A stretch of 64,000 nt of DNA from Parelaphostrongylus tenuis (taxonomy: Eukaryota; Nematoda; Chromadorea; Rhabditida; Metastrongylidae), in NCBI GenBank assembly GCA_019055375.1, contig JAHQIW010000657.1, positions 117,609-181,608 on the forward strand, in the 5' to 3' direction. The notes below the pieces were generated by a model. The model searched no databases, was not told where the DNA came from, and saw nothing but the letters and a program-made list of their open reading frames with translations. This document shows positions 1-64,000 of this stretch, piece after piece. The position numbers and the translations under genes were made by a program. Numbering within the stretch: the first letter of the stretch is position 1; every line of letters begins with the position of its first letter.

Positions 1-2009
1 CACATCACATTCTCTTTCTGAATGTCGTATGAAGAACTGTGACCAACAGTCTAAAGCTCTTCTTGCTGTGCGTCTAACTTCCGAGAGGCGCAATCGCTAA
101 TGCTCTTGTTCATTTGCCGCCGTTTAGACGCATCTCCTATCCGGTACACGTGTTCTGAACATTTTGACGTGCAAAGCTACATCCGTAACTTTTGATTGCT
201 AACGCAACTCAAAATTTCGCACAACCTCCCACACTTGCGCTATACGGGAACTTTCAACATCGTACTTTCAGTTATTATTAATTCGCCATTCGACAACGCT
301 TACACAGAGGGTGATTGAGCCGAAGAGGCTGACTCGGAGTCAACTTGTCTTAGCTCCCCCCTTACAACCTCGGTGCTTCTCAAAGTACTCAAGTCGCTGT
401 TCTTTATTGAGGGAGGTACTGGACTATTAGAAATAAATCTGTTCTTCTTAAGTATGGTTTTCTCGATATTCTAATTTACGACCATACTTCTACAAACGTT
501 GTCGAAGTCGACCAACATTCGTTCCATTTAACTCGTGTTTAATGTTGACAGACTCTTATTATTATCATAAGCAAAGATGATGGAATTCTCTTACTAAAGA
601 CCTTACTTCCATGCTATCCAATTCCAACTTTGATCCTTTTCTCTTCTAGGGGACGGTATGAAGAAGCGGTCTTTTCGCTAGACAAGAACTTTTCACAAGT
701 GTGTTAGTATCCATTCGTAATCTTGGATGTTGGCTAGAGCCGCCCACGTGGCCGTTTTTCGAAAAGATACTTTTACAACGCTGTAGCATACACAATAAAA
801 TTATTTTTCACATCCCGCCGCGCCTACATTTTCATCATGCATCTTAATTCGCTGGAAGGAACGAGAAGCATTTGAATGCGTAGAGAAAATCTTGTAGCAT
901 TTGAAGCAATCGTTTTATCTGGAGTTTCTTTCAAGCAGAGAAGAAATTCCCATTGAATAACAAGCTGCGCCCCACATGTCTAGCGAGTCAGGCCGTAGAT
1001 CGATTTCCCCAAACTCGCTCGTAGATTAGCCGCTAGACAAGCGCGCCGAATGTGTAAATCTCGAGCTTATTTTCCCTGCTACACTGCAATAAAAGGGTCT
1101 TTTCCAGATAATAAGCACAACGTTGGAATTAATGTAACATACGCTATCAAATGATTCTTAACAGTCTAACGAAAGGGCTCTGTCCACAGAGATGTAAAAC
1201 ACAAATATTTTCTTTCTCCTACAGCGCCATCAAAGGAGCTTTTCCAAAAATCAAGCACATTCTTGAGTTTTCCAGACTTGTGCTATCGAAAGAGTACTAG
1301 CAGTTTAAGGAATGAGTTTTGTCCAGCGAAATATAATCGAGATAAGAAAAAAACGCCTGGTCGTTAAACATAATTTTTTCCTGGATGCCACAGCGCAATA
1401 AAAAGGGAATATGATAACACGACAACATGTTTTGAACCTTTTATGAGGTCTGGTACGGCATTTATAATGTACTGAAGCATCTGCTGTCTTGCCCTGCCCT
1501 TGCAGGCTTCTTAATAACACGGTGCCTTTCGGTTTAGCCGATCCCTTGCAAGGAGATATACCACTGCTTACAGAGTCGACGCCGAATTATCAGAGCACGC
1601 ACGTCGAGTGACAGAATCTCCCGACATTGCAGTGACCAAAGTCGAGCGCTTACGGCTGACAAAATAAATCATACCTTAGTACATGAATCATAAGATATAA
1701 AAGACTTTTCAAAAACCGGCCACGTACAGCTCTAGCCAAAAATCACATCTTTGAATAATTATTAACATTCTTATGAAAAGCTCTTTTCCAGCTAAAGAGA
1801 TCGGTTTTTCATCCAGTGCCGTCTGTCAGAAAAGCACCCAATTTTCATGACGTTCTCATCGATGACTGTATGCGATTTAGGTAAGAAGGCATCGGCTTAT
1901 CGAACATCTCTTTTTACACTAGATAACATTTACACACTGTTAAAGAATAACGACATTTCATTTAGAAATTTGTGTATGGCTCCCAAAGGTTATTTATGTA
2001 TGGCCGCTT
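1..2009. repeat. Gene-free left edge with degenerate ~125-bp subrepeats
   Basis: No exon could be supported. From about 1,090 to 1,520 a loose unit recurs two to three times: a stretch like 'tgctacactgcaataaaagg', then 'tttccagataataagcacaa', a 'gctatcaaatgattcttaac' segment, and a 'tctgtccacagagatgtaaa' segment. Diverged relatives occur at 11.8-12.1, 27.7-27.9, 44.4-46.3 and 52.4-52.8 kb, in both orientations. They look like an old dispersed family with internal tandem structure; no coding remnant was recognised. Confidence 0.5.
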
Positions 2010-3125
2010 CTACCTTGATGAGTCTGCCTTTTTTTGAGTCGATAAAAGTGAAACACAGTGGTCTCCTGTGCTCTTCATGATATTTCGATGAGTTTCGTGG
2101 TCATATGGATGTGTTCTATAAGAGAACATGGTTCTGTGTGCTATTTCATTGAAAAGGAACTCCACATTCTGAGGAGTGACGTGTGAAAACTGAGCCACTG
2201 TGTTGAAGTGGACTACCAGGAGGTTTTTGAACCGTTTGGGATGTCCTATCCAGACCATATGTTCTTTTGTCCTTTTCCAACGGAATATCCACGCTCATGA
2301 TTTCTTCGGTAAAGGCGTATCGAATAGATCGCAGCGGTAATCACGGATCACTTTTCTATTGTTTTTCTGGTAGTAACCGTTCCACTTGGCGTCACAGCCC
2401 GACCATTTCGTTATTGTGATTGACGGATTTCCATGCGTTTTGCGAATCTTTTCCCTACCCTCTGCAGCTTCATACACTGTAATGTAGTCGTTTGCTTACA
2501 TCATAAAACTTTTGAGGAGTAAGAATCTCGTCTTCTTCTATCCTTTTTCTTTATGTATTCTCGTATATATTATTAACACGAGATGCTCTGCAAAATGTTA
2601 TGCAAAAGGTCGCTTAAGGATTAATGTGCTTGAAAAAGTCGACTCCATCATGAGAGTGGGAGTTACCTATATCCCTACTATCATCCTCTTGCTAGTTTTT
2701 TGAAAGGATGTACTAGAACCACCTTAGCGGCACATTAAGAACCTGTCATGATAGCATAGTTTTGTACCTTGGACTCTGAAGACAGTGAATGTTGAAATTT
2801 GGAGCGATCTAACTATTAAGCATCTTGTTTGAACCAGAGCCTCATTGATATCAGAAAATAATTTGATGGATTTGGAGAGCTCCGTTCATACGAAACCAAT
2901 TTCTGACTCCATTTCCCATAATCGACTTCTGTGATTTTCATTCAATTCATTCCTGTCATTCTCAAATGTGACAACTTCCCACGAACTGATTACTTCAATC
3001 GTTGGACTTGTTAAGAATTAGAAAATTACACAGATTTTCTTGCAGACTTACATAAAAGATCCTGCTCTGTACCCAGAGTAGATAGGATTTTCGTCAGTGC
3101 TACCGTCGTACAAAAATTCCTTTAA
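2010..3125 (-). pseudogene. Unrecognised multi-exon gene fragment with in-frame TGA
   Basis: Three blocks read on the minus strand. Block one (about 3,125 to 3,052) includes LYDGSTDENPIYSGYRAGSF and ends at a GTAAGT donor. Block two (about 3,026 to 2,895) joins it in phase after an AAG acceptor and includes SWEVVTFENDRNELNENHRS. Block three (about 2,492 to 2,010) is one frame with NPSITITKWSGCDAKWNGYY, then the stop TGA at 2,296-2,298 where the flanking pattern (KKS-stop-AWIF) suggests a former Trp codon, then QFSHVTPQNVEFLFNEIAHR. The middle part between blocks two and three was not joined. The amino-acid texture looks like a conserved nematode protein, but I cannot name the family. It could be a pseudogene, a gene with one sequencing error, or a mis-joined model. 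Confidence 0.4.
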
Positions 3126-3799
3126 AGTTATAATTTTTCCAAAAAAAAAATCGGAGACGAGCTTTGTACTTGGCAAGATTTGACGATGAAGGCGCTAACC
3201 GCAACAGCACCACTTTGTCTTGCTAAGATAAGATCCTCCTTCTTCAATTAGTTGTGTCCGAAATGAGCCTATCGAGAAAACGGAAATACTCCATCATGTG
3301 GGTCCCACAGAATTATAGTTTAACCTTGATTCAAGAAAAAAGTGGTATGACCTCGGAAAGTTTGTATGAAGTGTAAGCCTTTATGACTTTATTTCAATCA
3401 ATTAATTTGCCTTAATTTAAGATACGATTCAAAATAGAAAGCAATCAGAAATATCACATCGTACGAATAATAAATCCGTATTGTTGCGAATATGTCAAAT
3501 ACGAATCTATCAGAAATACTCCACTTACTGCAATTCAAGCACAACGATTTCACAGATATAAGAGCATGGCGTAGTTAGAAACGATGCTAATAATTGCCCA
3601 CTTTCCTAATCTAACATTTAGTATTCCTCTAAAGTGTGTGCTCAATTTTAAGTGACCTTACATAATTTCTCATTAAACAATCAAAAGTAACTCCTTAAGT
3701 AACTAACACAAACATCGGTATTCGAAAAGAAACAAAGTAAAACGCAGAAACTGCATTTGTGATGTACTAATGCGACAAAAAAGGCATTTTGAAAACAGG

Positions 3800-3805
3800 T
3801 TTATT
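3800..3805 (-). terminator. Possible poly(A) signal downstream of OTUD7
   Basis: TTTATT on the plus strand reads AATAAA on the minus strand, about 360 nt past the OTUD7 stop codon. It is the first canonical hexamer I noticed downstream. Transcript data are absent, so use is not shown. Confidence 0.3.
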
Positions 3806-4161
3806 TTTAGCGAAAATGGGAACGTGCACAGCTGACCGAGCAACTTAACATTTCTCTCAAAAATCTTACATAAAAATAACAAAAATTTATAATCTCTAAA
3901 ACACGTATAACTATTACTCTGCTGAAAATCTGGCAGAAAGCGAAAGAAATCACAGATAGAAGAAGCGCATATCAAGTAGATGACGCCGCATTCGACGATG
4001 GCACACAATTAGGGAACGTTTTACAGTTCTCGTTACAAGCAACTATGCTGCAGCAGAAGATAACTCAAAATGGTTTTGGCTTACAGGCAACGAAACGGAA
4101 AAGCGATAGTTGAAAGCGGATATCTGAACATCAGTTTGAGTGAATTCTATCGCTAGACGAA

Positions 4162-7100
4162 CTACGAAGCAAGCTGAGAAAGAGTTGCAAGTTGAATCGG
4201 TGACGGCAGTGTTCGCAAAGCAGCACATGAAGAATGAGATGGTGATATGACTACTGGAGGATCTTCTCCCGCAACAAAATAATGTGTCACTCCATTATCT
4301 CCTTCGATAGTCGAGATGCTAAAACAATCACGTTGCAAAAAAACGCAGGATTTCGATCAACAGAACGGAAAAACGCTGGTAAACAAGAGGAAGGCAGATG
4401 TGGAAAAAAGGTAAGCCGAGGCCTTCAGAGTCCAGAAAAGAATTGAATAGAAACAATGGAAAATAATTCTTGACTTATTCTGAACATTGTAACAAATAAC
4501 AGAATTAACCCACCTAGTCATCGTACTCATTCCTTCTTTTGTTACACCAAGTACTGGAGCATGACGTGGAACTGCGTTTTGTTCAGTGAGACGCAGCGCT
4601 TCGCGCGAGCCACATCGCGATGGTGTCGCTATGGCCGGCATCGTGCTGCTTTTAGCCGTTGTAGGAGGCAATACAGCAGTCGGGATAAACTTCAGACGAT
4701 GCGGATTCTCGCAATTGAATGAGGCCATTTGCTCTTTTTGTTGCTCAAAGCATTCGTGGCACAGAAAATTGTTTGTTTGTGAGGCAGGCTGAAAAAAACT
4801 TAAGCACTGAATATCTTGACTAGGAAGTACTGCACAGTTGGCGTCACACGAAATTTTGACTAGTTCCCCAAAATTTCCTGTCTTCCTAATGGAACGGCAC
4901 GATATTTAATATTTTGTGACCGTAATGTTTACTAAGTAAAAGCTAATTTTTTGAGACCAAAGCGAGAAACTGAGAAGTATTAGGCTTACGTAAAAGAAAG
5001 CCATATCACTCAAAAAGCATGTATGCCTCTTCTAAAACAACAGCTTCATCTTCAACTCGCTCCCATATTCACAGCGCTATTGGAACACCGATAAAACGTT
5101 GAAATACGAGCAAAACTAAGGATGTTAGCTAGAATTAGAACTCGCATTATCCTCTCCCGATGCCCACGTGTTATTTCACTATTTCATTTGAGTCTTTGCT
5201 AAGCCTTTCTCTCCGCTACGATTTAAGTGTGAGAACAGTTAGCAAGTTTCAAGACAAGTGAGCCACCAGCCCCACTGATAACACATTCGTGGACGACACC
5301 ATTCCACCTGGATGAAATTATAAGGCCTGCATAGCCTCTTTGATAGACAAACATGAATCTCGACAACACAAAACAAAACAGAAATGAATATTTGTAAGGG
5401 AATTACAGATTTCATCACTGCACAATGGATAAGCTTGGCCCTGTTGACAAGGACCTAAAGTCCATGAATTTTCATTCAGAATAACTCTTACTACGAGCTC
5501 TATCCAGTCCATTGATCCGTAATCACGATGTTTCTTTTTCACCGCGCACATCCCAGTACTTCTAGAATTCAAGTCCTTTTTCGTCTTCTTTTTAAACATC
5601 TCAGAATAAGAGTGTGTGCGTCTCTTTGTAATCTCGAGAGTGACCTAGCTGTGGGGTTCCATAGAGCCTCCGTTGTTGACTGCCGGGGAGTTTTGGCGGA
5701 AGGGTGAACTGGAGTCCAGCCCCACGGCGCCGCGACTAGCACCACATCCACTCGTCCAGGACGCCTTCTACATATGAGGATTTATGGGTCATATATCATT
5801 CATCTGAGCGTGAATGTGTTGATAATAGGTTCCTAGGCGCACTTTCTACAGAGAGAATCAGGATTACAAAACTAACCTTGCCACAATACTGGTTTATGCA
5901 CGTGATCATCAGTGACGACGCACTGAATGATCGGCTTATGCGTTTTCGTCCATCTGATGGCTGAAACACATCAATGTAGTTGAGTATGTAGTCACTGTAG
6001 AGTAAGTTAAGTGCAGCGCGCCGTGATTCAGCACACTTCGTTCCGTTTCTGAGATACCTGCTTCGCAGTTAGAAATCTCTCTCTAGCGCATCTCATGTAC
6101 TCCTGAACCATTTCCTCCATGTACTCGTGTGATGAAGAAACCAAACGTGACGCTATCACACAATTTGTTCGGGACAAATCCATTGCACACATCTAAATCA
6201 CAAAGGATCAGTACTGGAAATACTTGGCAAAAATAGTCTTAAGAAGCTCACTCTGGCATCTACTCCACTCTCTTTGTTTTTTCCGTTAGACAGACGGAAT
6301 GTGCGTAGAAATTGCTGAGTGATTTCGTTGAAAATGCGTTTTTTCTCCTGCGAGCAACCGGCAACACCTGATGGATTAGACTTTACTATTGCTAACACTT
6401 TGGAAAAAATTGCAATATGTCTGCAAAATGATGTTGTTGAACAACAATCATGACAGAACAACAAACGTAGAAATCAAAGAAGCACCAAAGTGTATAAACA
6501 GTGCACTGAATAATAACTGCTTTACATTCGATATATACTGAGAAAATTTCGATTTCGAAAATTCTCCTCAATTATATACCATGTTTTCATTCGAATATAG
6601 TGTTGTATCTCTTGTCAGAGCTGTTCATTAATAGGGGGAAAACTAGTACCTAAAGTACTTCAAAGGTAAAAATCACGAGGGAGATATATAGACCAGTGAA
6701 CAAATCTCAAAAGCTCAATCCATGCAACCTTAACAGAATCAATACAAATGCCATCTTCAGATACTGATTCAAATGTTAGAAGTACCCACTAATTGGAGAC
6801 ATTCTACTGAGTACCTATAGTGACGCATACTATTTTCTACGTAGTCTCAAAGTAGTTATAGCACTTTCAGTGCTATAAAAACTGTGGCACTGACGTATTG
6901 ACACACTTGCTGATCGAAGATTATCTTCAAAAATAGTGAAATGTGGTTTCCGTGAGTCTAATCCTTCCACGATCAATCGTTGTAACTCATGAAAAGCGTT
7001 GTGCGTAGTTTCCTGGCAGCACAAATCCTTCAGCTCGGTGTCCTTAGCCCACAATCAACTCTGCTTCTGTGCTATTTTGAGAACATGACAATGTCGATGA

Positions 7101-10100
7101 TTCAGCAAGAGTTCAGTGGATAATCAACGTAAAACCTACGATTCGCCGCTCGTAACGTCTTCAGTTTTGTAGCTATATTCTTTAACTTCAGACGTTCGAC
7201 TTGTGTTCTTTTTTGTACCAAATACTAAAAATGAGCACCCAAACCGCAAAGCGAGTCACCGGATACACTGTTCACTTCCGAGCTCGATACACAGAGTTTG
7301 GATTTAATCTTACTTTAGTGGGAAAACCCACCAGTTCACAGTTGATGGCTCATTCATTCTAAAACAGTCACTCAGCACTAAATAAATCTCAAAAGATTGG
7401 TTGGCATCTACTACCAACATTGAGAAACAAGCACTCCTAACTCTCATAAGCTTCGAAAAATGAACAATGAAATGACTTCTCACTACTAACTCAGCACAAA
7501 ACATCTTCGGACATCACAGGAGAATATAAGGAATATGTAGGGCGAATTATGCCACAAACTTTTCCTGTAATTATTTGGAAGATTCTTTTTTCTAAACAAT
7601 TTTCTGCATTTGGCGAGTACAGAGGATAGAGGTGTCATTAAATATTACACGAAACGTCACTGGTTCATCACCGCACTGGCCAACGAAGCTTTCGATCAGT
7701 GGTCGCCATATTGGTACACTAAACATCTCAATAGAAAGTTCCTAGAACCCACAAAATGTGGCACAAACTAAGAAACGCCCTATCACAGCTATTCCAAGAT
7801 TTCTGAGAAGATTAATGAATGAACATTCAACGACATTCATAAAGACCAGAAACCTTTGACAAGCAACAGATTGACACAACAATTAAGGATCAGTTGAGAT
7901 GATTGACGTGAAAGGAAAGAATTTAATGAGAGAAGCCGGCTATACGCAACATGATGAGAGCAGTGTGAGTTGAAAATAGCATGCAATTTCAAGGCGTTTT
8001 GGTCGCACATCTAAGAGAAAGCAATGGTGGATGGTACGGATGAGCTCATGCAGCGTTGCATTTCCTCAAAATGTCCTCAGATCTCAGCAATCAAATTGCT
8101 ACTTTGAGAAATATTAAGGACAGAAATTACCAAACAGATGACGAGTATCTCAGAAAAGCCACGTTTGAATTTGGAAAATCTCAAGCTTTAATTGAACCAA
8201 CCACTACTAGCGAGTGTCATACTCTTCTCCAAGCCAGTTGTCACTTGTGGTGAACGAATCGGCCTTGTTCTCTTCACACTGCCACGCCTTACGTCCATTT
8301 TCACCAGGTCCATATATTCGCTCAACAATACCAACTTGTCGCCATCGGTCATCGTTAGTCGAGCGGCCATTGATGCGTCCTCTTCGTCGCTCCACCTTCA
8401 ACAAATCGTTAGCATTATGAAGTGGATTAATTCCATTGAAAAGGACAACATTCACAATATCATGAATCATGCAAGTTTCTATAAGCAATAAATGGAAAGC
8501 TCTAATGTTCTCTACGTGCGTATGGTGATCTTACATTTGTGGAGTAGATGAAGTATAGGAAAACCTGCCATAGATCAAAGTTATTTTAAAGTATAAAGAA
8601 GTTGCGAAAAGAGATGAAAACTATTACCAGCTGAAATCTGGACCTGGATCAATTACAAAGTGCACGGGCAGTAGATTTCTATTGAAATCGGTGATGGGAA
8701 TGATTTCTGAAACACAACTGGAATAGTTGGCAAATGTTGACATGCACGAAGTGGTTTTCTATATAAAGAATCACGACTGGTTAAAAATCTTAATACTACC
8801 TTCAATGGCTCTAGAGTACCTGTGAATAAGGAAAAAATCCAAAAGATTACAATTTGACAATTACAGTATAGCTTAAATATGCCACTCCGAAAAGTGGATT
8901 TACTAAAGGGATGTGCCACGTGTTCGTCTTCAACTTTTAGCTGTTTGAGGTGACTGAATGTGCATATGGCCTTTACAATGACTCGCGGTGAACTACTGAT
9001 GTATCAAATTAGTGTTGATATCCTCTCAGACAAGTCTAGTAACAATTTAAAGAACCCGGAGCAATAAAAGTCTTCGTAAGCCTGGGCGCGGGATCGAACC
9101 ATTAATTACGTTTGGGATGCACAGTACCTCTAACCACAGCACAATCATACAATGAGGAATTAAGAATGAGTAGTATAGACAAACAGAGTTGTCCTAACTA
9201 CTGCTTCTCTAAAATTGCGATGTGGGAGAGGAGAAATATATTTGAATAACGATTGCTACAACAAATCTATTGGTGATAATACTCTCCTGATACGAAAAAT
9301 AAATCAGCAATTCCGCATAGTAAAAAAAAAAAAGACTTATAGAATGCGTCGGATCAAATCCATACTGCAAAGTTTCAAATTAATAATCAAAACTTTAGGA
9401 AGAGTGACAGCAGAACAGGAGCTCCGGTAGTGCATTGGTAAGCACACGTTCCAGGCAAGGATGAGACGTGGTTTCAACTTCTATTGATGACTCAGAGTTT
9501 CGTATATCACTCAACATTATTGGGCATACTAGGTTGGAAACAAAATACTGGGGCACTTTAAGAAGCATGAAATAACTCTAACGCATAACGCGAGAATATT
9601 ACAGTTTCTTAGGTGAGATTTTCCCAGTAAAGGCCTAGATATTATTCATCTTTATCTTTACCTTGTTACAAGCCTCCGCCGTGTTCAACGATAAAATAGA
9701 AGTTCGTGTTTTGTTGCGTAATTATTGGAAAAAGGATCTTTCACAACGAGCAGCAGACGATAAAATCATTGAACTTGAAGGGGAAGGCACAACAAGCAGG
9801 CTCCTGGACGCTGGTTTCAACGCTTTAAAGCTGGAGATCATGACCTCGAAGACAAGCCTCGTCCAAGACGTCCAACTAAGTTGAACAACGAAGATTTTAC
9901 TATTGCTTTGAAAGATGAACCATTGTCAAGTCTCCGCGAATCGGCAACCGAACTTCGACCAGACCCGCAAGTAGGCGGACCGATGGAAGAAATCGTAGAA
10001 AACGATGACCTTTATATTGAAGAATAGTTGTTATTGCTTTTGCTTGGAACTTATGCATAAATTTCCAATTCTTTACAAACGCCCCAGAACTTCCGTTTCA

Positions 10101-13100
10101 ACCCAGTTGAATCGAAATCAACCAAATTGTGTTAATTAGCAGAATATCAAATATAACCCTATTCAAAATCTAAATTCACCAAATAAGGAGCGTGTGGCCC
10201 AGTGCTCAAAGGTGCCCTGCGATACATTTGTGACTGATAATCATACAGCGTCCCGAATTCACCAAGTCTTTCATCTTTTCAGGGTCAGCAAATTGCTACC
10301 AATCTAGACCGGGAGTATAGTAGCAGTAACTTGACAGATCGGTAGGCTCCCGCGAGTCATTGTAAAGGTCACATATGCATGCAATCACTTCTAAAATGCT
10401 CAATGAAGAAGAATTCATGGCGCCCTTGATGACATTAGAATGATCTATTCAAGACTGCAGCAGTTTGTGCTAGCGTGTCCTACGGAAGGGGCATGCGTTG
10501 CGGAAGGGCAATTACTATGCGCAAAAAAACATTTACCGCCAACATTTCCTTTGGTTACTCATTTTGAACAAGTAACGCTATAGTGTTTATGTTTCAATCT
10601 CGTTACCCTCTCATCCCATAAATAACACTAGATTAAAACAAACCGAAAGCAGCTAACTATTTGATAAAACTGATGACGAACTCAGTATAAACTGAAGCCA
10701 GGCTGATGAAGTAGAAGCATCTTTGAGCTTCTTCACTCGCTACATTCTCTAAGTCGCACACCATCTCCAAAAGCAGCAGTTTCTCATCACAAAATTAATA
10801 GGTTATAACTCAAAAGTCCCACTATCTCTAAACCTCGGCATGATTGAAGGAATGCAAAATTTCTCACGAACTGTGCCTTTCTTTATTCAAAACTTGCACG
10901 AGGTTGGTACTTTCTTTCTTTTTCCTCAAAACTCGATGGCTAACGTTTCGGTGGCAACGCCTTCGTCAGAGCCTCATTTACTTTTATGAGAGCGTTCATC
11001 GGTTTAGTGTGACACAATTTACAAAATAAACCACACTTAGACTAAAAGATAAATCTGAGATGTGCCATATCACTTGTTATATTTATGCATTTCCTATTCA
11101 TTTCTGGTCTTCTGCGGCTTATGCAAAAAACCTCTAGGGTTTTTCGCGCTAATGTTTTTGATTTTTGCCCTAGGACTTTTATTACCATATCAAAGTCCGT
11201 ATCATCATGTTTTTCCACTCTATGTGTCCCCAAAGGCTTACTTGATTTGCTGCTGTTTTTCCCATCTAAGCGTTCTTTGACGCGGATCCAAAGTGGTCTT
11301 CCCGTCTCATCAGTAATTCTTCATCGCATGTTGTGCACGAGATCATGTATAATAATTATTGAAAAGTTCTTTCGTATAGCCTGAGAAAATGATCACACAT
11401 GTTTTTGTGCCAATTTGAGTTCATCAGAAAGCTCGTTTTCTCTTCGCATCCGATTAGTGCGTCCGTGAATTAGACACATGCAACTGTGCTGTGATCCCAT
11501 GTCTAACTGTCAAATTCAAGCTCACGAGTATCAAAACATCAAAGAGCTCAAATCTGTGAAGTGATGGATTCTCCCTCAATTTTGCAAACTCCAAAAGATT
11601 ATTCCTGCTCTTTCTCAAATCCTGAGAATTGAAAGTTTAACCCTTCGAAGACCGCAATTGATCGCTGCGCTCTCGCACGTTTTCCTGGACTACTTTCAAA
11701 CTCCAAAATTTTTTCGGTGGCCTCCTATGTTCTTGGTGCATACAGAGCTCTTATTTTATTTAAGAGAAAACATGATTTTTTTCACTCTTACACCGCTCAA
11801 TGAAGACCCTTCCAAAAACTAAACCTTATTTCAGAATCATCGAGATTTGAGCTATCGAATGAGTACTAAAAGTCTAGTGAAAAGCCAAGCACAGACGCCA
11901 ACCAAGCAAAGAGGAGATAACGCGCGCCAAAGGTGAAATGTATTCCTCCTTGGGTGCTACAGCACACTAAGGACTTTTGGAAAACAAGCACAGTGTTAGA
12001 ATAATCGTTTTGTTGAGCTATCGAATGTACTGAAATTTTAATAAGAAAGCTCTGTTGAGTGATAAAGGCTTTCAAATTCGCGTGTCTGATATATAGCACA
12101 CAGGGCCTGCAAAACGTAAACAATATTGTTGGCTTTTCGATACAGAAAAACCACTGATATAACCAGGATCAGAACTGATGAATAGTGTTTAAAATGTGCA
12201 ACAACCACTGACTGTTCAACTTACGCATCTGTGATGAATCATGTCGCATTGGAACAAGAGGCGAGAAGTGAGCTGAGTCGTAGCACAGTACCAACGGGGA
12301 TCTTTCGAAAAAAAGAAAGTGAGAAACAAAAGAGAATGAAACACTATCTAGAATCAAAAATCAAATCTACTAAGAAAGAATCAACAGTTGTCCTCTCAAG
12401 GAATGACATCGATAAGACGAAAAGGTGCCTCACCTATGACATTGATCTGAAGGGCATTCTAGCGGCAAGTATATTCCACCAAAGGAAATTGGCGACAATT
12501 CTTCCCCTTTCGCATTTCGTAACACCTAGCAAGTGCAGTTAAATTGAAAATTTCTTGAAGCTAATTAAGCAGTAGTCAGACAACCAACCGTGTCTGAGAC
12601 CACAATGATTGGCCTCTTAAGAACATGAGAAAGCGCAAAAACGTGGACAGCTTCCAAACTTTCGTAGATCTGATCGGTCGAATCGGAACTCGAATCATCT
12701 GTTCTCCTGTGATAAAATTATAGAGAACTAGTACAACCAATCATAAACTACTTAGTAAAAACGCTAGCACACTTGAAGAAAAAACCTTGGAATAGGAGAC
12801 GCTAAAGCCACGATGCCGTTCCATTCCTGCATCCATTCCTCATCCGATAATGTCAGACTGAGACCACTTGCCTAAAAAATAATATGTTGAATAGTTAATA
12901 AGAATGAATAAGAGTATTTAAAGTATACAAAGATGATCAGTGTAATTTGTATCATCTAAAATTTTCCCTAAAGACTTGGACCATCTTGTGAGTAAGGATG
13001 GGCTGTTGCGTAAAATCGTGTAGAAAATCATATCCAGATTGAAGCATATTAGTCCCATGGAAATATTTTGATCGGGAATAGCTATAACTTACTTCACTTT

Positions 13101-16100
13101 ACTGCAGAGAAATCTACCCTAACAAAATGCTCACCTAAAATCAGAAAAATAAACGTTAAAAAATACCTGATTAGCGTGATGTTCCGCCCATTTCCAACGG
13201 CGCCACAGAGCAGTTCGTCTCGACCCGCGCTTCAACATCTCGTAGAGAGCCTCACGAAGCGTAAGTTGCCGGTCATGCAGGCCCCACATACCTGAAAGTC
13301 TCTTGAATATATAAGTTGTTGCGAAAAATGTTTAGCGTATCACCAACCCAAAGACGCGGCATGAAGGAGGCAATTACCATCGCCCGTTGTTGAAAGAGGA
13401 TAGAGCTTCTGTCCATATTGATGCCACCAGTTCAAGTGTTCTGAATATATATGATGCCTCTCTCACTTGACAAGATTAGTTGTAAAAGCAGAAAATTATC
13501 ACAAGGAGGCCGTAATGAAGGACAAAAGGCTGAGATAGACTAAATAACACCAAACACTTGTCTAAAATCATACTCAGAATAAAGGAATGTTAACTACATC
13601 TACTTCGTCCACTCATATCTATTTTTGCATGAATATATAGATAGACGCATACATATACACATACGCATGTACATATGCGTATACATGTATGTATTACATA
13701 AGTATGCATATACAAATATATATAAACATATGTTATATATGTGTATATATACGTAAATGTTTATGTGCATACGTATGCACATATATGTATATATGCGTAT
13801 ACATTCCTATACATATTTATATCTGCAAACATGTACGAATATATCATGCTACGACAAATCGCACAAATACAAGAATTGAAGGATCTTGTGCCAGAAAAAG
13901 TAAGTAAAAATAATATCACCAATAACAATTACTTGAAGCTTCTAATCTCCTTTGCGTCGATGTCTCAATAAGGTCCCTTTCAAGAAAATTTCGGAAATCA
14001 GGTGCCAGTCTTTCCAAGTTCGGCAGACAGAACGCATATCCAGGCGTATGTAGTTTTCGCGAACCACATTCACCAAGTCCTGTGACTTTTTCTAAAAAGA
14101 ACACATGAAGGTTTGAAGGTGGCAATAAAATAAAGCGGAAGGATTAATAAGATCTAACAGTCTTAGAGATGTTTACGTGTATTGAATAATCTTTAGAAAT
14201 CTAAGACTGTATCAAAGCAATAAGTTCCTCACTACAAAACCCGATCAGACTTAACATCCCAGACCGATTTTTTTTTGCGTGACTAAAGCTCATTGATCGT
14301 CAAATGGACACATATCAATGCTCCACGTCCGAGATAGTGAACAAGTAAAAAGCATCAAGTGTTTTTGTTTTAATACACCTGATTTTTGACATTTGAGCTC
14401 ACAATAGGGCTATAGAAATTTTGGGTGAATACGTGCATGCAATAAAATGTTCATTTCCTAACTGATAAAGTCACTATTATTTACGGTAGCAAATAAAGAA
14501 CAATTTACCGTGTGATGTTGAAGGCGTCATGGATTCCACTTCTTCTTGAACACCGTCCAGCTCAAAGTTCTTCAATGCCACCGCTAGATCCCATTCACAT
14601 TCTGAAAACATCTTAAACTCTCCTGTATGTCAGATTCGCTAACATCTGGAAACTTTGAATTGTCTCACCATGATTATTCTTCTCACTTAGATTATAACGT
14701 TTCCTAACAATGATTCATGGACTGCGAGAATTTCTATAGTAACGCTATTGCATCATGGTTATTGTATTTCAATTATACATCACGGATTTTGATTGATATG
14801 CAAGATTTTCGACCTCAATTGGAAGTTGAACCCGGGCCCATACCGGAACGCGTGCTACCACTAAACCATCAAAACCACTGCTCGATTATCTCTTTCTTCG
14901 ATATGAACCGTTGAACCTGTCAACAACCAACCGTTGACTGATTTGACAAGCACATATCGACACTGAACCTAGTTCAGCTGACAGATCAAAGATGTTGGCA
15001 GAGCGATAGTTTCGTGATGTAGTGGTTGTGCTCGCCTCCGGTATGGGCAAAACGTCAGTTCAACTCTCGTCTTAGGCCGGAAATTTTCCTTTATGGGTTC
15101 ATAGACAATCAGGATGATGCGCAAGCAAGGTATACTGAATTGAAGCGCCATTCGCAGATCAAACGAAGCAACAAAAAAACTTTCTTCTACGTCTTCGTTC
15201 AAAATCAGCCAACTCTGTCTTATCAAAATACTCCTAAGAAGCGCAAAACTAATTAGTACGGCACACCACTGAGTCTGTCCTTACTCTAAAAACCTGTTTC
15301 GTGACAAAATTCACACCCCACAACTTCGTCGTTTCAGGTTTTCAGTGAAAAATCCATCACCAGCATTGTGAAATACACAAAATTCAAATACAGAGCACAA
15401 AGACGAACTCATTACAAAATCGAAAAGTCTTATATAAAAGATTATACGATGAGGACATAAGGAAAAAAATTTGTAGTGCTATTTGAAATATGATTAATAA
15501 TGAATGATGTAAATCATTGATACACTAAAAATAATTGGATTCTTTCAACATTTATTCCTCAAAATATTTCGAAGATTGAGTAATACAGCGCTACCCAGAC
15601 GGCGCTCATTACTCATCTACCATACAATTTAACCCTTCCGAGACCACGCACCCACGACCCTGCATCTTTGAACGGCAACTCTGAATGGTCTGCTCCACCT
15701 CCCCTTCATCTCTGACCTCCAGGGCGCTGCGACTTAACAATGGCACGTGGGAGATTAGAGATGCAGACGAGGTGGAGCAGACCGTCCAGAGTTACCAGTT
15801 AGAAATGCAAAGGCCGTGGGTCCACGATCCCAAAGGGGTTAAGACTGGAAGTGTAGATGACTACGAACAATAAGGGAAAATATTTATGTGGTAAATTCCA
15901 AATATACACATTCCGGGTTGCCCTCTCCAGTTATAGAGGTTCCATCAGCATGAGCTTTTCATCAAAAACGTCAAAGGCCTCATGGTGTGACCGCTTTTCC
16001 AATAGTTGTTGTGATAAAAATTGTTCAATGAACTCGGAGACATTACTTGTGCCGTCAACCGGAGCGACACCGAACCTCTTATCAATCCGATGTCATCACT

Positions 16101-16654
16101 CAAAAACTTGTCACTGTTGATTCGTCTCTCTTACAAAATACAAATTGTCTCCGCCACTTTCTCCCTCGACATCATTGACAATGTGAAAGTACGCGCGCAC
16201 ATAATTCCATGAAAGACCGATGAGAAAAAGATCTCACCATTGCTCAGCATTACTTTACCGGATGATGATATAGATGCGGAGCATAAGACCCTTTACCGCA
16301 TGGTAATTCAATTTAATTAATAAGAAATAAAACACGTCACAAAAATGTTATTAAGGCCTCAAAAGACCATTTCGAAGCTAAATATCTCATTAATTTTAAA
16401 TTGACGTGACCGTAAAAGCCCTTCGTTGCGTATATGTACTTTGAGGGCGGGTGGAAAACGTGGTGGATTTTTACACATCTTCAAATTGTGAAGTAATTTT
16501 AAGTAGTACATGACAGTTTTCAACAATCGAGACAGAACAAACCTTGTAGAAAATCGATGGCTTGCATTTCACTAAGGCGTGTGTGACGTTGAAACGCACT
16601 GATCAATCGGATTTGATCGACATTTAAGCTCATCGAATTGTTCACATGATTCAT
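4162..16654 (-). CDS. OTUD7: OTUD7/Cezanne-type OTU deubiquitinase
   Basis: Complete gene, 16 exons, 674 aa. Exons (5' to 3'): 16654-16543, 14601-14509, 14091-13933, 13440-13348, 13291-13167, 12871-12786, 12706-12589, 12525-12434, 12301-12225, 8706-8628, 8395-8202, 6397-6252, 6192-6058, 5960-5877, 4788-4514, 4318-4162; every junction keeps phase. Residues ~10-50 form a UBA-like segment ([19 protein letters not shown]). [17 protein letters not shown] and LNWW precede the OTU core: [16 protein letters not shown] with catalytic Cys145, then [29 protein letters not shown] and AHFSPLV with His304. Residues 524-544 are an A20 zinc finger, C-x4-C-x11-C-x2-C, split by an intron. Cezanne-family enzymes cleave Lys11-linked ubiquitin and A20-class fingers bind ubiquitin; linkage preference here is inferred. 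The start is the ATG at 16,654. Large introns (1.9, 3.5, 1.8 and 1.1 kb) are packed with repeats. The donor of exon 11 could instead be GTAGTG at 8,207. Confidence 0.95.
4514..5960 (-). other. OTUD7: OTUD7 exons 14-15: A20 zinc finger
   Basis: Exon 14 (5960-5877) ends TCINQYCGK and exon 15 (4788-4514) begins [17 protein letters not shown]. Joined, the cysteines have exact A20 spacing (4, 11, 2). A SINE (5,430-5,770) sits in the intron that splits the finger. Exon 15 then continues into a low-complexity Ser/Thr/Pro/Ala tail. Confidence 0.9.
5430..5770 (-). repeat. SINE-like repeat, copy 1 (long-arm tRNA-like head)
   Basis: On the minus strand a segment beginning with 'gagtggatgtggtgct' runs through 'cggcagtcaacaacggaggc' to 'tctagaagtactgggatgtg'. 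The same order occurs on the plus strand at 28,065-28,340, there preceded by 'gcatggccgagtggatg', which resembles an A box of a Leu/Ser-type tRNA. It lies in an OTUD7 intron. Confidence 0.55.
6398..8201 (-). other. OTUD7 intron 11, unexplained open frames
   Basis: This 1.8-kb intron contains two minus-strand open stretches, near 7,734-7,580 ([20 protein letters not shown] and onward) and 7,054-6,830 ([20 protein letters not shown] and onward). Neither can be spliced between exons 11 and 12 without breaking phase as far as I can see, so I treat both as non-exonic. Confidence 0.35.
8885..9150 (-). repeat. tRNA-headed SINE, family II
   Basis: Minus-strand head 'gctgtggttagaggtactg' followed by 'ggttcgatcc' resembles tRNA A and B boxes; the ~200-bp body includes 'atgactcgcggtgaactactg' relatives (plus strand). 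Relatives lie at 22,872-23,422, 38,573-39,500 and 50,045-50,290. It is inside OTUD7 intron 9. Confidence 0.6.
9421..9530 (+). repeat. tRNA-headed SINE, family I
   Basis: Head 'ccggtagtgcattggtaagc' plus 'gtggtttcaacttc' resembles tRNA A and B boxes. The body 'tatatcactcaacattattg' recurs with variation after the heads at 20,733 and 61,630, and in shortened form at 20,590 and 27,250. Confidence 0.55.
9531..10104 (+). mobile_element. Internally deleted mariner element
   Basis: Inverted ends of about 24 bp pair 9,531-9,554 (AGGTTGGAAAC ... CTGGGGC) with 10,081-10,104. Inside, 9,680-9,945 encodes a mariner helix-turn-helix region ([20 protein letters not shown], then after a frameshift DHDLEDKPR and [20 protein letters not shown]). 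This runs straight into the transposase C-terminus ([14 protein letters not shown], stop at 10,025-10,027). The whole catalytic DDD domain is missing, so it is a non-autonomous deletion derivative inside OTUD7 intron 9. Confidence 0.8.
10800..11040. repeat. Family B repeat, single arm
   Basis: The segment from 'ctctaaacctcggcatga' to 'gtgtgacacaatttac' is related to the left arm of the foldback at 39,770-40,110. It contains the best-preserved family B hammerhead-like core, on the minus strand at 10,938-10,973. Confidence 0.6.
10938..10973 (-). ncRNA. Minimal hammerhead-like ribozyme core (family B)
   Basis: Minus strand, in order: GGCT (stem I 5' strand), CTGACGA core, a 13-nt segment with GGC/GCC pairing, GAAAC, then GTT and AGCC. 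AGCC pairs perfectly with GGCT as stem I, and AC/GU would form a two-pair stem III with no loop, which could only close between two RNA molecules. Activity is not shown; three unpaired nt before GAAAC are non-canonical. Confidence 0.5.
11810..12120. repeat. Degenerate ~125-bp subrepeats
   Basis: Two to three units of the same family seen at 1.1-1.5 kb, with the recurring 'gctatcgaatga(gt)acta' and 'agctctgttgagtgat' motifs. Lies in OTUD7 intron 9. Confidence 0.45.
12225..12301 (-). other. OTUD7: OTUD7 exon 9: catalytic histidine exon
   Basis: Reads [18 protein letters not shown], the OTU histidine motif (His304), then RHDSSQM. The acceptor is an unusual GAAAG|A rather than CAG; the donor GTAAGT is consensus. 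It is followed by the 3.5-kb intron 9. Confidence 0.9.
13348..13440 (-). other. OTUD7: OTUD7 exon 4: catalytic cysteine exon
   Basis: The exon opens by completing a Lys codon and reads [16 protein letters not shown] then [14 protein letters not shown]. The GDGNC motif holds the nucleophile (Cys145) and the adjacent Asp142. Flanks are TATTCAG acceptor and GTTGGT donor, the latter also used at 12,588 and probably at 8,201. Confidence 0.93.
13620..13845. repeat. Imperfect (ATACAT/GTATAT)n microsatellite
   Basis: About 220 bp almost entirely of alternating ACATAT-type hexamers, inside OTUD7 intron 3. It yields spurious short ORFs in several frames. Confidence 0.9.
14825..15090. repeat. Two tRNA-like SINE heads in opposite orientation
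   Basis: Minus at 14,825-14,880 ('tggtttagtggtagcacgcg', 'gggttcaac') and plus at 15,015-15,085 ('gtgatgtagtggttgtgctc', 'gtcagttcaactctcg'). Both have A- and B-box-like segments but no convincing cloverleaf, so they are not called as tRNA genes. OTUD7 intron 1. Confidence 0.5.
15632..15845. mobile_element. TTAACCC foldback MITE
   Basis: Ends TTAACCCTTCCGAGACC and (inverted) CAAAGGGGTTAAG; the arms remain complementary for roughly 100 bp each, including 'gtctgctccacctc'. Same end motif as elements at 21.3, 28.4 and 40.75 kb. OTUD7 intron 1. Confidence 0.7.
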
Positions 16655-17059
16655 CGCTATTCGTCTCCAATCGTCGGCAGGACAGGAAAGTCGGAATCAA
16701 GGCCTCAAAAAATGTAATAAAGATTTGTTAGGTGATTTATAAAAAACATGTGAAATTCTAGTCCGAGTACACTTCATAGATAACGTAGAACAGAAATCAA
16801 ATAAGTACACAAAACACACCGACGAAAAGGTATCGAAAACTAAGAAGAAGGCAACGAAGACAAAACTTGTCTGGAAAACTCTACAAATGGCGTTACATAA
16901 ACCGAACAATCCCAAAGATTACAAGTTACTCTAGAATAGTTAGTCGTATACTCCTGAGGACTTTCCACTGCGATGAAAAGCCCACCTACTGTACTATGCT
17001 TGATGATACAATACTTACAATTAAGGAGGGAAAGGAAGGGGGTAAGGCAGTGTTACATA
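16655..17059. other. OTUD7 upstream region
   Basis: Presumed promoter side of OTUD7. No TATA box, initiator or splice-leader acceptor could be singled out; the interval shows no repeat I recognise. Confidence 0.3.
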
Positions 17060-17335
17060 TGTAGCGTAACAGAAAGCAAGACACTGGTTCGATTCCGTCC
17101 AAACACTCTCTTTGAATCAATCGGCGAACACTCAGAGAAACGTTCTAGTTGGCCTACCACCAAGACTCAAGAAGAATCGCCTCGACCAGCATTCTACGAC
17201 GAGGAAGAGATCTCCAAGCAGCAGGCGAAGCAACACGTGAAAATCGAAGTCCTTCGTGGCAGATGAATCCGACGAAAACGAATCGAACGCAGGAAATAAC
17301 GGGATCCACGCAATAAACTGTGGAGATGAGTCATT
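17060..17335 (+). repeat. tRNA-headed SINE, family III
   Basis: After a 'ctggttcgattcc' B-box-like segment the body passes through 'ccagcattctacgac', 'aagcaacacgtgaaaatcg' and 'aatcgaacgcagg'. The same order is present at 22,340-22,685. Confidence 0.6.
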
Positions 17336-17352
17336 CAAATATTCGCTCGTTC

Positions 17353-17924
17353 CATAAGTTTTGGCACTAGAGCAATAAACACCAAATTTATCAACCAGAA
17401 ACAATTGAGACTGCATGATTTTGGCATGAATCAATTGTGCATTTCCTTGTGGATATTTTGGTATACAACTTGCCTACAGTTGCTTCAGGATGGAGCTATC
17501 TGGAAAAAAATTCGCCTGCTACTCATGCACGAATGGCGCATAGGGGTAAATGCTAGTGAAGCGGCGCGCAAGATTAATGGAGCTTGGAGCGATGATACGG
17601 TTGTAGAAAGGACGGCTAGGAAGTGGTTCGCGAAGTTCAAAGCTGGATAGAACAGTTCGGAGGCCCAGTCGCTCTCGTGTCGCCCACAGGAAACTCCAAT
17701 CATATTGCGCGCCGCCATACAAGTTTCTCTCTCTAAGCGCCTTTCGTGCATAAGTTCCAAGCGAATTTGTTCCCAAGACAGCTCCATCTCAAAGCAAATA
17801 TAGGCAAGTTGTTGACCAAAATGTTCATAAGTAAATGCATAATTGAACGACACCAAAATCATGCAATTTCAATTACTTCTGGTTGATAAATTTGGTGTTT
17901 ATGCCCTAGTGCCAAGACTTATAT
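17353..17924. mobile_element. Foldback MITE made of two mariner 5' halves
   Basis: Inverted ends about 75 bp long: 'cataagttttggcactag' at the left and its complement at the right, followed by 'caaatttatcaaccaga'. Each arm encodes a mariner N-terminus reading inward. The left arm (plus) has KIRLLLMHEWRIGVNASEAA and DDTVVERTARKWFAKFKAG; the right arm (minus) has ELSWEQIRLELMHERR. There is no catalytic domain. A sister element with the same ends is at 47,800-48,367. Confidence 0.8.
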
Positions 17925-19400
17925 AAGCACCTGATGAAAAACAAATCACTATACAATGAATGTGTTGCAGCAGCATCATATCAGCTACGGGAAAACAAGA
18001 AATCAGCCAATACTAACGTTAATGAAAAGTCAGTCGCTAAAAGAAAATGTTTACACTCAGAACAAATTCTCATGCCCCACCCAAAGAGTGAGCGACATCA
18101 AAGTTGTAAACGACTTTACAGACTTCAAATTAGAATCTAAAAGTCAGTGCTCTGAGGCAAAGTTTAAGGAAGAGCTGGTTGGGTTAGGGTTTGGTTTGGG
18201 CTTAGAATAAAATAGGAGACAAAGCTTCGAAACTGACACTCATTCTCCAAAGACCACTATAACAAAAACAACCGCTAGATTGAAATCCAGATCTGACAAA
18301 CTTTTTTTTCTGATTAACATTTCTGTTCTATTGGATAGAGATAGCTCTCGAGAATTTTTGCAATTGCGTTTCTTTGACAAATCGCAACAAAGACATAGTA
18401 ATAAATGTGGATTTCTCATGACATATCAAAATATACAGGACGGTTAATACTGTGAATTTGATAAACTTTTGCTGAATTTCAGTGAAAAAGTCAAATAAAT
18501 ATGTGTAGCAAATCAAAAGAAAGTCGGTTATAGGTTTTAAAAACACCTTGATATTCGGTGAATACAATCGTGGCAACATTCAACAAACGATAACGAATGA
18601 ACAACTAAGGTTAGAGACTAGGGTCAAAGCAGACCAAGCGCGTGTCGGCTACGAAGTCGACAAACACTGCTGACGGAAGAAAGAGAAGCTCAAGGTGCTG
18701 CTCAACTCCATGCAGTGGTCCGAGACCACAACTGCGTGCAATGAAGAAGGAAAAAAAGAATCACCGCGTTATTTGAAAGCCCACTTGTCAGATGACACAG
18801 GCAAACAATAATGTTCTTGCTTATCAGAGACGAAGTTTTCCATCAGCAACCGATCCGAATAGGAACAGAAGAGGAAGAAGAAGAATACTGGCCGTTCCGG
18901 AGATGTCATTCTCGTATCTGACGACCGAACGACCGAACACGAGGCGGAGATGATTGCTCACCGCTCTCTCGCGTCTCTTCATACTCCTCCTCCTCCTATT
19001 CCAGTGCGATCCACAACATACGACGCAAATGTTACAACGATGAAAATAAAAAGAACAAACTATCCATCGCATCTCTCGGTTCTCTTAGTCAGTGTGTTCA
19101 TAGTTAGATGATTGGTCGTAAAAAACTGGTAGCACGTAGAAATCATAAAACAACATGACATTCCGTTAGCCCTAATTAGACTTTTACTCTAGCAGCCATA
19201 AGCTGGCTACGATTCGACAGCACCAAATTAAACTCATCAAAGAAATTGGCACCAAAAAGCAGTGAGTAACGACATTGTACTAGTTTGCCGGTAGCGCGGA
19301 ACCGTGTATCCTAACTAGAAGGAATCTTCTAATGACTGCCGCATAAATATTGGCATCTATCCTTCTCCTCCGCACTCACTGATCCTAAGATAAATCCTTG
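17925..19400. other. Spacer without supported features
   Basis: No exon, known repeat or RNA gene could be supported. A short open stretch near 18,949-19,110 (MIAHRSLASLHTPPPPIPV) begins with ATG but has no conserved texture I recognise. Confidence 0.4.
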
Positions 19401-19980
19401 ATTATCCAGGAATACATCCCTTCCCATATAAGCAGATTCTTTTAATCATATAAATTATAATAGCACTGTATTGAAGCTCTTGTTTAGCCGAGGAAAGGTC
19501 GATAATAGCAATAGCAGTAGCAGTTCGATGGCCGACGTTTCGGCGACTTCGTCTACTTCAGAGCTTGACGTACGTTTTATTAGACTATTCGTATCATTAG
19601 CACCACGAATAGCCTAACGCAACCTATGTCCAGGTTCTAAAGCACCGAAACGTCACCCAGCGAACCACTATTATCACTTCATAATGCTTAATTATCCATG
19701 AATACATCTCTTCCCATATAAGCAATTTCTTTCAATCACATAAATTATAAGAGCACTATTAAAGCTCTTGTTTAGCCGAGGAAAGGTCGATAATAGCAGT
19801 AGCAGTAGCAGCTCGATGGCCGACGTTTTCAGTGACTTCGTCTTCTTCAGAGCCTGACGTACGTTTTATTAGACTATTCGTATCATTAGCACCACGAATA
19901 GCCTAACACAACATATGTCCAGGCCCTGAAGAAATCAACATCACCGAAACGTCAGCCAGCGAACCACTATTACTACGACA
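19401..19980. repeat. 290-bp tandem dimer with opposed hammerhead-like cores
   Basis: Unit 1 starts at 'attatccaggaatacat' (19,401) and unit 2 at 'attatccatgaatacat' (19,691). Each contains 'tagccgaggaaaggtcgata', a minus-strand CTGAAG(T/A)A ... GAAA core (19,530-19,566; 19,818-19,855) and, downstream, a plus-strand partner. The plus partner is intact at 19,921-19,957 (CTGAAGA, ATCACC, GAAAC, GTC, AGCC) and truncated near 19,650-19,670. Confidence 0.7.
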
Positions 19981-20469
19981 CTACTACCACTACTACTGAA
20001 ATCAACCTCTCGCTGGCCATACAAGATGTCTTTGAGGTTTACGTGTATCAATTACTAATGTCAAAGTTTGGAGGAAGTCTGTTTCGATAATTTCGAATAA
20101 TTCTGATGATTTGATAGAGAAATTTTACGTAGAAATGTCAGCTCATAGAATCTATACAGATTGGAAAAATTGTACAAGCAGCCATCTTCGACACTGCAAT
20201 ATGCGAACGTTGCGAAAGATCGCACGGCATTCAAAAACCAAACAAACAATCGCGAACGAATGACTCAGCAAAAATATGCCGCTGATTCGCAAGTTAGACG
20301 ATACAAGTAATGACATTTGCAGTTGCACTGCGTCTTGCAGGGTTAGTTATTGATGCAAAAAATCGTTATAAACAAAACGCACTGAACCACTTCACCCAGA
20401 TGGTCCATATAAAAACCATAACGCTAGAAAAAACTAACGGGTTCAGCTAAAAGAATATCATGCCCTAAA

Positions 20470-20640
20470 AACGTTTGTGTCAGCCGGGATTTAAACCCAG
20501 ATCTTATTCTTTCCGGTGGTGCAACGGTTTAGCACATGCTCCCGGTAAGAGTAAGATCTGGGTTCAAATCCCGGCTGACGCAAACGTTTTTGCAAACCAC
20601 TCTACATCATTGGGTTTATTCAAACATCATAACACTGAAA
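20470..20640. repeat. Palindromic pair of tRNA-like SINE ends
   Basis: 'gtcagccgggatttaaaccc' at the left is answered by 'gggttcaaatcccggctgac' on the right, around 'tggtgcaacggtttagcac'. The right half plus 'cactctacatcattggg' matches the SINE at 27,160-27,275. Confidence 0.6.
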
Positions 20641-20732
20641 TCGGCGGTCAAATAAGATGATTTCCGATTGATTATCATGCCTTATACCTAAGAAAGACTT
20701 CATGCCTCATAACGCAGAAAGAGTGGTAGCGG

Positions 20733-20850
20733 AGCGGTGGCACCCATTGTGTAGTGGTAACATTTTCCTCGACACTGATGCAACGCTGGTTCAACTACCG
20801 CCTCAGCTTCAAAACTTTACATATCACTCAGCATCTTTGGACGAGTACTT
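20733..20850 (+). repeat. tRNA-headed SINE, family I
   Basis: Head 'cccattgtgtagtggtaac', B-box-like 'gctggttcaacta' and body 'atatcactcagcatctttgg'. Confidence 0.55.
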
Positions 20851-21312
20851 CACTTTGCACACTCCACGATGATCTACACTTATAGGTGATATAATGAAAC
20901 TGTGGGAATGGTCGGCGTGAAGGCAATAGGTGTTGTATTCCTTCCAATTATTTATTTCGCTGCACCATTCTTCCTTACAATTCTTGTTACCCAGCAGCGG
21001 CGTATCCAACGCAGTTAAGTCAAAGTTAAACATTGTAATATTCCTTATTCAAATTATATAACTAAACTGAATGCTGACAATTTATGGCTACACTGAGGAG
21101 GGATACATGCAGGTGTATACAGGATTGTGAAGCATTAAAAGGACACAAAGCGCAAAAATTAATTCAAAACGAGGAAGAAATCTGATCTTTGGATAGCAAA
21201 TCACAATGAAAGTGGACGATGCGTTGCATAAAAGCTGCCGAAGTCGGTGGTGTGACATCCATAGGTGTCATCCTTGAGCACTGTGAAGAACTGAGCGTCG
21301 CCGCGAGTGTAC

Positions 21313-21526
21313 TAACCTTTTAAGGACCCGCGATGTCAAGTCTCACTCAGTTACTCAAACGGGGGCGTCTGGTATCGTGGGAATGAGGATGCTTGTGGGA
21401 ACGCAGACGCAGACAGCATGACACCCCTGCACAGAGACACAGATGCCGCCTCTTGCGAGTGCAGCGCAGCGACGGCGCGACGGCGCGACGCCGCCTACCT
21501 ATCAACGCTGGACCTCAAAGGGTTAA
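21313..21526. mobile_element. TTAACCC MITE with GC-rich interior
   Basis: Ends 'taaccttttaaggacc' and 'ggacctcaaagggttaa'. The interior near the right end, 'gcgacggcgcgacg' then 'ctatcaacgctgg', is shared with the element at 28,369-28,536, showing one subfamily. Confidence 0.7.
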
Positions 21527-21764
21527 AAAGCAAATGATGTGGTAAATAAAACAAGCGGCAGTAGGTCCCAAAAAAACCTTAATTCAACATCAAAGTCATT
21601 CCAAGAGGACGAAAAACATTAGAAATATTACGAATGAATCGAGATCAGACATCTATAGAAACACACTACACGAATCCAGATGAGATATTTCATAAAACAG
21701 GAGCAAAAACGACTATCATTAAAGTGGAAGAGGATACAGAGGTGTGAAATTGAAAGGAAAGACA

Positions 21765-22005
21765 CAACACTCTGTGTTCGGTGATAATTTCACTGGAAAT
21801 AGAGTGTAAAACGTTCGCCGTCGCTAACTCTTAGTGTGAGGACTGGAGCACCCACACAGGATTGGCAAAAGACAAGAAAGGGTAACTGCTCGACTGACGA
21901 GATCGCAAGATCGAAACACCTGTATCGGGCTCTATAAGTCAGCGCTCTTTGACAGACCACTGACATGCGTGGCTCAAAAAAGATTACCAGGCATATTGAA
22001 AGGAA
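21765..22005 (+). mobile_element. Family A ribozyme-bearing repeat, partial copy
   Basis: Contains the shared blocks 'caacactctgtgttcggtga', 'gtcgctaactcttagtgtg', the hammerhead core, 'cagaccactgacatgcgtgg' and 'attaccaggcatattgaaa'. Compared with 25.75-26.13 kb it lacks the left terminal block. Confidence 0.7.
21888..21930 (+). ncRNA. Hammerhead ribozyme motif (family A)
   Basis: Stem I 5' strand GCTCGA (21,888-21,893) pairs with TCGGGC (21,925-21,930) including one G-U pair. Core CTGACGA 21,894-21,900. Stem II GATC/GATC with GCAA loop (21,901-21,912). GAAAC 21,913-21,917. Two-pair stem III AC/GT with loop ACCT. Cleavage would follow A21,924. Confidence 0.75.
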
Positions 22006-22264
22006 AGACATTCGACTGGAGAATCCTGGAGCGAAATATAATAGAAACACACACGTGGTGTACTTCTACCTTGAAAAATCACTTGGTTTTTCCACTATTC
22101 CTTTCTTTAGGTCCTGTTTCCGCGAAAAAGAAAAAACCTCTAAAAGTCTGCCTTTATCAATCAGCCAAAAGACGCTTAACACGGAGCGAAAAGTTCTCTT
22201 TGAATTGGAAAGAGTTGGGCTTCGCGTTCATGCCATACTTTGCTAGCATACACCTATATACATG

Positions 22265-22270
22265 TTATAG

Positions 22271-22313
<43 letters not shown>

Positions 22314-22325
22314 ATATATACTGGA
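22265..22325. repeat. (TA)n microsatellite
   Basis: Near-perfect TA repeat with a 'catatacatata' interruption. Confidence 0.95.
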
Positions 22326-22339
22326 TTTACATATGTAGA

Positions 22340-22685
22340 GGATAGGCAGGCAGCACAGTGGTTAGTGATACAGTGCATCAGGAAGCGAGGTGATTAGAGA
22401 CGTGCAGGTTCGATCCTCTTCCAATACTCTCTTGCAAGCAGTCAATCAACTGAACGCCTGAAAGCCTTATCTCGGCTATCTTCACAACTGCAAAGGTGAT
22501 CAGTCACCTCCACCAGCATTCTAACACATTCATAGAGAAGAGATGTTCAGGCTATAGCAAAGGGCAACACGTGAAATGCTCGAAGGCAACTGTGGAGGAT
22601 GAATGCGAGGGAAACTAATCGAACGCGAAAGCTGGGAACTGTACAATAAATCCTGATGACGGGTCGCTTAAGTAAAAGGTGCACT
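22340..22685 (+). repeat. tRNA-headed SINE, family III
   Basis: Head 'gcagcacagtggttagtg' and 'gcaggttcgatcctc', then a ~270-bp body shared in order with 17,060-17,335 ('caacacgtgaaatgctcg', 'taatcgaacgcgaaagc'). Confidence 0.65.
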
Positions 22686-22871
22686 CACTCATTAATGCAT
22701 ATATAATACTCAATGATGTAGACTGACTGCACAACTAAACCCGTTGCACATGCACGCCTGTCTTGTTGAAACTTTTTCTACGCCACAACGCATCAATCTG
22801 TCAGCAATTCAACCGTCAGCAGCAGTGTGACCTGATAGTTCATTTCGCCACTCAACCTAGTCAGGCAGACA

Positions 22872-23422
22872 GATCACCTGTATCACCTGTCGTTCCGTTG
22901 ATCGTCGAGTGACTCGAGCGGGTACCAGTAATCCTTCCATTTTTCCCTATCGCGTGCAAGAGTAGCTCAGTGGGTCCTCCTCGCTCTAGAGATTCGCTAA
23001 GCATATCTTTCTTCTATAGCTTTCGTGAAGAAGTCGGACCAACGGGTCGGTGGTCTTCATTTAGAGCGCTTGATGTCCCGAGGAATCCACTCGGAATCCA
23101 GGCAGACAGATAAAAGATAAAAAGGATAAAGCTCTCGGCGTTGCTCGATTCTGAGGGATGCGCTATGCATTCGTCTTCAATTTTTGACTTCGACGTGATT
23201 GAGTGCATATCTGAGATTTACTATGACTCGCAGTGGTCTTCCGCTGTACCGAATCAGTCGCTACTTATCCTCTCAGATCAAGTCTGAGACCAGTCAGGTA
23301 CCAATTTACCGACCCCGGAGGGATGGACGGTCTGGTGAACCATGAGCGCGAGATCCGACCATCGAACTTCTGTCCGACGCAGAGCACCTCTAACCACTGC
23401 GCCACATGCGCCTTCCGAGAGT
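22872..23422 (-). repeat. tRNA-headed SINE, family II, longest copy
   Basis: Minus-strand head 'gtggcgcagtggttagaggt' with 'agttcgatgg', then a ~500-bp body. The tail block 'cacctgtcgttccgttgatc' to 'catatctttcttctatagct' (plus strand) also occurs alone at 47,575-47,735 and with the rest at 38,573-39,500. Confidence 0.65.
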
Positions 23423-23563
23423 GGTTAATACGTTAAAGACAACGCTTGAGGCAAGCGTTTATTTAAGCGCTTTTAGTGGTGTTGTGATGTTACAAGTACA
23501 TCCAATGATGCAGGGTACATACATATAAACTGACAGACTATTTCAAGCTTTCTCTCTCTCTGA

Positions 23564-24056
23564 GGTCTGCTATGCCATCTCTGGTGCGTCTAGACTTACG
23601 TTTCGGGGTTCTCGCACGTCTCATCAGTAGCACATGCCTTTCGGCTCATCCCTGAAAGTAAAGGGGGTTGCGGCGCCGAAGGTGTCTCACTGCACGTCAA
23701 GTGAAAAGACTACTTAATCCGCGCGCAGTCTAGAGTGATTTTTCACTCGATGATGCACGGATAGTAAACACGGCTCATAGTAGTGCGCTTCCAATCGACT
23801 GTTTTTGAGAACCTCGCTTAAAAGCACTATAATCTCATAGAATAATCAGAGCTTGAGCCAGTGCAGCAATCGACTGGAGCATCACTCTAGATCGCAATAT
23901 CAAGCGATCACTTCACTTGACGTGCATTGATACATCTTCGGCGCCGCTGCCCTCATAGTTGTAGGGGTGAACCGATAGGCATGTGCATACTTTTCAAGCG
24001 TGCGAAAAACACCGGAAACGTACGTCTAGACGCACCAGAGATGTCTCAACCATACC
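23564..24056. repeat. Foldback repeat, ~200-bp arms
   Basis: Left arm 'ccatctctggtgcgtctaga' and onward is matched in reverse by the right arm ending 'tctagacgcaccagagatg'. Other shared blocks are 'gcatgtgc' and 'ttcggcgccg'. The left arm (minus) has a CTGATGA ... GAAAC GTA series resembling a hammerhead, but its stem II does not pair. Confidence 0.6.
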
Positions 24057-24139
24057 TCCAAAAGGCCAAAAAATTTCCTATCAGATTATGCTGAATTCTA
24101 AGCGAGGTCTCAACAGTCGATTAGAAGGGTGCTGATCAT

Positions 24140-24245
24140 ACATACATATATATATATATATGTACATATACATACATATATACATGTATACACATGTATA
24201 TACACGTGAATTTGCACATGCTGCATATACATAGATATACACAAA
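24140..24245. repeat. (TACATA)n/(TA)n microsatellite
   Basis: Imperfect ACATAT/ATGTAT repeat, like those at 13.6 and 33.7 kb. Confidence 0.9.
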
Positions 24246-24639
24246 TTAGATTAGTGCTTAGTAAATTACAAGTCGAAGAATCAGGAGGGCAAAGCTCTAT
24301 TCCACGCCTCACAACTGTCAAATGAGTGCAATCGAGCGACTAAGAGGCCATAAAATTGTTTCCCCTTTTCGTCGGCAACTATCCAATACCCAAGGTCATA
24401 GGAGCAGAAGTCAACGAGCTGATCTCCTGCCATGGGCAATTCCTTGAAAGAAAACCCTACCAAGAGCTGAGACAAGCTATAGCTCACTTGGGAAATGAAC
24501 AGGACTGGAACGGAGCCAATCGAGGGGTTTTCCTTCTCCTCCCCCCTCCTCCCCCGGGGTCTTCCCCTTCCTAATAGGATTCGAGAGGAGTGGAAGGTTT
24601 CAAATGGGCAGACTGTCAGCCCCTTGGTGATCAATAAGC

Positions 24640-24941
24640 AGCAAGAAAAAAATGGCTAGTAATGAGTCAGTGACGGGAACATGAACAACCCCTGGCACCG
24701 GGCCAGCTACGACGCTAAGTGGGAGGTGGTTCGCTGTAGGACCCGCGCTGTGTGCGACACGCCGCCGACCTTTAACAGCGCGCGTCTCGCGGTGGCAGGA
24801 GTCGCGTCCCAGGACGACTCGACGAGACGCGCGTTATCCATTCGTTCGTTGATTTTGAGGTGTTGATTGTTGTCGGGATTTTCGTGTGTCTCGTTGATTT
24901 TCGTTGATCAAATCGAAGAAATCTGGCCTCGAAATGGATAG
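24640..24941 (+). promoter_or_regulatory. CpG-rich presumed 5' region of SON
   Basis: From about 24,700 to 24,850 the base composition turns GC- and CpG-rich ('cgcgcgtctcgcggtggcag', 'gacgagacgcgcgttatcc'), unlike the AT-rich flanks, and directly precedes the first SON-frame codons. That is promoter-like, but no TATA box or splice-leader acceptor stands out. A short ORF here (24,681-24,866) has no support as a gene. Confidence 0.4.
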
Positions 24942-27900
24942 GACGCGGACAGAACGAAGAAGAAGAAGAAGAACAGCGGACGGGCCGACGACGACGGCGA
25001 GCTGGGCGGCGACCAAGAGCGTCTCCTGGGAGGCGGCGAGGGTCTCCTGGGAGGCGGCGGAGGCGACCAGGAGAGCCTGCTGCTCGCCTCCAGCGACGAC
25101 ATCGTCAAGGATCTGCTCAATGATGTGAGACAATCAGAGAAGGTCATTATTACCTTGGCTCTCCGAGAGCACCTTTCATTCGTGAATTCTCTCTATTTTC
25201 GAAAGTCAAAACTGGCGTCTAGGTCATGCCAAAATCGCTCTATTGTTGTCTTTTTTCATTATCATTATTTGAGCCAACTTGTCATGTGGTCTGGTAAGGG
25301 CTCCTTTTCAGCCTGAATAATTTCCGTTAGCTACACCCTGATTCGACCCTTCGAAAAAAAAAGCATTCATTTGGTCGTTCTTAACGTTCAGATAGCTATC
25401 CGATAGCTGAAATCAAAAGAATTTGAACGGTACCTATTTTATTTTTGAGTTGGTTCTACTATCGCCGAAACAGCAATAAAATAAAACTTCGTTATGCCTG
25501 GTAATCATTATTTGAGCCACGCATGTCAGTGGTCTGTCCATGAGGGCTGACTTATAGAGCCCGATACACGTGTTTCGATCTTGCGATCTCGTCAGTCGGG
25601 CAGTTGCCCTTTCTCGTCTTTTGCTAATCTCTGTGGGTGCTCCAGTCCCCACAATAAGAGTTAGCGACGACGTACGATTTACACTCCATGTCCAGTAAAA
25701 AACTCACCAAACACAGAGTGTTGTACACTCGAATGCTCGTGGCTCAAATAATGATTACCAGGCATATTGAAATTTGAGCTGTGGTCTTAAGAAAACACTC
25801 GAAACAAAAGATATGATATATTGAATATACTAGCCACGAGCATTCGAGTGTACAACACTCTGTGTTTGGTGAGTTCTTTACTGGACATAGAGTATAAATC
25901 GTACGTCGTCGCTAACTCTTATTGTAGGGACTGGAGCACCCACAGAGATTAGCAAAAGACGAGAGAGGGCAACTGCCCGACTGACGAGATCGCAAGATCG
26001 AAACACGTGTATCGGGCTCTATAAGTCAGCCCTCATTGACAGACCACTGACATGCGTGGCTCAAATAATGATTACCAGGCATATTGAAATTTGAGCTGTG
26101 GTCTTAAGAAAACACTCGAAACAAAAGATAAAACTTCGTTACTCATTCCAATATTTACTGCTGAACAGAGTGGTTTTTTTTTGAATTTCTAGAATCTAAT
26201 CAATAGATCAAATCTCAGGGATTCCAGCTTTGTCTTTGATTTCTAAAACGAAGTTCTTAGTGCTTTGTAACAGCCAAAAGAAGTTTCGCTTTCGCACTGG
26301 GCACGCAGGGCGTGCATTGACCGGTGAGGCTTTTCCAAACCATGCTTGTAATCATCAACAAAAACTCTGTAGACCGAACGCAAGCTTCATTCGATGACCT
26401 CTCTTACACAGACATTCGGTTTGCAGTACGCAATGTTTTTGTAGGTACATACTGCGTTTTCTTCAGTACTTGGTAAAACGTAAAGGCTCATAGTTGAGAG
26501 AACTCGATGAAAACCAGTAGAAATTTGAGCTTGGTCTTAATAAAGCACTCGAAAGTAAAGGTATAATATGATAAAAATACCAGCCAACGAGCAATCGAGT
26601 GCGCAACACTCTGTGTTAGGTGAAAATTTCACTTGACATGGAGTGTAAAACGTTCGTCTTTGGTACCTCCATGTAAGACGAGCAGGCTCTCGAGAGAACT
26701 GGTTAATAAAAAGGTCGAAGGACGACGGGTTCTGCCCGACTAACGAGTCTGTAAGGACGAAACATGTGTATCGGGCTGTACAAGAGCTCCTTACCAGACC
26801 ACATGACAAGTGGCTCAAATAATAATTAAAGGATCTATTGAAATTTGAGCTTGGTCTTAATAAAGCACTCGAAATAAAGGTATAATTATGTTGTCTTTTC
26901 ATTAGGAGATCTTTTAAAGACTATTTTGAGCTTTAATGAACTCTACCATGTTCTCCTGTCGTCCCCCTTTTTCCTAGAATTCTGGTACATCCGCCTAGCA
27001 AAATCGTAGAAAGAGCCAGACCGTAGAAACGTCCGCGGTTTGAAAAGATAGCCTTCTGAGAACTACCCGTTTGATAATCAGTCAGAATTCTTTTTATTGA
27101 CTGCGACTTGCAGTGGTATGATGTTATGGTATGCCCAATAATGTGGAGTACTGTGCAAAAACATTTGCGTCAGCCGGGATTCGAACCCATATCTCACTCT
27201 TTCCGGGAGCGTGCGCTAACCGTTGCACCACGGACGCTCGTTTGTGCACAGCAGCCTCTGCATTATTGGGTATACTACGTGTTTGACTCAGTAAGAAAAA
27301 ACGAACTATTTATGTCTTCGCCAGGAAAATCATTTACGAAGCGACACAGGCTAGATGTGGTGCAATCGATAAGCGTTTTGGCTTCTCTGTGGTTTTGAGG
27401 GGGCAATGAAAAACCGATTTTATTCCGCTGGAGAGTAACTTTTCATAGGAGCATTGGTAGCCATTAGAAAGCTGAGACTTTGGGCTATAGGCATGCATCA
27501 TCGGTTTTCGAAAAAAAGGTTTCATGACATTGTTACAGGAGGAGATTTCTTGCGTTGCAGACCCGCATATTTCTCGCCGGACAGAGCGTTTTTTTTGAAC
27601 CATGAGTAATCATTCGATAGCGTAGTCGTTTTTGATTCCAACGCTGTGCTCATATCCTGAAAAGGCCGTTTCCCTGTAAAGGCGGCAGGTAAAATAAGTT
27701 GGAGAAATATGCGCGACTGAGGCTATTTTTATTCTGGATTTTATAGCGTTATAAATGAATGTTCTGAAAAGCCAGCGACATGGGGCTGTAGCCTGAGATG
27801 TCAGCTTTCGAATAGTCACTAACATTCCCATGAAAAGTTCCTCTCCAGTGAATGAGGTCGGTTTTTCATTTGTCCCTTATAACCACAAAGTATTCAAAAC

Positions 27901-30900
27901 GAATTTCGACAGCACCATATGTAGCCTGTATCCCCTCGTAAATGATTTTCTTGGCGAAGACAAGAATACCTTGTTATTGTAACTGAGCCAAGCACGAAGT
28001 TTTCATAATACTATCTATTCAAACAGCTGACGTTCTCACGGTTTTGTCTTCAAAGCCTATCGCTGAGAAGGCGCATGGCCGAGTGGATGTGATGCTCTTC
28101 GTGACGCGCATAGGGCCGATCTCCACCCAACACCTCCCCGGTAGTCAACAACGGAGCCCTATGGAACACCTCAGCCAAGCTATTTTTGAGATTGCAAGGA
28201 GATGTGCTCAATCAGTACTTCACTATGTTCCAGAAGAAAAAGCGATTGAATGCTAGGAGTACTGGGATCCGCGCTGTGAAGACGGACAATAAAGTGCCTA
28301 GAAATATCGAGGATGTCGAGGTTTCATGGCTAGACAAAACGAACGGGAACGTTCAGTTCTCATTTAGTTGAACCCTTCAGGGACCATGCGAGTCATTCTG
28401 CTTCCCACCACGCGACGTCAGATCTTACCCAGGTACTGTACTCGTGGCGTCATGGTCTCGTGGGAAAGTCGCATCCTGTGGGAAAGCGACGGCGCGACGT
28501 CGCCTGGCCTATCAACGCTGGTCCTCACAAGGTTAAGAACCTAGTTTCTAGGACATAGACTAAATAAAGTGATTATCAGTTATAGCAGATCTAGCTCGCG
28601 TCCCTTCGTAAATGATTTTCCTGACAAAGGTAAAAATGCCTAGATAAATAAAGTGTAAATAAAATAGAAAAGTTGAGTCAAGACTTTAGGTTTTCAAATA
28701 TTATTTATTCAAACAGCTGTCGAATCGGCGCTTGCGCCTTCTTTGAACCTATCTCTTGAAGAATGTTGCGATTAGAGATAGCCGGTCTTGACAAAAGTAA
28801 CTCTTGTGAGTTTGCTTTTAGAACTGGGACTACTGGGTTTTTAACGTGTTTCAGGCTTCGTAAACTTCTCGCATTAGTGTAAATGAAAGCTGGTTCTTTT
28901 CCCCAGAAAGGATTTACGGTGGAAATTTCCATATAGCAACGAGGTTTCGTGGGCTTCATGTTTGTGCGGATGGTTTTTTTAATTTGGTCTTGTTAGGTTA
29001 TTTACTTTAATATATCCAAGGGCTACGGCTTCGTTTGAGGAGTCGAGTTGATTTTTTGATTTGAAAAAGATGGAGTGATTTTTCTTTTAACTAAGTTAGA
29101 TCTGAGAAATATCTTGTCATTAAGTCGTGTGTGTCTTTAGCCATTCTCGGTTGAAGACTTGACTGCTGCTAAGAAAGCTGCAAAGGAGAAGAAGAAATCC
29201 AAAGAGCATAAGCATCATAAGAAGTCGAAGAAGAAGAAGAAACATCATCGTTCGAAACGGCATCGTAGCGGCTCGCGAAAGCGCTCTCGATCGCGCTCTC
29301 CATCTCGTAAGAAACACAGGAAAAGGTTTGTGTTGAACAGAACTTTCCACTCACTGAACAATAGGTAGGATTCTTTCTTTTCTAGGGCTCGGCTGAGGTC
29401 GAAAAGTCGGAGTTCTACACGTTCTCCTTCGCCGATTAATGTCGGTGTAGAGAAAGCCGAAGTGGTAGAACAACAACAGCAGCAGGACAAGCCGGACGCG
29501 GTGGATGTTCTCCCGCCAGCGAAGAGCCCTCCCATTCCAGATCGGAGCACAATCCATGACTGTGAGCGTGATTTGCCAGTAGCTTATATATCTCTGGATT
29601 GATTTAAATCCTTTTTTTCTCGGTGATTTTGGCAAAAAAGATTTACTTTATCGTCAAAGAGTTGAATTCTCTTTTCCTTTAGATTTCCGACGATGATGAT
29701 CTGCCAGTTGGAGCCGACTTCCGAACGGTTATGAAAGAGGCAAAGTTGAAAATAAATATATCGAGCAAAATCGGTTCATCGCTTGATTTAGGTGAGTACT
29801 TTGATTCGACTTCTTTCTTTTCATTGATCACTTGTTATCGTTTTTATTTACATAACCCTCTATCGCAGCTCATAATCTATTCGATTCGTTCCTTTTCATT
29901 CATCCTCGACAAAGTTTTTCGGATTTCACGTGTCGCTTTCGGCTGCTGCTTGAGAGTTTTGCCTTCTCCAGTGATTATTGTTGAATCCTAGTCGAGACGA
30001 TTTTTTGTGCAACCTCGGAGAGATCCAAGTTAAGGCCTTTTCTAGGCGTTCAGTTGGTTGATTACGAGAGAGTGTAGGGGAAGGCGATCGAACCAGCGAA
30101 TCGCTGATCGCCTCGCCTTCTGATACACTGCATCACTGTCTACTGTGCTACTTCGCTCCGGAGTAATTGTTCTCTTTTGAAGAGTTGTTCTTCCCAAATA
30201 GTAGAGCAAATAAATTGGAAGGTCATGATGGAAGCGTAGTTGGATTTCAAAGTGAGATTCAAAGTCGTGCAAAAAGTCATATAGTTTTCTCCGCTCGTAT
30301 TTTCCATGTCACTTCACAAAAGTCTTGTTTTTAACCAGATGACCATTTCATTTCCAGATCTCCCACCATCAGAACTATTCAGCTTAATATAAGGGAAGGC
30401 CCCCTGTGCTTGAAATCATCTTCCGTTAATTTCCTTTGTAAGTCGGATGAACACATGTCAATGGTGTTTAGATTCTAGGAGAATCAAGTGGTGAGCAAAA
30501 AATTCGGTCTCAGACGGGAGTTGAATCCGCGTTTCACTCATACCGGGTGCACCTGCTGCCACTACACCACGAGGCCACCGCTTACCCACCACTCATTCTT
30601 CAGCGTCTCGTTATCATGGATTCTGTCCTCTACTTCTAGAGCTCGTTCACCTATCGGTTTGCAAAGCAGAAGAAGAAGGACATTTTCCTCTAGCTTGAAA
30701 GAAGAGCGAAGTAATTTTACTGTAACGTGCTTATTCCTTCTTCACTTTACTGTTATGGTCGTTTTTGATAGGGGTGAGAGCGAGAGAGAGAAACAACAAA
30801 CGCCAAAATTCTGGGAAAAGCTTTTGGAGAACGGCATGTTATCTGTAATTTATTGTTTAGGGTTGACATTTTGAATGTACATATTGACTTTCTCTCGTGT

Positions 30901-33900
30901 GTAGCTTAAATTTCCAGAAAAAAAAAGCCATCGCTAACCATTTCTATGTTCTTTATAAGTTTGGAATTTTCACTTAGGTGGCTACTCTAATGAGTAGTCT
31001 TTACATGTCATTCTGGTCTCAGTAATTTCTCCATTTGTTTTCTACTTACAACCGCACCTTGGAAATTGTCGGGTTCGTATACAGTTTGGCTGCTACACAG
31101 ATGTGCCATCCCTTGATTTAAATCATTTATGCTGCTAAATTGATCCTATATTTCGAATTCTCAGAAATCTTTGCTAGTCCTCATAGGTCTAGTCACCCCT
31201 GAACACAGACCTATGGGGCTCGAAGGACGGTTAGCTACCTTCCAGCTTGAATTTCTCCGTGATCATAGCAGTTTCGGTTGTAGCGGCGAAATTGGAAGTA
31301 ATATATCTCTCAAGGTTAGAGCCAAATTTGTCTTGATTTCACGTGCTGTGAAAAGCAGAAGTTCTAGGTAGTAGAAAGGGTGTAAACTGGTTCTCGTCAT
31401 AAGAGCTCGCGATTTTCTAATCATTTTGTTTACATGGAAGCTGCGAGCTTGTAGCACTTATCTCATGAACCATTTCGTATATGAAAAGTGCTGCGTCAAT
31501 TCTTGCTTATTTATTCCTATGTGCTTGGACATTTATTGAGATTTTGAGCCAATTTTTCTGTTCTTATGTTCAGCATTATCGGCACAATTAGGAATGATGA
31601 CGTGTCATTAGACATTAGATTAGATTGTTTTAGACACTGTTGTGAGCTAACCACTCCTTTCCTCCGCTGTCGACAAATTTTCTAATAGGCTTGTCGGAGG
31701 TGAACTCCTCTTGATCCGAGAAAGCAAGCTTTTGCCTGTGATTACAACCAGGATATGCGTAACTGAGCTATCCTGGCATTCCACGTTGAGTGTACTCGAC
31801 AAGTTGTCAACGATCTTTTCTTCTGTAATGTGAAACCTCAAGTAGCATCCGAACCTACAGGGAAAAAATTGAGCATTACTATTTGCGCAGTTTGCTTAGC
31901 GATACGGCTTATTTCGAGAAAAAAAATGTGAATTTTCACTCTGGTAAGGAGCTCTCATAACGTGATCAACTCGTTTTAGTATGAAAAATGGAGAAAGAGG
32001 ATTGTAAAAAGACTTATTCCTTGGGTTTATCTTTTGTCGTCTTCTAAATTGTGTGTATGTAAGATTATATTCCATTGTATTTCAGCAGCTCTACCTGTTG
32101 TACCGCCACTTGGAAAACCACCATCAATCAATGCTTTTCCTTTGTCTAAACCAGTCAAAAAGGATGAAGATGAAGTGATGCAACCATCTTCCATCAAGCG
32201 AGAATCCGACATTCTCAACAAGGTTAGATCATTAGAGCTTTTTTTTTCGTGCTCCGTATACGGGATGTTAATTCCGAGTCAAAGCCCAACTGCACTCGAA
32301 TGGGGAAGCAAATGGATTCGCAGCATCATTTACGTCGGTTATCTTGACATTTATGTCAACTTTGTAAATCTACACGTGCTACCATTGTGAACCCTATTCA
32401 CGCACTCTTGCCCATGCTTGAATGCACGAAGATTATAATGCGTTCGTCCATTCAGGCATAGTGATGCAAATGTCTAGTGATTACTGGCAGAGCTTAGGTC
32501 CGAGAAGGTAAGTACCTCGGGAAGTCAATATTATGAAGCCATGGGAGAGATGATCCACTTAGGGTGTTGAAACTACACATCACGCCATAAACTTACAGCA
32601 TCAGTCAGTGTCCTCTCACGGTGGGCGTATTGTATCATTCAACTGAGAGAGGAACCTCATGTTCCAGTTTAAATAAACGACCAGATATTGAAGGAGAGCT
32701 TACTATTCACGGGAGAATGTCGAAAATCAGGCCTACACGTGGAAACGTTTAAAAATGAGTCTTTAATCCAGCCATTAAAAAAAGGTGCTTCCAGCCAACT
32801 CTAGTAAACACCTGTATTTATAGCAGAATAAGGCTTATCGATGGATATTGCTTTAACAATCCATTTTTCTCTGCTGTTTCTGCGAAAATATGGCCGGAGC
32901 ATTTACGCGGGTTCTGCTAGGGAGGGTGTCGGTTTGGTGTTAGCTAAACTTCCGGATGGATTTTTCCAACTCTTTCTCCACCGTGGTTTGACACCCGTCA
33001 ACAATCGACTATAATGAGGCGATAAACTTTTGACACATTACATATTTTCATACACATGCATATGTATGTACATATATATGCATGTGATGCGTTTATACAT
33101 GCGTTGGTATGTTTGAGGTATCCATTTTTACCTCCTGTCTCAATTTTAGGTTATCGCTGAAAAAGGACGAGGCGATTTCATTCCTAGAAATTTGAAGGTG
33201 AAGCATGCCAACAGTGAGAACCCTGTGAGCCAAAATCAAGTGCGATGTGACAATTCGAAGAAACCCGAATCCAAGTTACCTGATAAGGCCAAGGATGAAA
33301 GGTTTTGATTGTGTGTTGTTTTTCCAAAATTCTCTGCCATAAGGAGTAGTATTTTACAATCCATTCTTTCAAGCTTTGTCGAAATTTCGGCTGATGAAGA
33401 CGAGAAGAATGCTGAATTTGCACCTTCTGTTCCGCCCCAACGTACTCTGTCTCCGATCGCTTCGGCTACAGTTGCTCCTCCAGCTCCTGAACCAGTAAGT
33501 GATGGAGAACTAGAGAAAGAGATAGCAGAAGAGTTGGCTGCGGCTGCACAGCCGAAGGTCCGTTTTTTTTTTACAGTCCACTCAACATTAACTTTTTGAC
33601 TCATAAATTCAATGGTGTATGTTTGTAGAGCAGCGCCAAGTTCTCCAGAGTGTCGAAGGTCGTTGAGTCTTCTTCGGCTGTCATATCGAAGAGTGGTATG
33701 GCATTTTTTTTGCATTACTACATGTAAATAAATATGCCTGTAAATACACTTATTTACACGATTGTATACATATTAATAAGTGTATACGTACATGCATTCA
33801 CATGCACATACATATATGTGAAAGTACATGTATGTGTACTTATATACACACATATGTATGATGTATACACGTGCATGCATCTGTATATATGATCCATTTT

Positions 33901-36900
33901 TCCTGCGTATTGCGTGAGCTCCAGAAAATCCATGATTCCCTTCATTGGTGGGTTTTCGTAATTGAGCATGGATTCAGCTGCTACTCATGAACTTCATCTT
34001 CTTTGTGGATGTCGTTAGGAGCTGGTGCAGTTGATCTCCCTCGAGTTCTGGAGGAGTTTTGTCGCACTGTTTCTAGCTGTGCTTCTTCGTCTTGTTGATC
34101 TTAGAAAGCTTTTCCGATAATACTCTGTATTAGTGGCGTGTTTCCACGAGTTGTGCGATCTACATCATAATCTTCATTCGTTCCTTTCATTGTCGATTTT
34201 TTTTTTGATGGTGGGGTTTTTCGAGCATGCCTTCGGAACAGCACCTGTGGAGTTCAATAGTAGTTCTTTCTTAACAACAACGATGTATCGATGTTCAGAA
34301 AATTACGTATCAGTGTTGTTGTATATGATTATCAAAATTTTGCTTTAGTGACTAAGGAAAAAAACTCGAAAAAAACGACATGAATCGTCGAGACGTCAAA
34401 GTTCGAGTCCCAATACAGATGACGAGATAAGGATGAAGGCACGAACGTCGGCGTGAGTTCTTCGTTTAAATCTGAATTTCTCGCCCTTCTACATTATACG
34501 TTTAGTCAAATTGTTACTTGCATTGAAATTTCTGCATACGGATTCTATTTTTCTATTGTGAAAAAGACAGTTTGTGAAACGCAACAATCTTCATTTTTTT
34601 AAGTCGCCAACCAAGAGGACCAAGAAGACGATATCGTTCTCGAGGTCGACGGCGAGAGGATCGGTAAGTTTCATGGGCATATCAAATGTATCCTAAATAT
34701 TTGCAAGAAAGAGTGCGCGTATATCTTGCCAGTTTAACAACAATTCCATACTGTGTCGGTAATTCATCCCATACCAATGTGATTTCTTAAAGTCGAATTT
34801 ATTTAATTTATGATGCCTGTTCACTGCGAATTATGCTGGTTCATAGTGCTGAAGCGGTCAAGTGAGGTTTCTGGAGAAGTATTGTTTGGCTATCAGTAAG
34901 CCATCCTTTTTGTGCTGAGTGGTATTGAGATATCAAATGAAGTCGCTTTTCGGATTGCACAACTTATCAAGCATCTAGGCAAAACAAAAATTCGAAATCG
35001 TATACCGAAACCAATCTGCGTAATTCTGTGTGTAACGTGAGCGGACCGTAACATCCTATGAAGCATAGATTTAGAAATAAATGCGCTGATTGAAGAAGCA
35101 TAAGATTCGGCTTAACGAAGACACGATGTGTCATCGTCGTCGTTAACTAGAACGATTCATTTTACAAGATCTATTTATTCTGGCTTTTCACAGTATATCT
35201 TGATTTCTTGAAGATTTTGTTTATATACTACGCATTATTTCTGGGAAATTTCATAATACCAGCAATTATACGTCAGCATTTTTATTGCATCATTAAATTT
35301 GTTCAAATATTCTAAAATTGGGCAGTATTCGTACAGAAATTATTCCGACAAATTCATTAACGTGACAGATTCCATATTGAAATTCAGCGAAGCGGCAGGA
35401 TACCAGTAACTTTGAATTGGGCGGTGAAGCAAATAGATCTCCTTTCCTATCCATAATTTTTGTTCTAACCCATTGGGCTATTGAACTCAGTCTTGATGTC
35501 GACTACGACTCCGAGAGAAATGTGATTCTAGGATCTTAAAAAGTGGCCACAGTCAAGGCATAATATAAAGTAATAATGAAAGGATCTATTGAGATTTGAG
35601 CGTGGTCTTAATAAAACACTCGAAATAAAGGTATAATATGATAAAAATACCAGCCAAAGAGCAATCGAGTGTACAAGACTCTGTGTTAGGTCAAAATTTC
35701 ACTTGACATAGAGTGTAAAACGTTCGTCTTCGATTCCAATCTGTAGGGAGAATAGGGCTCCGGAGAGAACTGACTAATAAAAAGGTCGAAAGACGACGAG
35801 TTCTGCCCCACTAAGGAGTCTGTAAGGACGAAATACGTGTATCGCGCTGTACAAGAGCTCTTACCAGACCACATGACATGTTGGCCCAAACAATAATGAA
35901 AGGGTCAAGTCATGAAGTTCGTGTTTTATTTTATGTCTTGCGCAATAGATGTTTTTGCTCCTGATTCCTCCCTCCTCCCTATCTGATCCAGTTCATTGGT
36001 AGTTGCTTTCGAGGGTCATTGTTGGTGCATAGAGAGTTCTTATTTTTTGCTCTGTCTTGTTTTAGTCATTCTCCCTCGATATGCTGACCGCCTTCGAATT
36101 AGAAATCGTTTTCTCCTTCTAATAATTTCGCATAGTTATTGCATAAGTGTTCCAGATCGCGATCACGTCGTCGGTATTCAAGATCGAGAAGCCAAAGTCG
36201 GTCTCGTGATAGGTGCAGACGCCGGTCGAAGTCAAGAAGTAGAACACGGAGCAGAAGTCGAAGTCGTAGCGATGTTCACCTCAGATTGAAGTAAGTGGAC
36301 CATCAAACATTGTATCTGAGGTTTCAATGCATCGAATTTTGTTAGCACATACCAACTTTACAATCTTAGAAAGTGGTGAGCTTAGAGTATACTCTATGCT
36401 ACTTTTCAATCTAAGTAGAATCTACCGATGTGTGTTTTGAAGATTCGAGTTTCGACATTTCAAAGCGAAGAAATTTTGGTCCCTCTAATCCAAAAACTCG
36501 GGTTTTGGCTTATCTTCATCGGAAAACTTTCAACAGCTATTTGAAGACCATTTTCATTTCAGTTTCGGTGAGGAAATCAGCGAAAAAAAATGTTTCAACT
36601 AAATGGCATTGATCTACACAATCATAGTAGTCAGACTCAGTCCTTCCTCTTAGTAAAGAGTTCCTTTCCAGGTCACGCCGATCGCGTTCGAGATCTTCTT
36701 CACGGAGTAGAAGTCGTAGTAGAACTCGTAGTTACAGCCATAGTTCAAGAAGTAGGAGTCGAAGCAGATCACCAAAAAGGCGACTTGGTGCGGATCAACG
36801 AGGTCGACCAGGAGTTGGTGCTGCTGGTAGATACCGGAGAGGACGCATAGATAAGGCGAAACTTCTTGCCATAGCGAGGAAAAAAGCGCAAAAAATGCAA

Positions 36901-39900
36901 TTGGTGAGCTTTCGTGCTGGATGCCCCAACCATTTTTAGGGTTTATGGTTTCACATTGCAGCTAGGTATCAGTCTCGGTTCGTTGGATCCTCAAGCACAG
37001 AATCAACCAAAAAGTGTTGACGATTTTGTTTGTAAGTTCCGTATTTTTATTGTTCATTATTTATTGTGCCTAATTTCCTACGTCTTGAAGTTTAGTTGAG
37101 ATGGATATCATTTGAAAAAAATATTGAGCTTCCCTAGTTGCTCTTCGGGACTTCTATAAAAAAAAATTTAGATTGGTGTTGCATGAGGATTTTTCTCAGT
37201 GCTATAAAGTGTAAATGTTCAGCGTACTGTCAGCAAATACAACGTCGTCAAGATAAAGAAGATCGTCGTGAAAAAGGAGAGTCTGTATCCAGCGATGATG
37301 ATGGTAAATCCGGATCGAGACCTGGTAGCCCAACGTCCTTCAAACATCCATTTGGTGTGAGAACTGCAGGGCAGTCAGATGGAATCAAAATCAATATTGT
37401 AGTGAGTATGATCTTCGCAGACGTATTCTAGCAGGAAGTTGATTGAGTAGGTATAAGATGACCTTTTCAGAATGCCACGTCTATTTCAACTAAAACGCCG
37501 CAGGAACGTATAATAGACACTTCGCAGTTGCGCTTAGTGTATCCAGTTTCGTCTGGTGTAACGCATAAAGAAAATACGGTAAATCCAATAGTGTTATCAA
37601 GTCAGTTAATCTACTTATTTTGAGTGTATAGGAGAAATGGACGCCGGTGGTGAAGAGTACGCCATTGAAGACATGCTCGGATGAGCAGAAGAAATACGTT
37701 GGAATAACGAGCTTGGAGGCCGAACGATATCGAGCTGCAGCGGTTAGTTTCATATTGAGGCTAGTCTAAGGTGACAATGTTGGGATCGGCTCAACAAAAT
37801 GTGTTCCTTACATATAATTCAGAAAAATAATAAAATAATCCTAAAAAATGGTTTTATTCAAGCTTTTCAAGAACCACCATCATACAGTTTCCTTTTCAGA
37901 ATTCTTCAACCGATCATTTGCTACCGCCACCACCAGCACCACCGGTTCTAACAGGGCTTGGTGGGCTTCTGCCACCGCCTCCACCACCACCAAAACTCAC
38001 TGTGAGTTCATAGGAATTTGCAATAAAAAGCTCTGTTTTTTAATCGTAACTTTTCATTGATACTAAACTCCTTTGTACCGGTATTTGAGGGCTGATACAG
38101 TGTTTTTTTTCTTCTATGATTTTGCTATCATAGCAATGACAGACTTCTTTACCTAAGGCCCTCGACACGCTCCTTCCACCGCCTCCACCTTTGCCACAGT
38201 TGCTGGTCCTTCCACCAGAAGAAGAGATGATTATGTCAGAACCGGATAAAGTTGAAATGGTAAGGATTAGAATATTAATTCACACAATGACGTCTCCTGA
38301 TAAATTCGAAGTTCTTGATGTTCCGTAAGTGTTTTCTCATAATGGAAACATACTTAAATCTTTTTGTTTTGTCTCAAAAAGAGGATATTTGGATAAAGAA
38401 AGGAAAAGGATATTAAAAAGATTTTGTCCAGAGACATCTAATACAAGTTATGTTGTGAATACGATGATTTTTCCCTGTACAATTCAACACTTGTGGTATC
38501 TTTTCTACTTCATACACAGTGATTCACGTTTCGGTGATATTGCCTTCTTCAGAGCCTGGAGATTCTATCTCCTGTATCACTTATAGTCCCGCTGATCGTC
38601 GATTGGTTTAGCTTGCACTAGTAAATCTATTTCTTCCCGTCTCACACATGAGTACCTTAGTGGGTCTTCCTCGCTGTAGACATCATTGAGTATCCTATCT
38701 TTTTTCTAAGGTTTTCTATGGAGAGTCCATCGAGTCGGTAATCTTTCGGCTGTGCGTTCGATATCGTGAGAAATCCAATCCATAACAATTCGCGTCATCT
38801 GCTGTCATTCAAATACATTGCTTGTCCTCAATCTTATTGAAAATCTTTTTCAAATATAAAGCCAGAAACGGCCAGTCTGGGAAGAGCTTTCCGCTCAACT
38901 CTTACGGTGGATTAGTGCCTCTGGAAATTTGATCAAATTGAAAGCAACAAACCTTACTTAGATTAAAAATTAACTCGATATAAGCTGCCATGTCACAGGT
39001 GGTAGACAGGTGCTCTCCTTGCTATTCATTTCAGTTCTTTTTTCATAGTCATCAAAAATCTACCAACGGTTTTGCGTGTTGATCTTTGTGGTTCTTGCCC
39101 TGACTGGTGTCACCACCTCAAACTCGCAACTGTTGTGCCTTTGTATCTCATATGTGCTTGGACGAGCACTTGGTCGAGTTTCCAACTTTTAGTCTAGTTG
39201 ACCACCTTTGTTACGAGCGAAAGGTGGTGTATGATTGTATTGTACGTATAACAAGCCTCGACGTTAGTCAATCCCTGAGAGATGCGCTATGCATTCGTTT
39301 TCAGTTTTAGCCTAGTTTCAGGTGATTTAGGACATGTTTAGCCTTTCCAATAACTCTTGGTAGCATACTGATGTATACAGTCAGTGCTGCAATGTCTGCT
39401 ACCATTTCATCGACCCGGAGGAACGACAGGCTTGATGAGCTTTAAACGTGAAATCAAATTACCCACCACTTGTGTCGCAGGACTCTTTTAACCATTGTGT
39501 CGCACAAATCTCTATGGTTCGTCTAGGCTCCTATTAAGGCGATATTGCCGAAATGTGTTCTTGATTTAAGACGAAAAAGGTATCCCTATATTCGGCTGTT
39601 TTTGAGGCCTCGTTTGAAACAGTATAGATTCTGATAACATTCTGAGCCTTCAACGAGATCTGTTGCGGCACTTATGTGGTACTAAACATGCGCTTCAGCT
39701 TTTCGCCCGAATACTAGGATGGTGCTTTTCATCCATGAAATAGGGATATTAATAGCTCAAAAATTCGTCTCTCTAAATCTCGGCATGAGTAAAGAAATGT
39801 AAAATTTCTTATGGACTGTCCTTTGATTAAAACTGCACGAGGTTGGTACTTCTTTTTCCTCAAAATTTGATGGCTAAAGTTTGGCGGCAACACCTTCGTC

Positions 39901-41188
39901 AGAGCCTTATTTATACCTATGTGGGAGAGTTCACGAGTTTTGTGTGACCCATTCTGAAAAATTGTTTTTATTTATTATTATTTTTAAAGTGTGTCATACA
40001 ACACCGGTGAACTCTCCCACGTAAGTATAGCTAAGGCTCTGAGCAAGGTCTTGCCTCGGAAACGTTACCAAAGAAAACTACCAACCTCGTGCAAGTTTCA
40101 ATTGAAGAAAGGACAGAGGTATCAATATTGCGTCGGCTTAAACATATGCCGTTCGTATTATTGATTAATCATGGCGAGGTTAAGTGGCAATTGATCTTTC
40201 GAACATTGATGTGATTGTTACCTTTAACTGGTTGCAAGTGTGATTTGGTTTACTAATTTTATATCTATATTTTCAAGACCGAGCCACAGGATTTGTCAAG
40301 CGTTTTGGCTAAAAGAGCGAGCGCTCAATTAAAGTTGGCCAGCGATCCGAATGATTATGACGCTATCCGTATGTTGAAAGAGGCGGACGATCAAGTTTGT
40401 ATTTTATCTTGTCTTTTATTTGATAGAACCTAGTTCTCTTTTTCCTTTTTTTTAGAAGGCGCAAAGCACGTTATTCACCATTTTGGACCTTCTTTTCTAA
40501 TGTATTATTTCAGAAATTGGAACCTTATTTAGATGGCATCATGGGCTGCTGCTAAAAATCTGCCAGGCAAGTTCACTGGGTCTACAGGCGTTAATGTGCT
40601 ATCTGCTGATGAACTCCAGCCACATGATCCACGTTACAATGCATGGGTTAAAAAGGTATCCTTCTGAAACAATCGGTTGTTCGCATTTATATTTCATATT
40701 TGGTACGAAATTTTCTCAGGAAGTTTTCTTAATTTTGCGGTACATTTCGCTTTAACCCTTTGACTTCCACACCTAACCTTTGTGGATCTAACCGGCAAGT
40801 CTGAACGGTCTGCTTCACCTTCTCTGCATCCCTGACGGCCAGCTTGGGAGCGCATTGGATGTATCATTGTATTACTTCAATTGTATTATTGTTTTTATTT
40901 TCTATGTTATGTTATAAGTAAATATATTTTGTTGATAAGTAGGAAATAAGAACAATGATACAATTGAAATAATACAAAAAAACGTTCAATGGGCTGGGTT
41001 TATCCCACGCTTGCGGATAGAGCTCGCACGAGGCAGCCGTGGTACGCAGACAGTCCACCCTTGCCGATTTGACGGAGGTTGGATATGTGGAAGTCAAAGG
41101 GTTGAAATTACTGTGTAGCTCTATTCAGATTGCAATGTGATGTTCAACCCTTTCATGACCAACCCCTTCGATTGAAGTCGATTATATA

Positions 41189-41221
<33 letters not shown>

Positions 41222-44200
41222 GTATATATATATATCATGCATATATATGTATATATATGCATATTTTTATGTACATTGCACATATATACATATAAGTAAA
41301 TGTGCAGCGAAGTTGTTTTTAGTGACCATCAAAGCGCGGCTAACTGATTTCATTAGATCTGCTTTCGGATGTTCCGTCAAGATTTCTTGTTTTGTTCACA
41401 AGAAAGAAACTACTGATCCAGAGAAAGGCTCATAGAGGGGGCGAAATTTGAAAGACGTTTCAGTCGTGCACGAATTCGACATTGGGATATGTGGTCGTGA
41501 AATTGTTAAAGTGTTTTAAGAGCTGTTTTATGTCTCAGGTTATACCTTATTATTCCCAGTTTTTCGCTAAGTTAGATATTATTGATCAAAATTTCCCTGA
41601 TTTCCTTCCGTTAACCTTTGCTTGATAAGAGGACTTGAAGCCGATGGTTATTTTGGGTTTTTCATAACTGTGAGCAGTGCATTATCAGATATACGTATTA
41701 CTGTTTTGATTATAGCTCAAAAAGCTCGAGTTGACATCCTTCTCAGCTCAATAATGATGAAGGGCAGTTCTACTGAAGGGAGTATTATGGGTTATTAGTC
41801 TTGTTAATCATCTTCACAATCCGTATCAATGATCTAGTTCAGTGGTTAAGAAAGAGTATTTAATGTGTAGTAGCAAGCTGATCAGCATTATGATAACGCA
41901 GTTGGTTTTCTACAGGATGAGGATGTTGATGTGCAAGCTTAACGGCGAGACATCCCCAGTCAAATGGATATTTTACCTCTAATCTTCTGTTCTGTCTTCC
42001 GACATTGATTATCTTATATTCTCTACACATGTACTGCGGGAAGAGGCCGATATGTTTTTTTCCAGACGGGTGAAACGTGAGTTTTCTGTTTCAATCAACG
42101 TTTGTAGTCCAATATCTCAACCATTTTGTCCATTAAAGGGACTTTGCAATCTTACATCTATTTATGTGAATCCTAAGTTAGTCGACAGTCTGTTTACGTT
42201 TGATAGCTAGCGAATATCTTCAACAGGCTAGAAATTGCTCATTTTTGTATCGTGAAATCTCCATGCGTTCTCCCATCTCTCCTTTGGCAATGCTTAATCT
42301 GTTAAACTACAGCCGTTGATTATGGATTACTTGGTTGTTTTTTGCCTCAGGTTTTTTTAAACGGCTTATCGAAAAGTGTTTTTGAATTGTTCATAATTTT
42401 GTAGATATTTGTAAATTGATACGCACACCTCATAGTGCTTCGTCATGGTATTCTTGATTACACCGTAAAGATGCTTTATAAGATTCGTTGTTTTTTTTTT
42501 GTTTATGAAACAATTAATAAAGACTAAAGCTCGTGGAAATGACCATTCTACAAGCTATCCATAGACAATCTAGTACTTCATGAGTTCTCTGAAATACTCG
42601 TTGTGGATTTAGTCGTGCTCGGTAAACTGATGAGCGGATTATCAGTCACCTGTAAAACTACTAGTTGTTGAAGAGTTAAAAGCTTTGTTGGATGAGTAGT
42701 GCTAGTTTATTCTGCTTCCACTTTTACTTTTCTGTTGAGTGGAGGGGGGGGGGGGGGGGGGCAGATTTCAGTTTATGGGGGAAATACAGTAGGGAGGCTT
42801 TCAGTGACATGATCATCCTCTAGTGCTGGTGCCATTTTCTTCTACCATGTCTAGGCATTTGATTCGAGGGTATTTGGAAATTTTTGGTACGAATTCCATA
42901 TGCAAATTGGTGTTAATGCATTTTCTAATCGATAAAATAACTGGTTTAACTCAGTATACTAGCATACAGAAACAGTACAATGTTTTTTTATAATTGCTAC
43001 AAAAAAAAACGGTTCTGGGAAAACCAAGAACGGACGAAAAACACAAGATTTTGCCTAAGCTGGCATGTTTGTAAGAAAAAAAAAATGTCGTGCAGTTAAT
43101 GGAAGTTGATCAGTTTTCTTGTGTTACTGGTAGGGGCATTGGACTCTTACGTGTGATTGAAACAGAGAAACTTGCTGTGTTATGCTTTTCAGATTCTTGA
43201 CTGCATTGGGCGTCGATGGTCTTGGAAAGTAGGCATTGAACTGTGTGCTGTTTTAGATTGCCTCACCAATTACTTATTTTGTTTTCTCTGCCATTTATAG
43301 GATATGTTCAAAAATACGCGTCCTACACTTGGTGGAGTAGGCATGCGATTGATGCAGAAAATGGGTTGGCGACCAGGTGAGGGACTTGGTCCTAATGGAA
43401 TGGGTCCTACTGAACCATTGGTAGTGGATGTCAAGAATGACAGAAAAGGTAAGGAAACCGTTTTCGAAGTTTTCGCATGACGAAATTATTTGTATTTGTA
43501 GGCTTGTTATCGCAGGACGATCAAGCTGGGAAATTCCTCCTGTAGTGAAGTCTGATGTTTCAGGTTCGTTAATTTCATTCACATATTAATTTTTCTACTC
43601 AAAGATTAGTGTTTCATCTGCCATTTCTGCTCATGAAACGGCTTTCTTGTTCACCTGAGTAGAAACGTTAGTGCATGAACAAACCCATTTTAGTTTTGTT
43701 GAAGCTCCAAATCTTTCTCTACCTGACCTATTTTGCTTTTTGTAAACTTCAAAATTTTTGTAAATATCATCAAACGATCTGGTGTTCTCATCACACAAAC
43801 ATCAAATGTAGTTGGTTAATGCAGTTGTTCAATTTTTTTCAGTTTTTGGTCCTTAATTTCCTAGAAGTCTTTTGTCTTTCGATGGCTTCAAAAACGACTA
43901 TTTCAATTCTTTGCTCAGTCTATGATAATGTTTGAAGCCTTTCCGAAGTTGGAAAGCCAGTGGCTTATGTACGTCATCGCTATCGCCCGCTTCATAAGAG
44001 CCACTCCTCCACACTAAATCTTGCTTTATAGCAGGGATGGGGAGATGTTACCAGCACGTGCTTTAGTGTTGTCACATTTTTCCAGTTGATGGATTATGTT
44101 CTATCGATCGACTGAAGTGGTGATAAAATAACACCACGTGCTATCACCGTTAAGGTTGTTCATCTGCCTGATGGTGGCAATTAGGTGATCAGAACCAGTG

Positions 44201-46914
44201 TTATATTGCAATGAAAAACTAGCACATGATTATCTTGCCGTTAAAAATGATTTGAATCACTATTGCAGAGCTTTGGAAATTCTATATTCATCCCAATCCC
44301 CTCATATTGATTGCTGGAAGTACTAAGATTTTCGCAGTGGACTAAAATTTGATACGGGGCAAATAAATTGATACCAAATACTGGTCTTTGTGCGATTCTA
44401 TATCTAATACGGTTTTTTCCGTTCGGTAGGACGGGTTGGAGAAGCGATCCCTTTCTCTGGACAAGAACTTTTCATACGTGTATTGACCAATCGAGAGCTC
44501 AAATCTCTTATCTCTGGCAAGTGTCGCACATGGCTTCTTTTTTGAAAAGACCCTGGTTCTTCTAGGACTAAAGAGACAAATGAATATCCGACATCCTTCG
44601 TTGGACAGGAACTTTCCATAGAAGTTTTAGTTCATCATTCGTAAGCTTAGATTTCTAGCTAGAGCCCAACGTGGCCGGTTTTCTAAAAGACCCTTTAATA
44701 ACTCTGTAAATTCTCAAGTAAAACTATGTCTCAAATGCACATAGTTTTCGCCTGACAGAGCAGTTTTTTCAAACTTCTAGTGATCATTCGATAGCGTAAT
44801 GCTTGCTCATTCCAACTCTGTGCTTGTTTTCTGGAAAGACCGTTTCTCTGCAACGCAGCTAGCGAAAATAAGATTGATTCGCATGCGTGAGCAAGGTGGT
44901 TTAGCCAATTCACCGGCCGCTGGATAAGGCAAGAATGGAGGTTGCGCAATTATCAATCGATTTTCGACCGATTTTATGCCAGCACGGTATTTGTAATTCA
45001 ACTAGGAACATATTTCTCCGGTTTCTGAGGAAAACTTTAGATAAACGAGTGACTCTGCTAGAGATAGACTTTAAATACTTCTATTTTGCCAAGAATACGA
45101 ATAAATCAGTTATCATTATGGTCACTTTGATGGAAGTCAGCAGGCCCAGAACGTCCAATTGCTTCCAACAGTGTCTCAAAGCCATTCAGATACTGCGAGA
45201 TTTTCTCTGCACATTCATATGCTCAAAAATCGATCGATCATCGCGTCAGCCGACCTTGCTGCTTCATCCAGTAGCTCGTGAATTCGCTAAAGACCACCTT
45301 GCGCGCGCAGGTTAAGCGATCTTATCTTCTCTGATGCGTCGCAGAAAAACGGCCTTTTCTTAATATAGGTAAAGCGTTGGAATCGGCAAACATTACGCCA
45401 CTGTTAGTTAGAATCGAATGAGCACTGTTAGTCCAAAAAACAGCTTTGTCCAGCGAAAATACGCGCATCTAAAACACAAGGGATTTCCTTCCGTAACATC
45501 GTCAAAAAAGGGCTTTTTTAAAAGCTGGCCACGTGGGCTGTAGCCAGAAATCTATGCTTTCGAATGATTACCAACAATCCTATGAACAGCTTCTGTCCAG
45601 CGAATGAGGTTGGATATTCGTTTGTTCTCATATAATTGAAAAGAACCAGTTTTATAACGGTATAAAATTCAAACTAAAATTGTTTCCCACCACGGCGCAT
45701 TTTTACAGTCTTTTCGCTGGAAGCACGAAAGCCATATGAGCGTGTAGAGGAAGTCTTGTAATATGAGATTCATACGTTTAATCTGGATTTCTTTTAAACT
45801 GGAGAAAAAATTCCTTACTGAATAACAAAAATCGCACTTCATATGTGTAACGCATCAGCGCCATTGATCGATCACCTTGTTGAAACCGTGCACAAACCTC
45901 TGTGTGCCCTTGCTCCCAGCTAGTGAATTAGCCAAAAAGCACATGCACGCGTATCTGAATAAATCTTATTTTCCTTGCTATACTGCAAGAAACGGTCTTT
46001 CCAGAAAGGCACAACGTTGGAATCGTTGAATCTTACGTTATTGAATGATTCCTGATATTCTTCTACGAAAGATATGCGCGTCTGAAACACAAAAGTTTTT
46101 CTTTCGCTGAAGCGTTATGGAAAGACTTTTCAAAGATAGACTCACTACGGCATTTGCCAGTGGTTCAAGCTTTCAAAAGATTACTAACGCTCTTATGAAA
46201 GATTCTTGTCGAGCGAAAGGGATCGTTTCTTCATCCCGTACTACCGAACGGAAAAGTACCTTGTATACTTTATACTTTATTCTATACAGTGCTAAATTAT
46301 CTTATAATCTATAAGCTGCATTATATACTATGTGCTATACCTTTATACTTTATATTATGTGTATATATATATATATATATACTATATATGCAATAAATAG
46401 CTGGGAAGTTTAGGTGTAAAGCATCCCGTGTCGATGGTAATGGAACTGTGCGCCAAACGTAAGTGGGGAGCGCCAATATTTAAACACAGCGAAACTGGCC
46501 CTTCCAACATGCGCGAGTTCCGTTGCTCGGTAAGCTCATGTATCTGTGCACAAGTCTCATTTATCTTGAACCTATATTTAAGGCGGTCGTCAACGGTGTA
46601 GAATATCAATCGAATGTTGTCTCCCGTAGCAAGAAGGACGCAAAATCAGTAGCATGTCGCGTGAGTTTCGTTAACCACTTTTGTAACTGAATAGAACTCG
46701 CCTGAATGACGTAATCAAAATATTTGTCAAAATTCTTTGTTATATATCTCATTTTTCCTATTAGGCAAATTAAATTGCAGACTTAAGTAAGCATGTAAAC
46801 GGTGATTGTAATAAATGTGTCACGTGAATATCCGGTACATTAGATCAGTTTCAGGTAGTTCTTCAATCTCTCGGCCTTATACCTCGTGATCCCACATTGC
46901 CGGTCGTTATTTAG
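24942..46914 (+). CDS. SON: SON homologue: RS-rich splicing factor, G-patch + dsRBD
   Basis: 26 exons, ~1,043 codons: 24942-25124, 29141-29325, 29386-29578, 29683-29791, 32086-32222, 33150-33301, 33374-33557, 33629-33695, 34019-34055, 34357-34452, 34604-34663, 36156-36290, 36672-36903, 36962-37031, 37223-37401, 37471-37578, 37632-37742, 37900-38001, 38158-38259, 40278-40394, 40533-40655, 43301-43448, 43516-43563, 46414-46529, 46583-46660, 46855-46914. Order: acidic/Gly start, Lys/His-rich (~62-123), RS domain (~416-590), RIDKAKLLAIARKKAQKMQL, KHPFGV, VYPVSSGVTHKENTEKWTPV, proline-rich exons (~747-814), GKFTGSTGVNVLSADELQ, G-patch (~895-943), dsRBD (~955-1035). This order and these motifs fit SON, a nuclear-speckle protein that promotes splicing of weak introns; it lacks the long repeat blocks of vertebrate SON. 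Uncertain: no in-frame ATG (TAG at 24,939-24,941 precedes the frame), the exon 3 donor (29,561 or 29,578) and the joins around exons 9-10. Confidence 0.93.
25542..25611 (-). ncRNA. Hammerhead ribozyme motif (family A), minus copy
   Basis: On the minus strand: outer stem I GGGC/GCCC, inner stem I GCCCGA/TCGGGC, CTGACGA, GATC-GCAA-GATC stem-loop, GAAAC, stem III AC/GT with loop ACGT, then cleavable GTA. Identical in the core to 25,965-26,034 and antisense to SON. Confidence 0.8.
25965..26034 (+). ncRNA. Hammerhead ribozyme motif (family A), best copy
   Basis: Outer stem I GAGGGC (25,965-25,970) pairs with GCCCTC (26,029-26,034). Inner stem I GCCCGA (25,975-25,980) pairs with TCGGGC (26,012-26,017). 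CTGACGA at 25,981-25,987. Stem II GATC/GATC closed by a GCAA tetraloop (25,988-25,999). GAAAC at 26,000-26,004. Stem III is AC/GT around ACGT, and ACACGTGT is self-complementary, so dimer formation could extend it. Predicted cleavage after A26,011. All invariant hammerhead core positions are present. Sense to SON, in intron 1. Confidence 0.85.
26520..26885 (+). mobile_element. Family A ribozyme repeat, diverged unit with direct ends
   Basis: 'attgaaatttgagcttggtc' lies near 26,838 and its partner 'gaaatttgagcttggtctta' near 26,520, again a ~316-bp period. It shares 'caacactctgtgttaggtga' and 'accacatgacaagtggctca' with the other copies but is a distinct subfamily, with a sister at 35,583-35,905. 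Confidence 0.75.
26734..26776 (+). ncRNA. Hammerhead ribozyme variant with altered core (family A)
   Basis: Stem I GCCCGA/TCGGGC is intact. The core reads CTAACGA (one change at the normally invariant G). Stem II is GTC/GAC with loop TGTAAG instead of GATC-GCAA-GATC, so pairing is kept with different bases. GAAAC and stem III AC/GT (loop ATGT) then GTA are intact. Probably inactive or weak because of the core change. Confidence 0.65.
27160..27275 (-). repeat. tRNA-like SINE (possible Ser-type pseudo-tRNA head)
   Basis: Minus strand: GCGTC/GACGC ends, 'tggtgcaacggttagcgca' D-arm-like, a 5-bp anticodon-like stem with loop CCGGAAA, and 'gggttcgaatccc'. Position 33 is C, not T, and the adjoining 'cattattgggtatac' body is repeated elsewhere, so I call it SINE-derived, not a working tRNA gene. 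Confidence 0.6.
28065..28340 (+). repeat. SINE-like repeat, copy 2 (long-arm tRNA-like head)
   Basis: 'gcatggccgagtggatgtga', then 'cggtagtcaacaacggagcc', then 'gctaggagtactgggatcc'. Same order as the minus-strand copy at 5,430-5,770. Confidence 0.55.
28369..28536. mobile_element. TTAACCC MITE
   Basis: Ends 'tgaacccttcagggacc' and 'ggtcctcacaaggttaa'; interior 'gcgacggcgcgacg' with 'ctatcaacgctggtcct' matches 21,313-21,526. SON intron 1. Confidence 0.7.
29141..29325 (+). other. SON: SON exon 2: Lys/His-rich then RS tract
   Basis: Starts PFSVEDLTAAKKAAKEKK in phase with the LLND end of exon 1. It continues through a Lys/His run into SGSRKRSRSRSPSRKKHRKR. Donor is GTTTGT, a weak site; the following intron is only 60 nt. 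Confidence 0.85.
30508..30590 (-). repeat. tRNA-like SINE head
   Basis: Minus strand 'ggcctcgtggtgtagtggca' and 'ggattcaactcccgtctg'; the downstream 'gtctgagaccg' parallels the copy at 15,015-15,095. SON intron 4. Confidence 0.5.
33715..33890. repeat. Imperfect (ATGTATAC)n microsatellite
   Basis: Lies in SON intron 8, between exons 8 and 9; a shorter similar tract is at 33,045-33,090. Confidence 0.85.
34357..36903 (+). other. SON: SON exons 10-13: RS domain and RIDKAKLL motif
   Basis: Four exons rich in Arg-Ser dipeptides (for example SRSRSRSDVHLRL and SRSRSRTRSYSHSSRSRSRS). They end with RGRIDKAKLLAIARKKA, a motif also found just after the RS repeats in SON. Intron 11 (34,664-36,155) holds a decayed family A ribozyme repeat. 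Confidence 0.85.
35583..35905 (+). mobile_element. Family A ribozyme repeat, decayed sister copy
   Basis: Matches the 26.5-kb subfamily from 'attgagatttgagcgtggtc' to 'accacatgacatgttgg'. The ribozyme region (about 35,804-35,856) reads GCCCCA, CTAAGGA, GTC-TGTAAG-GAC, GAAAT, GTGTA, TCGCGC: stem II is intact, while stem I and the core are broken. SON intron 11, sense. Confidence 0.7.
37900..38259 (+). other. SON: SON exons 18-19: paired proline-rich exons
   Basis: Two successive exons of exactly 102 nt (34 codons, phase 0 at both ends). Exon 18 has LLPPPPAPP and LLPPPPPPPKLT; exon 19 has LLPPPPPLPQLLVLPPEEE. The shared length, phase and LLPPPPP core suggest a tandem exon duplication. Confidence 0.8.
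38521..38557 (-). ncRNA. Hammerhead-like core (family B), decayed
   Basis: Minus strand GGCT, CTGAAGA, AGGC with ATCACC, GAAAC, GTG, AATC. The triplet GTG is not cleavable and stem I is lost, so this is a relic. It abuts a family II SINE (38,573-39,500) in SON intron 19. Confidence 0.45.
38573..39500 (-). repeat. tRNA-headed SINE, family II, diverged copy
   Basis: Shares with 22,872-23,422 the blocks 'gatcgtcgattggtttagc', 'cttagtgggtcttcctcgct', 'gatgcgctatgcattcgt' and the 'cgacccggaggaacgacagg' region. SON intron 19. Confidence 0.55.
39770..40110. repeat. Family B foldback with two decayed hammerhead-like cores
   Basis: The left arm 'gcacgaggttggtacttct' through 'gtgggagagttcac' is answered in reverse by 'gtgaactctcccacgtaag' through 'accaacctcgtgcaagttt', around an AT-rich centre. 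Cores: minus 39,872-39,906 (CTGACGA but CAAAC) and plus 40,034-40,070 (CTGAGCA but GAAAC GTT ACC). SON intron 19. Confidence 0.7.
40752..41106. mobile_element. TTAACCC MITE with perfect ~20-bp ends
   Basis: 'tttaaccctttgacttccac' at the left and its complement ending 'gtggaagtcaaagggttga' at the right. The centre is itself palindromic ('caattgtattattg', 'acaatgatacaattg'). SON intron 21. Confidence 0.8.
41180..41300. repeat. (TA)n/(TACATA)n microsatellite
   Basis: About 50 bp of nearly pure TA followed by ATGCATATAT-type units; SON intron 21. Confidence 0.95.
42744..42761. repeat. Poly(G) run of 18
   Basis: Uninterrupted G18 on the plus strand in SON intron 21. Could fold as a G-quadruplex in the pre-mRNA; the length in any single read set may be unreliable. 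Confidence 0.9.
43301..43448 (+). other. SON: SON exon 22: G-patch
   Basis: Reads DMFKNTRPTL then GGVGMRLMQKMGWRPGEGLG and NGMGPTEPLVVDVKNDRKG. It holds the glycines and the GW pair of a G-patch, which in other proteins activates DEAH helicases. Ends in phase 1 at GTAAGG. Confidence 0.95.
44350..46300. repeat. Cluster of old ~125-bp-unit repeats in SON intron 23
   Basis: Units resembling 1.0-1.5 kb occur in both orientations, for example 'cctttccataga', 'tggccggttttctaaaagac', 'cagaaaggcacaacgttgga' and 'ttctgtccagcgaatgag'. They fill most of the intron separating the G-patch side from the dsRBD exons. Confidence 0.5.
46362..46400. repeat. (TA)n immediately before SON exon 24
   Basis: About 25 bp of TA ending some 20 nt upstream of the exon 24 acceptor (46,411-46,413). 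Confidence 0.85.
46414..46914 (+). other. SON: SON exons 24-26: C-terminal dsRBD and stop
   Basis: Exon 24 reads KHPVSMVMELCAKRKWGAP and ETGPSNMREFRCS. After a 53-nt intron exon 25 reads AVVNGVEYQSNVVSRSKKDA and KSVACR. Exon 26 reads VVLQSLGLIPRDPTLPVVI then TAG at 46,912-46,914. This is the alpha-beta-beta-beta-alpha layout of a double-stranded RNA-binding domain with the terminal KK(D)A-helix. A 2.85-kb repeat-filled intron precedes it. Confidence 0.93.
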
Positions 46915-47070
46915 TAAAGTGTATTATAATTTTTGTTAGCTTGTTACCAGTTTGTTCTACTTATTTCTGTTAGAATCCCTTCCTTTATCTTTTATGGTGT
47001 ACATACCTGGTTTGATCAAATATTCATCGAAGTTTTTGTTGGGGGAACTTCAGATGTGTTATGCTGAGCT

Positions 47071-47076
47071 ATTAAA
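47071..47076 (+). terminator. Possible SON poly(A) signal (ATTAAA)
   Basis: ATTAAA 157 nt past the SON stop codon. No AATAAA lies between. Use is unproven. Confidence 0.3.
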
Positions 47077-47799
47077 AATGTTGCTTGTACGCTGATAAAT
47101 TATTTTGTTTGTTTCACCGAGTTTATGTAGTGGGTTTTGAGTAAAAGCTGACGCCTGATCGATTTATATATGTATCGTGCTGAGAACTGCAACGCTTTCT
47201 TTGAACTGCATCTTTATCAAATTTCTGCATGAGATCGTTGCAGTGAGTAGTCTAGAAGCGTTTTCTGTTATTCAACGCTTTCATTTTCAACGATAACACC
47301 GGATTGAAGGCATCGCCATGAGTGTAAGGATATGAAGGCACTACGTGATAATGTGGTGTCGTGAAGTGGGTTAGAACTAGGTTATTCTTCTAAGAACTTT
47401 CAATGTCTGCTGATAGTATCCGATACCGGGGACATGGAATGTCAAGAAAACAGTGAACGTTAGTAGAGAGGAGACTGCGATTCACTCTCACTCTCGACTT
47501 CCTTTTCTCCTTTGTGATGTAGAAACATCATAGGTGGGACTTGACATTATGAAAATTATGTGACATGGATCGTATATCATCTGTATCACCTGTCGTCCTG
47601 TTGATCGTCGAGTGACTTGAGCGGGTACCAGCAACACTTCTATTTTTCCCTATCGCGTGGAAGAGTAGCCCAGTAGGTCCTCCACGCTTTAGGGATTCGT
47701 TGAGCATCATATCTTTCTTCTATAGCTAGTGAGATCGTATAGTGAGATACAACATGACTGCATGAGGTAGGTAATGCAGCTTTAAGTATTTGGTCTTCT

Positions 47800-48367
47800 C
47801 ATAACTTTTGACACCAGAGCAATAAACGTCGAGTTTATCAAGCAGAAGTGTTGGAATTGCTTAACAACACTATTCAAAGTAGCGCCACCAGTCTAAATAC
47901 ATTTCTGTCATCTCCTCGATAGTCAAGTCGAAACCTCCACAACTGCTTCAATGACGGCCTCTCGATCAACTTTGCCTGAGCGTCCGGAGCGTGTCTGGGG
48001 CTTCAGGTTAGTGTTGCCGGCGCGAGACAACAAAGAACCGAAATGCTCTTTGCCTGGACACAAATCGTTGAGCCTTTGCGCGTTTGATGTTCGCGGAGGT
48101 GGTCTGTGCACCGCGTCCTAATTCGTACTCGTAAAACACTGAATTGCGATGAAGGCTTCGTTGAGCAGCCATGATGCGGCAAGTATGCAAATTTGGCACC
48201 AAAAAGGCCTAAAAAGTTGTAAACTAAGCAGTATTGATTTGTTGCCTGAGGGATGGCAGAATTGCGTTCAGCCTGATGGCACATACTTTGAATAGCGTTG
48301 TTAAGCAATTTTAATTATTTCTGTTCAATAAACTTGGTGCTTACTGCTCTAGTGCCAAAACTCTATG
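47800..48367. mobile_element. Mariner-derived foldback MITE, second copy
   Basis: The ends ('ataacttttgacaccagagc' and the inverse of 'ttttggcactagagcag') match those of 17,353-17,924. The minus strand encodes a mariner linker, RAGNTNLKPQTRSGRSGKVD and DREAVIEAV, after the helix-turn-helix region; there is no catalytic domain. A family II SINE tail block lies just upstream (47,575-47,735). Confidence 0.75.
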
Positions 48368-48879
48368 AGACCTAATCGAAGGTTTTTAGAATCAAGAGAG
48401 TAATGATGTGGTTATCTCAAAAAAGATCCCAAGATATCAAACGATGCAGCAAGAAAACCGCACGTGCATGTAGAGCATGCATTTTTTCAATTCTTTACCT
48501 TTGCTTCCATCAATTTGCAAATGTGGGGAATAAAAGGTCTCTAATCATTGGACTTCTGAAGCTCGATTCTGCCGAAATCTACAAGCCACTGATTATATGG
48601 ACCACTTGTTAACCTCGAAGTTTTTTCCTAATCAAAGACACAGTAAAGATTTGCAACAGATTGCCGATATCATGGATCAACTTCTTCACAAAGGCTCTAA
48701 TTGGTAGTTAATATGTTACTTCTGACTTTTGAACCATAATTTTGTGGCACGTGACACCAATAAATAGGGTATTTATTAGGCCCGTTTGAATGACTCGGTG
48801 GAACAGCAGGACGAAATACATTATAGAATATCATATTATCGCTACTTATCCGTTAGTTGAACGCCACTTCGAGCCCTTG

Positions 48880-49990
48880 TAAAAAACGTATTTCTCGGTC
48901 TTTTTCAATGTTCAAATAGTTGTTGGATAGCACAAATCAAAACAATTCGAACAGTGTAATACACCTTGAAAAAGGCCTTGTTATTGCGCTGAAAGAGCAA
49001 TTTTAACATCTTGTTTCTCATTGGAAGATTTCTCGTTGACCAAAGCCTTTCCTTCGGAGTTTCATTCACCAGTCGACAGATCAAATCTTAAAGATTCCAA
49101 CGATCTATTTGGTTTTCATGACGGATCTGGTATAACGCTGTAACAGCCAAAAGAAGGTTGGAGTTTCGCAAAAAGTGGGTCACTTGAACTATCTTCTCTT
49201 CACTTTGATCGATTGGAAAAAAGTTCAAATAATCAATCGATAGCTTGAATCAAAAGAATTTGAATGATGTAATTCACTTTCAAAAAGTCCTTGTCATTGC
49301 GCTGAAAGAGCAGAAATGATATTTTGTTTCTCACTGAAAGATTTCTCGCTCGACCAAGGCCTCTCTTTTATAGTTTCAGAACAAAACGATAAACCAGTTC
49401 TCAGGGACTCCAAAAATACTTTCGATGTTTTTGATGGACTTCCTTATGCTTCATAAGAACTAAAAAAATGTTGAGTTTCGCATTTGGGCGCACAGGGCGT
49501 CTCAATCAAGAAGATTTTTCCAGAACACATGCTTAACATGAATTACTACTTTTAGCGCAACAACAAGGTTTTTTTGAAAGTGAAGTACATTTCTCAAATT
49601 CTTTTGTAGAAGCAATTAAAAAAACAAACAAAAAAAAACAAATTAAACACGTTTTTTCCAATAGATTAATGTAAAGAGAAGACAATTTTAGTGACCCAGT
49701 TTTTGCGAAGCCCAATCTTCTTTTGACTGTTACAGCGTTATACGAGGTCCATCATAAAAACCAAATAGATCAATGGAATTCTCAAGATTTGGTCTATCGA
49801 TTGATTAGTAGAACTCCGAAAGAAAATCTTTGGTCAGCGAGAAATCTTTCAATGAGAAACAAAGTATTTTTTGCTTTTTAACCGCATCAACGAGGCCTTT
49901 TTCAAGATGGAATACAGCGTTCAAATTCTTTACTATCGAATGGTAGTTTAATTGTTTAGAACAAGCGCAAAATAATCTCTTTGTAAAGGG
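48880..49990. repeat. Cluster of ~300-bp repeats, direct and inverted
   Basis: Two direct units (from about 48,890 and 49,215) share 'ttgcgctgaaagagca', 'ttgtttctca', 'gatttctcg' and 'gttgagtttcgca'-type segments. A third unit runs inverted at about 49,550-49,980. A single relative is at 26,140-26,330 ('taacagccaaaagaagttt'). Confidence 0.55.
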
Positions 49991-50044
49991 TCGAAGTGGC
50001 GCTCAACTATGGATAAGTACCTATTTATCATTTTATCGAGAAGA

Positions 50045-50290
50045 ATAATAGCTCTCGGCGTTGATCAATCCCTGAAGAACGCGCCAAGTACTCGACTTGA
50101 ATGCATATCTGGCCTTTCCAAATAATTCGCGGTGACCTGCCGATGTATCAAGTCACTGGTGCTCGATTTAGTCTGGTACTGACTCTCCGACCTACTGGGG
50201 ATGGAAGGCTTGGTAAACTATGGGCGAGGGAACGAACTGTCGACCACGTGAGGCACAAGGCACCTCTAATCACTGCATTTACACGCCATA
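50045..50290 (-). repeat. tRNA-headed SINE, family II
   Basis: Minus-strand head 'gcagtgattagaggtgcctt' and body 'aattcgcggtgacctgccga' (plus strand), parallel to 8,885-9,150. Confidence 0.55.
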
Positions 50291-50299
50291 TAATACATC

Positions 50300-51100
50300 A
50301 TATTGTAGACATTCAAATCGCTCATTGAACAGCCGGAAAAAAATAATTTATTATCATATCAATCGCATTTTATGCGGCGCACATTTTGAATCAAGTACTC
50401 ATTGAATCCTTGCCATTGTCACTCAGTTTCATTCATGATTGAATCTAATACAGCAACTTTCAAAAAGCCCGTTTACGCTCCTCGGTGTACTCAAAGGATG
50501 TTCGGAATACAATGACACAACCAGGGTATGCCAATTTTATCATAGAAGGTAACCTCAAGGAGCGGATAGACTCGTATACAAATCAACAATAACTCTAAGT
50601 AGAGATCAGTAAAGTGTTATTCTTAGTTTGGTTACGTTAAGTCAGACAAGAATTTATCCCTAAGCCAATACATACACAAAGGTGCTGTACACGCAAATAG
50701 CATACAATTTATTTATACGCATTTTCTTCCATTAAGATTCTACTCTAATCACAACAATAATAAAACAATAGATAGCGCCGGAAAACATAGAAATCATTCT
50801 ATTCAATTATAAGTGCTATGACAACAAAAATTCATGATGTTGACCACAGTAGTGATCCTTCTTTACAAGTAGTGGAGCGGCATTGAGAAAAACAAAGTCA
50901 TTTAAACATCAGCCATCGTTTGAAGAGGTATGAATGTCGCGCACGTTAATACGAAAAGACAGTTTCTGAGGTGATTTATAGAAGAAAATTAGCTTGTTCT
51001 TAAATGCAAAGACGCAGAAACTATTTCAGTCATTGTTATATGGAGGCAAATGTTTTTTCCCTTTACTTAACAACATGTAAACATACTAGTAAAATCTGTT
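50300..51100. other. Spacer without supported features
   Basis: AT-rich; no repeat family, exon or RNA gene recognised. Confidence 0.4.
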
Positions 51101-51106
51101 AGATAG

Positions 51107-51422
51107 GTTTCTGCCGTTCTTATTTGAATGCGGTACTTTAAAAAGACGGAAATTGAAATTTTATGATGGTACGATCGATGTTAGGCCATCGAAAAACGGT
51201 GAAAAAATGAATTTTGTGATTAAGCCACCTGCTCAAAAAGGCATCGGAGTCCATCAAAACATGATGAACAAAAAATATTCATATAACACCCATATAAAAG
51301 TGAATGATGCTGGCGAGCAATCATTCGACAACGATGAACACTCTCCGTTGCTCTATTTTCTTTTGTTGCAGTACGTTCAACACTGTTTGGAGGGCAATGA
51401 CATTATGACGAGGCCAAGTTGA
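51107..51422 (+). CDS. Unidentified open frame, possible exon
   Basis: After a GATAG acceptor-like site the frame is open for 104 codons. It starts FLPFLFECGTLKRRKLKFYD, then has GTIDVRPSKNGEKMNFVIKP and KGIGVHQNMMNKKYSYNTHI, and ends at TGA 51,420-51,422. It has a basic start, a mixed hydrophilic middle and no repeats. A TTTTGTTGCAG at 51,361-51,371 could be an acceptor inside it, in which case only the last 16 codons are exonic. I do not recognise a family. It could be a gene exon, a transposon fragment or chance. Confidence 0.25.
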
Positions 51423-52369
51423 TGAGATCTATTAAATCATTTTAGGCATGCCAGGCAAGATATCGCTACCGATTACACAAAGGTCACCGAGTTATTTCCT
51501 AACGTCGTTGTATTTCGCCTTTAATCTCAATTCTCTACACGTTTCCTTTGCTTGTACAGTTCTCTTGTTTATAGCTCCAGTTCCGGACTGCGGCAACGAC
51601 ACAAACATGAATCACGAATTGAGATTTTTTCCTGCTTTTCTGCATAATAATATGGTGTCCGTATGAATAGAATTCTTCAAGAGAGGTGACTTCACAATAA
51701 CTGCCATCTACTTTGACAATATCACCATAGAGAAAACTCTCTTTAGCAAAATCTCTTGATTCAGATCAGTTTTCAGAACTGAAGATCGAGCAATCTTCCT
51801 CATCTTGAATGTTGCCTAAATCTTCTGACATAAGTCTTCTGGTACTATTTTTTTTATTCTGCGAGACATGCTTACAAAGGACTGTGAATTAATTTCATCT
51901 TGTCTCTATAGAATTATGACTGCGAATTAGAGAAAGCTGCTTACAATATTACCATGTCATGTCCCACAAACGATCATCCAAACTTCAATTATACAGGGAA
52001 GCAACAACTACACTGGCCCAATTACAAGTCCTCTTCTTCCTCAATTTTTTCATCTATGTGAGTGGGAATGAAAGATAAAAAAAAACACTAATTTCGGCTA
52101 AAGTCCTCAACGAAAAATAATGAAACGTTCTCAGGTAGTAACGATAGTCTGATCACAATTTGCGATGTCTTCTTGGCACCTATCAAATTCAATGTATCTC
52201 CAGTACACATGCTAGTATTGATATAATTCTGTTGTCGGGATACTTTCGGCTCTTTAATAATGGGACCTTTTCCAAGTTTTCCTTAGACTTTCAAAAATCG
52301 CTCCATAACTTGAATCTTAGCAACTTCAATACTCCAGTCTTGGCTATCTCAATACTGTAATTTCAATAC

Positions 52370-52880
52370 TCTACTTCATTTTTGAAGAGGCCTTCTTAGA
52401 GCGCTGCAGCTGTGAAAATTAGATCACGTTTTCAGCGTTATTGAATACTATCTACACAACGTTGCGAAATCCCATCCACAAAAATGCCGACAAAAAACGA
52501 CCCGAGTTCGAAACAAAATGTTGTTCTCGCTGCTGCAACGCGATAGTTAGGCGGAACAAGCACAGTATTGGAATCGGCGGAATTCAGGCTATCGAGTCAA
52601 TACTAAAAGTCCTGGAATAGGCGGATGCGCTGCGACTATGAAACGTGATCTTATTTTTGTTGCCACAGCTGTCTAAGAAAGCTCCAAGATGACTATAATA
52701 TTAACATTGCCATGATCTAAGCTTTTTGAATGATCCTTATACGCCTGAGTTAAGAGCGAAAAAGATCTTATTTTCTAAGGGTTGGAAAATGAATACCAAT
52801 ATCAGGAAAATACCATAGTACAGCGTTTTTAGGTGATTAGCCACAAATGGTTCAGTATTTGGAACACGAGCACTTTAAAT
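52370..52880. repeat. Degenerate ~125-bp subrepeats
   Basis: 'gcacagtattggaatcggcg', 'gctatcgagtcaatacta' and 'gtctaagaaagctcc' relate this stretch to 1.1-1.5, 11.8 and 45 kb. Confidence 0.4.
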
Positions 52881-53123
52881 AATCTAACACCTTCAGAGAA
52901 CAACACAACAATGATCCCCTTTCTTCAGGTTAGTTCTAAACTATCATATTCCCAATAGACATATTGAAGAGCAACAAACAACGGTGGAGTGTGTGAAGCT
53001 TGGTATCGACTGAGCACCAAATTGATGGCTGAAGTAGAGCATTTGGCCTTTTATTAGCACTGTCGACGGTCAGTAAAAATCATTAGTGATTGCAACAACG
53101 CTACTGAATATTCAATTTCAGAC

Positions 53124-53575
53124 CGTTTCGACAAGTTGACTAACATCTTCAAATGAAAATTCTATGGAATAAGGCGATCACACAGAGACATAAGAAATTT
53201 CCATAAGTCATTCTTCCATCAGATAACAGCGGAAGGCATAGAAACCTAAACAAAAAGCGCTTCGAAAACCTTCTTGATCAATAAAGTTTCTAGCCTTATT
53301 CCGTATATAAAGAAGTCGTTAATACCGCGGAAGCCAGTCACATCGTCTCAACGTTCCCGTGCTGCTGCTCGTCAGCCATATCTTTCACGTGGTTTCTCAA
53401 ATAACTCATTGTGCTTCATAGTTATTCCTCAGTGCTTGTGGTTTACTCTTGTACTCAGGTCATTCATTGCGTATTATCTGTCTAGTATTTGCTGTTGTTG
53501 ATTGATGCAGTAGTGTTGTTTTGTATAAGTTTGAAGCAAACCCACGGAACCTGAGGGCAACACATTCTCTACGAC
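53124..53575 (+). repeat. BEL/Pao left LTR
   Basis: Aligns by eye with 58,022-58,492 through 'tatataaagaa', 'ccagtcacatcgtctcaacg', 'catagttattcctcagtgct' and 'gagggcaacacattctc'. Similarity continues a little past the listed end, so the true LTR edge may lie 50-80 bp further on. Confidence 0.75.
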
Positions 53576-53790
53576 TTCAATCAAAAATTCCACCGAACCA
53601 ACGCTATATTTCTGGTTCATCATTATATTTCTGGCACATCCACTATATTTATGGTGCATCGGCCCAATGCACAAAAGGACTCGGTTAAATTTTTCGTTTG
53701 TAAAAGAAAAAACGCACTATAGCTCAACAATTGTTTCTAATTACCCAAAAATAAAGGCTTCTCAAATACACCGACCAACTCGCTAAAGTA

Positions 53791-54750
53791 TTGACCAAGC
53801 TCAAAGAAAATGAACTTGCTGGAGTAGACATATCTCCCACGGAAGGACAAATCAACCCTCATCTTCTGGAGAGAAGGGTACAAAGCCTCGTAGAAGGACT
53901 GAGTGTCCTTAACAATACTAAAATTAAAGTAGAAGAAGAATCTCGCGACTACACAAACAAACTTGAAGATCTGGATTCGGACGATATTCTGAATGAGTCT
54001 GAAGAAAATGTTAGAATATCCGCAACAAAAAATAGGTGAAGCGTCTGAGAGTTCCTCCGCTCTGCAGGCGCGACTAGACGGCCTCAACACTCTATATTGG
54101 CACATCAACCACTGCCGACATACGTAATGACGAGGACGACTACATCTGTTGTTAGAGATGTGGAGCTATCCACGATACCCATTCCAAGCTTCAAGGGAAT
54201 ATTTGGGATTGAGATAGATTTTGGAAGCTATTCAATAATCAGTGTAATTTCAAAAGGATCTCTGACTACAAAGTTCAATTATCTCGTCAACTCTTCAGAA
54301 GGAGAACCCTCCAAGCGATCGGGAAGTTTCAAATCAACAGCGAATACTATCAAAGAGCGATAGATATCCTCCTATCAAGATATGGAAACCCCGAAGAGCT
54401 CATCTTCAGCTAATGAAAAATCAGACATGACTTCTCCTCGCTCAGCGACACTACAAGAACAAAGGACAACACTGAATCACGTACAAGCCATTATGTACCA
54501 ATTAATCGACAAAGGAGAAGAAGTGAATAATCACTGCATGTACAGCAAAGTTCGCTCGAAATTTCCCAGCAAAACTCAGCGAAAAGTGCTAGCCAAGAAG
54601 GCGACAACAGCATCCTTTGAGATGCAAGAACTGTCGAAGATTTTACATGAAACAATATCTGGTGAAAAGTGGATTTCACGCTACATGACAAAGTCGACAA
54701 CTGCTCCGATCCATAGGGCTAGGAGAGAAGGAACTACGCCCCAATTACTG
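53791..54750 (+). pseudogene. BEL/Pao gag, frameshifted
   Basis: Successive frames give NPHLLERRVQSLVEGLSVLN, then IPIPSFKG, KFNYLVNSSEGE, then TTLNHVQAIMYQLIDKGEEV and MYSKVRSKFPSKTQRKVLAK. The SFKG and KFNYL.(6).GE spacing is typical of the gag domain (DUF1759-like) of Pao elements. At least two frameshifts or stops (54,037; 54,361) break it. Confidence 0.75.
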
Positions 54751-54791
54751 TAATCAATGCTGAAACTAAGGCAAACCTATCACCTTCGTGT

Positions 54792-55374
54792 ATGTATTGC
54801 AAAGGAAATCACAAATCTTTCTATTGCGACCAGTACAAGACGCCGCAAGAGAGACACCAATATCTGAAAAACAACAATTTATGCCATATATGTGCATCCT
54901 CGTCCCATGTCGCCTTTCAGTGTAAACGACAATCGTGCTACAAATGTCAAGGAAGACATCATACATCATGTTGCTTATATTACACCAAAAGATAAATCAT
55001 ACGCGACTTTCAACGAAAAGACAGTCAATGGACAACAAAACCAAAGAGTCATGAAGCCATCTATATTCCCTTTGAAAATATATTCAGTCGCTCAATACAA
55101 TCCACATAACGCCGACGTATTAGCAACCAAAAACGCAGGCAACCATGTTGCCCACTGGACTCTTGACTGTCTTGAACCCAACAACAAACGTCTGGGGAAA
55201 ATTCACGTCTTACTGGACACAGGAGCCGAATTGTCATTTATTGAGAAAAAGTTGGCAGGAAAACTCCATCCACCAATTTTCGATGAGATTAAGCTACATT
55301 TAAATACATTAAGCTCGGATGATGTCCAGAAACATTTGGCAAGAAAAGTGTCCTCGGATGTATGGGATGAGTAA
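54792..55374 (+). pseudogene. BEL/Pao zinc knuckles and aspartic protease
   Basis: CKGNHKSFYC, CHICASSSHVAFQC and CYKCQGRHHTSCC are Cys/His knuckles. After a change of frame, GKIHVLLDTGAELSFIEKKL carries the DTG catalytic triad of the DUF1758-type protease. The frame ends at a stop at 55,372-55,374. Confidence 0.8.
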
Positions 55375-55849
55375 GGTAGTCAGCTCTCATTATCTCCTTA
55401 CACATAAGGCCATTACGAAGCCACTACAAGCGCCATAAATACGTCCAAAGGACATCGAATTCATCCGGAAAACAATTTCAAGATCGAATTAGCAAATACG
55501 CCGTCCATAAAACCGTCTATCCTACTGGGATGTGATCAATTATGGGCTTTAATGAAAAAGGATGAATATCCCATTCAACTTCCATCCGGTTTATACCTTA
55601 TTCCAACAACAATAGGATATTTATGCACAGGGAGGACGCAAGAATCAAATCATGTACAACAACAAGAGAAAAATGTGCTATTGCAGCAGGAAGGAGAAGA
55701 AGAAAATGCAGAGAAAATCCAGGAGGATGAACAGACCAGTGGGAGAAACATTGCACATTACAAGCTCGCTTCAACACTACCATCGTTCATAAACCTGAAT
55801 TACAAGATGAACATGAGATTGATTGAGCAAAATTTTGGACTTTAGAATC

Positions 55850-57450
55850 AGCCGGAACTAACGAATTTGCAATCTCTGAAAAGGAAGAAGAAATATTAAT
55901 GAATCAAAAAGTATGGAGAACTTCACTGAGACTAGACTGGCGAAAAACGAAAAGACCGTTACTATGTCCGTCTCCCTTGAACAAGTTCTAAAGTATGGGA
56001 GAAGAAGTTCTGGAAGTAGCTCCATTGCCGGTAATAAGGCAATCGCTTTCAATAACTAGTAAGCGTCTGGAAATCTTTACAAAACGATGAAAATTTGTTG
56101 GACATGTACAATGAAATATTCGAAGAACAACTTCGCGCGGATATTCTTGAGAGAAATTAGCGAACGAAATCAACCTCTGCTGTCCCAGGAAAAAAGTGGC
56201 CAAAGCCCACGAATTCATTATATTCCCATTAAGCCGTTTCAACACCAAAGAAGAACGGCGAATTGAGGATAGTGTATGACGCATCAGCCCATCACAAATG
56301 ATGTCCATCATTGAACGACCTCCTACATCGAGGACCAGTAATTCTTCCAGAACTTTTTGGACTGCTACTTCATTTCAGATTCGGAAAAATAGCGATCATT
56401 TCCGATGTCGAAAAGTACTTTTGCAACTTCTCCTTCATGAAGAGGATCGTGACGTGACACGCTGCTTGTGGTCACACAACCATAATTACCACCTTCACCA
56501 AGCAACATCAAAGTTCTTCGATTTACCAGAATCACCTTTGGATTCATTACATCACCGTTTTTGCTCGCGATAAAGATTCATTACCACCTTGACCACTACA
56601 ACCAAGACACTGCTTTGATCAATGAGATAGAGAACAACTTATATGCGGACAACCTGATTCTGACCACCGACGAGTTCGAAAAGCCAGTAGGAACAGTAGA
56701 AATCTATTCACGTGTGAAGCAAATGTTCAGTGACCTCAACATGAACCTTAGCGAATTTGTATCAAACGAAGCCGATCTGGTGAAGAGAATGACAGTTTCG
56801 GACATAGCACACGACCAAATATCAAAGGTATTTGGAATCCCATGGAACGCTCACTCGGATTGTACACAAATATCATGCGCCATGAAATCATGCGTCACCA
56901 AAAGAACAGTCGCCAGTACACTAACTTCTGTACTACTATGGGTTTCCTCTCTTACCATTAGTTCATCAGGCGAAAGTATTTCTACTCGTTATGGAAAAAG
57001 CACTACGACTGGGACACTAATATAATAGAATCCTACAAAGAACACTGGATACCTATATGCACAAAAATAAACGGATTCACGAAAGTACTACTGCGTTACC
57101 TAGGAACGAAGGATAGCGAAAAGGGACTCTCGTAACTTTTGCCGGCGCCAGTAGGGAAGCTATTGCAACATGTATTTATATGCGCTTGAGAGACTCAACT
57201 AATCTTCTAATGGCAAAAGGAAAACTGCCTCCTTGAAGCTAGTGTCAACCATACCAAAATGTAAGTGGATGCTGTAACGTTAGCATCCGACTGACGAATG
57301 CCACACTAACACAACTCCAAAAATCGCACAATATCCAGGACATTTATATTTCACAGGCTCGGAAACCGTACTCACCTGGATCAAACGAGAACCACTTAAT
57401 AACGTCGAAGCCAGGAAGTTCATCCGGCTCAAAAAAGATCGATGATAACG
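55850..57450 (+). pseudogene. BEL/Pao reverse transcriptase and RNase H remnants
   Basis: KKNGELRIVYDASAH, then a stop, PSLNDLLHRGPVILPELFGL, FGKIAIISDVEK, and later ENNLYADNLILTTDEFEKPV (the YxDN catalytic block of Pao reverse transcriptases) with FSDLNMNLSEFVSNEADL. Near 57,340-57,440, YFTGSETVLTWIKREPLNN matches the segment following RNase H. Several stops and frameshifts intervene. Confidence 0.75.
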
Positions 57451-57499
57451 CCAAACATTATCAAACACTTTTCTTCACAGATTTTCAGCATCGCTAATC

Positions 57500-58020
57500 T
57501 ATTCTTCCACTATTCACTCCAGGTTTACTCACTGTGCATCAACTACCATTTCTTGCAGACCATTCAACTATTCATCTGCTCACGTCAGGTTTATTCACTC
57601 TGCAACAACAACTAATCGTTCTATTCTTCACAGTATTAACGTCAGGCTTTCCAATTCTGCGTCAGCAACTGACCCCCCTCCCTTTCACTATTGTGATCGT
57701 CTTGTTAATCAACTGTTTTCGTCACGTCTACCCATCCGCAGCACTAAGCATTCCCTCCCGAGCCATTCAACTGTTCTCGTCAGTAACTGCTATTAATCTT
57801 ATCTCATCAAAACCTGGGGTAGTGTCGACACGGTCGACCATCTTTCACAAAATTTGTCTGCGAATTCGTCACTTATCAGGTCCGCCATAGTCGACAGCTG
57901 TACCGCAAATCTGGTAAGATCCGAGCTAGTCATATACGTACTCATCCACTGAATAGTACTGTAATGCGTCTTTGACGCTCGCCACTTCAAATCCATACCC
58001 AAACAAACTTCCAGGGTGGG
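57500..58020. other. Non-pol insert before the right LTR
   Basis: Pyrimidine-rich plus strand with loose repeats of 'cattcaactattc' and 'gtcagg(c/t)tt'. On the minus strand 58,002-57,799 is open (WRASKTHYSTIQWMSTYMTS and onward), with no family recognised. It occupies the place where integrase is expected. Confidence 0.4.
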
Positions 58021-58021
58021 A

Positions 58022-58492
58022 GTGTCGACAACTCGGCTAACATCTTCAAATGGAAATCCTTGGAGATAAAGCGATCATTCATAAACATAGGAAATTGCCA
58101 TGAGTCACTCTTCCATCAGATATGAGCGGAATGCATAGAAAGCGAAAGAAAAGCGCTTTGACAACTTTCTTGATCAGATAAAGCCTCTCGCCTCATTCCG
58201 TATATAAAGAAACCGCTAACACCACGGAGGCCAGTCACACCGTCTCAACTTGTCCTGTGCTGCAGCTCGTCAACCATATCTTTTCACGTAGTTTCTCAAA
58301 CAAATCATTGTGGTTCATAGTTATTCCTCAGTGCTATATAGTGCCTTACTCTTGCACTTAAGCATTCATTGCGTAATATTTGTGCAGTATTTCGTTGTCG
58401 TTAATTGTTGTAGTATTATTGTTTTGTATATGAAGGTTTAATTACCCAAGTATGAGGTAACCTACGAGCTTGAGGGCAACACATTCTCGACA
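58022..58492 (+). repeat. BEL/Pao right LTR
   Basis: Begins TGTCGACAAC and runs to CTCGACA, giving short inverted ends TGTCGA/TCGACA; TATATAAA-type box at 58,200-58,208. Confidence 0.75.
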
Positions 58493-58559
58493 ACTTCAAC
58501 CAAAATTCACTGAACCATCACTATATTTCTGGCACATTCACACTATACCGTTGCCACGG

Positions 58560-60540
58560 TATTGATATCGTGATGCCGGATATATTCTCAGATGATGGTA
58601 CGAAATATGACCAAATTAGGATGCGCCTTCAATCCAAATTGTACCAATTCGGGCAATTCAAATGCCTTCTTCGTGTCACTTGTTTGTCAATATGAACAGC
58701 CGTAAGTCACCAATCAAATTAATTTCTCAACGACGTTCCATCCTTATCTTCAGTTGTTTGACTGAGCCATGTCAAGCTTGGCATTCCAATCTACGCAAAT
58801 GGCACAACCATGCGCAGCTTGTAATACCAGTTGCGCCCACAAACGTCTATGCACCTACACAACAGCTTGATTTTGCTTATTAATGAGGATTTTAGTCATG
58901 CTATCTTTGTTATCCAACATTTCTGCAGAACTCAGCCGTTCCTACTAAAAAAACTAAAAAAAAAACTAAAACTAAAAAACGCTTCAATTCTTACTTCTCA
59001 CCTATATAATAACGCATTGAACACACCATACTATCATCGCATTCTTCGAAGCAAACTCTTCTCCAGTGTCATTAGACGGTCTGGAATGGGAGGCGTCTTT
59101 TCGTCTCAGCAGGGCCGCTGACGTTGTACCTTATGCCCTCTGGCTTATTTTCCAAGTTCTCCTCGAAAAGACTCGCTTACAGATAGTGTGTGCAGTATGG
59201 GCACAGATCGTCACCATAGTCTCTCGAAATATAAGCACTTATGCTTCCAAGTTTGAATGTGGCATCATAACACCGTATGAGTAAAAGCACTCATGACAGG
59301 GCTTTTGAAGATTGAAATTAGAAGATTTTCAATCTAGAACAAGGTTTCAAACATTAGTCAAACTTTTAATTAGAAAACAATGAATTTTGTCCTTCTCAAT
59401 ATGCTGAAAGATCTTCGTTACTGCATGGAAGTACGCCTTTTTGCCATAACTCTTAATAGAGAATAATTGCAATCAAATAGATATCAATCGCCCTTGTTTG
59501 TCCCCATTAGTAATAAAGATAGGTTTCGAGCGATTCCGACACACTGCAGAAGACCCATGTTTGTGACCTGACAAATATACAGTTTTCCTAACCTTACAGC
59601 TTTGCTCGTATCTCAGCATTCTTTTGGTCATCAAAAAATATGATCCTTCAAAACTGGAGTCAACAAAAAGCGATGCGCATTCGGAAACACAATCACTAAG
59701 TACTAGATTGCAACAACACTATAAAGGACGCAAAGTCCGAACAAGACATTACGAAACATGGCAGACACATTCGCTGTTCTTTTACAGCAGTATGTTGTCG
59801 CTGTGCTGAAACAGGCGTCAAAATGTGTAAAATCCCGCCAAACAAACAAATGGCGAAATTTCTGAAATGACACATGAACTTTCTAGCGATTTTCGTGTTA
59901 TTAGGACAATGTTTACCGCTAGAGTGGCGAATTTCATGAGAAGTCCTACTCGGAACGGTCAACCTAGCCACGTTTAGGTTGACCAAGCAGCCAATCCACC
60001 AAGTCCTCGCGTTGTGCCGAGGTTGACAAATTAGTAGCGGGTTTGTCTAAAACCAGCTCACCACCTTCAGTCCACGGCGGTTGTCCTATGAGGATTTTTC
60101 AGAATTTCAGACAGAGTCGATCAAAGTGAAAAAACACTGTGAAGACGGATCAATACAATACAGTGCTACAAGTGCATTCGAGATGATTCCACATCAAACA
60201 ATTTCTACTTCGATTTTCAACCAGTTCACAACTCAGACACTACTCTGAATCTGCCAATATGTACCGAAATCATATTGATGCTTTAGTAAACCAGACTCTT
60301 AACATCTTCATTTCGTATTAAGCTTCCTCCATAAGCAACCAAAACAGTGAACTTTTCGAAATTGAAACAACAATTCTATTATAGCATGCGCAGAACACAT
60401 TGTATACTCGTATTAATTAGACGAGAAAAATAGAAGAAATGAGAGTTGAACTCGCACCGGCAAATAAAAAGGCTCCTGTCCAGAGATTTGATTGATAAGC
60501 ATAATTATGTAGATAAAATGTCCACATCAAAGGGAAAACA
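58560..60540. other. Spacer without supported features
   Basis: Several short ORFs occur but none has splice signals plus conserved texture. No repeat family recognised. Confidence 0.4.
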
Positions 60541-60543
60541 ACA

Positions 60544-62576
60544 CTACGACGACATTTTCCGTTCTTCTCGCAGAATTTTCATCTCTTTCTGTTGAAGTTG
60601 TGCAATTCGCAGATATAAATTGTCATACGCCTGAACGAAAAAACTACTATACTTCGAGGCCAGTAAATGTAGAAAAATTCATACATAGTTTTTGGCATAC
60701 AAATTTAATAGCATAGCCACAAAATCTTATTAGACGCTGTATCAGCAATGTTCGAAAGACTGAATTCATGGGAAAGCTCGACGTAGGTTATAAAATATGA
60801 TCGTAACGTATCGCATTGATTCCCATCACCCTAGTTCATTGGACAATATATCATACCTTTCGTTTCGACTGTTTTCTTGAGAGCACGCTTGATTTAACAT
60901 ATCTCATGATTATTTTTTGAGCCAACAAATCATGTGATCACAGAGCTGACTTACAGAGCCCGTGTTTCGATCATGACAATCTCACAGTCGGGCGGTACAC
61001 TTCGTCTTTTGCCAATCCTCCGCGGCGCTTAGTCCCTAAACTAAGAGTAGGCGATAGCGAACATTTTACACCGTCCATCAAGTGAAATTATCACCGAGTG
61101 GACATTGTTGTACACTCGACTGCTCTTGACTGGTATCGTCAATGTGTCTATACCTTTCGTCGATACCAGCCAAGAGCAATCGATTCTACCGCACTGTCTC
61201 TTCGGTGATAAATTCACCTGACATACAGTTTAAATGTTCGTCGTCGCCTACTTTTAGTATAAGGAACTGAACGCCCGAGAGGATTAGGAAAAGACGAAGG
61301 GTATCGCCCCACTGATGAGAATGTCAAGGTCGAAACACGTGTACTGGGCTCTACAAATCAGCCCTATAACAGACCACATGACATGTTAGTTCAAATAATA
61401 ATCATGAGATACACTGAGCAATACTAAAATCGTAGATTCTAAAAAACCTAGGTTGACAACAAAACATTACTGGTTATTACATGAGTCAAGTAAAAGATCC
61501 GTATGTTTGACTGTATCCCCCTCCAAAACAGAAGAACTGAATCACACTCGAGAACGCTTAGTGGCATGCAAAACGGTTGGCTCCTAACAGCTTCGATGCA
61601 CTATATCGAAGAGAGGAGTAGCACACTTGCCAACCCGCTGGTGTAATGGTAGCGCGCGTCCCTGGTTTAGGTGAAACGCGGGTCCAACTCCCGCATGGTT
61701 TCAATGGCTTTGCATATCGCTCAACATCCTCGGTTGCGTAGTTACAACATCATGACACTGCTAAAATAGCCGGAGTTAAGGCGCTTGGTAACTGATTGCA
61801 AGAAAAAGCTGGAGCCACAGATCGTACTGATGCATCGCTTGTCAGCTCCTTCGTGATATACTGCACCACTAACCACTGCCTTAACCGCACTTCTGAGCGG
61901 AGGGTAGAGTTCTAAGTAGACATCAAATACATAAACAACATTTGCATTAACACACCTGTCCTTGACCTTCAGACTCGTTGCCGCCGCTGCCACCACCCGC
62001 AATACTGCTTCCCGTTCTAGCCAAAGTTATCGGATCATCGTCTTCTTTCTTGTCATTCTCCTGAATGTTCCATCGATCTTAATTATGAAGCCTGATGAGA
62101 AGTTATCAACGAAACTGCTCGAAAGAGTAGCAAGTTGAGACTAGATTTAAACGTTTCCAAGAAAAACGATAACTCTATTGTCACCGGCGCTAGAGGAGAA
62201 AAATCGTATTACAATATCGTAGAAAGATTGCAACAGGTGGGAATCCTAATCACAGCATCGTTTACTTCAAGGAATGTTCTGTCAACGAGGTTCCGCTGAT
62301 AAAAATTTGAAAAAAAAGAGCTAGGGGATTTGGGCTGCGTTCGAGTCACTCACATGGTTCTTCGACGTGAGTAAGATATAGAGCGATGTTTTAAACTGTT
62401 ACCGGTATACTGCGACCATCACAAATAGGAACAAAAATGAAAAGAAAATGTCGATAGCCAAACAAGGTTGAAACGCACTACCTCTTCGTCGTCATCATCG
62501 TGGAAACTCTTTTCCTTCATATCATCTGGTCTCAGACAAGACATATACGGCCTTGATTCTGGCATGGGAAGGACCA
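60544..62576 (-). CDS. 3' end of an unidentified minus-strand gene
   Basis: Three exons join in phase: 62576-62482 (VLPMPESRPYMSCLRPDDMK, then KEKSFHDDDDEE), 62060-61956 (ENDKKEDDDPITLARTGSS, then a Gly/Ser linker ending GNESEGQGQ) and 60630-60544 (AYDNLYLRIAQLQQKEMKIL, then REERKMSS and TAG at 60,544-60,546). Acceptors TTTTTCAG, ACATTCAG and GTTCAG precede them; donors are GTAGTG and GTGTGT. The tail is an acidic patch, a flexible linker and a short Leu/Glu-rich amphipathic helix that could be a coiled coil. The exon at 62,576 begins in mid-codon, so more exons lie upstream, probably beyond 64,000. Function unknown. Confidence 0.7.
60950..61000 (-). ncRNA. Hammerhead relic (family A)
   Basis: Minus strand GCCCGA, CTGTGAGA, a widened stem II ending GATC, GAAAC, AC, then CGGGC directly. 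The GTGTAT segment containing the cleavage triplet is deleted, so this copy cannot cleave. Confidence 0.55.
61296..61375 (+). ncRNA. Hammerhead ribozyme motif with canonical CTGATGA (family A)
   Basis: GCCCCA (61,306-61,311), CTGATGA (61,312-61,318), a weak stem II around GTCAA, GAAAC (61,332-61,336), AC-ACGT-GT stem III, A61,343, then CTGGGC. Inner stem I keeps four pairs (GCCC/GGGC) with two mismatches next to the core; outer AGGG/CCCT remains. Confidence 0.6.
61630..61745 (+). repeat. tRNA-headed SINE, family I
   Basis: 'gctggtgtaatggtagcgcg' and 'gcgggtccaactcccgc', followed by 'gcatatcgctcaacatcctc'. No anticodon stem forms, so not a tRNA gene. Confidence 0.55.
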
Positions 62577-62811
62577 CTGAAAAAGCATAAAGATGAAAGA
62601 CAGCTGATCGCTGTTTCATTAAGGCGGGCGACCAACGTTGAAAAAAGGTTAACGCTGACAATTTCTCCATTCCTTAACCATAGATTGTTACTGAAAATAC
62701 AACCTTCAAAGAAGCCAACGAACTTAAAAATCGGTCCTAAATAAGTTCTGTCAAATCTGCAATAGACGCCATGTTCGCAATCGCTTTGACTTTCACTTTA
62801 TGTGACCCTTA

Positions 62812-63075
62812 TCATAGTTCTTTCCGCTGTGCGGGCCCAAGTACTCCTAGTATTCGATTCGTCTCCTCAAATGTATTGGAGGATTTGATCTTCACTGGTA
62901 TCGCAGGATATATGTCGAACACGTCTCTTGCAATATCAAGGATAGCCAGGCCAGGGCGTTCTGTGAGGCGTTCGTTATTGATTGACAGAGAGTGCTGAAG
63001 GAGATGAGGGATCAAACTCACGCCGAGCCTCGGCGAGCATCACTAGCCATTTGACCACAAGCCGACTCTCTAAAA
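62812..63075 (-). repeat. Probable tRNA-headed SINE
   Basis: Minus-strand head 'cttgtggtcaaatggctagtg' and 'gagtttgatccctc', then a body that happens to be open (NNERLTERPGLAILDIARDV and onward, stop at 62,812). The head directly abutting the open stretch argues against a coding exon. Confidence 0.4.
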
Positions 63076-63079
63076 GCGT

Positions 63080-63900
63080 AGTCATTCTGATACTCGCTTT
63101 CGGTACTTAGAAGATGTCTGATACTCTCACAGCACGAAGAGACTTCATATTATAGAGAAACAAATCAAGCCTCAGCTCAAGCACGAGCAATGAAAGACTT
63201 CGAGTGTGTTGAGTCCCATTCGAAACCATTTTGTACTTGTAGACGCAAAGTTCGTGGCAAATTGTCCTCTCAGCAGCTTTTTGAGGGACTACTGCTTGAA
63301 TGCTAATCTAGATCGTCAATGTTAGGCAATGATTAAATGATTCAGTACTCTAAACAAGCCATTAGAGAGGAAGAATGCAAAGCACTTGGGATGGCCACAG
63401 GAAAGAGATCACGACGAGACCCAGTGGACAGCAGTCGCTTGTAAACGTAAGGAGAACGCAAATTGTAAAGGATACGATGTATATCTAATCTACAGGAATT
63501 GCTTATTTTACAGCCCTTCACAATGTCAGTGTTACTACGTTAGATACTTTTTCGTTATCTATGCGCAATTTCAGTCTTTTGGGAACAACATTTTTTTCTG
63601 CTTGGACTTGGAGTTTTAGAAGTCATTCGATAGAGTAAATGTCGAAATTTTCAATGTTGAATATTAAAGAACTTTCTTGAGCCTTTCAGAGGTCTGGTAA
63701 GGCACCTCGAGGGCTAAATGTACGATTCGGCTTTCAAATAAGCTTCATCAGTATCACATGTTATTCAGCCACTCGTCCCTTCAATTAGAAGGAATCGACG
63801 CTGTATAACTTAAGCTCTGCATAAGGCGAAAAGACCACCTAACGTGGCATTTGTAAGTGATATTTGATCGACTGTCCTTTGCTTAGCTTACGGCTTACGA
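63080..63900. other. Right-edge spacer
   Basis: No exon supported. The expected upstream exons of the minus-strand gene at 60.5-62.6 kb were looked for here and not found. Confidence 0.3.
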
Positions 63901-63904
63901 CGAT

Positions 63905-63921
63905 ATATACACATACTTATA

Positions 63922-63958
<37 letters not shown>
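63905..63958. repeat. (TA)n microsatellite
   Basis: Near-perfect TA repeat close to the window end. Confidence 0.95.
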
Positions 63959-63959
<1 letters not shown>

Positions 63960-64000
63960 GGTACCAGACAGGTCTCAGACTTGTCTGGGATGATAGCAAC

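What the first reader, a model, noticed from the sequence alone, without database searches (positions are those of the whole stretch)
25965..26034. Full hammerhead ribozyme motif in a dispersed repeat
Core CTGACGA and GAAAC, a GATC stem II with GCAA tetraloop, a cleavable GTA, and a two-part stem I whose inner (GCCCGA/TCGGGC) and outer (GAGGGC/GCCCTC) helices both pair perfectly around an asymmetric internal loop. That is the layout of natural fast-folding hammerheads with a stem I internal loop.
Basis: partly seen in the sequence, partly recalled or inferred. Interest (0 to 1): 0.9.

Follow-up and report, generated by a model that had tools for sequence, protein, structure and literature searches.

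The report
Ribozyme retrozyme riding Penelope retrotransposons
A self-cutting RNA motif in this worm genome belongs to a 317-base mobile repeat present in thousands of copies, and the scars left where it inserted match those of a Penelope-type retrotransposon in the same genome, which probably copies it.

Summary
Rfam Hammerhead_1 scores it 27.7 bits, E 5.6e-05, below the cut-off of 34. The exact 24-base core occurs 2,304 times in the 481-Mb genome, 0 reversed. Related families keep stems I and II through compensatory changes.

It sits in a 317-bp non-coding tandem unit (25,814-26,130), a metazoan non-LTR retrozyme. New is how copies insert. Of 68 copy clusters at 58 loci, 45 are inverted pairs, all with 3' ends outward. 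In 40 of 45, one end lies ~74 nt and the other ~120 nt after the cleavage site. Duplications flank 38 of 45, against 2.1% of swapped controls. Penelope-like elements (PLEs) here share this: GIY-YIG pairs 3'-out 20:0, and 7 of 7 chosen two-armed insertions have a tail on one end only and 12-14-bp shared flanks.

Best reading: PLE machinery mobilises the retrozyme, probably as an RNA circle, starting reverse transcription on both target strands at two sites. Host probably a strongylid nematode. Cleavage and circles are untested.

The parts
25965..26034 (+). Type I hammerhead ribozyme motif; predicted cleavage between A26011 and T26012; stem III palindromic ACACGTGT with only 2 bp, so a dimeric form is possible
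   Evidence: (RF00163 27.7 bits, E 5.6e-05)
25814..26130 (+). One full 317-bp retrozyme unit (u1-u317), 43.5% GC, no long reading frame
25738..25813 (+). Partial upstream tandem unit (u242-u317), period 317
25495..25744 (-). Inverted arm of the same insertion, 3' end outward at site P2 (u about 268); BLAST extends it to 25484 through the duplication; 7-nt overlap with the forward arm
   Evidence: end placed by eye
25542..25611 (-). Second hammerhead copy, in the inverted arm; core and inner stems intact (25560-25600)
   Evidence: coordinates of the whole motif mirrored from inverted repeat I1
25481..25494 (.). Left target-site duplication ATAAAACTTCGTTA (11-14 bp, ends ambiguous)
26128..26141 (.). 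Right target-site duplication ATAAAACTTCGTTA; its first 3 bases overlap the element end
21764..22001 (+). Older single-arm family A copy (89%), ending near site P2; hammerhead 21889-21929, outer stem I decayed
26520..26886 (+). Family B retrozyme copy (partial tandem); core CTAACGA carries the change G5 to A, probably inactive
35568..35906 (+). Second family B copy, core CTAAGGA, probably inactive
60844..61402 (.). Diverged two-armed copy (- arm about 60844-61160, + arm 61163-61402), about 70-75% to family A; same inverted order

Best explanation
It is a metazoan non-LTR retrozyme: a small non-coding retroelement whose RNA is cut to 317-nt monomers by its hammerhead (inferred), then closed into a circle by a host ligase (inferred from other animals). 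The protein of a Penelope-like element in the same genome cuts the target with a stagger of roughly 12 bp. It uses BOTH freed target strands as primers, one at each of two start sites on the RNA: about 74 nt (P2) and about 120 nt (P1) after the hammerhead cleavage point. Each cDNA runs round the circle until it stops, which gives partial tandems. The two cDNAs are joined head to head, often at a few bases of microhomology. The result is an inverted pair with 3' ends outward, one end carrying an extra ~45-nt tail, flanked by a target-site duplication. Shown here: the architecture, the two start regions, the one-of-each rule, the duplications, and the same signature in the PLE. Inferred: ribozyme activity, circle formation, PLE protein acting in trans.
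For: Retrozyme identity: 317-bp tandem period with a type I hammerhead, 43.5% GC, no frame over 67 codons in a tandem trimer; 2,304 exact family A cores and 3,581 matches to the family B core pattern. Architecture: 45 of 68 clusters two-armed, 45 -+ and 0 +-. In the 45, 40 have one P1 and one P2 end, 0 P1/P1, 1 P2/P2, 4 one end elsewhere. In the contig-order sample alone it is 11 of 13. The first 100 listed core hits of each family give -+ 11:0 and 18:0. Duplications: score >=8 in 38 of 45, swapped flanks 42 of 1978. Template not cut at the hammerhead: 97 of 113 arms cross the cleavage site, and 38 of the 90 two-armed arms exceed one unit. PLE: GIY-YIG by profile, homologues carry RT and GIY-YIG domains. 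The 40 best of 3,189 candidate 3' ends match L071's at 99-100%. GIY-YIG neighbours on opposite strands are -+ 20:0. In 7 of 7 insertions, chosen because both arms were listed, one end lacks the tail (+60 to +66; one at +32) and the other has it (+103 to +107 in five, +113 and +127 in two), with shared flank words of 12-14 bases (swapped control 0 of 42 at >=9). Outside support: PAc PLE protein cleaves and extends both strands and starts internally at two sites (PMC11167929, section 3 read). Bdelloid Penelope has an inverted pLTR, a 9-bp duplication and a 31-bp tail at one end (PMC3846280, passages).
Against: No RNA data: cleavage, circles and expression are untested. The minimum-energy folds do not show the catalytic fold, although they do not model tertiary contacts. 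Arms crossing the cleavage site fit uncleaved multimers, or end-to-end template jumps between monomers, as well as circles. The PAc study found hammerhead cleavage unnecessary for insertion in vitro and no strand difference in start site. The retrozyme unit and 8 PLE loci share no sequence found by BLAST, so the link rests on architecture, spacing and duplications. 23 of 68 clusters are one-armed, and only 7 of the 17 longer one-armed clusters show a duplication at score >=8. Five of 45 two-armed clusters break the one-of-each rule or have an end elsewhere. Ends come from BLAST and can overrun by several bases (about 11 at the P2 end in the window). Only 7 PLE insertions were read at both ends. 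LINEs of this genome were not surveyed.
Confidence: 0.78

Rival explanations
1. A LINE-type (non-LTR) retrotransposon mobilises the repeat, and the inverted pairs are ordinary L1-like twin priming.
For: Twin priming by LINEs gives inverted insertions with duplicated flanks (abstract starts listed); the literature leaves LINEs open as helpers (PMC7229834).
Against: 45 of 68 clusters are inverted, with two distinct start regions, and 40 of 45 use one of each. Of the 45 clusters whose ends are printed, only two (L018, L028) show a clear A/T run at one end, so there is no consistent poly(A) tail. The PLE of the same genome shows the same signature at nearly the same spacing from its hammerhead-like motif. 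I did not survey LINEs of this genome.
Confidence: 0.1
2. The hammerhead is not used to make circles: uncleaved multimeric transcripts are the templates, and the hammerhead fold mainly positions the reverse transcriptase (a landing structure).
For: PAc: unprocessed RNA is the main substrate and hammerhead mutants insert normally. Start sites lie at fixed distances after the hammerhead in both element types. Inner 5' ends do not pile up strongly at the cleavage site, 6 of 90 within 5 nt against 3.1 expected.
Against: Compensatory changes keep stems, and the catalytic core and a cleavable H17 are kept in most families seen. Other animal retrozymes do form circles (PMC7229834).
Confidence: 0.25
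3. A DNA-level repeat (satellite, or foldback DNA transposon) that carries a hammerhead by descent only.
For: Inverted pairs flanked by short duplications resemble foldback elements (recalled).
Against: Ends are not symmetric (one P1, one P2), arm lengths vary from tens to over 700 nt, partial tandems have period about 317. These fit copying from RNA.
Confidence: 0.04
4. A chance hammerhead look-alike.
For: The score is below Rfam's gathering threshold.
Against: 0 reversed-control hits, compensatory changes in several families, other loci of the genome over threshold.
Confidence: 0.01

Closest known systems
Metazoan non-LTR retrozymes (Cervera and de la Pena 2020, PMC7229834: parts 1-4 of 6 read)
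   Same: Type I hammerhead in a 170-400-bp non-coding tandem unit with GC under 50%, thousands of copies, target-site duplications over 4 bp, stable self-paired RNA, coexisting PLEs; stem III of 2 bp with a tetraloop as described there for invertebrate motifs.
   Different: Host appears to be a nematode; the parts read name cnidarians, molluscs, rotifers, platyhelminths, annelids, crustaceans, insects and amphibians. The head-to-head two-start insertion structure is not described in the parts read. Circles not tested here.
Penelope-like elements, Penelope/Poseidon type (PMC3846280 passages; PMC11167929 section 3)
   Same: Inverted head-to-head arms with 3' ends out, partial tandems, tail on one end, short duplications, internal start of reverse transcription at two sites.
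   Different: The retrozyme has no reading frame and is 317 bp. The hammerhead-like motif of the PLE here is minimal and not recognised by Rfam.
Schistosoma W-elements with hammerheads (PMC8490949 passages)
   Same: Satellite-like repeats with working hammerheads and hints of mobility.
   Different: The passages seen do not describe the two-start inverted insertion signature or a PLE helper.
Plant LTR retrozymes (PMC4918200, search listing only)
   Same: Non-autonomous, ribozyme-made circular RNA.
   Different: Type III hammerhead in LTRs with 4-bp duplications, 600-800-nt circles (as described in PMC7229834).

Membership tests
Type I hammerhead ribozyme (Rfam RF00163) | Three stems around CUGANGA / GAAA / UH, open at stem I | tested here: met
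   reading; RF00163 27.7 bits, full model 1-45, E 5.6e-05; score below the gathering cut-off of 34
Type I hammerhead ribozyme (Rfam RF00163) | Stems kept by compensatory changes | tested here: met
   8 rows: stem II pairs 2-4 AT/TA/CG in A, GC/CG/TA in D, TA/CG/TG in B, GC/AT/GC in E, TA/TG/CG in F; first pair G-C in all 8; stem I pair 2 is GC, AT, CG or TA. One B row (35805-35847) has two unpaired stem I positions, and no clear outer stem I is seen in D. Read by script; the pair-counting tool was not used after two malformed requests
Type I hammerhead ribozyme (Rfam RF00163) | Self-cleavage | not testable with these tools
   needs transcription in vitro
Type I hammerhead ribozyme (Rfam RF00163) | Loop 1-loop 2 tertiary contact | not tested
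   4/11-nt internal loop and GCAA loop are present, contact not modelled
Metazoan non-LTR retrozyme | Tandem unit of 170-400 bp with hammerhead, GC under 50% | tested here: met
   317 bp, 43.5% GC
Metazoan non-LTR retrozyme | Dispersed, target-site duplication longer than 4 bp | tested here: met
   38 of 45 two-armed insertions, mostly 10-13 bp; 7 of 17 one-armed; 2,304 exact cores
Metazoan non-LTR retrozyme | No coding capacity | tested here: met
   longest stop-to-stop frame 67 codons in a tandem trimer
Metazoan non-LTR retrozyme | Circular RNA of unit length | not testable with these tools
   no RNA data held
PLE-type insertion | Inverted arms, 3' ends outward | tested here: met
   45:0 (23 further clusters are one-armed), 11:0 and 18:0; PLE 20:0
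PLE-type insertion | Tail on one of the two ends | tested here: met
   40 of 45 P1/P2; PLE 7 of 7 chosen insertions, one with a shorter non-tail end and two with longer tail ends
Penelope-like element (autonomous) | RT plus GIY-YIG reading frame | tested here: not met
   the retrozyme has none; the candidate helper has GIY-YIG and homologues with RT and GIY-YIG

The most novel reading that the evidence does not exclude
Metazoan retrozymes are the non-autonomous partners of Penelope-like elements. Both present the same landing pad: a hammerhead, then start site 1 at about +60 to +74 and start site 2 about 45 nt further. One RNP loads the two target strands onto the two sites, one each, so every full insertion is a head-to-head pair made in a single bidirectional target-primed event on (probably) a circular RNA.
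Probability: 0.65. Interest if true: 0.78.

Novelty: new member of a known kind. Interest (0 to 1): 0.66.

Why it matters
Which machinery moves animal retrozymes is stated as open: a 2020 review says the repeats show no motif that would reveal the helper, while naming PLEs as likely candidates from co-occurrence (PMC7761336 passages). The insertion signature here gives direct genomic evidence for Penelope-like elements. The one-start-site-per-strand rule also bears on how those elements insert, for which self-priming on antisense RNA (PMC3846280 passages) and internal starts on both strands (PMC11167929, section 3) have been proposed. The best PLE copies (99-100% identical 3' ends) and the best retrozyme copies (97-99%) are young enough to make this genome a good test bed.

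Tried and rejected
Whole-window Rfam scan at E<=1 did not list the hammerhead; a scan of 271 bases did. The miRNA-model hits are all below their cut-offs. Looking for sequence shared by retrozyme unit and PLE: no BLAST match. Rfam on the PLE 3' loci and junction: no hammerhead, so the PLE motif CUGAAGA..GAAACGUC is my own reading, with a possible extra A before stem II. Pile-up of inner 5' ends at the cleavage site, expected for linear cleaved templates: 6 of 90 against 3.1, not convincing. Folding to test strandedness: both strands fold equally well. Two pair-counting requests had malformed structure strings; the alignments misplace loop gaps, so pairs were read per sequence by script. A BLAST run with other scoring settings printed nothing, rerun with defaults. 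Papers PMC4209133, PMC2941103, PMC3334697 are not held, so what they say of nematodes is unknown. The paper searches listed no paper that I recognised as describing nematode retrozymes or a PLE signature in retrozymes; most were capped lists (25 of 41, 15 of 75, 10 of 176, 11 of 11, 12 of 42, 4 of 4, 10 of 22), seen as titles and abstract starts. PMC6155905 and PMC12910113 were seen as passages only. Rows dropped: locus L048 left out of the counts as a likely duplicate of L011 (same arms; flanks not compared), also left out; arms under 80% identity or 30 nt ignored; one-armed clusters of about 150 bases or less left out (17 of 23 kept).

Full report
WHAT IS THERE. RF00163 matches its full model at 25975-26017 with 27.7 bits, E 5.6e-05 in a 271-base search. 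That is below Rfam's cut-off of 34, and the match is missing from the whole-window list. The isolated minimum-energy fold is more stable than shuffles (z -2.47) but is not the catalytic fold.

NOT CHANCE. The window is part of a 481.5-Mb assembly. The exact core CTGACGAGATCGCAAGATCGAAAC occurs 2,304 times there and its reversed pattern 0 times. A related family, B, has 3,581 matches to its core pattern, control 0. Of the 100 listed, 99 have an intact CTGANGA, while the two B copies in the window are mutated at G5. A descriptor scan of 324,169 held bases, mostly loci fetched because they carry the repeat, gave 75 matches to a full hammerhead description and 0 in the reversed control. Besides family A it showed three other families (L031, L065, L022). 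Across families the stem II pairs change together (AT/TA/CG, GC/CG/TA, TA/CG/TG, GC/AT/GC, TA/TG/CG), and stem I also varies with pairing mostly kept; one mutated B copy has two unpaired stem I positions. In L052 the outer stem I reads ATGGGT/GCCCAT where the window copy reads GAGGGC/GCCCTC; in L031 I see no clear outer stem (my reading). Genome-wide, 20 of 74 scored candidates pass Rfam's threshold; 0 of 14 control genomes do, though one has a weaker hit.

THE CARRIER. The hammerhead lies in a 317-bp unit, u1-u317 = 25814-26130, with cleavage predicted after u198. The unit is 43.5% GC and has no frame longer than 67 codons even as a trimer. Its RNA is more stable than shuffles on either strand (z -3.9 both), so folding does not tell the strand. 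Copies occur as partial tandems of period about 317.

HOW COPIES SIT IN THE GENOME. I read 58 loci: 37 top hits to the window copy, the window itself, and 20 taken in contig order from the core list. They hold 68 clusters. 45 clusters are two-armed, all minus-then-plus, that is with both 3' ends outward; none is plus-then-minus. The first 100 listed hits of each core pattern give the same: 11:0 for family A, 18:0 for B, within 700 bp. Outer ends fall at two places: P2 (u255-u285, median 74 nt after the cleavage point, 52 ends) and P1 (u300-u20, median 120 nt, 57 ends), one-armed clusters included. These are BLAST ends and can overrun by several bases. Of the 45 two-armed clusters, 40 have one P1 and one P2 end, 1 has two P2 ends, none two P1 ends, 4 have one end elsewhere. 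The contig-order sample alone gives 11 of 13. If ends were drawn independently and equally, 40 of 41 would have a probability of about 2e-11. Two-armed inserts are flanked by duplications, mostly 10-13 bp: 38 of 45 at score 8 or more, against 42 of 1,978 swapped-flank pairs. In the window it is ATAAAACTTCGTTA at 25481-25494 and 26128-26141. One-armed clusters show a duplication less often (7 of 17 tested; swapped 8 of 270). So most two-armed clusters are one integration event started from both sides.

THE TEMPLATE. 97 of 113 arms run through the cleavage junction, 38 of the 90 two-armed arms are longer than one unit, and inner ends are spread with at most a weak excess near the cleavage site (6 of 90, 3.1 expected). 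This argues against cut linear monomers as the usual template, unless the enzyme jumps end to end between them, and fits circles or uncut multimers. Inner junctions overlap by 1-8 bases in 23 of 45, as microhomology joining would give.

THE LIKELY HELPER. The genome is rich in Penelope-like elements: 150 GIY-YIG domains scored of 1,723 candidates, with open frames up to 902 codons. One 420-aa frame is closest to strongylid nematode proteins with RT and GIY-YIG domains (Angiostrongylus costaricensis 78% over half the query; an unnamed source 71% over 84%; Ancylostoma and Haemonchus mostly 50-60%; 120 of 189 hits listed). This is why I place the host among strongylid nematodes, near lungworms; the assignment rests on a mobile element and could be misled by transfer. 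The 40 best of 3,189 candidate 3' ends match at 99-100%, so some PLE copies are very young. Neighbouring GIY-YIG domains on opposite strands within 6 kb are 20:0 minus-then-plus. For seven such insertions, chosen because both arms were listed, I read both outer ends. Measured from the GUC of a hammerhead-like motif near the PLE 3' end, the two ends are +60/+107, +104/+61, +104/+62, +127/+66, +60/+103, +32/+106 and +63/+113, with shared flank words of 12-14 bases (swapped control 0 of 42 at 9 or more). So the PLE, too, mostly starts once at about +60 and once about 44 nt further, one on each side. The retrozyme medians are +74 and +120. The unit shares no sequence found by BLAST with the eight PLE loci tested.

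MECHANISM. The simplest account is bidirectional target-primed reverse transcription by the PLE protein, with one target strand loaded at each of two sites downstream of the hammerhead. A lizard PLE protein cleaves and extends both strands and starts internally at two sites, the stretch between them being the known tail (PMC11167929, section 3). That study found no difference in start site between strands and no need for hammerhead cleavage, so the one-of-each rule and the circle are not taken from it. In bdelloid Penelope the inverted pLTR, the one-sided tail and a 9-bp duplication were described, and inverted structures were explained by self-priming (PMC3846280 passages). Metazoan retrozymes are expressed as circles in coral, mussel and axolotl, and PLEs were named as likely helpers from shared hammerheads, tandem copies and co-occurrence (PMC7229834). 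A review states that the repeats show no motif that reveals the helper (PMC7761336 passage). The present evidence is of a kind those passages lack.

VERDICT. The element is a new member of the metazoan retrozyme family, in what is probably a nematode. Its value lies in the insertion signature shared with the resident PLE. Ribozyme activity, circles and trans-mobilisation remain untested.

Noticed in passing
window 53125-53352 and 58022-58249, frames 54364-57890 (+): A 4.9-kb element bounded by 81-85% direct repeats with several separate frames; one frame has a weak reverse transcriptase match (RVT_1, E 0.00018). LTR-type or PLE-type not decided.
   Followed up: partly
window 27166-27237 (-) and 20514-20662 (+): A tRNA-Ser(GGA)-like sequence (ARAGORN, Rfam 42 bits) with a second tRNA-scoring copy (35 bits) in a 134-nt inverted repeat; looks like the head of a tRNA-derived SINE.
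   Followed up: no
L065:2666-2712 (+), L022:58-102 (-), L031:4223-4264 (+): Three further hammerhead families with different stem II, near family A insertions; their repeats were not traced.
   Followed up: partly
G000:C1932:269578-279167: A PLE region with one inverted 3' end followed by three 3' ends in tandem about 2,985 bp apart, the same plan as the retrozyme at ten times the scale.
   Followed up: partly
G000:C1126:914706-915384: Short tandem repeats of about 129 bp within a PLE 3' region.
   Followed up: no
L088 (G000:C411:53560-53900): The left end of a PLE insertion abuts a family B retrozyme, suggesting nesting; that end is 28 nt shorter than the usual +60.
   Followed up: no
window 13622-13820, 24127-24238, 33719-33890: Alternating AT-rich repeats that trigger miRNA models below their cut-offs.
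   Followed up: no
window 48907-49931 and 19393-19931: Other tandem or inverted repeats (spacing about 313 and about 289), not matched by the family A or B units.
   Followed up: no
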